NCBI GenBank assembly: GCA_028697555.1
Contig: JAQVEX010000027.1
Location: forward strand, 1-34,646
Length of the DNA stretch: 34,646 nt
Direction: 5' to 3'
From: Lentimicrobiaceae bacterium
GTDB lineage: Bacteria; Bacteroidota; Bacteroidia; Bacteroidales; UBA4417
The notes under the pieces are model-generated. The model had not been told where the DNA came from and ran no database searches. It was given only the letters and a program-made list of their open reading frames with translations. Both the position numbers and the translations under genes were made by a program. This document shows positions 1-34,646 of the stretch, one piece after another; the stretch's first letter is position 1, and every line of letters begins with the position of its first letter.

Positions 1-217
1 TCCGATCTAAGACTGGAGTGCCAACAATATGCATTTCAGGAGCAGTTCCACCGGCAAGGGAAGTATTAACGTTGCTATAATTACTTTGCATACCGAAAAT
101 TACCCAACCTTGTGGAGGCATTGTTCCAGATGAGAAATCTTCTTGCAAAAGTACTTGTGCTTTGCCGGAAAAAGCAACAAACAAGATAATAGCTAAAGAA
201 ATTAGTAGTTTTTTCAT
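1..217 (-). CDS. Partial secreted protein, N-terminus only
   Basis: The start codon is at 217 on the minus strand and the gene runs off the left edge, so only 72 residues are visible. They begin MKKLLISLAIILFVAFSGKA, a clear signal peptide with cleavage likely just after GKAQ. The mature part starts with a FSSGTMPPQGW segment, the opening seen in beta-sandwich 'DFs-s-lP-GW' domains (choice-of-anchor J and MAM-like) that start many T9SS cargo proteins of Bacteroidota. The rest of the protein, including any sorting domain, lies outside the window, so its function cannot be named. It is preceded by a TAnnTTTG box at 265-272 and lies beyond the terminator of the upstream OmpA-type gene, so it is probably transcribed alone. 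Confidence 0.75.
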   Translation of the reverse strand, partial: MKKLLISLAIILFVAFSGKAQVLLQEDFSSGTMPPQGWVIFGMQSNYSNVNTSLAGGTAPEMHIVGTPVLDR

Positions 218-264
218 GGTTATGTTACGTTGAGTTTGTAAATAATTTTATTAAAATCAAACTC

Positions 265-272
265 CAAAGATA
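265..272 (-). promoter_or_regulatory. Bacteroidota -7 promoter box for the partial secreted gene
   Basis: The minus strand reads TATCTTTG, an exact match to the Bacteroidota -7 consensus TAnnTTTG, about 48 bp before the start codon at 217. I see no good TTTG -33 element at the expected spacing, so the call rests on the -7 box and its position. Confidence 0.5.
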
Positions 273-293
273 ATATTTTTATAATATGAATAA

Positions 294-334
294 TAAAAAA
301 ACCTTCATAAATTTATTTTATGAAGGTTTTTTTT
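294..334 (-). terminator. Intrinsic terminator after the OmpA-type gene
   Basis: A perfect 12-bp stem (AACCTTCATAAA at 300-311 with its complement at 317-328) encloses a 5-nt loop and is flanked by A and T runs on both sides. It can therefore end transcription in either direction. It sits 19 bp after the OmpA-type stop codon and separates that gene from the partial secreted gene downstream. Confidence 0.85.
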
Positions 335-352
335 ATCGTTTATCTCAACGTG

Positions 353-1240
353 TTATTTTTTCATTTGTTGTGGAGTTTCAAGAAGTTTGAAAAACTGGTC
401 TAGTTCAGGCTGAATAACTATACGTGTTCTACGGTTTTTAGCTCTACCATCGGCAGTGCTGTTAGTATCTACAGGTGAATATTCGCCTCTACCGGCTGCG
501 GTAATATGCGATGGATCCATGCCGTATTCGTTTTGTAGCAATCTTACTACTGTTGTGGCACGTTTTACACTCAAATCCCAATTGTCGTAAATTCCATCAC
601 GTTTTGGATATGGAACGTTGTCGGTATGACCTTCAACCATAAAATGAATATCAGGTTGATTTTTTAGGACTTTTGCAACTTTGCCCAATACTTCTTTTGC
701 TCTGTCGGTTATTTTATAGCTACCGCTTGCAAATAAAAGTTTGTCCGAAATATCAACGTAAATAACTCCTTTATCTACTTTAATATTAACATCTTCATCG
801 TCTAAGTTACCTATAGCGCTCTTCAAATTCATTACCAAAGCCATGTTTAAAGAATCTTTTTTAGCTATAGACATCTGTAAATTCTGAATATAAGCATCTT
901 TCATTCCTATATTTTCCATCGATTGTCTGATACTTTCAGCTTGCGAGCTCGAAATTACCGATAAGGTTTCCAATTGGTTTAAAACCATGGTGTTGGCTTT
1001 TGTCAGATTATCTGTTTCTTTATCTTTTTCAGCCAAAAGTCTATTCAAATCTTCAATTTGTTTTATGTAGTTATCTCTTGCGGTAATACAAGCATTCAAA
1101 TCGGATTGTTTTTTTGAATATTGTTGTTCCAATGTTTCAAAACTTTCCAATTGTTGCGTGTATTTTTTCTTACTAACGCATGATGTTCCTAAAATAGACA
1201 AGGATAAAATTGCGATTAAAAAAATTCTGTTTACTCTCAT
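353..1240 (-). CDS. OmpA-family outer-membrane lipoprotein with coiled coil
   Basis: This 295-residue protein has a hydrophobic N-terminus ending in GTSC (Cys21), a probable lipidation site although Leu is at -4 rather than -3. Residues about 25-125 are polar and heptad-like, rich in Q, E, K and L, as in a coiled-coil rod. Residues about 165-285 form an OmpA C-terminal peptidoglycan-binding domain, recognisable from the segments EGHTDNVP, NWDLSVKRA, AAGRGEYSP and NRRTRIVI. Such proteins tether the outer membrane to peptidoglycan. The gene has its own -7 box (1296-1303) and terminator (294-334), so it looks monocistronic, and it diverges from the radical SAM gene. The fold assignment is firm; the specific cellular role is not known from sequence. 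Confidence 0.9.
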   Translation of the reverse strand: MRVNRIFLIAILSLSILGTSCVSKKKYTQQLESFETLEQQYSKKQSDLNACITARDNYIKQIEDLNRLLAEKDKETDNLTKANTMVLNQLETLSVISSSQAESIRQSMENIGMKDAYIQNLQMSIAKKDSLNMALVMNLKSAIGNLDDEDVNIKVDKGVIYVDISDKLLFASGSYKITDRAKEVLGKVAKVLKNQPDIHFMVEGHTDNVPYPKRDGIYDNWDLSVKRATTVVRLLQNEYGMDPSHITAAGRGEYSPVDTNSTADGRAKNRRTRIVIQPELDQFFKLLETPQQMKK

Positions 1241-1295
1241 AGTTTTCTTGTTATTAATTATAGTTTGTTTTAATTAAAATTTACATTCTCAATTG

Positions 1296-1303
1296 CAAAA
1301 TTA
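1296..1303 (-). promoter_or_regulatory. Bacteroidota -7 promoter box for the OmpA-type gene
   Basis: The minus strand reads TAATTTTG, an exact TAnnTTTG match, 55 bp upstream of the ATG at 1240. No clear -33 TTTG is visible at the usual distance. Confidence 0.5.
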
Positions 1304-1386
1304 AACATAATTTTAACAATTATATTAAAATAATGCTTAAAAAAAATTAATAATAGAATATGGGAACAAATAAAAAGTTTAAAAGT

Positions 1387-1416
1387 TTTGTATTAAGTGT
1401 AAAATATTTACCTTTG
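1387..1416 (+). promoter_or_regulatory. Full Bacteroidota promoter (-33 TTTG, -7 TACCTTTG)
   Basis: TTTG at 1387-1390 and TACCTTTG at 1409-1416 are 18 bp apart, close to the Bacteroidota consensus TTTG-N19-21-TAnnTTTG. It is the only promoter in this window where both elements are well matched. Transcription would start near 1423, giving a leader of about 93 nt before the ATG at 1516. Confidence 0.65.
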
Positions 1417-1423
1417 CAGAGTA

Positions 1424-1510
1424 TAACTAAATAAATGCGCTGGAACGGTTGTTTCGGTGCGAAAAAGTTCTCATTACTTGCACCGGGGATGATAAGTCTC
1501 CGGTTTTTTT
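1424..1510 (+). promoter_or_regulatory. Structured 5' leader: possible pseudoknot plus terminator-like hairpin
   Basis: The leader between the promoter and the radical SAM start codon can form three helices. P1 pairs 1442-1446 with 1467-1471 (5 pairs, one wobble). P2 pairs CGGTGC 1455-1460 with GCACCG 1480-1485. P3 pairs 1483-1490 with 1496-1503 (CCGG arms with two wobbles) and is followed by seven T at 1504-1510, only 5 nt before the ATG. P1 and P2 interlock as an H-type pseudoknot. P2 and P3 share 1483-1485, so they cannot both form fully. That is the layout of a riboswitch or attenuator. I could not match it to any known riboswitch class; the pairing is read by eye, and helices of 5-6 bp can arise by chance. 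Confidence 0.4.
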
Positions 1511-1515
1511 AAGCT

Positions 1516-2508
1516 ATGATTATTCCTTTCTTTGTTCCTGAGTTAGCTTGTCCGAACCGTTGCATTTTCTGCAATCAGCATACTATTTCGGGTTGGATAA
1601 AACCTCTTGAAACTAAAGAAATTAAACCTCTAATAGAGCAATATTTACAATCGTATAAAGATGACGGAAGAAAAGTTGAAGTAGCTTTTTTTGGTGGGAA
1701 TTTTACGGGCATAGATATTGAAACACAAAAATCTTATTTGCAAGAAGTTAAGCCATATATCGACAGCAAAATTATTGATTCTGTACGCATTTCCACAAGA
1801 CCCGACTACATTAGTGAAGATAAATTAAATTTTTTGAAACAAAATGGAGTCAGGACTGTAGAACTTGGTGCTCAATCTTTTGATAATGATGTTTTGACAA
1901 AATGCGGAAGAGGGCACAACACTGAAGCAACAGTTGATGCTGCCAATTTAATTAATAAACACGGTTTCGATTTAGGTCTCCAAATGATGATAGGACTGCC
2001 CGCCGACACCGAGGAAAAAGCTATTAATACTGCTAAAACTATTGTAAGTTTGGGAGCAAAAAATACCAGGATATACCCAACTTTGGTTTTGCACGGAACG
2101 CAATTACAAACCATGTACGAGCAAAACTTATATCAGCCGTTAACTATGCAACAAGCTGTTAGTCAAGCTGCTAAAATTGTCCCGATTTTTGTTGATGCCA
2201 ATGTTGAAATACTTAGAATAGGATTGCATCCATCTTCGGATTTGCAAGATGGGTCGGGGTTTGTTGCCGGACCATATCATCCTGCATTCGGCAATTTGGT
2301 TTATTCAAAAGTGTGGGACAATATTTTTAGCGAATTAAAAACCGAAAGCAAGAGTATTATAATAAGTGTTCCTAAAAAGCAGATAAATTCTGCTGTTGGG
2401 CACAAAGCCGTCAACAAAATCAATTTATTAAAAAGATTTAGCGAAGTGAAAATTATAGGCGATGATACTTTAACTAAAATGTTTGATTATCATGTTGATT
2501 ATTGTTAG
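1516..2508 (+). CDS. Elp3-like radical SAM protein
   Basis: This 330-residue protein carries the radical SAM motif CX3CX2C as ACPNRCIFCN (Cys12, Cys16, Cys19), which binds a 4Fe-4S cluster and S-adenosylmethionine. Further family signatures are FFGGNFTGI (the GGE-like SAM-binding strand), ISTRPDYI, VELGAQSFD and GLQMMIGLP. This set is typical of the Elp3/MiaA/NifB-type fold (COG1243 group). It is shorter than full Elp3 and I see no acetyltransferase domain, so tRNA modification by the Elp3 route is not shown. It follows the structured leader at 1424-1510 and its last 17 bases overlap the next gene, which implies translational coupling. The substrate is unknown. Confidence 0.85.
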   Translation: MIIPFFVPELACPNRCIFCNQHTISGWIKPLETKEIKPLIEQYLQSYKDDGRKVEVAFFGGNFTGIDIETQKSYLQEVKPYIDSKIIDSVRISTRPDYISEDKLNFLKQNGVRTVELGAQSFDNDVLTKCGRGHNTEATVDAANLINKHGFDLGLQMMIGLPADTEEKAINTAKTIVSLGAKNTRIYPTLVLHGTQLQTMYEQNLYQPLTMQQAVSQAAKIVPIFVDANVEILRIGLHPSSDLQDGSGFVAGPYHPAFGNLVYSKVWDNIFSELKTESKSIIISVPKKQINSAVGHKAVNKINLLKRFSEVKIIGDDTLTKMFDYHVDYC

Positions 2509-3184
2509 CAAAAATATAAGCAAGTCGGCACACGATGTTTTAAGCAAATACGGTACTGTTATTCCGTTTGAAACTCAGGGCATAGTGTATCCTGCAATCT
2601 CCGACCATCCCGATATATTTTTTTGTAATACTCCGCAAGGATTAGTCGTTTCACCTAATACACCACAAAATTATATTGATATTTTAGAAGACAAAGGCGT
2701 AAATTTTCTTTTCGGAAACAAAATCTTAAAAAACACTTATCCTAATACCGCTCATTACAATGTAATTATAACTTCGCAAGCAGTTTTGCATAACTTTAAT
2801 ATTACCGACAATGTTATTCTGAATATTGCCGAGAGGCAAGGACTGAAAAAAATCCACGTCAATCAGGGCTATGCCCGATGCACAACAGTAGCTTTAAATA
2901 ACAACATGTGGATAACTAGCGATGATGGTATATACAAAACATTGCTAAACCATGGTTACAAGGCGCTTATTGTCAATCCCGATTGTATTAAGCTGTCGTC
3001 GTTTCCTAACGGTTTTTTTGGTGGAATATGCGGAATATACAACAACTTACTATTTGTGAATGGGAAGTTGAATTTTTTCAGTAATTATAAAAAAATTATC
3101 AACTTTATAAATGATTCCGGAATGGAAGTAGTAGAATTAGTTAATTTTCAACCAATTGATATAGGAACTATAATATTTATTTAA
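2492..3184 (+). CDS. Putative GME-fold protein (DUF6873-like)
   Basis: I chose the ATG at 2492 (230 residues) over a TTG at 2483, because it gives a normal N-terminus, MLIIVSKNIS, with a 17-bp overlap on the radical SAM gene. Conserved-looking segments are IVYPAISDHPDIF (about 31-43), GYARCTTV (126-133), ITSDDGIYKTL (141-151), VNPDCIKL (161-168) and GFFGGICG (174-181). From memory this pattern matches DUF6873, described as a guanidino-group-modifying-enzyme (GME) fold family of unknown function. The family link is moderately sure; catalysis is unproven. There is no signal peptide, so it is probably cytoplasmic. Overlap with the radical SAM gene suggests a shared pathway. Confidence 0.65.
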   Translation: MLIIVSKNISKSAHDVLSKYGTVIPFETQGIVYPAISDHPDIFFCNTPQGLVVSPNTPQNYIDILEDKGVNFLFGNKILKNTYPNTAHYNVIITSQAVLHNFNITDNVILNIAERQGLKKIHVNQGYARCTTVALNNNMWITSDDGIYKTLLNHGYKALIVNPDCIKLSSFPNGFFGGICGIYNNLLFVNGKLNFFSNYKKIINFINDSGMEVVELVNFQPIDIGTIIFI

Positions 3185-3211
3185 ATAATATATATTTTAG
3201 TATAAATTTTT

Positions 3212-3219
3212 TAATTTTG
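3212..3219 (+). promoter_or_regulatory. Possible -7 promoter box for dnaG
   Basis: TAATTTTG matches TAnnTTTG 28 bp before the TTG start of dnaG. The resulting untranslated leader would be about 20 nt. No -33 TTTG is seen at the right spacing, and read-through from the upstream pair is possible. Confidence 0.35.
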
Positions 3220-3247
3220 TTGTTTTGTATAGCAAAGTACTAAAAAA

Positions 3248-5158
3248 TTGATACCTCAAGAAACCATACAAAGAATTATCGATACAGCTCAAATAAGTGA
3301 GGTTGTTTCCGACTTTGTTTCTTTAAGGCGTAGCGGTTCTAATTTAATAGGCTTGTGTCCGTTCCACGACGAGAAGACGCCTTCGTTTTTCGTTTCGCCT
3401 TCTAAAGGTATATTCAAATGCTTCGGTTGTGGAAAAGCCGGTAATCCTATCAGCTTTGTTATGGAGCACGAGAAATACACTTATCCCGAGGCACTACGTT
3501 ATTTGGCAAAGAAATACAATATTCCTATTGAAGAGACTGTTGAGACCGAGCAACAAGTTGCCGAAAGAACAGAAAAAGAAAGTATATATCTTGTTACCGA
3601 ATTTGCTTTAAAATTTTTCAAAAAACAACTTTGGGAAACTGATGAAGGCAAGTCCGTTGGACTATCGTATTTTAGGGAAAGAGGTTTTAACGACTCGGTA
3701 ATTGAAAAATTCGAATTAGGATATAGCCCAAACGCGTGGGATGCACTCACCAAAGAAGCTTTAAAAAACGGGTATAGCAAAGAAGTACTCGAAAAATCGG
3801 GATTAAGCACATCGAGAAATGAGAAATTATTTGACAGATTTAGAGGTAGGGTTATTTTTCCAATCTACAATCAATCTGGAAAAGTTATAGGCTTTGGCGG
3901 CAGAACATTATCTTCCGACAAAAATCAGGCAAAATATTTAAACTCGCCCGAAACGCTTATCTATAACAAAAGCAACACCTTGTACGGCTTAAATATAGCC
4001 AAACACGCAATTGTTGCCAACGATATGTGCTATTTGGTTGAAGGCTACACCGATGTTTTATCAATGTATCAGGCGGGTATTCAAAATATTGTTGCTTCTT
4101 CGGGTACATCGCTAACTACCGATCAAATCAAGCTCATTAAAAGATATTCGCAAAATGTTACCGTAATGTACGACGGTGACAACGCCGGCATTAAGGCTTC
4201 GTTCAGAGGTATTGATATGATTTTGGAACAAGGAATGAATGTAAAAGTACTGTTGTTCCCCGACGGCGAAGACCCCGACTCGTTTGCTAAAAACAAAAGA
4301 GACGAGGAAATCAAAGAATACATAAAAAGCAATATTCAAGATTTTATTGCTTTTAAAATGGATTTGCTGATGACCGATGTAGATGCAAACGACCCAATTA
4401 AAAAGGTGAGTTTGTTGAAAGAGTTTATCAACAGCATAGCAGTAATCCCCGATAGGCTTACCCGATTGGCTTACGTACAGTTGGTTGCCGAAAAAATGCA
4501 AATCGACGACGGTGTTGTTATGAGTGAAGTTAACAAGGCTCTTAACAAAAAATTTTACGATGCATCTAAACAAAGACAAACTTACGAAGAATATTCATTA
4601 GAAATCCCTGTTGCCAAGCAATCGCAAGCTGTAAAACTTGATGTTCACGACTCAACTTTCCTAGAAAAAGAAATTATTCGTTTGCTTCTGACGTATGGAA
4701 ACGAAGAAATTGATATTAACAATGCAATTGATGACGAAGACAAAACGGTTAAAGTACGAGTTGCCGATTATATTATTGGAGACATAAAAAACGATGAAGT
4801 AGAGTTTACCAATTCAAGTTATAATCAAATAATTAATATTTGCTCCGATTTAATCAGCAAAAATCAAGATTTTGATTCGAGGGCTTTAACTCACAATGTA
4901 AATCCCGATATATCGCAAACAGTTATTGATATTGTTGCAAATAAATATACTTTCAGTCCTAATTGGGAAAAAAAGAAAATATATTTAGCTACCGAAAGTG
5001 ATGTTTTAGACAAACTTGTACCCAAAACCTTACTTTCGTATAAAGCCAAACGCATCAATCAGGTTGTGCAAGAATTGTTGAAACAAATGCAAAATGAAGA
5101 AGACGAAGAACAAAAAAACAAATACGTAAAAAAATATTTAGATGTAAAAAAATGCTAG
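3248..5158 (+). CDS. dnaG: DNA primase
   Basis: The product (636 residues) makes the RNA primers for chromosome replication. It starts with TTG, followed by IPQETIQRI, the usual start of DnaG proteins. The N-terminal CHC2 zinc-binding domain is shown by CPFH (Cys37, His40) and CFGCG (Cys58, Cys61). The catalytic core follows at about 120-370, with FRGRVIFPI, a Toprim domain starting at LVEGYTDVL (Glu265) and the metal-binding acidic motif DGD at 309-311. The C-terminal third (about 450-636) is the variable helicase-interacting region and is rich in E, D and K. Length and domain order are normal for the family. No terminator was seen before the sulfotransferase-like array that follows. Confidence 0.97.
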   Translation: MIPQETIQRIIDTAQISEVVSDFVSLRRSGSNLIGLCPFHDEKTPSFFVSPSKGIFKCFGCGKAGNPISFVMEHEKYTYPEALRYLAKKYNIPIEETVETEQQVAERTEKESIYLVTEFALKFFKKQLWETDEGKSVGLSYFRERGFNDSVIEKFELGYSPNAWDALTKEALKNGYSKEVLEKSGLSTSRNEKLFDRFRGRVIFPIYNQSGKVIGFGGRTLSSDKNQAKYLNSPETLIYNKSNTLYGLNIAKHAIVANDMCYLVEGYTDVLSMYQAGIQNIVASSGTSLTTDQIKLIKRYSQNVTVMYDGDNAGIKASFRGIDMILEQGMNVKVLLFPDGEDPDSFAKNKRDEEIKEYIKSNIQDFIAFKMDLLMTDVDANDPIKKVSLLKEFINSIAVIPDRLTRLAYVQLVAEKMQIDDGVVMSEVNKALNKKFYDASKQRQTYEEYSLEIPVAKQSQAVKLDVHDSTFLEKEIIRLLLTYGNEEIDINNAIDDEDKTVKVRVADYIIGDIKNDEVEFTNSSYNQIINICSDLISKNQDFDSRALTHNVNPDISQTVIDIVANKYTFSPNWEKKKIYLATESDVLDKLVPKTLLSYKAKRINQVVQELLKQMQNEEDEEQKNKYVKKYLDVKKC

Positions 5159-5217
5159 ACGATATTAACTACTGGTTAGGCAGATATACTAGTTACTAAT
5201 CTATTTTTTGTAAAATA

Positions 5218-5311
5218 AATTGAAGCTATGAATATAAATTTTATAAAATCTAGAAATTAAGGGCATCTATGATAAAAAATAACAAAAAAACGTATTTTAA
5301 ATTATTTAATA
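5218..5311 (+). repeat. Conserved spacer before array copy 1
   Basis: This is the first of five related spacers of 90-94 bp that precede the array genes. Shared blocks are TGAAGCTATGAA, TTATAAAATCTA, TTAAGGGCA-CTATGATA and an AAAAACGTATTTTAAAT box ending 10-12 bp before the ATG. Because it already stands before copy 1, it is part of the duplicated unit. It could hold the ribosome-binding region or a leader; I see no TAnnTTTG box in it. A near-match, TATTTTTTG, lies just upstream at 5202-5210. Confidence 0.75.
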
Positions 5312-6967
5312 ATGAAAACAACAAAGTTGATTTTAGCAATTCTTGTTGCAATTGCTACACAAAGGGCTATATCGCAGCAACAAACCGTAGGCATTTTCTT
5401 TAACACTCCGGAATCGTTTAACGGTTATACTCTTTTCTCGCCCATTGTGGGCACGACAACTTACTTGATAGATAATTGCGGAGAAGTAGTGCACAAGTGG
5501 GAATCGACAAGAACCCCGGGTCTTAAGGCATATCTGAATACCGATGGCAATTTAGTTAGAGCTGCATCATCTCAAAATTTCGTTTTTAACGGAAGATGGG
5601 GCGGAACAATAGAAGTTTTTAATTGGGAAGGAGAAAAAATTTGGGAATACGTTATTTCCGACGATTATAAATGCCAGCATCACGATATTGAATGTTTGCC
5701 TAATGGGAACTTTTTGGCTATCGTATGGGAGTTACATACTTTAGAAGAGGTTATTCAGGCAGGTAGGGTCGATGCTGAAAGTCCGGTTTGGTCGGAAAAA
5801 ATTGTAGAAATAAAACCCGATTATGTAAATGGAGGCGGAACCGTAGTTTGGGAATGGAGAACGTGGGATCATTTAATTCAAGATGTTGACCCCAACCTTG
5901 ATAACTACGGTGTTGTTGCAGACAATCCGCAACGAGTGGATATTAACTATTTGGGCGAGGTTGAAACTGCTACCGATTGGCTTCACTTTAACAGTGTTTA
6001 CCACAATGCCGAATTAGATCAAATTGTTATTACCGTACATAATTTGCACGAAATATGGATAGTAGACCATTCAACAACAACCGAAGAAGCAGCATCAAGT
6101 TCGGGCGGCAATTGCGGAAAAGGTGGCGATTTGCTTTATCGTTGGGGAAATCCATTGGCGTATAAAAGAGGCACCGAAAGCGACCAGCAACTGTTTTTGC
6201 CACATGATGCCAATTGGATACCAAAAGGACAAATGGATGAAGGCATGATTATGATTTACGACAATCAGGCGGGGACTCCTTATGGTCTTGATTATTCTGC
6301 TGTCGATGTTATTGACCCGCCTTTGTTGGACGACGGAAATTATTTATTCGAGAATGCAGCTTACGCTCCAGTTGCACCACATTGGACTTATACAGCCGAA
6401 AATCCAACCGATTTTTATTCAGATATTATTTCCGGAGCACGCCGTCTTCCCAACAACAATACTCTTATATGCGAGGGCATGTCGGGCAGACTTTTTGAAG
6501 TCGATTACGAAGGTAATATTGTTTGGCAGTACGTAAATCCTGTAGGGATGAACGGAATTACACCACAGTATTCTCAGCCTCAAATAAATGCTGTTTTTAA
6601 AGTAGAAAGATACGCTCCCGATTTTGAAGGATTTGAAGGACGTGAGCTTATACCGCAAGGACACATAGAGCCGGGTACATTCGTTGAATGCGAAATTTAC
6701 GACGACACTAATATTGAAAATTTGTATGTTGACAACAATTTTCACGTGTTTCCAAATCCCGCAAGTTCGTTACTCAATGTACAGTGGGATTATACAAATG
6801 TTGATAAAATACAACTTACCGATATAAAAGGGAATTTATTAATAGAAACTCCGGTATACACTAACAGTTCAGTTATTGATGTTAGCTGTTTTAGCGAAGG
6901 AGTATATATAATTTCCCTATTTAATAAGGGCTATTTAATATCGAATAAACAAGTTATTGTTAAGTAA
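5312..6967 (+). CDS. Arylsulfotransferase-like T9SS protein, array copy 1
   Basis: This 551-residue secreted protein has a signal peptide at 1-21 (cleavage near AIS/QQQ). A six-bladed-propeller-type arylsulfotransferase region spans about 25-450, with the segments CQHHDIECLPNGN (121-133), WLHFNSV (223-229), TVHNLHEIW (241-249), GGDLLYRWGNP (271-281), PHDANW (297-302) and LPNNNTLICEG (379-389). A T9SS type A sorting domain covers about 477-551 and starts at FHVFPNPASS. It should be exported by the Por system and anchored or released at the cell surface. Family members move sulfate between phenolic compounds; the substrate here is unknown. His225, His243 and His298 fall where I infer E. coli AssT His356, Arg374 and His436 to be, so the catalytic Arg is a His here. 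Its C-terminal variant is distinct from those of the other five copies. Confidence 0.85.
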   Translation: MKTTKLILAILVAIATQRAISQQQTVGIFFNTPESFNGYTLFSPIVGTTTYLIDNCGEVVHKWESTRTPGLKAYLNTDGNLVRAASSQNFVFNGRWGGTIEVFNWEGEKIWEYVISDDYKCQHHDIECLPNGNFLAIVWELHTLEEVIQAGRVDAESPVWSEKIVEIKPDYVNGGGTVVWEWRTWDHLIQDVDPNLDNYGVVADNPQRVDINYLGEVETATDWLHFNSVYHNAELDQIVITVHNLHEIWIVDHSTTTEEAASSSGGNCGKGGDLLYRWGNPLAYKRGTESDQQLFLPHDANWIPKGQMDEGMIMIYDNQAGTPYGLDYSAVDVIDPPLLDDGNYLFENAAYAPVAPHWTYTAENPTDFYSDIISGARRLPNNNTLICEGMSGRLFEVDYEGNIVWQYVNPVGMNGITPQYSQPQINAVFKVERYAPDFEGFEGRELIPQGHIEPGTFVECEIYDDTNIENLYVDNNFHVFPNPASSLLNVQWDYTNVDKIQLTDIKGNLLIETPVYTNSSVIDVSCFSEGVYIISLFNKGYLISNKQVIVK

Positions 6968-7061
6968 GTTGAAGCTATGAACCATAAATCTTATAAAATC
7001 TAAAAGTTAAGGGCAACTATGATAAAAAAGAACAAAAAAACGTATTTTAAATTATTTAATC
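6968..7061 (+). repeat. Conserved array spacer between copies 1 and 2
   Basis: This spacer is nearly identical to that at 5218-5311, including TTAAGGGCAACTATGATA and ACGTATTTTAAATTATTTAA just before the ATG. The close match, together with near-identical signal-peptide codons in copies 1 and 2, points to recent duplication or conversion of the 5' part. Confidence 0.8.
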
Positions 7062-8717
7062 ATGAAAACAACAAAGTTGATTATAGCAATTCTTGTTGCA
7101 ATTGCTACACAAAGGGCTATGTCGCAGCAACAAACCGTCGGGATATTTTTCAACACTCCTGAATCATTCAACGGTTACACTCTATTCTCGCCTATAGCAG
7201 GAACTACGACTTACTTGATAGATAATTGTGGCGAAGTTGTAAAAACATGGGAATCTGACAGGACTCCGGGTCTTAAAGCATATTTAACTGCTGATGGCGA
7301 TTTGATAAGAGGGAAGTCGGTGGAAAATCCTGTTTTTCACGGAAGATCAAGCGGAGCAATGGAAGTTTTTAATTGGGAGGGAGAACGAATTTGGGAATAC
7401 TCCATTTCAAACAACATCAATTGTCAGCACCACGATATTGTGCGTTTGCCCAATGGGAACTTTTTGCTTATTGTATGGGATCTTCGTACTAGCGAAGAAG
7501 CTCTCCGGGTTGGCAGGGTTAATGTTTCAAGAGATATTTGGTCTGAAAAAATTGTAGAAGTACAACCCGACTACGAAAACGGTGGTGGCACAATAGTTTG
7601 GGAATGGAAAGTATGGGATCATTTAATCCAAGATGTTAACCCCAACATAGCTAATTATGGCGTTGTTGCTGACAATCCGCAACGCATAGATATTAACTAT
7701 TTGGGAGAAGACCCATTCTCTGTCGATTGGCTTCATTTCAACAGTCTCGATTACAATGTCGAACTAGACCAAATAGTTATCAGTGTGCACAATTTGCACG
7801 AAATATGGATAATTGACCACTCAACCACAACTGAAGAAGCAGCTTCAAGCTCGGGTGGTAATTACGGAAAGGGTGGAGATTTACTCTATCGTTGGGGAAA
7901 TCCTTTAGCATACAAAAGAGGCACAGTAAACGACCAAAAATTATTTTTGCAACACGATGCAAGTTGGATACCCAAAGGACAAATGGATGAAGGTATGATT
8001 ATGATTTTTAATAATAGAACGGGAACTCCTTACGGTCTCGACTACTCTTCTGTTGATGTTATTGACCCGCCTTTGTTAAACGACGGTAATTATTTATTTG
8101 AAAATGCAGCTTACGGTCCAGCCGAAACGCATTGGACTTATACAGCCGAAAATCCAACCGATTTTTACTCCGATCTTATTTCAGGTGCACGCCGACTACC
8201 CAACAATAATACACTTATATGCGAAGGCATGTCGGGAAGACTTTTTGAAGTTGATTACGACGGCAATATTGTTTGGCAATACGTAAATCCTGTGGGAGTC
8301 AATGGTATTACACCTCAGTACGCTCAACCTCAAGTAAACCCTGTTTTTAAAATAGATAGATACGCTCCTGATTTTGAAGGGTTTGAAGGTCGTGAGCTCA
8401 TACCACAAGGGCATATAGAACCTGGAACATTTGTTGAATGCGAAATTTACGATGGCACTGATATTGAAATGTTATACGCTGACTATAATTTTAACGTGTT
8501 CCCAAATCCGGCAAGTTCATCGCTTAACGTACAGTGGGATTATACAAATGTTGATGAAATACAATTAAGCGATATAAATGGAAATTTAGTAATAGGAACT
8601 CAGGCACATACAAACAGTACAGTCCTTGATGTTAGTTGCATCAGCGAAGGCGTGTATGTAGTTTCCTTGTTATCTAAAGGCTATTTAATTTCGAGCGAGC
8701 AAGTTATAATTATGTAA
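7062..8717 (+). CDS. Arylsulfotransferase-like T9SS protein, array copy 2
   Basis: This copy has 551 residues with the same layout as copy 1: signal peptide, propeller, sorting domain starting at FNVFPNPASS. It has CQHHDI, WLHFNS, SVHNLHEIW and QHDASW. It differs from the other five in the GGNCGKGG segment, where Cys is replaced by Tyr (GGNYGKGG). Its variants VFHGRSSGAMEVF, EVQPDYENG, DVNPNIANYG, EIYDGTDIE and the ending SSEQVIIM are shared with copy 6 only, so these two are sister copies although they are the farthest-separated such pair. It ends in Met rather than Lys or Arg. The spacer after it (8718-8770) is unlike the others. Confidence 0.85.
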   Translation: MKTTKLIIAILVAIATQRAMSQQQTVGIFFNTPESFNGYTLFSPIAGTTTYLIDNCGEVVKTWESDRTPGLKAYLTADGDLIRGKSVENPVFHGRSSGAMEVFNWEGERIWEYSISNNINCQHHDIVRLPNGNFLLIVWDLRTSEEALRVGRVNVSRDIWSEKIVEVQPDYENGGGTIVWEWKVWDHLIQDVNPNIANYGVVADNPQRIDINYLGEDPFSVDWLHFNSLDYNVELDQIVISVHNLHEIWIIDHSTTTEEAASSSGGNYGKGGDLLYRWGNPLAYKRGTVNDQKLFLQHDASWIPKGQMDEGMIMIFNNRTGTPYGLDYSSVDVIDPPLLNDGNYLFENAAYGPAETHWTYTAENPTDFYSDLISGARRLPNNNTLICEGMSGRLFEVDYDGNIVWQYVNPVGVNGITPQYAQPQVNPVFKIDRYAPDFEGFEGRELIPQGHIEPGTFVECEIYDGTDIEMLYADYNFNVFPNPASSSLNVQWDYTNVDEIQLSDINGNLVIGTQAHTNSTVLDVSCISEGVYVVSLLSKGYLISSEQVIIM

Positions 8718-8770
8718 TTAAGTTTAATTTTGTAACAAGCAGTTGAATAATGAATATTAAATCATAATTT

Positions 8771-10426
8771 ATGAAAAAAACAAAGTTAATTTTGGTATTT
8801 ATAGCTACATTAATCACACAAGCGGCTATTTCGCAGCAACAAACCGTAGGAATATTTTTTAATACTCCTGAGGCATTCAATGGCTACACTCTTTTCTCGC
8901 CTTTAGCCGGAACCACAACTTACTTGATAGATAATTGCGGAGAAGTAGTAAACAAGTGGGTATCGGAGCGAAAAGCAGGTCGAATAGCACATATAACTCC
9001 CGAAGGCAATTTGGTTAGAGCCACAACATCCGAAAATACGGTTTTTAATGGGGACTGGGGTGGAGGAATAGAAGTTTTTAATTGGGATGGAGAATTAATT
9101 TGGGAATACTTTATCTCAGATAGTCTTAATTGTCGACATCACGATATTAAATGTTTGCCTAATGGAAACATTTTAGCTATTTCGTGGGAGTTCCGTACTG
9201 CCGAAGAAGCTATGCAGGCTGGCAGGGTTAACGCCCAAAGTGAGGTTTGGTCAGAAACTATTGTAGAAATAAAACCCGATTTTGAAAACGGAGGTGGCAC
9301 CATAGTTTGGGAATGGAAAGCATGGGATCATTTAATTCAAGATGTTGACCCAAGCATTGATAACTACGGCGTTATTGCCGACAATCCGCAACGAATAGAT
9401 ATTAACTTTTTGGGCGAAAATTCACTCGCTTCAAACTGGCTTCACTTTAACGGTATCGACTATAATGCCGAATTAGACCAGATAGCTATCAGTGTGCATC
9501 AATTTAGCGAAATATGGATAATAGACCACTCAACAACGACCGAAGAAGCAGCTTCAAGCATAGGTGGTAATTGCGGGAAAGGAGGTGATTTGCTTTATCG
9601 TTGGGGAAATCCCCAGGCATATAAAAGAGGTACCGAAAGTGATAGGAAACTATTTTTGCAACACGATCCTAATTGGATACCCAAAGGGCAAATGGATGAA
9701 GGTATGATTATGATTTTCAACAATAGAGCAGGAACCCCTTATGGTATTGATTATTCATCTGTTTATGTTATTGACCCACCTTTGTTAGACGACGGAAATT
9801 ATTTGTTAGAGAATACAGCTTACGCTCCAGCCGAACCACATTGGAGCTATACAGCTGAAAATCCAACCGATTTTTATTCTGCGTTTATTTCCGGAGCAAG
9901 CCGACTCCCTAACAACAACACCCTTATATGTGCCGGAAGGTCAGGAAGATTTTTCGAAATTGATTACGATGGTAATATTGTTTGGGAGTATGTAAATCCT
10001 GTAGCCACGAATGGTATTACGCCTCAGTACGCTCAACCGCAGTTAAATACTGTTTTTAAAATAAAAAGATATGCTCCCAATTTTGAAGGGTTTGTAGGAC
10101 GCCAACTTATTCCGCAAGGGCATATAGAGCAGGGTACAACTACAGAATGCGAAATATACAGCGGTGCTAATGTTGAGAAAATTTACATCAACGGCAATTT
10201 TTACGTGTTCCCAAATCCGGCAAGTTCGTTGCTTAACGTACAGTGGGATTATACAAATATTGATAAAATACAACTTACCGATATAAAAGGAAATATACTA
10301 ATAGAAACTTCGGCATACACTAACAACACAGTAATTGATGTTAGCTGTTTTAACGAAGGAGTATATATAATTTCCTTGTTAAATAAGGGCTATTTGGTAT
10401 CGAGCAAACAATTTGTTGTAAGGTAA
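8771..10426 (+). CDS. Arylsulfotransferase-like T9SS protein, array copy 3
   Basis: This copy has 551 residues with signal peptide, propeller and a T9SS sorting domain starting at FYVFPNPASS. Key segments are NCRHHDIKCLPNG, WLHFNGID, SVHQFSEIW and QHDPNW. It shares RVNAQSEVW and the C-terminal type EIYSGANVEK...GNFYVF with copies 4 and 5. It is the only copy not preceded by the conserved spacer: the 53 bp at 8718-8770 are different and resemble the DNA just after copy 6 (an AAGTTT-ATTTTG-AACAA pattern). The junction between copies 2 and 3 therefore looks like a boundary between two duplicated blocks. It has an ICAGRSG segment where most copies have ICEG. Confidence 0.85.
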   Translation: MKKTKLILVFIATLITQAAISQQQTVGIFFNTPEAFNGYTLFSPLAGTTTYLIDNCGEVVNKWVSERKAGRIAHITPEGNLVRATTSENTVFNGDWGGGIEVFNWDGELIWEYFISDSLNCRHHDIKCLPNGNILAISWEFRTAEEAMQAGRVNAQSEVWSETIVEIKPDFENGGGTIVWEWKAWDHLIQDVDPSIDNYGVIADNPQRIDINFLGENSLASNWLHFNGIDYNAELDQIAISVHQFSEIWIIDHSTTTEEAASSIGGNCGKGGDLLYRWGNPQAYKRGTESDRKLFLQHDPNWIPKGQMDEGMIMIFNNRAGTPYGIDYSSVYVIDPPLLDDGNYLLENTAYAPAEPHWSYTAENPTDFYSAFISGASRLPNNNTLICAGRSGRFFEIDYDGNIVWEYVNPVATNGITPQYAQPQLNTVFKIKRYAPNFEGFVGRQLIPQGHIEQGTTTECEIYSGANVEKIYINGNFYVFPNPASSLLNVQWDYTNIDKIQLTDIKGNILIETSAYTNNTVIDVSCFNEGVYIISLLNKGYLVSSKQFVVR

Positions 10427-10516
10427 TTTGGATCTGTGAAACATGTATCTTAAAATATAGTAGTTAAGGGCAACTATGATATAAAAGAAAAAAAACGTAT
10501 TATAAATAATTTAGTC
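10427..10516 (+). repeat. Conserved array spacer between copies 3 and 4
   Basis: The spacer keeps GTTAAGGGCAACTATGATA and ACGTATTATAAATAATTTAG before the ATG. The variant TATTATAAATAATTTAG is shared with the spacer before copy 5, grouping these two. Confidence 0.75.
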
Positions 10517-12178
10517 ATGAAAACAACAAAGTTAATTTTAGCTTTTTTTGTGGCGTTTGCCATGCAAAAGGCTATGTCGCAAGAGCAAACCGTAGGTATA
10601 TTTTTAAATACTCCTGATGCATTCAATGGTTACACTCTTTTCTCTCCTCAACTAAACACAACAACTTACTTAATAGATAATTGTGGCGAAGTTGTAAATA
10701 AGTGGGAATCGGATCGAACTCCGGGACGAATGGCATTTTTAACTCCCGATGGCAATTTAGTCAGAGCAAAGGCAACTGACAATACTGTTTTTAAAAATGG
10801 GATAGCTGGTGGAGCTATAGAAATTTTTAATTGGGAAGGAGAACGAATTTGGGAATACTTTATCTCAGATGATTTTCAATGTCAGCACCACGATATTGAA
10901 TATTTGCCTAATGGAAACATTTTGGCTATTGTATGGGAATATCGTACCCTCGAAGAGCTTATTCAGGTGGGCAGGGTCAATGCTCAAAGTGATATTTGGT
11001 CTGAAAAAATTGTAGAAATTCAACCCGATTTTGAAAATGGAATTGGCACAATAGTTTGGGAATGGAGAGTGTGGGATCACTTAATTCAAGATGTTGACCC
11101 TAGCATTGATAACTACGGTGTTGTTGAAGACAATCCGCAACGAATAGATATTAACTATTTGGCGGAAAAAGCTTCAGTTGATTGGCTTCACTTTAATGGT
11201 ATAGATTATAATGCCGAATTAGACCAAATAGCTATTAGCATACACCAATTTAGTGAAATGTGGATAATAGACCATTCAACAACAACTGAAGAAGCTGCTA
11301 CAAGCGTAGGTGGTAATTGCGGAAAGGGTGGCGACTTGCTTTATCGCTGGGGAAATCCTATAGCATACAAAAGAGGTACCGCAAATGACCAAAAATTGTT
11401 TATGCAGCATGATGCTAATTGGATACCAGATGGACAAATGGATGGAGGTATGATTATGATATACAGCAATAGAGCAGGGACTCCTTATGGTCTTCAATAT
11501 TCTTCTGTTGTTGTTATTGACCCACCTTTATTAGAAGGCGGCAATTATTTATTTGAGAATACTGCTTACGCTCCAGCCGATTTTCATTGGTCTTATACAG
11601 CTGAAAATCCAAGCGATTTTTATTCTGCACTTTTTTCAGGAGCAAACCGACTTCCCAATAATAATACTATTATTTGTGAAGCATTGACAGGACGCCTTTT
11701 TGAAGTCGATTACGATGGAAATATTGTCTGGCAGTATATAAATCCTGTGGCACAGGACGGTATAATTCCTCAGTACGTTCAACCTCAAGCTAACACAAAT
11801 AGCGTTTTTCAAACCGTAAGGTACGCACCGGATTTTGAAGGATTTATAGGACGTGAGCTTATACCTCAAGGACACATAGAGCCTGGTACAACCACAGATT
11901 GTGAAATATACAGCGGTGCTAATGTTGAGAAATTATACGCCGACGGCAATTTTTACGTATTCCCAAATCCGGCAAGTTCGTTGCTCAACGTACAGTGGGA
12001 TTACACAAATATTGATAAAATACAACTTACCGATATAAAAGGAAATATATTAATAGAAACTCCGGCATACACTAATAGTTCAGTAATTGATGTTAGCTGT
12101 TTTAACGAAGGAGTATATATAATTTCCTTACTGAATAAGGGCTATTTGGTATCGAGCAAGCAAGTTATTATTAAGTAA
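10517..12178 (+). CDS. Arylsulfotransferase-like T9SS protein, array copy 4
   Basis: At 553 residues this is the longest copy. The propeller segments are QCQHHDIEYLPNG, WLHFNGID, SIHQFSEMW, QHDANW and LPNNNTIICEA. The sorting domain begins at FYVFPNPASS and is almost the same as in copy 3 (EIYSGANVEKLY, TNIDKIQLTDIKGN). It has an extra residue around FKNGIAGGA, a change shared in length with copy 5 (FLNGISGG), and two extra residues near QANTNSVFQ. The acceptor-loop segment WIPDGQMDGG differs from WIPKGQMDEG in all the others, which may alter a surface loop near the active-site His. Otherwise intact. Confidence 0.85.
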   Translation: MKTTKLILAFFVAFAMQKAMSQEQTVGIFLNTPDAFNGYTLFSPQLNTTTYLIDNCGEVVNKWESDRTPGRMAFLTPDGNLVRAKATDNTVFKNGIAGGAIEIFNWEGERIWEYFISDDFQCQHHDIEYLPNGNILAIVWEYRTLEELIQVGRVNAQSDIWSEKIVEIQPDFENGIGTIVWEWRVWDHLIQDVDPSIDNYGVVEDNPQRIDINYLAEKASVDWLHFNGIDYNAELDQIAISIHQFSEMWIIDHSTTTEEAATSVGGNCGKGGDLLYRWGNPIAYKRGTANDQKLFMQHDANWIPDGQMDGGMIMIYSNRAGTPYGLQYSSVVVIDPPLLEGGNYLFENTAYAPADFHWSYTAENPSDFYSALFSGANRLPNNNTIICEALTGRLFEVDYDGNIVWQYINPVAQDGIIPQYVQPQANTNSVFQTVRYAPDFEGFIGRELIPQGHIEPGTTTDCEIYSGANVEKLYADGNFYVFPNPASSLLNVQWDYTNIDKIQLTDIKGNILIETPAYTNSSVIDVSCFNEGVYIISLLNKGYLVSSKQVIIK

Positions 12179-12271
12179 GTTGAGGCTATGAACTATATAT
12201 CTTATAAAATCTAAAAGTTTAGGGCAACTATGATATAAAAGAACAAAAAACGTATTATAAATAATTTAGTC
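12179..12271 (+). repeat. Conserved array spacer between copies 4 and 5
   Basis: It matches the other spacers, with GTTTAGGGCAACTATGATA and ACGTATTATAAATAATTTAG before the ATG. It starts GTTGAGGCTATGAAC, closest to the spacer after copy 1. Confidence 0.8.
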
Positions 12272-13930
12272 ATGAAAACAACAAAGTTAATTTTAGTATT
12301 TTTAGTTGCGTTTGCTGCGCAAACGGCTATGTCGCAACAACAAACCGTAGGAATATTTTTTAATACTCCCGAGGCGTCCAATGGTTATACTCTTTTAGCG
12401 CCTTTATTTGACTCTACAACTTACTTGATAGATAATTGTGGAGAAGTAGTGCACAAGTGGGAATCGGATCGGCTCCCAGGTTTAGCTGCATATATAACAA
12501 CCGACGGCAATTTGGTTAGAGGAAAGGCGTCGGACAATACAGTTTTTCTTAATGGGATATCAGGTGGAATAATAGAAACTATTAGTTGGGAAGGAGAACG
12601 AATTTTTGAATACACTATCTCAGATGGTTATTATTGTCAGCATCACGATATAGAATGCTTACCCAACGGGAACATTTTGGCTACTGTGTGGGAGTACCGC
12701 AGTGTAGAAGAAGTTATTCAGGCAGGCAGGGTTAATGCCCAAAGCGAGGTTTGGTCGGAAAATATTGTAGAAATACAACCTGACTACGAAAACGGAACCG
12801 GCACAATAGTTTGGGAATGGAAGGCATGGGATCACTTAATTCAAGATGTTGACCCTAACCTTGATAACTACGGTGTTATTGCAGACAATCCGCAGCGTAT
12901 AGACATTAACTATTTGGGCGAGAAAGAAACCTCTGTTGATTGGCTTCATTTCAATGGTATAGATTATAATGCTGAGTTAGACCAAATAATCGTTAGCGTA
13001 CATAATTTTAGTGAAATATGGATAATAGACCACTCAACAACAACTGAAGAAGCAGCTACTAGTTTAGGTGGTAATTGCGGAAAAGGTGGCGATTTGCTTT
13101 ATCGTTGGGGAAATCCATTGGCATACAAGAGTGGTACCGAAAGCGACCAAAAACTGTTTATGCAGCATGATGCTAATTGGATACCTAAGGGGCAGATGGA
13201 TGAAGGTATGATTATAGTTTATAACAATCAAGCTGGCATACCTTACGGTCTTGAATATTCTTCCATTGATGTTATTGACTCACCATTGTTAGAAGATGGT
13301 AATTATTTGTATAAGAACGCAGCTTACGCTCCAGCCGATTTTCATTGGACTTATACAGCGCAAAATCCAAGCGATTTATACTCTGTGCTTTTTTCCGGAG
13401 CAAGTCGACTTCCCAATAACAATACTCTTATAAGCGAAGGCACGTCGGGAAAACTTTTCGAGATTGATTACGACGGCAATATAGTTTGGGAATACGTAAC
13501 TCCCATAGATAATAATGGCATTATACCTCAATATGCGCAACCTCAAATGAACTATATTTTTAAATCTGTAAGATACGCTCCAAATTTTGAAGGGTTTATA
13601 GGACGCCAACTTACACCACAAGGGCATATAGAGCCGGGTACAACAACAGAATGCGAAATATACAGCGGTGCTAATGTTGAGAAATTATACACCGACGGCA
13701 ATTTTTACGTATTTCCAAATCCGGCAAGTTCGTTACTCAACGTCCAGTGGGATTATACAAATATTGATAAAATACAAATTACCGATATAAAAGGAAATTT
13801 ATTAACACAAACCCCTGTATTTACCAACGGTACAACAATTGACGTTAGTTGTTTCAGCGAAGGGGTGTACATAGCTTCCTTACTGAATAAGGGCTATTTG
13901 GTATCGAGTAAGCAGTTTGTTGTTAAGTAA
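12272..13930 (+). CDS. Arylsulfotransferase-like T9SS protein, array copy 5
   Basis: This 552-residue copy has signal peptide, propeller and sorting domain. Segments are YCQHHDIECLPNG, WLHFNGID, SVHNFSEIW and QHDANW. Near residue 388 it has LISEG where the other copies have Cys (LICEG or LICAG), and the NYLYKNAAYAP and LFDSTTYLID segments also diverge, so this copy is drifting most in the propeller. The C-terminal type (EIYSGANVEKLY, FYVFPNPASS, KQFVVK) is shared with copies 3 and 4. The reading frame is intact, so decay to a pseudogene is not shown. Confidence 0.85.
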   Translation: MKTTKLILVFLVAFAAQTAMSQQQTVGIFFNTPEASNGYTLLAPLFDSTTYLIDNCGEVVHKWESDRLPGLAAYITTDGNLVRGKASDNTVFLNGISGGIIETISWEGERIFEYTISDGYYCQHHDIECLPNGNILATVWEYRSVEEVIQAGRVNAQSEVWSENIVEIQPDYENGTGTIVWEWKAWDHLIQDVDPNLDNYGVIADNPQRIDINYLGEKETSVDWLHFNGIDYNAELDQIIVSVHNFSEIWIIDHSTTTEEAATSLGGNCGKGGDLLYRWGNPLAYKSGTESDQKLFMQHDANWIPKGQMDEGMIIVYNNQAGIPYGLEYSSIDVIDSPLLEDGNYLYKNAAYAPADFHWTYTAQNPSDLYSVLFSGASRLPNNNTLISEGTSGKLFEIDYDGNIVWEYVTPIDNNGIIPQYAQPQMNYIFKSVRYAPNFEGFIGRQLTPQGHIEPGTTTECEIYSGANVEKLYTDGNFYVFPNPASSLLNVQWDYTNIDKIQITDIKGNLLTQTPVFTNGTTIDVSCFSEGVYIASLLNKGYLVSSKQFVVK

Positions 13931-14024
13931 GCTGAATCTGTAAAACATGTATCTTATTAAATCTAGAACTTAAGGGCAACTATGATATAAAAGTACAAAA
14001 AAACGTATTTTAAATAATTTACTC
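13931..14024 (+). repeat. Conserved array spacer between copies 5 and 6
   Basis: It retains CTTAAGGGCAACTATGATA and ACGTATTTTAAATAATTTA before the ATG. Its first part (GAATCTGTAAAACATGTATC) is closest to that of the spacer after copy 3. Confidence 0.78.
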
Positions 14025-15680
14025 ATGAAAAAAATAAAGTTGATTTTAGCATTTATTGCTACGATTGCTACATTAACAGCCATGTCGCAGCAGCAAACCG
14101 TAGGAATATTTTTTAATACTCCTGAGGCATTTAACGGTTATACCCTTTTCTCGCCTCTAACCGGAACTACAACTTACCTAATAGATAATTGCGGCGAAGT
14201 TGTAAACAAGTGGGAATCGGATGCAACACCGGGTTTAGCATCGTATTTAACTCCCGAAGGCAATTTGGTTAGGTGCAAGGCGACGGAAAACGCTGTTTTC
14301 CACGGCAGATCGAGTGGAGCGATGGAAGTTTTTAATTGGGAGGGCGAAAGAATTTGGGAATACGCTATTTCCAACGACACTAATTGTCGCCACCACGATA
14401 TTGAATGTTTGCCTAATGGTAACTTTTTACTTATTGTGTGGGAGTACCATACTCCTGAAGAGGCATCTCAGGTGGGCAGAGTCACCACAGTGAGAGAAGT
14501 TTGGTCTGAAAAAATTGTAGAAGTGCAACCCGACTACGAAAACGGAACAGGTACAATAGTTTGGGAATGGAGGGTATGGGATCATTTAATTCAAGATGTT
14601 AACCCCAACATAGCTAATTACGGCGTCGTTGCAGATAATCCGCAACGAATAGATATTAACTTTATAGGCGAGACTGAAAACTCTGTAGATTGGCTTCATG
14701 CTAACAGTGTAGATTACAATGCCGAGTTAGACCAAATACTTGTCAGCGTGCATCAATTTGGCGAAATATGGATAATAGACCACTCAACAACAACTGAAGA
14801 AGCAGCTTCAAGCTCAGGCGGTAATTGTGGAAAGGGTGGCGACTTGCTTTATCGTTGGGGAAATCCCAGAACGTATAAAAGAGGCACTGTAAGTGACCAG
14901 AAACTATTTTTGCAACATGATGCCAATTGGATTCCAAAGGGACAAATGGATGAAGGTATGATTTCAATATACAACAATAGAGCAGGCACACCTTACGGTA
15001 TTGATTATTCTTCTGTTGATGTTATAAACCCACCTTTGTTGGACGACGGCAATTATTTATTCGAGAATGCAGCTTACGCTCCTGCAGATGTGCATTGGAC
15101 TTATATAGCTGAAAATCCAACCGATTTTTATTCATATAATATTTCCGGAGCAAGCCGACTTCCAAACAATAATACTCTTATTTGCGAAGGCAGGTCGGGA
15201 AGGCTTTTTGAAGTCGATTACGAAGGTAATATCGTTTGGCAGTATATAAATCCCGTAGGCATGAATGGTGTTACGCCTCAGTACGTCCAACCTCAATTAA
15301 ATCTTGTTTTTAAAGTAGAAAGATACGCTCCTGATTTTGAAGGATTTGAAGGTCGTGAACTTATACCGCAAGGGCACATAGAGCCGGGTACATTTGTTGA
15401 ATGCGAAATTTACGATGGCACTGATATTGAAAGTCTATACGCCGATTATAATTTTCACGTGTTCCCAAATCCGGCAAGCTCGTTGCTTAACATACAGTGG
15501 GATTATTCAAATGTTGATGTAATACAATTAAGCGATATAAAAGGAAACTTGTTGGTAGAAATTCCGGCGCACACCAACAGTTCAGTACTCGATGTTAGTT
15601 GTTTTAGTGAAGGAGTGTATATAGTTTCACTGTTGCATAAAGGCAATTTGGTTTCAAGCGAGCAAGTTATTGTTATGTAA
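14025..15680 (+). CDS. Arylsulfotransferase-like T9SS protein, array copy 6
   Basis: This is the last copy, with 551 residues and the same domain order. Segments are NCRHHDIECLPNG, WLHANSVD (Ala for the Phe seen in the other copies), SVHQFGEIW, QHDANW and LPNNNTLICEG. It shares HGRSSGAMEVF, EVQPDYENG, DVNPNIANYG, EIYDGTDIE and the ending SSEQVIVM with copy 2. The sequence after its stop codon also resembles that after copy 2, so both probably derive from a block-terminal gene. Directly downstream the DNA turns into the heptamer-repeat interval at 15700-15980. All the inferred active-site histidines are present. Confidence 0.85.
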   Translation: MKKIKLILAFIATIATLTAMSQQQTVGIFFNTPEAFNGYTLFSPLTGTTTYLIDNCGEVVNKWESDATPGLASYLTPEGNLVRCKATENAVFHGRSSGAMEVFNWEGERIWEYAISNDTNCRHHDIECLPNGNFLLIVWEYHTPEEASQVGRVTTVREVWSEKIVEVQPDYENGTGTIVWEWRVWDHLIQDVNPNIANYGVVADNPQRIDINFIGETENSVDWLHANSVDYNAELDQILVSVHQFGEIWIIDHSTTTEEAASSSGGNCGKGGDLLYRWGNPRTYKRGTVSDQKLFLQHDANWIPKGQMDEGMISIYNNRAGTPYGIDYSSVDVINPPLLDDGNYLFENAAYAPADVHWTYIAENPTDFYSYNISGASRLPNNNTLICEGRSGRLFEVDYEGNIVWQYINPVGMNGVTPQYVQPQLNLVFKVERYAPDFEGFEGRELIPQGHIEPGTFVECEIYDGTDIESLYADYNFHVFPNPASSLLNIQWDYSNVDVIQLSDIKGNLLVEIPAHTNSSVLDVSCFSEGVYIVSLLHKGNLVSSEQVIVM

Positions 15681-15699
15681 GTAAGTTTTATTTTGGAAC

Positions 15700-15980
15700 A
15701 ATTAATTGCCTTTGGCTCTTTGCTATTAGCCGTTAGCCTTTTTGTGGTCAGTGATGGGTGATGAGTGATGAGTGATGGCTTGTCCCGAGTATTCGGGAGT
15801 GATGAGTGATGAGTGATGAGTGATGGCTTGTCCCGAGTATTCGGGAGTGATGGGTGATGGGTGGCTTTTGTCAATTAGCCCCAAAACTTCGAGACTTATT
15901 GTTTATTGCTCATTGCTCATTGCTCATTGCTCATTGTTCATTGCTAATTGCCAATAGCCAACAGCTACCTCACATCAATG
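15700..15980 (+). repeat. Heptamer-repeat interval R1, between array copy 6 and holA
   Basis: The convergent gap holds no gene. It contains GTGATGR heptamers (15750-15780, 15798-15826, 15846-15862), two TCCCGA-GTAT-TCGGGA boxes (15783-15798, 15831-15846), TTGCTCA heptamers (about 15905-15945) and GCCAATA/GCCAACA heptamers (about 15948-15966). Inverted relatives of the last family (GCTATTA, GCCGTTA) lie at the left end near 15722. The palindromes could also end transcription between the convergent genes. Confidence 0.85.
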
Positions 15981-16029
15981 AAATACTAATGCTTATTCTT
16001 TGCTTTCTTTAACCTGAGCGTAGCAACTA

Positions 16030-17049
16030 TTAATGCAATATTTTAAAAATAAGTTCTTTTAAAAGTTCGCCATGTGTTGCTGTATTGTTTTCAACTCCAA
16101 GAGCTTTTGTTGTGCATTCGCGAATATAGCTTATTATACGAATGGTCTTTTTTAGCGGATAGTTTCTCATTGCAACAAAAAACTCATTTTTATTGTAGTA
16201 GTTTAGTTTAAACTTGCTTACAATTTCCTTTTCCGACTTGTTTGGAAGCGAGTGAGCCAAAAGCAATTTATTAAAATGTGAAAAAAGCATTGGCAGAGTT
16301 TTAAAAATAGGATTTTCGTTCGGATTTTTATCGAAGTGTATAGCAATCAGATTGGCTTTATAAACATTTTTAAGCGAAATAGCGCTGATGAGTTCAAAAA
16401 CGTTAAAGTCTTTGCTAATTCCTATATATTTTTCTATATGCTTTTCGTTAATAGTTTCTTTGCTATCAACATTAATAATGAGTTTATCTATCTCGTTTTC
16501 AATTTTTTCAAGGTCGTTGCCAACAAATTCCACAATCAAATTTACGGCTTTATTATTGATTTTATAACCTTTTTGAGCAACCCTATCGTTAAGCCATTGT
16601 GGAATTTGATTGTCGTACATTTTTTTAACTTCGCAACAAACAGCATTTTCGTTGTTTTCAAAAATTTTGACAATCTTAGCAGGAGGCTTTTTGTATTTAA
16701 AGCACATTGCAAATATTGTCGACTGTTGTGGATTTTCGGTATAGGCGATCAGATGTTTAATATTTTCGTCTTTTTTCAGGTCAATGTCTTGACCTTCTTT
16801 CAGGATAACAAATTGCTTATCTCCCATCATTGGGAATTGTTTGCAAGTGCCTATAATCTCAATAATGTTGCTGTCTTTACCGTAAAATATATGTTGGTTA
16901 AAATCTTTTTCGTCTTCGGTTAAAATGTTTTTAATCATGTGTTCCGAAACTTCATCAATAAAAAAAGGTTCGTCGCCGTATATCAAATACAATGGCGAAA
17001 AAATTCTTTTATCTATATTTTTTTTTATTGAGTCGACGGTGTATTTCAT
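16030..17049 (-). CDS. holA: DNA polymerase III subunit delta
   Basis: This 339-residue protein is the clamp-loader delta subunit that opens the beta sliding clamp. The N-terminal P-loop-like fold shows the family segments SPLYLIYGDEPFFIDE (18-33) and FPMMGDKQFVIL (72-83). The middle contains WLNDRVAQKGYKI and FVGNDLEKIENEIDKL, and the C-terminal helical domain starts with FNVFELISAI. Length is normal. It is 2 bp downstream of the amn stop codon, so the two genes form an operon. The heptamer-repeat interval R1 lies directly beyond its stop. Confidence 0.92.
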   Translation of the reverse strand: MKYTVDSIKKNIDKRIFSPLYLIYGDEPFFIDEVSEHMIKNILTEDEKDFNQHIFYGKDSNIIEIIGTCKQFPMMGDKQFVILKEGQDIDLKKDENIKHLIAYTENPQQSTIFAMCFKYKKPPAKIVKIFENNENAVCCEVKKMYDNQIPQWLNDRVAQKGYKINNKAVNLIVEFVGNDLEKIENEIDKLIINVDSKETINEKHIEKYIGISKDFNVFELISAISLKNVYKANLIAIHFDKNPNENPIFKTLPMLFSHFNKLLLAHSLPNKSEKEIVSKFKLNYYNKNEFFVAMRNYPLKKTIRIISYIRECTTKALGVENNTATHGELLKELIFKILH

Positions 17050-17051
17050 AA

Positions 17052-17822
17052 TTAAAACTTGAGGTGCTTAACGGTTATACGTTTTTCTATTAGCTGCTTT
17101 AACGACTCTATGCCAAGCGAAACATGTAGTTCCATGTATTTTTGTGTAACAAATTTATCGCTTTCTTCGGTTTTAACACCGCTGGAAATCATAGGTTGGT
17201 CTGTAACCAAAAGCAAAGCACCTGTAGGTATGTAATTTGCAAATCCCACAATAAAAATTGTAGCAGTTTCCATATCAACGCCCATAGCTCTTGTGGCGAT
17301 TAAATATTGTTTAAAATCTTCGTCGTGTTCCCAAACGCGGCGGTTTGTGGTATATACGGTTCCGGTGTAGTAGTCTTGTCCGAAATCGCGAATGGTAGTA
17401 GAAATAGCTTTCTGCAAATTAAATGCAGGCAAAGCCGGAATTTCGGGCGGAAAATAATCGTCTGAAGTTCCATCGCCTCTGATAGCAGCTATAGGCAGTA
17501 TTAAATCGCCCAACTCGTTTATATGTTTTATTCCTCCGCATTTACCCAAAAACAGCACGGCTTTAGGTTTTGCAGCACTAAGCAAATCCATAATAGTTGC
17601 AGCATTGGCACTACCCATACCAAAGTTAACCATTGTTATATTGTCTTTTGTGGCACTTGGCATGCTCTTATCAAGCCCTTTTATTTCTACTGAGTTAATA
17701 TCGGCAAAGGTGTGTAAATAGTCGGAAAAATTTACTAACAAAACATACTCGCCAAACTCTTCAACGCTGGTTCCAGTGTACCTTGGAAGCCAGTTTTCTA
17801 CAATTTTTTCTTTTGTATCCAT
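17052..17822 (-). CDS. amn: AMP nucleosidase, short Bacteroidota type
   Basis: This 256-residue protein would cleave AMP to adenine and ribose 5-phosphate. The nucleoside phosphorylase fold is shown by VNFGMGSANAAT (65-76), FLGKCGGIK (91-99), RGDGTSDDYFPPE (115-127) and the substrate-binding motif MGVDMETATIF (180-190), followed by LLLVTDQP. E. coli Amn is nearly twice as long, with an N-terminal regulatory domain that is absent here; the short form is the one known from Bacteroidota. It shares an operon with holA and diverges from the HsdR-N-like gene. A -7 box lies at 17873-17880. Confusion with other PNP-family members is possible but less likely. Confidence 0.82.
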   Translation of the reverse strand: MDTKEKIVENWLPRYTGTSVEEFGEYVLLVNFSDYLHTFADINSVEIKGLDKSMPSATKDNITMVNFGMGSANAATIMDLLSAAKPKAVLFLGKCGGIKHINELGDLILPIAAIRGDGTSDDYFPPEIPALPAFNLQKAISTTIRDFGQDYYTGTVYTTNRRVWEHDEDFKQYLIATRAMGVDMETATIFIVGFANYIPTGALLLVTDQPMISSGVKTEESDKFVTQKYMELHVSLGIESLKQLIEKRITVKHLKF

Positions 17823-17872
17823 GATAATTATTATTTTTGTAGTTCGTAATTATAGTTTAGTCGGCTTAAGTG

Positions 17873-17880
17873 CAAAGATA
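17873..17880 (-). promoter_or_regulatory. Bacteroidota -7 promoter box for amn-holA
   Basis: The minus strand reads TATCTTTG, an exact TAnnTTTG match, 51 bp before the amn ATG. A TTTA about 22 bp further upstream could be a weak -33 element. Confidence 0.5.
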
Positions 17881-17920
17881 ATACATTATTATTTTAATAA
17901 ATTAAATATAAAATTTAAAA

Positions 17921-18373
17921 ATGCAAGAACTTAATTTTCCTGAGTACGATTTTACAATCACTAGCGATGCAAAAGGCGATTATATCTATGATATAATTAG
18001 GAAAAAAAACGTAAGGCTAACCCCAGAAGAATGGGTCAGACAGCATTTGGTACACTATTTTATTTTCAATTGTAATTATCCGCAAAGCCTTATAGGTGTT
18101 GAGAAACAAATAAAAGTTGGCAACTTGCATAAGCGTTTCGATGTTGTTGTTTTTAACCGAAACGCCAAAGCCTTGCTACTCGCCGAATGCAAAGCACCCG
18201 ATATTGAAATTACCGAAGACACCTTCGACCAAGCAGCAAGATATAATCTTGCTCTTTCTGCCGACTATTTCGTTATTACCAACGGCATTGATACTTTTTC
18301 TTGTAAAATAGACTATAATTACAAGAGGTATTCTTTCCTTTCAGAATTTCCAAACTTGTTTAGCAAAAAATAA
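17921..18373 (+). CDS. Stand-alone HsdR N-terminal-like nuclease domain protein
   Basis: This 150-residue protein resembles the N-terminal nuclease domain of type I restriction HsdR subunits (HSDR_N_2), without any helicase part. The PD-(D/E)xK pattern appears complete: Glu61 in GVEKQIKV, Asp74 in KRFDVVVF, and Glu89-x-Lys91 in AECKAP, followed by Gln104 and RYN in the conserved QAARYN segment. No hsdM or hsdS gene is near, so it is not a restriction system. From memory, genes of this kind are commonly found divergent from holA in Bacteroidota, which hints at a role in DNA replication or repair. That is inference. Confidence 0.8.
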   Translation: MQELNFPEYDFTITSDAKGDYIYDIIRKKNVRLTPEEWVRQHLVHYFIFNCNYPQSLIGVEKQIKVGNLHKRFDVVVFNRNAKALLLAECKAPDIEITEDTFDQAARYNLALSADYFVITNGIDTFSCKIDYNYKRYSFLSEFPNLFSKK

Positions 18374-18410
18374 TTTTATGAAACGAAAATACCGTATTAA
18401 AAGACATAAG

Positions 18411-18503
18411 TTGGAAGTTCCGAGCTACGAGTCCGGAATTTCGAGACTCAAAACTCCCGAATCAGAACTAACCCGAACCCCGCAACTCGCAACCCGTAAC
18501 ACT
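18411..18503 (+). repeat. Heptamer-repeat interval R2
   Basis: This short interval lies between the HsdR-N-like gene and the porin. It runs from GGAAGTTCCGAG through ACGAGT, ACTCCCGA and CAGAACTAACCCG to GCAACTCGCAACCCGTAAC. Words of 7 bp are recognisable (CCGCAAC, TCGCAAC, CCGTAAC). Its left part is roughly complementary to its right part. Confidence 0.75.
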
Positions 18504-18513
18504 ATTTAATTCT

Positions 18514-19503
18514 ATGAAAAAACTTATCGCAGCCTTATTATTTATTTTTGTTGTTAACGTACCGAATTTATATTCGCAAGAATACTTAGAAGATGAAGAC
18601 CCTCCAGATGCAGTGTTAAGCGGTAGTTTGAAAACCAAATGGGAAATCAACACCGAAAACAACAAAATGCGTTTCGAGGTCAGAAATGCACGTTTCGGGA
18701 CTAGAGGCAGCTTGAACGAGCATCTATCGTACAGAGCCGAAGTAGATTTATCTGACGAAGGCAAAATAAAAATGTTAGATGCGTACATTAAATTCACTCC
18801 CATAACCAATTTGGATATATATTTAGGACAACGCAAAGTACCATTTGGCTCCGACTATATGCGTGATCCTGTGCAAAACATGTTTGCCAACAGGTCTTTT
18901 GTAGCTAAATATGTTAATAACGGATTGAGAGATATTGGCTTTGCGGCTTCATATAAGTTTGATTGTAAAATACCAATAGAATTGTGGGGCAGCATTATGA
19001 ACGGCACAGGTGGCAACAATCCGGAGTGGATAGTTAAACCAAATTACTCTACACGATTACTTGTTACGCCATTAAAAAATTTGAGGGTCGTGGCTAATTT
19101 ATACAAAGGGAATACAATTCTTGAGCAAGATTTGTTTATGATTGGTGGCGAGTTACGCTACAAATCGCAGAGGCTTTTAGTTGAGATGGAATATTTGGAA
19201 AGAAGTTACAACGATACTACAGCAACTAAAATACATCAGGATGCGTTTTATATTCATTCCTTGTATCACTTTCCTATAAATACAAAGATTTTCAAATATA
19301 TAAATCCGCTTATTAGGTACGACTATATGGGCTCAAAGCTGTATAAAACGATAAATGCCGAAAGAATAACCGCAGGTGTTAATCTCGGACTTTTCCCAAA
19401 ACAATTTTTAGGTGAAATTAGGCTCAACTACGAAAAATACTTAAACGGGTACCTGCCTATACATTTCGACAAGTTCACCGTTGAGTTTGTTTTAAGTTTT
19501 TAA
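18514..19503 (+). CDS. Phosphate-selective porin O/P-type outer-membrane protein
   Basis: This 329-residue protein has a signal peptide (1-21, ending LYSQ) followed by alternating beta strands. Segments such as ARFGTRGSLNEHLSYRAEVD, DAYIKFTP, LGQRKVPFGSDYMRDP and SFVAKYVNNGLRDIG match the OprP/OprO-like porin family. The chain ends in FVLSF, a C-terminal Phe as expected for a barrel recognised by the Bam complex. It is shorter than classical OprP. The true solute is unknown; phosphate selectivity is only the family name. Its stop codon overlaps that of rnc on the other strand by 4 bp. Confidence 0.82.
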   Translation: MKKLIAALLFIFVVNVPNLYSQEYLEDEDPPDAVLSGSLKTKWEINTENNKMRFEVRNARFGTRGSLNEHLSYRAEVDLSDEGKIKMLDAYIKFTPITNLDIYLGQRKVPFGSDYMRDPVQNMFANRSFVAKYVNNGLRDIGFAASYKFDCKIPIELWGSIMNGTGGNNPEWIVKPNYSTRLLVTPLKNLRVVANLYKGNTILEQDLFMIGGELRYKSQRLLVEMEYLERSYNDTTATKIHQDAFYIHSLYHFPINTKIFKYINPLIRYDYMGSKLYKTINAERITAGVNLGLFPKQFLGEIRLNYEKYLNGYLPIHFDKFTVEFVLSF

Positions 19504-20243
19504 GATTTTTCACAGCAACTGTACAACTGTTCTTTTTCTTCAATATAGCCGATAGAATTATGTGCGGCGTCTTGTTCGGCTAATTTAATAGAGCTACCTC
19601 TTCCGTGACCAACGGTGTTGCCGTCAATCACAACATCAACTTCAAACCCGATACTGGCATCAGTTTGACATAATACGAAATCTATATCAAGGTTATATTT
19701 TTGAGCAAAATTTATAACTTGCTTTTTATAGTTGGTATCTGTTTGCTCAACGTCTTCAATATCAATATAATTGGGAATGATTTTTTTTACAACAATATTG
19801 TACGTAAAATTATAGCCTTTGTCAATATACATAGCACCTATAAGAGCTTCTAAAGCATTGCCTTTTATGGAGCAGTTGTTGGGTATGGGTCTAACCGTGT
19901 CTATTGCAATTGTAATACCCAAATCGTCTGAAAGTTCGTTCAGTCTGTTTCTGCACACCAACCTCGACCTCATTTCCGTCAAAAAACCTTCGTCTTTTAG
20001 CGGGTATCTCTTAAATAGGTAATCGGCAATAATCAAATTAATAACCGAATCGCCCAAAAATTCTAAGCGTTCGTTGGTAACTTTATGATTTTTATGCTCG
20101 TCTATCGATTTTGACTTATGCCTAAGTGCAATATCGTACAGCTTAATATTTTTGGGGTAAAAGCCAAAAATGCTCCTAACAAATAGAAAAATTCTTCTGT
20201 TATGAGCATTGTACTTGATTAAGCGTAATTTATGTAGAAACAA
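19500..20243 (-). CDS. rnc: Ribonuclease III
   Basis: This 247-residue protein cleaves double-stranded RNA, including rRNA precursors. The endonuclease signature NERLEFLGDSVI is at 58-69, the second acidic site is ALEALIGAMYID (130-141), and a double-stranded RNA-binding domain covers about 173-237 (GFEVDVVIDGNTVGHGRG). The start is a TTG that directly abuts the fabF stop codon (TAA-TTG), and an in-frame stop immediately upstream excludes a longer protein. This implies coupled translation with fabF in the acpP-fabF-rnc order. The 3' end overlaps the stop codon of the convergent porin gene by 4 bp. Confidence 0.93.
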   Translation of the reverse strand: MFLHKLRLIKYNAHNRRIFLFVRSIFGFYPKNIKLYDIALRHKSKSIDEHKNHKVTNERLEFLGDSVINLIIADYLFKRYPLKDEGFLTEMRSRLVCRNRLNELSDDLGITIAIDTVRPIPNNCSIKGNALEALIGAMYIDKGYNFTYNIVVKKIIPNYIDIEDVEQTDTNYKKQVINFAQKYNLDIDFVLCQTDASIGFEVDVVIDGNTVGHGRGSSIKLAEQDAAHNSIGYIEEKEQLYSCCEKS

Positions 20244-21497
20244 TTATTTTACAAATTTTTTAAAAATAATTGAGGCATTATGACCGCCAAAGCCGAAAGT
20301 ATTGCTTAAAACAACGTTGAGGTCTTTTTTAAGAGCTTTGTTGTAAACAATATTAACGTCTTGGTTTATTTCGGGGTCATCGGTAAAGTGGTTGATTGTA
20401 GGAGGAACTATACCGTTTTGCATAGCCATAATAGATGCAATAGCTTCAATAGCACCGGCAGCGCCAAGTAGGTGTCCGGTCATCGACTTTGTGGAGTTAA
20501 CGGCTAACTTGGAACTATGTTCACCAAAAACACTTAAAATAGCTGTAATCTCAGCTATATCGCCAAGTGGTGTAGATGTTCCGTGAGTGTTAATGTGGTC
20601 GACATCTGTAGTGCTAAGGTTTGCATCTTCAAGAGCAAGTTTCATACCTTTAATAGCTCCGTGTCCTTCGGGGTGAGGTGCAGTAATATGATGGGCGTCG
20701 CCCGTCATACCTGCTCCTGCTACTTCGCAATAAATTTTGGCTCCACGAGCTAATGCATGTTCGAGTTCTTCAAAAATTAATGCACCGGCGCCTTCTCCTA
20801 ACACAAAACCGTCGCGGTCTTTATCAAACGGACGAGATGCTGTTTTCGGATCATCATTGCGAGTAGAGATTGCATGCATTGCATTAAAACCTCCAACACC
20901 TGGAATGTTGATTGCAGCTTCGGAACCTCCCGTTACAAAGGCATTAGCTTTACCTAATCTGATGTAATTAAAAGCGTCAATCATGGCGTGTGCCGATGAT
21001 GCACAAGCTGATACGATTGCGTAGTTAGGTCCTCTAAAACCATACTTGATAGATATTTGACCGGCTGCAATATCTGCAATCATTTTCGGTACCATCAGAG
21101 GGTTAAATCTTGGTGTGCCGTCTCCTTGGAGAAATTCTTCAACTTCGTTGTACATGGTATTCATACCACCTATTCCGGATGCCCAAATAACTCCAACACG
21201 GTCGCAATCGACGTTGTCGTTTAACAAATTCGACATATCAACAGCTTCTTGCGATGCTACCATGCCGTAAATTGTATATAAGTCGAGCTTGCGAGCCTCT
21301 TTTCTATCAAGATATTGCAAAGGATCAAAATCTTTCACCTCGCAACCAAATTGAGTTTTAAATTTACTTGCATCAAAATGAGTTATAGGTCCGGCACCGC
21401 TAACACCATTAACCAACGACTCCCAATACGATTGTACAGTATTGCCTATTGGCGTTACCGATCCCAGACCCGTAACAACTACTCGTTTTAAATTCAT
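20244..21497 (-). CDS. fabF: 3-oxoacyl-[acyl-carrier-protein] synthase II
   Basis: This 417-residue condensing enzyme of fatty acid synthesis adds malonyl-ACP to the growing acyl chain. The catalytic triad is complete: Cys165 in SACASS, His305 in THGTSTPLGD and His342 in KSMTGHLLGA. The glycine-rich end FGFGGHNASI is present. Length is normal. It sits 13 bp after acpP and abuts rnc, an operon order common in Bacteroidota. Confidence 0.97.
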   Translation of the reverse strand: MNLKRVVVTGLGSVTPIGNTVQSYWESLVNGVSGAGPITHFDASKFKTQFGCEVKDFDPLQYLDRKEARKLDLYTIYGMVASQEAVDMSNLLNDNVDCDRVGVIWASGIGGMNTMYNEVEEFLQGDGTPRFNPLMVPKMIADIAAGQISIKYGFRGPNYAIVSACASSAHAMIDAFNYIRLGKANAFVTGGSEAAINIPGVGGFNAMHAISTRNDDPKTASRPFDKDRDGFVLGEGAGALIFEELEHALARGAKIYCEVAGAGMTGDAHHITAPHPEGHGAIKGMKLALEDANLSTTDVDHINTHGTSTPLGDIAEITAILSVFGEHSSKLAVNSTKSMTGHLLGAAGAIEAIASIMAMQNGIVPPTINHFTDDPEINQDVNIVYNKALKKDLNVVLSNTFGFGGHNASIIFKKFVK

Positions 21498-21510
21498 AAA
21501 ATTTAATGAA

Positions 21511-21747
21511 TTATTTTAGACTTTTTTCTAAATAATTGATTGCGTCTCCCACAGTAACTATTTTTTCTGCTTCTTCGTCAGGAATTGCAATGTTGAATTC
21601 TTTTTCAAATTCCATGATAAGTTCAACTGTGTCAAGTGAATCTGCACCTAGATCGGTTGCAAAGTTAGCTGTTGGAACAACTTCACTTTCTTCTACGCCT
21701 AATTTTTCTACAATAATAGCTTTAATTCTGTTTGCTACGTCTGTCAT
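21511..21747 (-). CDS. acpP: Acyl carrier protein
   Basis: This 78-residue acidic protein carries fatty acyl chains on a phosphopantetheine arm attached to Ser37 in the motif [10 protein letters not shown]. The helix segments [17 protein letters not shown] and TVGDAINYL are typical. It is the first gene of the acpP-fabF-rnc operon, with a -7 box 31 bp upstream. Confidence 0.97.
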
Positions 21748-21777
21748 TGTGATTAAAATTTAAATGTTTATAATCGG

Positions 21778-21785
21778 CAAAAATA
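21778..21785 (-). promoter_or_regulatory. Bacteroidota -7 promoter box for acpP-fabF-rnc
   Basis: The minus strand reads TATTTTTG, an exact TAnnTTTG match, 31 bp before the acpP ATG. The expected -33 TTTG is not clear. Confidence 0.5.
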
Positions 21786-21929
21786 CAATTTTTTTAATAA
21801 TTACCTAATTTTGTCATAACAAAATATATTTTGTGCCTATTTATTAGGTTATCAGTACTGAAAATGTGGCTTTTAGCCCCGAAGTTTCGGGGCTGGTGAT
21901 GAGTGGTGGGTGATGGGTGGTGAGTGTTT

Positions 21930-21981
21930 CGACATTTTTGGCACTTCGATACGCCTTCGGCACTCAGTGACCGAAAATGCC
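21930..21981 (-). repeat. Palindromic element, inverted and shortened copy
   Basis: Read on the minus strand this is GGCATTTTCGG-TCACTGAGTGCCGA-AGGCG-TATCGAAGTG-CCAAAAATGTCG. It matches the 71-bp element at 25639-25709 except that the inner ATATTGAGCGAAGCGAGATAT arm is replaced by AGGC. It shows the element can sit in either orientation. Confidence 0.7.
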
Positions 21982-22045
21982 TAACTCGAACATAACCCGC
22001 ACCCCGCAACCCGCACCCCGTACCGCCAATAGCCAACAGCCAATT

Positions 22046-22076
22046 TGCTGGCGCGCTTTTGTAAAGCGTGTCAGCA
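22046..22076 (+). repeat. Single GGCGCGC hairpin (half of the paired-palindrome element)
   Basis: The left arm TGCTGGCGCGCTTT and right arm AAAGCGTGTCAGCA pair over 14 positions with two G-U wobbles around a TGT loop. The companion CGCTCGC hairpin is missing here. Confidence 0.75.
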
Positions 22077-22229
22077 AACTCCTAACTCGTAACTCTCCCG
22101 CACCCTGCGCCGCCAATAGCCAATAGCTAACAGCCAACAGCTAATGACCAACAGCAAATATATGTTTACGTGTTGATACAATGTTATTACGGATATTTTG
22201 TAATTTAGTGGCGTCAATTTGTTAAATAA

Positions 22230-24335
22230 ATGAAAACAAAATTTAAGAAAATTATTTCCGGCATTACGTATTCGGGTGTTAAAAAGGTATTGTTATTTGT
22301 TGTAGCTATTGTTTTGGTTATGATAATGTTACCTAAACAACAAAAATTTAAGTACGATTATTTTTTGGGAAAACCATGGAAATACGACGACTTCTATGCT
22401 ATAGACGATATTGCTATTCTTAAACCCGAAGACGAATTGGAAAAAGAAAGACAGAAAGTATCGGAAGAAAGTTTACCTTATTATACTCGAAATACCTACA
22501 TTCAGGATAGTGTTAAAATAGAATTGAAAAACTATTTGTACAGCATCGATACTTCTCCGGAATTAAGCCATAAGAGGTCGGCTTTTTTTTCTAAAAATAA
22601 AGAAAAAATTTTGTCGTTAGGTAGCAGATTATTAGATTCGGTTTACAACAAGGGTATAATTTTATTGAACGAAAATGCTAGCGAAAAGCTAAGTGCCGAA
22701 AATGCCGATAATATTATGCTTATGATAGGCAATAACAAGGTTCAGGTACATAATAAAAACGACTTCCATAATATTGCATCGGCGAATAATTATTTTATTA
22801 ACAATCTGAAAAATCAGCCCGAGGAGGTATCAAAACGGCTTTTGCCTGTTCTTCAAAGATTATTGACGTACAATATTAATTTTAGTCAAAGTTACACGCA
22901 ACTGCATTACGATCAAAGCATCAGCAGAATTTCATTAACTCGCGGTGTTATACAAAAAGGCGAAAGAGTTGTTGCTCGTGGCGAAATCGTCAATCAAACT
23001 AAGTTTTTGGCTCTTGAAACCATCAGACAGAACTACGAATCGCAGCAGATTGACAAAAAACATTACACCAACACTCTAATAGGGCAGTTGATATTGGTTT
23101 GCATAGCTTTTGCCACAATAGCCTTGTATCTGTTTACATTTAACAATAAATTGTTCAATTCCGATAAATCTATAGGCTTGCTTTTGTTTTTAATTCTGCT
23201 TGTAGTCGGAATGGTGATATTATCGTTGAAGTTGGCTCCTGAGTTCTTGCTAATTGTCCCAATACCGGTTGTTCCTTTGATGATACGTCTGTTTTTTGAT
23301 TCAAAAACGGCAATATTCGTACATGTTCTTGTTATGGTAATTTTATCATTTATAGTTCCCAATAATATCGTGTTTTTATTTACCGAGCTTGTTGTTGGTG
23401 TTGTAGCCATTATTAGCATTGTAAGTTTAGAAAGAAGGTCGCAGTTGTTTACTACATCATTAATAATTTTTATTAGCTATTCGCTGATATACACAGGCTT
23501 TTACTTGATACAAGAAGGAACTTTGCAGGGTATTAATTTCGTTTCGTATATAATTTTGTTTGTTAGTTCGTTGCTGACTATGTTGGTTTATCCGCTGTTA
23601 TTTTTGTTTGAAAAGTTGTTCAGAATAACAACTAACATAACTTATTTTGAGCTTACCGACACAAACCATCCGTTGCTAAGAGAGTTGTCGCTAAAGGCTC
23701 CCGGCACTTTTCAGCATTCGCTTATGGTTTCCAATATGGTTGAAGAAGCATGTATAGCAATTGGAGCAAATTCTTTGTTGGGCAGAGTTGGAGCTTTGTA
23801 CCACGATATAGGAAAAATCGACAACCCACAGTTTTTTATAGAAAACCAAACTAGCGGTTACAATCCACACGATGATATTGAATACACCGAAAGTGCAAAA
23901 ATAATTGTAGGGCACGTTATTAAGGGTATTGAAAAAGCCAGAGCTCAAAGGATCCCTAACGAAGTCATTGATTTTATCAGAACGCATCACGGAACTAGAT
24001 GTGCTCAGTATTTTTACAATAAATACAAAATTGCCAATCCCGATAAAGAGCCCGACGAAAAAATATTCAGGTATCACGGTCCTATTCCACAAACTAAAGA
24101 GACTTCTATTTTGATGATAGTTGACCCGGTTGAGGCTGCTTCAAGGACTCTGAAAACGCCTACTGAACAGAATATTGTAGAACTTATTGAAAACGTAGTT
24201 AAAACAATTATTGATGCCAAGCAGTTCGACAACTCGGAGCTTACTTTGCAAGAAATTGATATGGTAAAAAAAGTACTTAAAAGCAGATTGATGAGTATTT
24301 ATCACGTCAGAATTGAATATCCGGTGGTTAAATAA
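22230..24335 (+). CDS. PgpH-type 7TM-HD cyclic-dinucleotide phosphodiesterase
   Basis: This 701-residue membrane protein has one N-terminal membrane helix (about 18-35), an extracytoplasmic domain (about 40-275, the 7TMR-HDED type), a cluster of six hydrophobic segments (about 284-460) and a cytoplasmic HD domain. The HD domain shows HSLMVSNMVEEA (His496), ALYHDIGKID (His525-Asp526), HVIKGIEKA and THHGT. Relatives such as Listeria PgpH hydrolyse c-di-AMP, and that is the likely activity here. Length and domain order are normal. It may be co-transcribed with the deacylase-like gene 85 bp downstream. Confidence 0.88.
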   Translation: MKTKFKKIISGITYSGVKKVLLFVVAIVLVMIMLPKQQKFKYDYFLGKPWKYDDFYAIDDIAILKPEDELEKERQKVSEESLPYYTRNTYIQDSVKIELKNYLYSIDTSPELSHKRSAFFSKNKEKILSLGSRLLDSVYNKGIILLNENASEKLSAENADNIMLMIGNNKVQVHNKNDFHNIASANNYFINNLKNQPEEVSKRLLPVLQRLLTYNINFSQSYTQLHYDQSISRISLTRGVIQKGERVVARGEIVNQTKFLALETIRQNYESQQIDKKHYTNTLIGQLILVCIAFATIALYLFTFNNKLFNSDKSIGLLLFLILLVVGMVILSLKLAPEFLLIVPIPVVPLMIRLFFDSKTAIFVHVLVMVILSFIVPNNIVFLFTELVVGVVAIISIVSLERRSQLFTTSLIIFISYSLIYTGFYLIQEGTLQGINFVSYIILFVSSLLTMLVYPLLFLFEKLFRITTNITYFELTDTNHPLLRELSLKAPGTFQHSLMVSNMVEEACIAIGANSLLGRVGALYHDIGKIDNPQFFIENQTSGYNPHDDIEYTESAKIIVGHVIKGIEKARAQRIPNEVIDFIRTHHGTRCAQYFYNKYKIANPDKEPDEKIFRYHGPIPQTKETSILMIVDPVEAASRTLKTPTEQNIVELIENVVKTIIDAKQFDNSELTLQEIDMVKKVLKSRLMSIYHVRIEYPVVK

Positions 24336-24420
24336 ATTATTCTTGCAACATTTTGGGCATTGTTACGTTATTATTTTCAAAAAACAGATTAAGCACTTTA
24401 AAGTCGAACGATTTTTGCTG

Positions 24421-25587
24421 ATGGAATTTATAAGAAAAAAAATCTCGTTTGTGTTGGTGGCAATTGCGTTGCTGATGAGTTCTTATTTGTTCGGTCAGAG
24501 CAAAAACAAGTGGATGGAAAATGTTTTGGTCGAAACTCGACTTAACTATGGCTTTTTGATAAATCACCATTTGGAAATGGAAATTTATAACAGCCATTTT
24601 CCTATGTTTGAAGTAAATATAGGGAAAGAAACTTTTGGCAAAAAACGTTGGCATTCTTATTATTTGTATCCGTTTTTAGGACTTAGTTATCAGTATTCGC
24701 ATTTGGGCAATTCTAATATTTTAGGGAGCTCTCATGCAGTTTTTCCATATATCAATTATCCTTTGTTTCGCAACGGTCGCGAGTCATTAAATTTTCGTGT
24801 AGGATTAGGATTGGCGTATCTTACCAAGTGCTACGACCGTATTGATAATTACAAGTACATTGCAATTGGCTCGCATATAAATGCGGCAGCCAATTTTATT
24901 TTGGAGTATCGCTACGAAGTTTCAACGCGGTTACAAACTTCAATAGGACTATCGCTAACTCACTTTTCAAACGGTTCTACCAAAAATCCCAACTACGGAA
25001 TAAATATTCCCACAATCGATGCTTCGTTGGCATACCGACTCAAGCGAAAAGAAAATTACAGAGAGTATAAGATACTGCCCGACTTGTACATTTTTGAGTT
25101 TCCAAAACCTAAATCCTTTGATTTTAATGCAAACTTCAACGTTGCCTTTAAGGACATGGAAAACATCAACAACCGAAAATTTATGATTTACAATTTTGCT
25201 TTTACCACAATGAAACGAATTTCGTACAAGAGTAGTTTTGGTGTGGCTCTTGATGTAACATCTCACGGAGCCGATTACTACATGGCAGATTACGATAGCA
25301 TTGAATACAAACGTGAGAGTCAGCTTCTTAGGCTTGGTGGAAGTGCGATGTACAAACTAAGCATGTCGAAATTGCATTACTACGGCGGATTTGGATTTTA
25401 TTTTAGTGGAAAAGTCGTTCTTTGGGAATCGTATTTTAAAATTGGTTTACAGTACGATATAAATGATTTTTTGTTTGCCGATTTAACGCTTAGAACCAAT
25501 TTTGGCAAAGCCGATTTTGTAGGTTTAGGCTTGGGTTATAAGTTTACTTACTATGGAGATGGAAGGAAGCATAGAGGTGGTGGGTGA
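24421..25587 (+). CDS. PagL-like acyloxyacyl hydrolase / outer-membrane barrel
   Basis: I chose ATG 24421 (388 residues) over an upstream TTG at 24313, because it starts a proper signal peptide (MEFIRKK...LFGQ, cleavage near 26). The segment LTHFSNGSTKNPNYGINIP (179-197) matches the lipid A 3-O-deacylase PagL motif HxSN, giving His181 and Ser183 as likely active-site residues. The rest is a series of amphipathic strands, longer than PagL of Proteobacteria but in the range of Bacteroidota relatives. A role in lipid A trimming is inferred. The natural barrel end seems to be GLGYKFTYY; the last residues, ending HRGGG, and the stop codon lie in the GGTGGTGGGTGA start of the heptamer array. Confidence 0.75.
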   Translation: MEFIRKKISFVLVAIALLMSSYLFGQSKNKWMENVLVETRLNYGFLINHHLEMEIYNSHFPMFEVNIGKETFGKKRWHSYYLYPFLGLSYQYSHLGNSNILGSSHAVFPYINYPLFRNGRESLNFRVGLGLAYLTKCYDRIDNYKYIAIGSHINAAANFILEYRYEVSTRLQTSIGLSLTHFSNGSTKNPNYGINIPTIDASLAYRLKRKENYREYKILPDLYIFEFPKPKSFDFNANFNVAFKDMENINNRKFMIYNFAFTTMKRISYKSSFGVALDVTSHGADYYMADYDSIEYKRESQLLRLGGSAMYKLSMSKLHYYGGFGFYFSGKVVLWESYFKIGLQYDINDFLFADLTLRTNFGKADFVGLGLGYKFTYYGDGRKHRGGG

Positions 25588-25860
25588 ATGGTGAATGGTG
25601 AATGGTGATGGGTGATGGGTGATGGGTGATGAGTGATTCGACATTTTCGGTCATTGAGTGCCGATATTGAGCGAAGCGAGATATCGGTGTATCGAAATGC
25701 CGAAAATGGTGGTTGGAAGTTCTGAGTTCTGAGTTCTGAGTCAGGAGTTTAAATACTCGTAACTCGTAACTCCAAACTTAGAACTAACACGCAACTCGCA
25801 CCACGTAACACGCAACCCGCAACACGAATCCGCCAACAGCTAATAGCCAATAGCTAACTT
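25574..25860 (+). repeat. Heptamer-repeat interval R4
   Basis: This 333-bp gap has no gene. The array begins inside the preceding gene and runs GGTGAAT and GGTGATG words, the 71-bp palindromic element (25639-25709), GTTCTGA words (25719-25740), ACTCGTA words (25755-25776), ACGCAAC and CCGCAAC words, and finally GCCAACA/GCTAATA/GCCAATA/GCTAAC words to about 25858. The part at 25715-25788 is an imperfect inverted repeat with 36-bp arms. Confidence 0.85.
25639..25709 (+). repeat. 71-bp palindromic element, copy A
   Basis: The outer arms CATTTTCGG and CCGAAAATG are complementary, as are the inner arms CCGATAT and ATATCGG around a GAGCGAAGCGAG tip. It is identical over 71 bp to 33125-33195. REP-like or MITE-like in form; no coding capacity. 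Confidence 0.85.
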
Positions 25861-25893
25861 TATCGGACAACAATAATTTTAATAATAATTTGT

Positions 25894-25901
25894 TACTTTT
25901 G
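25894..25901 (+). promoter_or_regulatory. Bacteroidota -7 promoter box for the GIN-domain gene
   Basis: TACTTTTG matches TAnnTTTG 19 bp before the ATG at 25921, just after the repeat interval ends. The leader would be short, about 13 nt. No clear -33 element. Confidence 0.45.
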
Positions 25902-25920
25902 AGACCATTACATAATTAAG

Positions 25921-26667
25921 ATGAAAAAACTAAGTTACATACTGATATTATTTGTCGCTGTAGCCTTGTTGAGCTCCTGTTCCGATAGTCATTGGTTTGA
26001 TTTTGCCAAAAGTACGGGCGAAATTGTCAGAATTGAGCGTCCATTGGAAGGCACATTTGACACTTTGGTTTTTAACGATAACATAAACGTTGAGATTACA
26101 ATTGGCAACGAATATAAGTTGGAATTGGAAGGCGGAGAAAATTTACTGCCCGGGATTGAAACTTCCGTTAAAGATAGCACTATTACTTTTTCCAATAAAA
26201 ACAGATTTAATTGGGTTAGGTCGTACAAGCCAAAAATTAATGCATATCTGACTTTACCTTTCATTTCGCAAATGAGATACAAATCGGTAGGCACTATAAC
26301 CAATACGGGTACTATTATGCAACCTTATCTTGATATACTGGGGACAGGCGGTTCGGGTTATATTAAACTTAACCTTAATGTCAACGAACTTAAATTAGCT
26401 TTGGTAAACGGAGCCATTGATGCCGACCTAAAAGGCAGAGTTGGAGCTCTTTACGCTTTTAACGACGGATTAGGCGTTTTTAGATGCTATGAGCTTAATA
26501 CAGGATTTTTGTACATTACTAATAAAGCTGCAAACAACTGCTACGTTACTGCTACTAACACTATTGAATACGTAATTGAAGGCGTTGGAGATATTTACCT
26601 AAAAGGCAATCCACCTAATATAAGCGGTACTGCAAGTGGAGGAGGAAAATTGGTGATGAGTGAATAG
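25921..26667 (+). CDS. GIN-domain (DUF2807) lipoprotein
   Basis: This 248-residue protein has a lipoprotein signal peptide with lipobox LSSC (Cys20), so it is probably anchored in the outer membrane. The mature part matches the putative adhesin-head GIN domain (DUF2807): FDTLVFNDNINVEITIGNEYKLELEGGENLLPGI-type strands, then the repetitive beta-helix pattern with LKLALVNGAIDADLKGRVGAL and YVIEGVGDIYLKGNP. The molecular role of the family is unknown. The last four codons and the stop (GTG ATG AGT GAA TAG) are indistinguishable from the GTGATGA/GTGAATA words of the following heptamer array, so its C-terminus was probably rewritten by the repeat. Confidence 0.85.
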   Translation: MKKLSYILILFVAVALLSSCSDSHWFDFAKSTGEIVRIERPLEGTFDTLVFNDNINVEITIGNEYKLELEGGENLLPGIETSVKDSTITFSNKNRFNWVRSYKPKINAYLTLPFISQMRYKSVGTITNTGTIMQPYLDILGTGGSGYIKLNLNVNELKLALVNGAIDADLKGRVGALYAFNDGLGVFRCYELNTGFLYITNKAANNCYVTATNTIEYVIEGVGDIYLKGNPPNISGTASGGGKLVMSE

Positions 26668-26934
26668 TGGTGGGTGGTGGTTGGAGAATGGTGGTGGGTG
26701 GTGGCTTGTCCCGAGAATTCGGGAGTGGTGGATGGTGAGTGGTGAGTGGTGGCTTGTCCCGAGAATTCGGGAGTGATGGGTGATGAGTGGTGAGTGGTTG
26801 GAAGTCAGGAGTTCTGTCCCGAAGTTTCGGGAGAGTTCTGAGTATCGAGTACCGTGACTCCTAACTCGTAACTCCTCACTCAGAACTAGCCAAAAGCCAA
26901 CGGCTAACAGCCAACAGCTATATTGTTAAATATT

Positions 26935-27003
26935 CGCTTTGCAAAAGCGAGCGAGCGTCAATAAAAAAAATCTGCTGGCGCGCTTTTGTAAAGCGTGCCT
27001 ACA
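26935..27003 (+). repeat. Paired-palindrome element, copy A (degenerate)
   Basis: The first hairpin is shortened (CGCTTT-GCA-AAAGCG) and the second (26974 onward) has two mismatches in its right arm. The left arm TGCTGGCGCGCTTT is unchanged. Confidence 0.7.
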
Positions 27004-27113
27004 AACTCGAAACTCGAAACTCGAAACTCCTAACTAACCCGCAACTCGTAACCCGTAACCCGCAACCCATAACAGCCCATTACTCCAAAGTGTCTCATTT
27101 TGAGACTTTAGCA

Positions 27114-27187
27114 CCCGCTCGCTTTGCAAAAGCGAGCGAGCGTCGATAATAAAAATTTGCTGGCGCGCTTTTGTAAAGCGTGCCGGC
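27114..27187 (+). repeat. Paired-palindrome element, copy B
   Basis: The first hairpin has a perfect 10-bp stem, CGCTCGCTTT-GCA-AAAGCGAGCG. The second, TGCTGGCGCGCTTT-TGT-AAAGCGTGCCGGCA, pairs over 14 positions with two wobbles. A spacer of about 17 A/T-rich bases separates them. The form recalls paired REP elements. Confidence 0.8.
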
Positions 27188-27500
27188 AAACTCGAAACTC
27201 GCAACTCGAAACTCCTAACTAACCCGCAACTCGTAACCCGTAACCCGTAACTCGAAACTCCTAACTAACCCGTAACCCGTAACCCGCACCTCGCACCTCG
27301 CACCCCGCACCCCGCAACTCGTAACTCGCAACCCGTACCCCGTACCCCGTACCCCGCAACCCATAACAGCCAATTACTGCAAAATTTCTCATTTTGAGAA
27401 TTTAGTGTTTCTAGTTACACTTCAATATTTCGGCTACTATTTTTTGTTTCAACATTTCGGCTAAGCTAACAACCACAGCGCAAAGCTCGAAGTTGCAACC

Positions 27501-27545
27501 AATTTTTAATTACAAATTAAAAATTGTTAAAAAATTTTTAACAAT
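27501..27545 (+). other. AT-only palindromes upstream of the giant T9SS gene
   Basis: AATTTTTAATT at 27501-27511 and its exact complement at 27515-27525 form an 11-bp stem with an ACA loop. A second, imperfect palindrome (TTGTTAAAAAATTTTTAAACAA) follows at 27524-27545. It lies just upstream of the promoter at 27573-27580 and could be an operator, an UP-like element or an insulator; the role is unknown. Confidence 0.5.
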
Positions 27546-27572
27546 TTTTTAACATGGAAATAAAATTAATAT

Positions 27573-27580
27573 ACTTTTGT
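27573..27580 (+). promoter_or_regulatory. Bacteroidota -7 promoter box for the giant T9SS gene
   Basis: TACTTTTG matches TAnnTTTG exactly, 80 bp before the ATG at 27661. A T-rich run (27546-27551) sits where a -33 element would be. Confidence 0.5.
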
Positions 27581-27660
27581 GCCTTATAGTTTTTCTGCAA
27601 CACCTTGGTTCAGACAAACTAACAGTATTAAAACCAATTATTAATTAATCAATTCAAGCT

Positions 27661-30600
27661 ATGAAAAAAATTGTACTCTTAGCTACATTTATTGTAGGCA
27701 TGGCATTTAGCACTGTTTCTTATGGTCAAACATTAGCATACACGTTTGATCTTAACAACCTAACCTACACACAAGATTTTACTATCCCGAGCTACCCCTA
27801 CGAAATTTATCCAACAGGTTGGAAAGGAATTAAAGCAGGTGGTACGTACCACTACTACGAAATAGGCGAAGATATTCCATTGGATTGCACAACCGGTGAA
27901 GGCGCAGATAATTCTGGCGTTTACCTTGTTGGTCCGCCTTATTATAGTAATTTCACCGAAAGAGCTTTTGGCTCAAGGGCTGATGAAATGATAGTTCCGG
28001 CTTTTGGAGCTGTATTTAAAAACAATACGGGTTATAAAATTATCAAAATTGATTTCTCGGGTTTTTGCGAACAATGGCGTACCGGAGGTTACTCTTACGT
28101 TCATGAAATTACATATTTTGAAATTAGCTTTAATGCTAACGACCTTTACGATCCTGATGCAACTTGGATAAAATTAAGCAGTTTTGACCTTAAAGAAATT
28201 AGACATGATCTTTCGACCGCATCACAAGGTATAGATGGTAACTTGGATGATAACAGGGAATATATTAGTGCAAGCTACGAAAATGCACAGTGGCAACCAG
28301 GCAGTAATATGTGGATACGCTGGACTGATGTCGATGACGATGGCTTAGACGCACTAATGGCTATTGACGACCTTTGTATTACGGTTACTCCTGACGTTAA
28401 GGCTATTCCGCAAGGGATTGCACACAATTTCGACCTTTACAACATGACCTATAATCAAAATTTCGACGGTATGGGAACCGGCGGGACAAACTATCCTACA
28501 GGTTGGTTAGGATTTCAAGGTGGTGGCAACAATCCAATAATGATAGGTACAACCCTTCCGATAGAAGTTACTGACGGCTCAAGTGGAAATGGGGGCATGT
28601 TCAATGTTGGTACATCCGGCGAAAACGATAGAGCTTTGGGGTCAGTATCCTTTTATGGGATGACGGTTCCGGTATTCGGAGCTGTATTAAAAAACAGTAC
28701 ATGCAGAACTATTTCAAAATTAGACTTCTCGGGCTATTGCGAGCAATGGCGTACCGGTGGTATGAGTAGCATAGATGAGGTTCATAAGTTTGAAATCAGC
28801 AATGACGCTACTTGCCTTAATGACACTAGTGCCACCTGGTCAAGGGTGAGCAGTTTTGACCTTAAAGAAAAGTTAACAACCACAAACGGTTCGTACGCAG
28901 TAAATGGTAACTTGGCTGACAACAAGATGCAAATTACTGCATCTGTAATTGTAGACTGGCCACATAACACAAAAGTGTGGATACGTTGGTCTGACGACCA
29001 AGTATTTGCCAACAACTCATTATTAGCTATCGACGACCTTTCAATTACAGCCACTTTGGCAGACCCAGTATTAAACGTTACTCGTCCCGATATAGGGGCT
29101 AGATGGGAACAAGGCTCAACTTACCATATTAGATGGCTACAAGCAAGTATTGTCGATGGTGTTAAAATTGAAATTAAAAATACTGCATCAAGCACTTGGA
29201 ATACCTTAGCAGAAAACATAACTCCAACTAATGGCTTTTGGGCTTGGAACATTCCTGCCGACTACCCAACGGGTACCTATAAAATTAAGTTAACAGCAGG
29301 TTCAAAAGTAGCAGAGAGCGTAATTTTTAATATTGTAGCACCTATCCTACAAGTAGCACATGTATTTGACGTTAACAACGCAACCTACAATGAAAATTTC
29401 GACGGCATGGGACCCACCGGAACAAATTATCTAACAGGTTGGAAGGGAGTTGGTATATATCATGCTGGTGGTAGTAGCAATCTTCTGTTACAAATTTCCA
29501 ACGGTGATCCAGCCGTTGCCGGCGAAGTATTCAATACCGGTTCATCCGGCGATACCGATAGAGCTTTGGGAACAAGAACAAACGAATCACAGTCACGGCA
29601 GCCATGTATCGGAGCTGTATTTAAAAACAATACCGGCTCAAGTATTAAATATATTGATTTCTCCGGTTTTTGCGAACAATGGAGCACAGTAGGATGGAAT
29701 CCTATGTCCGGTAGCTACGATGAGGTTCATGCTTTTGAAGTCAGTTTCAATGCTAGAGATATTGACGATAAATTGGCTACTTGGGAATCTGTTAATTTTC
29801 ACCTTTATGAAATTGTAAAGAATAGTTACCAAACTGTAGCTGTAGATGGTAATTCGGATACTTACAGAAAACCTATAAGTAATAATAATTATTATACAAA
29901 CCATAATTGGGAACAAGGTGCCAATATGTGGATACGCTGGACTGACGACGATCCAAAAAAGGGCAAAAATTCACTACTTGCTATCGACGACCTTTCAATT
30001 GCAGTTACTCCGGCTCCGTTTATAAATGTTATTTCCCCAAAAACAGGAGATAAATGGCAAGGAGGCTCGTACTTTAATATTAAATGGTCGCATGCAGGTA
30101 TGACCGAAGGTGTAAAAATTGAACTAAAAAATTTAACAGCCGGCTCAGAATGGACAACCTTAGCCGAAAACGTACCTATAAGTAAAGGCTCTTGGGAATG
30201 GGCAATTCCGCACAGTCAACAGGTAGCTTCGTACAGAATTAGATTAACAGCCGGTGGAATATCTGTGGAGAGTGAAATTTTTTCTGTTGAAAATAGATAT
30301 ATATTCATTGAAGCTCCCGGAGTTATTGGCGAACTTAATAAATGGGTAAAAGGCACTACACATGATATTGTGTGGGCTATAGCTGAAGTTATGTCGGGTA
30401 ACGTAAAAATAGAACTTACCCGCAATGCATCTGCAGCTAATCCCGTTTGGGAAGTGCTTGTAGCTTCGGTTCCGGTAGCAAACCGAGCTTGGACTTGGAA
30501 TATTACGCAAGACGCAAGCAACGACTGTAAGATTAGAATAACGCATGAATTACGCGATTATTCGGCAGAAAGTGTGACATTTAGTATTATAGACCCTGCA

Positions 30601-32709
30601 GATGTGCCTAAAATATTTATTTCCGAATATATAGTAGGTTCAGGCAATAATAAAGCCATTGAAATATACAACGGTACAGGTGATGCTATTAATTTGCCTA
30701 AATTGAAAGTTCTGGTTTATCCGTCTAATAGCATTTATAGGAGGGAATGGAGTTTTGGAACTCAATACCTTGCCGCAGGAAATGCTTATGTTATATATAA
30801 TCACGGTGCCAATGCAGGTATTAAAGATTACGGCGATGACGAATATTCATATTTATTTGAATCTGTTAATGGTGACGATGCTATTGCAGTTCATTACGAT
30901 GGTGTACTTTGCGATTTGTTTGGAAAAATAGGAGATAATCCTGCTAGCGGAGCTTGGGATGTTGCAGGTGTAGCCGATGCTACAAAAAACAAAACCCTGT
31001 TACGCAAGCTTAATGTAACTAAAGGTAATTACATGCCTAAAAGCTCTTTCGGAACAACAGCCGAAAATAGCGAATGGGTAGTTAAGGAAACGGATTATTT
31101 TGGCAACGTAGGTGGTTTTGGTGCAGTTTTAACACACGGTGCCAATACCGGCTTAGATGCCAGCTACGATTTACCTATAAGCGATGCTATTGATACTACA
31201 TTCAATCTTATTATTAATAATAACACTGTTGATGTAAATTCAAATTTGAATAATGTAAACAATTTAGTACTAAAAGAATTAGGAAATACAACATTTACAA
31301 TTCAACCCAATGTTAACTTAAATATTGCCGGTAGTATTTTTAGTAAGATGCCTATAGCATACCCGCCAAATGCTCCTGCTACTGCCAGCTTTGATGTTTT
31401 AAGCGATAATACGGGTACAGGCACATTTTTACACAATTTTACAGCAAACGGAAATATAAAAAGGTATATTTCGGGCAATGCAATTCTCACTGCAAATTGC
31501 TACCACGGTGTAAGTGTTCCGCTAGTACAAAGTGCAAATCCGCAAAGCGGTCTGTTTATGGGCTCATATTTGTACAGTTTCAACGAATCACTCAACCAAT
31601 GGGAAGGTATGGGTTCATCTACTACTAACGCTTTAGACGTAACCAAAGGATATTTGATATACTATCCCGGCGATAATAAAACATACAATTTTAACGGCAC
31701 TTTTAATTACGACCAATTCACAATACCATACACAGCAACGGATGCAGATAAAGGTTTTAACTTCATACCTAATCCTTATCCTTCGCATATCGATTTTTCA
31801 GAAATTGAAAATTTCCCAGCCAGCTTATCACCAGGTTTTTGGGTATGGGATAATGGCAACTACAGAGCTTATAACGTTCCTGCCGGAACGGGTACAACCA
31901 CAAATTACGATACTATTTCCATAGGTCAGGCGTTTTTCGTTAGAGCCACAGGTGCAGGTATACTGTCACTTACCAATAAATGTAGAGTAGGCAATAAAAC
32001 AGGCAAATTAACACCTTTTTATAGCACGGGTAATCAACGTAACACCTTACGTATAGCCGCCAATGGCAATCAGTTGCAGGACGAAATACTATTTGTTTTC
32101 GATAATAAATGGAATTTAGGCACAGACGAAGGCGATATGGTTAAAATGGTAGGTTCGGAAGAAGCGCCACAACTTAGCAGCATCAACGCCGATAACGAAA
32201 AACTAACGCTTAATACCTTGCCGTTAAATAGGTACGAAACAAATATACCGCTTAACTTTACACTCAGCGCATCAACACAAGTAAAATTTGTAGCCGATAT
32301 CAGTAGTCTACAAAACGATATTACACCTTACTTGATTGACAAAAAAGAAAACAGAACAGTAAACCTACGTCAAAATCCTGCTTACACTTTCAATCATGCA
32401 TACACAGATAACGACAACCGCTTTGAATTAAAACTTGTAAACGCCGTATATTCCACACCCTACGATTTGGCAGACGAAAACATGATTTATGTAAATAGCA
32501 ATAATCAAATTGTTATTTCCATACCCGACATGCAAAACACCAAAACTATGGTCAATATATACGATATGCAAGGTAAGTTAGTTAGCAGCAATTCGGTTTA
32601 TTTGACTGACACCTTCGTAACTCAAGCACCATTTGTTTCGGGTGTTTATATGGTAAGTGTGGTTAATTCAACGCAAACTGTGAATAAAAAGGTCGTTGTT
32701 ACCCGTTAG
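27661..32709 (+). CDS. Giant multidomain T9SS surface protein with lamin-tail domain
   Basis: This 1682-residue protein has a signal peptide at 1-23 (ending SYGQ). Three copies of a beta-sandwich domain of about 215 residues follow (about 26-243, 254-465, 564-784), each with F-PTGW, GAVFKNNTG, IDFSG(F/Y)CEQWR, ATW and MWIRWTD...AIDDL-type segments. This is the sandwich often found with lamin-tail domains and secreted nucleases in Bacteroidota. Three Kre9/Ser-Thr-rich GPI-type Ig-like domains (about 471-561, 788-875, 881-980) contain W-QG-Y-I-W and VKIE(L/I) motifs. A lamin-tail domain spans about 981-1130 (IFISEYIVGSGNNKAIEIYN). A beta-rich region and a T9SS type A sorting domain (about 1611-1682, ending KKVVVTR) complete it. 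No catalytic domain was recognised; an adhesive or structural surface role is likely. Confidence 0.85.
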   Translation: MKKIVLLATFIVGMAFSTVSYGQTLAYTFDLNNLTYTQDFTIPSYPYEIYPTGWKGIKAGGTYHYYEIGEDIPLDCTTGEGADNSGVYLVGPPYYSNFTERAFGSRADEMIVPAFGAVFKNNTGYKIIKIDFSGFCEQWRTGGYSYVHEITYFEISFNANDLYDPDATWIKLSSFDLKEIRHDLSTASQGIDGNLDDNREYISASYENAQWQPGSNMWIRWTDVDDDGLDALMAIDDLCITVTPDVKAIPQGIAHNFDLYNMTYNQNFDGMGTGGTNYPTGWLGFQGGGNNPIMIGTTLPIEVTDGSSGNGGMFNVGTSGENDRALGSVSFYGMTVPVFGAVLKNSTCRTISKLDFSGYCEQWRTGGMSSIDEVHKFEISNDATCLNDTSATWSRVSSFDLKEKLTTTNGSYAVNGNLADNKMQITASVIVDWPHNTKVWIRWSDDQVFANNSLLAIDDLSITATLADPVLNVTRPDIGARWEQGSTYHIRWLQASIVDGVKIEIKNTASSTWNTLAENITPTNGFWAWNIPADYPTGTYKIKLTAGSKVAESVIFNIVAPILQVAHVFDVNNATYNENFDGMGPTGTNYLTGWKGVGIYHAGGSSNLLLQISNGDPAVAGEVFNTGSSGDTDRALGTRTNESQSRQPCIGAVFKNNTGSSIKYIDFSGFCEQWSTVGWNPMSGSYDEVHAFEVSFNARDIDDKLATWESVNFHLYEIVKNSYQTVAVDGNSDTYRKPISNNNYYTNHNWEQGANMWIRWTDDDPKKGKNSLLAIDDLSIAVTPAPFINVISPKTGDKWQGGSYFNIKWSHAGMTEGVKIELKNLTAGSEWTTLAENVPISKGSWEWAIPHSQQVASYRIRLTAGGISVESEIFSVENRYIFIEAPGVIGELNKWVKGTTHDIVWAIAEVMSGNVKIELTRNASAANPVWEVLVASVPVANRAWTWNITQDASNDCKIRITHELRDYSAESVTFSIIDPADVPKIFISEYIVGSGNNKAIEIYNGTGDAINLPKLKVLVYPSNSIYRREWSFGTQYLAAGNAYVIYNHGANAGIKDYGDDEYSYLFESVNGDDAIAVHYDGVLCDLFGKIGDNPASGAWDVAGVADATKNKTLLRKLNVTKGNYMPKSSFGTTAENSEWVVKETDYFGNVGGFGAVLTHGANTGLDASYDLPISDAIDTTFNLIINNNTVDVNSNLNNVNNLVLKELGNTTFTIQPNVNLNIAGSIFSKMPIAYPPNAPATASFDVLSDNTGTGTFLHNFTANGNIKRYISGNAILTANCYHGVSVPLVQSANPQSGLFMGSYLYSFNESLNQWEGMGSSTTNALDVTKGYLIYYPGDNKTYNFNGTFNYDQFTIPYTATDADKGFNFIPNPYPSHIDFSEIENFPASLSPGFWVWDNGNYRAYNVPAGTGTTTNYDTISIGQAFFVRATGAGILSLTNKCRVGNKTGKLTPFYSTGNQRNTLRIAANGNQLQDEILFVFDNKWNLGTDEGDMVKMVGSEEAPQLSSINADNEKLTLNTLPLNRYETNIPLNFTLSASTQVKFVADISSLQNDITPYLIDKKENRTVNLRQNPAYTFNHAYTDNDNRFELKLVNAVYSTPYDLADENMIYVNSNNQIVISIPDMQNTKTMVNIYDMQGKLVSSNSVYLTDTFVTQAPFVSGVYMVSVVNSTQTVNKKVVVTR

Positions 32710-32714
32710 AATAA

Positions 32715-32800
32715 GTTGCGTGGTACGTGTTGCGTGTTGCGTGTTGCGTGTTGCGTGGTTCGGGATAACCCGCAACTCGTAACCCGTAACAGCCAATTAA
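32715..32800 (+). repeat. Heptamer-repeat interval R6
   Basis: The 110-bp gap between the giant gene and the small CTERM-like gene contains four to five GCGTGTT heptamers (about 32729-32756), then TTCGGGATAACCCGCAAC, ACTCGTA and CCGTAAC words and AACAGCCAATTA. The GTGTTGC words are complementary to the GCAAC words that follow. The array does not remove the possibility of co-transcription of the two flanking genes. Confidence 0.8.
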
Positions 32801-32819
32801 AAACAAAAAAACATCAGAT

Positions 32820-33053
32820 ATGAAAACAACACTAAAAACAATCTTACTAGTAATTGTACTAACATTAGGCGTACAATTTTATTTATCGGCACAAACGCCA
32901 CCAAAACCACCTACTGAAGCCACTGACGGAGGAAAGAATGGTATCGTAGGAGGAGCCCCAATAGGTAGCGGTATTGTAGTATTGCTAACTCTTGCCGGAG
33001 CCTACGGCGGATATAAATTGTATAAAAACGCAAACGAAGAGAAGGAGGAATAG
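32820..33053 (+). CDS. Small secreted protein with CTERM-like C-terminal tail
   Basis: This 77-residue protein has a signal peptide (1-25, ending LSAQ), a short Pro/Gly-rich middle (TPPKPPTEATDGGKNG) and a C-terminal hydrophobic segment GIVVLLTLAGAYGGYKLYK preceded by APIGSG. The tail recalls the PID-CTERM type sorting signals of Bacteroidota (P-I-D/G-G, then a membrane segment with AYG and basic residues), though Asp is replaced by Gly-Ser and the end NEEKEE is acidic. Such short proteins often follow T9SS genes. The function is unknown and the family link is from memory. The start is an ATG after an A-rich run. Confidence 0.65.
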   Translation: MKTTLKTILLVIVLTLGVQFYLSAQTPPKPPTEATDGGKNGIVGGAPIGSGIVVLLTLAGAYGGYKLYKNANEEKEE

Positions 33054-33124
33054 TGAATGCTTGTCCCGAGAATTCGGGAGTGATGAGTGATTGGTGATTG
33101 GTGGTGAGTGGTCGGTGATGAGTG

Positions 33125-33195
33125 CGACATTTTCGGTCATTGAGTGCCGATATTGAGCGAAGCGAGATATCGGTGTATCGAAATGCCGAAAATGG
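33125..33195 (+). repeat. 71-bp palindromic element, copy B
   Basis: It is identical over all 71 bp to 25639-25709 and in the same orientation, 7.5 kb away. The complementary outer and inner arms are as in copy A. Confidence 0.85.
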
Positions 33196-33222
33196 AGAAT
33201 AGTTTCGAGTTCTGAGTTTTTC

Positions 33223-33256
33223 TCAATAGCCGTGTCTTTAAAGGCACGGCTATTGA
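33223..33256 (+). repeat. 34-bp palindrome
   Basis: TCAATAGCCGTGTCTTT and AAAGGCACGGCTATTGA are complementary over all 17 positions, with one G-U wobble. It lies between the genes at 33053 and 33453, which are convergent. It could act as a bidirectional terminator, although no long T run follows. Confidence 0.7.
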
Positions 33257-33281
33257 AGCGAAATGCCGAAAATAGAGAAGA

Positions 33282-33356
33282 CCCGCTCGCTTTGCAAAAG
33301 CGAGCGAGCGTTGATAAAAACAATCAGCTGGCGCGCTTTTGTAAAGCGTGTCAGCA
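33282..33356 (+). repeat. Paired-palindrome element, copy C
   Basis: The CGCTCGCTTT-GCA-AAAGCGAGCG hairpin is followed, after an A-rich spacer, by a GCTGGCGCGCTTT-TGT-AAAGCGTGTCAGC hairpin. The right arm is the same as in the lone hairpin at 22046-22076. Confidence 0.8.
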
Positions 33357-33452
33357 TACTCGAAACTCGTAACTCCTAACTCCTAACTCAGAACTAACAC
33401 GCAACCCGCAACCCGCAACCCGCAACCCGTAACCCGTAACCCGTAACCCGAA

Positions 33453-33851
33453 TCAGAACGGTTTTTTATACGGATTAAATATCATTGATTCTCTATGAAT
33501 GTTAAAATTATTTACAACATGCATAAGAGCTTGTAGGTCGTTTTCTCTAAGGTAGTTGATAGCTTGTGGTTTTTTGTTGCACGCTTCGGCAAGTATGGCA
33601 TATATCTTATAATCGTGGCGGACTAACCAAAGCAATGCATCTACATTGTTATCTGCGGCTCTGTCGAAAGCTCCTAAATGCGGGTAACCGTTAGCCATAA
33701 GCCATTCAAAACCTTCATTATTGCCGCGCATACAAATACTTAGAGCAGCCAATTCGGGATAGCCGTTTTTGGTAAGCCACTCCAATATATCTTTGTTGCC
33801 TGTGAGTGTTTCGGCAAATGCTATTACGATTTTCGGTTCGTATTCTAACAA
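33453..33851 (-). CDS. Small helical protein with 25-residue repeats, function unknown
   Basis: This 132-residue protein appears to start with TTG at 33851; no ATG is available near by. Three exact 25-residue units begin with W-L: WLTKNGYPELAAL, WLMANGYPHLGAF and WLVRHDYKIYAIL, followed by a degenerate fourth unit, YLRENDLQALMHV. The units look like helix pairs of an ankyrin- or Sel1-like solenoid, but I recognise no named family. There is no signal peptide. It starts 17 bp after the stop of the kinase gene on the same strand, so the two are likely an operon. Similar small proteins beside ThiD-type genes exist in Bacteroidota to my recollection. Confidence 0.7.
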   Translation of the reverse strand: MLEYEPKIVIAFAETLTGNKDILEWLTKNGYPELAALSICMRGNNEGFEWLMANGYPHLGAFDRAADNNVDALLWLVRHDYKIYAILAEACNKKPQAINYLRENDLQALMHVVNNFNIHRESMIFNPYKKPF

Positions 33852-33868
33852 GTATTATAGTTTTTTAT

Positions 33869-34646
33869 TTAACTTCTAAAACTTTGATGATGTACAGTTC
33901 CAACAAATTGGTTAAGAGCAAACGATTCTTTCAAAGCTTTTGTCATACAAGCTTTTGTTGTTTTAAGAGCTTCTGGCACGGTGCTGCCTTTTGTAAGTTC
34001 GGCAGTTATAGAAGCCGCAAACGTGCAACCGGCACCGTGGTTGTAATGAGTCATTACTTTTTCCGACTCGAAAACAACAAAATCTTTGCCGTCGTACAGA
34101 GTATCAATAGCAAGTGTTGGGTGAAAATCTTTGCCGCCTTTAACTATAACGTTTTTACAGCCGAAAGAGTGTATTTTCTTGGCAGCAATTTCCATATCTT
34201 CAATTGTTTTAATCGGCTCAACATTTGCTAATTGAGCTGCTTCAAAAAGATTGGGAGTAACTACTGTTGCATGCGGTAGCAAGTATTTTTGCATTGCTAT
34301 TGTATTTTCCGGAAACAAAGCTTCGGTTGTGCCTTTGCAAACCATTACCGGGTCAATGACTATAATAGGAGTTTTAATATCGGCTAAGGTTTTGCCAACT
34401 AACTCAATAATTTCAACGGTAGGCAGCATACCTGTTTTTAGTCCGTCTATTCCAACTCCGTAGAGAGCAGTCTTAATTTGCTCTTTAATAATGTTTATAT
34501 CTATTGGAAAAACCTTGTGATCCCAATTTTGCGGATCCATAGCAACAACAACGGTAATAACAGACATACCGTAAACGTTTCTTTCTTCAAAGGTTTTTAA
34601 ATCGGCTTGTAATCCTGCACCACTACTGGTATCCGATCCTGCAATT
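33869..34646 (-). CDS. ThiD/PdxK-family kinase, 5' end outside the window
   Basis: The frame is open to the right edge: beyond the internal ATG at 34567 it continues with IAGSDTSSGAGLQADLKTFE, the true N-terminal signature of this ribokinase-like family, so the start codon lies outside. Other family segments are GLKTGMLP, VIDPVMVCKG, VVTPNLFEA, VIVKGG and the anion-hole motif NHGAGCTFAASI with the catalytic region GAGC. The end, KESFALNQFVGTVHH, resembles the dual-function pyridoxine/HMP kinases of Gram-positive bacteria. It would phosphorylate either hydroxymethylpyrimidine (thiamine pathway) or pyridoxal; the sequence alone does not decide between them. Confidence 0.88.
   Translation of the reverse strand, partial: IAGSDTSSGAGLQADLKTFEERNVYGMSVITVVVAMDPQNWDHKVFPIDINIIKEQIKTALYGVGIDGLKTGMLPTVEIIELVGKTLADIKTPIIVIDPVMVCKGTTEALFPENTIAMQKYLLPHATVVTPNLFEAAQLANVEPIKTIEDMEIAAKKIHSFGCKNVIVKGGKDFHPTLAIDTLYDGKDFVVFESEKVMTHYNHGAGCTFAASITAELTKGSTVPEALKTTKACMTKALKESFALNQFVGTVHHQSFRS

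Follow-up and report, generated by a model that had tools for sequence, protein, structure and literature searches.

Repeat arrays at gene ends in the window

The window (the whole stretch of 34,646 nucleotides analyzed here) is contig 27 of the 88-contig, 2.33 Mb MAG of a Lentimicrobiaceae bacterium. Between approximately 15.7 and 33.5 kb, several of its spacers are composed of short heptamer runs in mosaic with short palindromes, and Rfam gave no match within the window. Positions 5312-15680 are occupied by six tandem ORFs of 551-553 aa, the last of which has an arylsulfotransferase match and a type IX sorting tail. A sequence-only reading had proposed that arrays cross the stop codons of three genes (encoding a PagL-like protein, a GIN-domain protein, and a 77-residue protein) and rewrite the protein tails. 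All three junctions read in the sequence as it described; the proposal stands for the extension of the PagL-like protein and for the last codons and stop of the GIN-domain gene, but not for the tail of the 77-residue protein, and the median change in tail length is 0.

The PagL-like gene (24421..25587, plus strand; Pfam PF09411, E=1.3e-13), which encodes an outer-membrane protein of the lipid A deacylase family, ends CAT AGA GGT GGT GGG TGA (25570-25587), giving the tail HRGGG. The words GGTGGTG GGTGAAT GGTGAAT at this end are in register with a GGTGAAT/GGTGATG array detected by TRF at 25576-25637, and the last three Gly codons and the TGA (25576..25587, plus strand) are array-derived. Nine orthologues from the same genus or order (39-55% identity) stop 8-10 residues past a GYK/GYR motif; the window protein continues for 14 residues, which makes it 4-5 residues longer than its same-genus orthologues, and its last residues are array-coded. 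This comparison supports the claim of a tail supplied by the array. The composite spacer 3' of the gene (25576..25860, unstranded; TRF and sequence) consists of the GGTGAAT/GGTGATG run, a palindromic element (25639-25708), an AGTTCTG run, and runs of AACTCGT/AACACGC and GCCAATA.

The lipoprotein-like GIN-domain (DUF2807) gene (25921..26667, plus strand; Pfam PF10988, E=2.2e-29) ends TTG GTG ATG AGT GAA TAG (26650-26667), followed by GTGGTGG/GTGATGR words. Its final GTG ATG AGT GAA TAG (26653..26667, plus strand) matches array words over the last 3-4 codons and the TAG, and to that extent the earlier claim is borne out. The position of the stop is unmoved, since array-poor same-genus orthologues end in GKLVKYD, GKLIKYD, or GKLIPLE and the window protein in GKLVMSE, with the stop in the same, conserved column of the alignment. 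The Val is conserved, and MSE stands where relatives have variable residues (KYD, PLE, or KIE). The tail GTGATGAGTGAATAG has a near twin, GTGATGGGTGAATAG, in an unrelated hybrid histidine kinase (G000:C12:31377-33788), whose gene ends GTG ATG GGT GAA TAG. The composite spacer 3' of the GIN-domain gene (26651..26918, unstranded; TRF) contains GTGGTGG/GTGATGR words with CTTGTCCCGAGAATTCGGGAG palindromes, then AACTCGT and AGCCAAC runs.

The 77-residue protein is a PID-CTERM protein (32820..33053, plus strand; NCBIfam NF046080), and comparison with paralogues and orthologues identifies its acidic tail as native. The gene ends GAG GAA TAG TGAATG at 33053; the next 21 bases are the palindrome CTTGTCCCGAGAATTCGGGAG, and the heptamer run proper starts only near 33078, within a composite spacer of 33053..33450 (unstranded; TRF and sequence). 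Three paralogues from the same genome have acidic tails (KNADEEEE, KNSKKDEENVE, and KNSNEDEEQES) without array words, and most same-genus members have charged tails without them. Among the paralogues, the stop is TAG in the two with abutting array words and TAA in the one without. The similarity of the tails and this TAG/TAA pattern mean that no more than the G of the TAG comes from the array, and the claim of an array-coded tail fails for this gene.

The PID-CTERM gene belongs to a module (a large secreted protein with a Por_Secre_tail domain, a spacer, the small PID-CTERM protein, and a second spacer) that is present in three copies with differing arrays (window 27661-33053; G000:C4:8988-14365; G000:C71:2998-7358). 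In the window, the TAG of the large gene (27661-32709) is abutted by a GTTGCGT/AACCCGT spacer (stop and spacer together 32707..32790, unstranded). The C4 copy matches it exactly at the end of the large gene as far as AAAAAGGTCGTTGTTACCCGTTAG, including the TAG; the spacers then consist of unrelated words, and homology restarts about 25-30 nt before the next ATG. Identical gene ends next to unrelated arrays show that the arrays turn over wholesale between fixed boundaries.

Arrays, stop codons, and protein tails across the genome

Array statistics were taken from 730 kb of non-masked sequence from the same genome (31% of the genome), in which mechanically called ORFs of at least 150 aa cover 85.5% of the sequence. 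There are 219 period-7 runs (8.5 kb), whereas the periods 5, 6, and 8-13 each have 6-20, and 8,234 of 8,517 array bases (97%) lie outside ORFs despite the high ORF coverage. In their excess of unit 7 over other lengths and their mostly non-coding location, the arrays agree with the heptameric long simple-sequence-repeat (LSSR) arrays of bacteria. Unit number in LSSRs differs from strain to strain; in this genome, array content differs between paralogous modules. The words include GTGATGR, GTGAATG, GTTGCGG, TTTAGCC, AACCCGC, and GCCAATA, among others. Seeding of each array from the tail of its own gene was rejected because identical words recur across the genome. The same-genus relatives used are Bacteroidales MAGs, one of them labelled Lentimicrobiaceae, and two of them (G004 and G001; L156-L235) have sparser period-7 arrays with other words (e.g., AATTGAC and AACGGAG in G004).

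The arrays are strongly biased towards the 3' ends of genes. Overlaps between a run and a gene end number 18 on the 3' side and one on the 5' side, and an array lies within 15 nt of the stop codon in 43 genes and within 15 nt of the start codon in only 3. Occupancy also differs with gap type, with arrays in 46 of 54 convergent gaps (85%), 32 of 165 tandem gaps, and 14 of 62 divergent gaps. When the 43 genes with a stop-side array this close are averaged, lag-7 identity climbs from 0.42 to 0.63 on reaching the third stop base and is 0.7-0.9 downstream; inside the genes it exceeds background only over the last ~10 bases and has returned to it ~11 nt in.

Stop-codon usage shifts accordingly close to the arrays. 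Of the 43 array-abutted genes (array at most 15 nt away), 29 end in TAG, 8 in TGA, and 6 in TAA, compared with 60 TAG, 33 TGA, and 290 TAA among the 383 genes with no array within 150 nt (TAG 29/43 versus 60/383, Fisher p=2e-12). The difference persists when genes with an array within 30 nt (TAG 37/57) are compared with array-free genes followed by spacers of at least 150 nt (19/92; p=9e-8). Relative to reciprocal-best orthologues from 1.6 Mb of two same-genus genomes, TAA has been lost 16 times and gained 4 times in array genes, versus 15 losses and 37 gains in genes far from arrays (p=1e-4), changes that cannot be dated by a close outgroup because the orthologues are only about 25-80% identical. 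TAA is also rarer beside arrays in G004 (8/26 versus 357/653, p=0.03). Part of the TAG shift may have another cause, since TAG is still enriched (42%) where the nearest detected run is 31-150 nt away. Decayed repeats are visible just 3' of the stop in the 16-60 nt class (lag-7 identity about 0.5), and decayed words that escape the detector probably explain the excess at 31-150 nt. Most abutting stops read TA|G, the first array base being the G or one close to it, and several are a TGA within array words; the usual effect of the arrays falls on the stop codon, not on the protein.

Effects on protein tails are limited to a small number of genes. Array-corpus 10-mers lie wholly within the last 10 coding bases of 15 of 487 genes, against an expectation of about 3.5 taken from positions further upstream; this is a modest excess of about 11 genes, and A/T-rich words matching by chance make up part of the 15. 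Array-coded last codons or residues occur in about 2% of genes. A general lengthening of the tails of array-abutting genes was rejected, as the 18 such genes with an orthologue differ from it in tail length by a median of 0, no differently from controls (p=0.61). Orthologue alignments show three further tails rewritten in place with a change of 0-1 residue, those of an endonuclease/exonuclease/phosphatase (EEP)-family protein (FGDW, length change 0-1), HemW (IVSC, within the orthologue range and 0-1 residue from the usual length), and a 684-aa protein (DAISN, +1 residue versus orthologues). Real extensions of about 5 residues were seen in a few genes, namely the PagL-like gene and the gene for a CCA tRNA nucleotidyltransferase, whose tail RPGVVNGEW reaches about 5 residues beyond the closest orthologues and is longer than 12 of the 13 aligned. 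A function is nowhere indicated for the array-coded tails. Some array junctions could be misjoins from short-read MAG assembly across repeats.

Strand layout and the origin of the arrays

On the plus strand, the left third of array spacers is G/T-rich and the right third A/C-rich in 49 of 54 spacers irrespective of how the flanking genes are oriented, a layout that is absent from array-free spacers; the observation covers the window spacers 25576-25860, 26651-26918, and 33053-33450 and the 54 sampled spacers. A model of paired hairpin arms was dropped because inverted left/right 9-mer matches are not higher within a spacer (1.59) than between spacers (3.11). A near-identical palindromic element of ~70 bp (CGACATTTTCGGTCATTGAGTGCC...ATGCCGAAAATG) occurs inside several arrays (in the window at 25639-25708 and 33125-33194), and its core GACATTTTCGGTCA has 12 copies in the sample with both strands counted. 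With respect to REP/BIME-RAYT systems, which combine a conserved 20-40 bp palindrome with a linked RAYT-type Y1 transposase, the genome contains palindromes and three Y1 transposase matches (Y1_Tnp, PF01797; e.g., G000:C25:15757-16631 and G000:C45:3748-4092), which are candidate REP-type mobilizers of the palindromes.

The observed distribution of the arrays, their 3' bias, the stop-codon shift, the tail alignments, and the replacement of arrays between paralogous modules are probably best explained by fast-turnover heptamer arrays that passively occupy spacers and whose advance into coding ends is cut back by selection, with stops and some tails rewritten as a result. Arrays and short palindromes would expand or swap between loci, into DNA unprotected by selection, and for the copying of array words we infer slippage and recombination as the probable route. 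The 3' side of genes being the least protected, arrays would there reach the stop codon. We further infer that selection would be indifferent to overwriting of the third stop base (TAA to TAG), a silent change that would account for the strong TAG excess, and that deeper intrusion would be tolerated only if the array words give an in-frame stop at or just past the original site. Overruns would end within a few codons, since the unit length of 7 is not divisible by 3 and TGA or TAG occurs in many of the G/T-rich sense words. The expected outcome would be many rewritten stops, about 2% of genes with their last 3-4 residues rewritten, and a few extensions of ~5 residues. Passive filling alone fails to explain the fixed G/T-left, A/C-right layout (49/54 spacers). 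It is also conceivable, with less confidence, that the arrays act as a standing mutational force, driving a genome-wide change from TAA to TAG or TGA and producing new C-terminal peptides, with stop-dense sense words favored because they would render overruns harmless.

A functional role, in which arrays would be positioned or retained at the ends of genes because they serve as three-frame stop cassettes and/or as transcript-end structures replacing ordinary terminators, is an unlikely alternative with several properties of the arrays in its favor. The sense (G/T) strand of the arrays is dense in stop trinucleotides (10.2 per 100 nt, compared with 4.5 for the opposite strand and 7.0 for spacers lacking arrays), the slowest frame past the stop closes in a median of 10 codons with arrays versus 24, array spacers fold more stably than their half-wise shuffles (mean z -4.3 versus -1.3), and 85% of convergent gaps have an array. 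However, most tandem gaps are without arrays, and divergent gaps, which have no stop codon nearby, show the same layout, so stop supply cannot set the orientation. The TA|G junctions seen at most abutting stops would also arise if a MITE or REP-like mobile element, served by a Y1 transposase, inserted preferentially at the TA of stop codons; the three Y1_Tnp matches and the palindromes embedded in the arrays agree with such an insertion. It is nevertheless quite improbable, given that no common element ends or target duplications were seen by eye, that words and right ends vary between loci, that paralogous modules carry wholly different arrays at the same boundary, and that several stops are TGA inside array words. 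Least credible of all is coincidence, by which array words would merely resemble ordinary coding tails and three chance matches would have been picked. Although this is true of the 77-residue case, and some of the 10-mer matches are A/T-rich chance words, it is opposed by the excess of 15 genes over about 3.5 expected in the last 10 coding bases, by the PagL-like and CCA-transferase tails that outrun nearly all orthologues, and by the TAG excess (p=2e-12).

Relation to known repeats and significance

Heptamer arrays that overlap stop codons have already been published (PMC4679880). In Beggiatoaceae, Cyanobacteria, and some Bacteroidetes, TAACTGA repeats form intergenic arrays; at 13 ORFs the stop codon is overlapped by anything from a partial unit to two complete ones, all three frames receive stops from repeats in forward orientation, and the authors infer that insertion succeeds mainly at protein ends. 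The TAACTGA repeats lie mostly just upstream of start codons, whereas the present arrays mostly follow stops, and the TAACTGA word is not that of this genome (0 TAACTGATAACTGA and 0 double units in the 730 kb sample). GGGNATC heptamers in Xanthomonas and Nostoc (PMC4692102) have the G-rich strand coding within 50 bp past stops and non-coding before starts; this geometry, including repeats that overlap the stop, matches the present arrays, and the strand preference resembles the layout seen here. GGGNATC itself is absent here (0 double units), a three-tetrad G4 motif, found in only 7 of 190 G/T-rich runs, was rejected as a common feature, and the present arrays combine several unrelated words per spacer, unlike the GGGNATC arrays. 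In the consulted passages of these two papers, a shift in stop usage and orthologue-checked array-coded tails were not found. Borg tandem repeats likewise turn over quickly and some begin inside gene ends, but their units within Borg genes have lengths divisible by three and yield in-frame repeat proteins (PMC9879509), whereas here the unit is 7 and the coding overlap is a few codons. The rewriting of stops and tails is a minor by-product of an already known type of bacterial repeat, not a new system.

Stop-codon usage is usually attributed to release factors, base composition, or selection. In this genome, TAG is four-fold more frequent in genes abutted by a repeat that spreads through spacers, and a few conserved enzymes carry short tails coded by its arrays. 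Such changes in stops and tails are easily counted as a mark left by the repeat where it invades coding boundaries, and they caution annotators against attaching meaning to the few final residues of proteins from genomes of this type.
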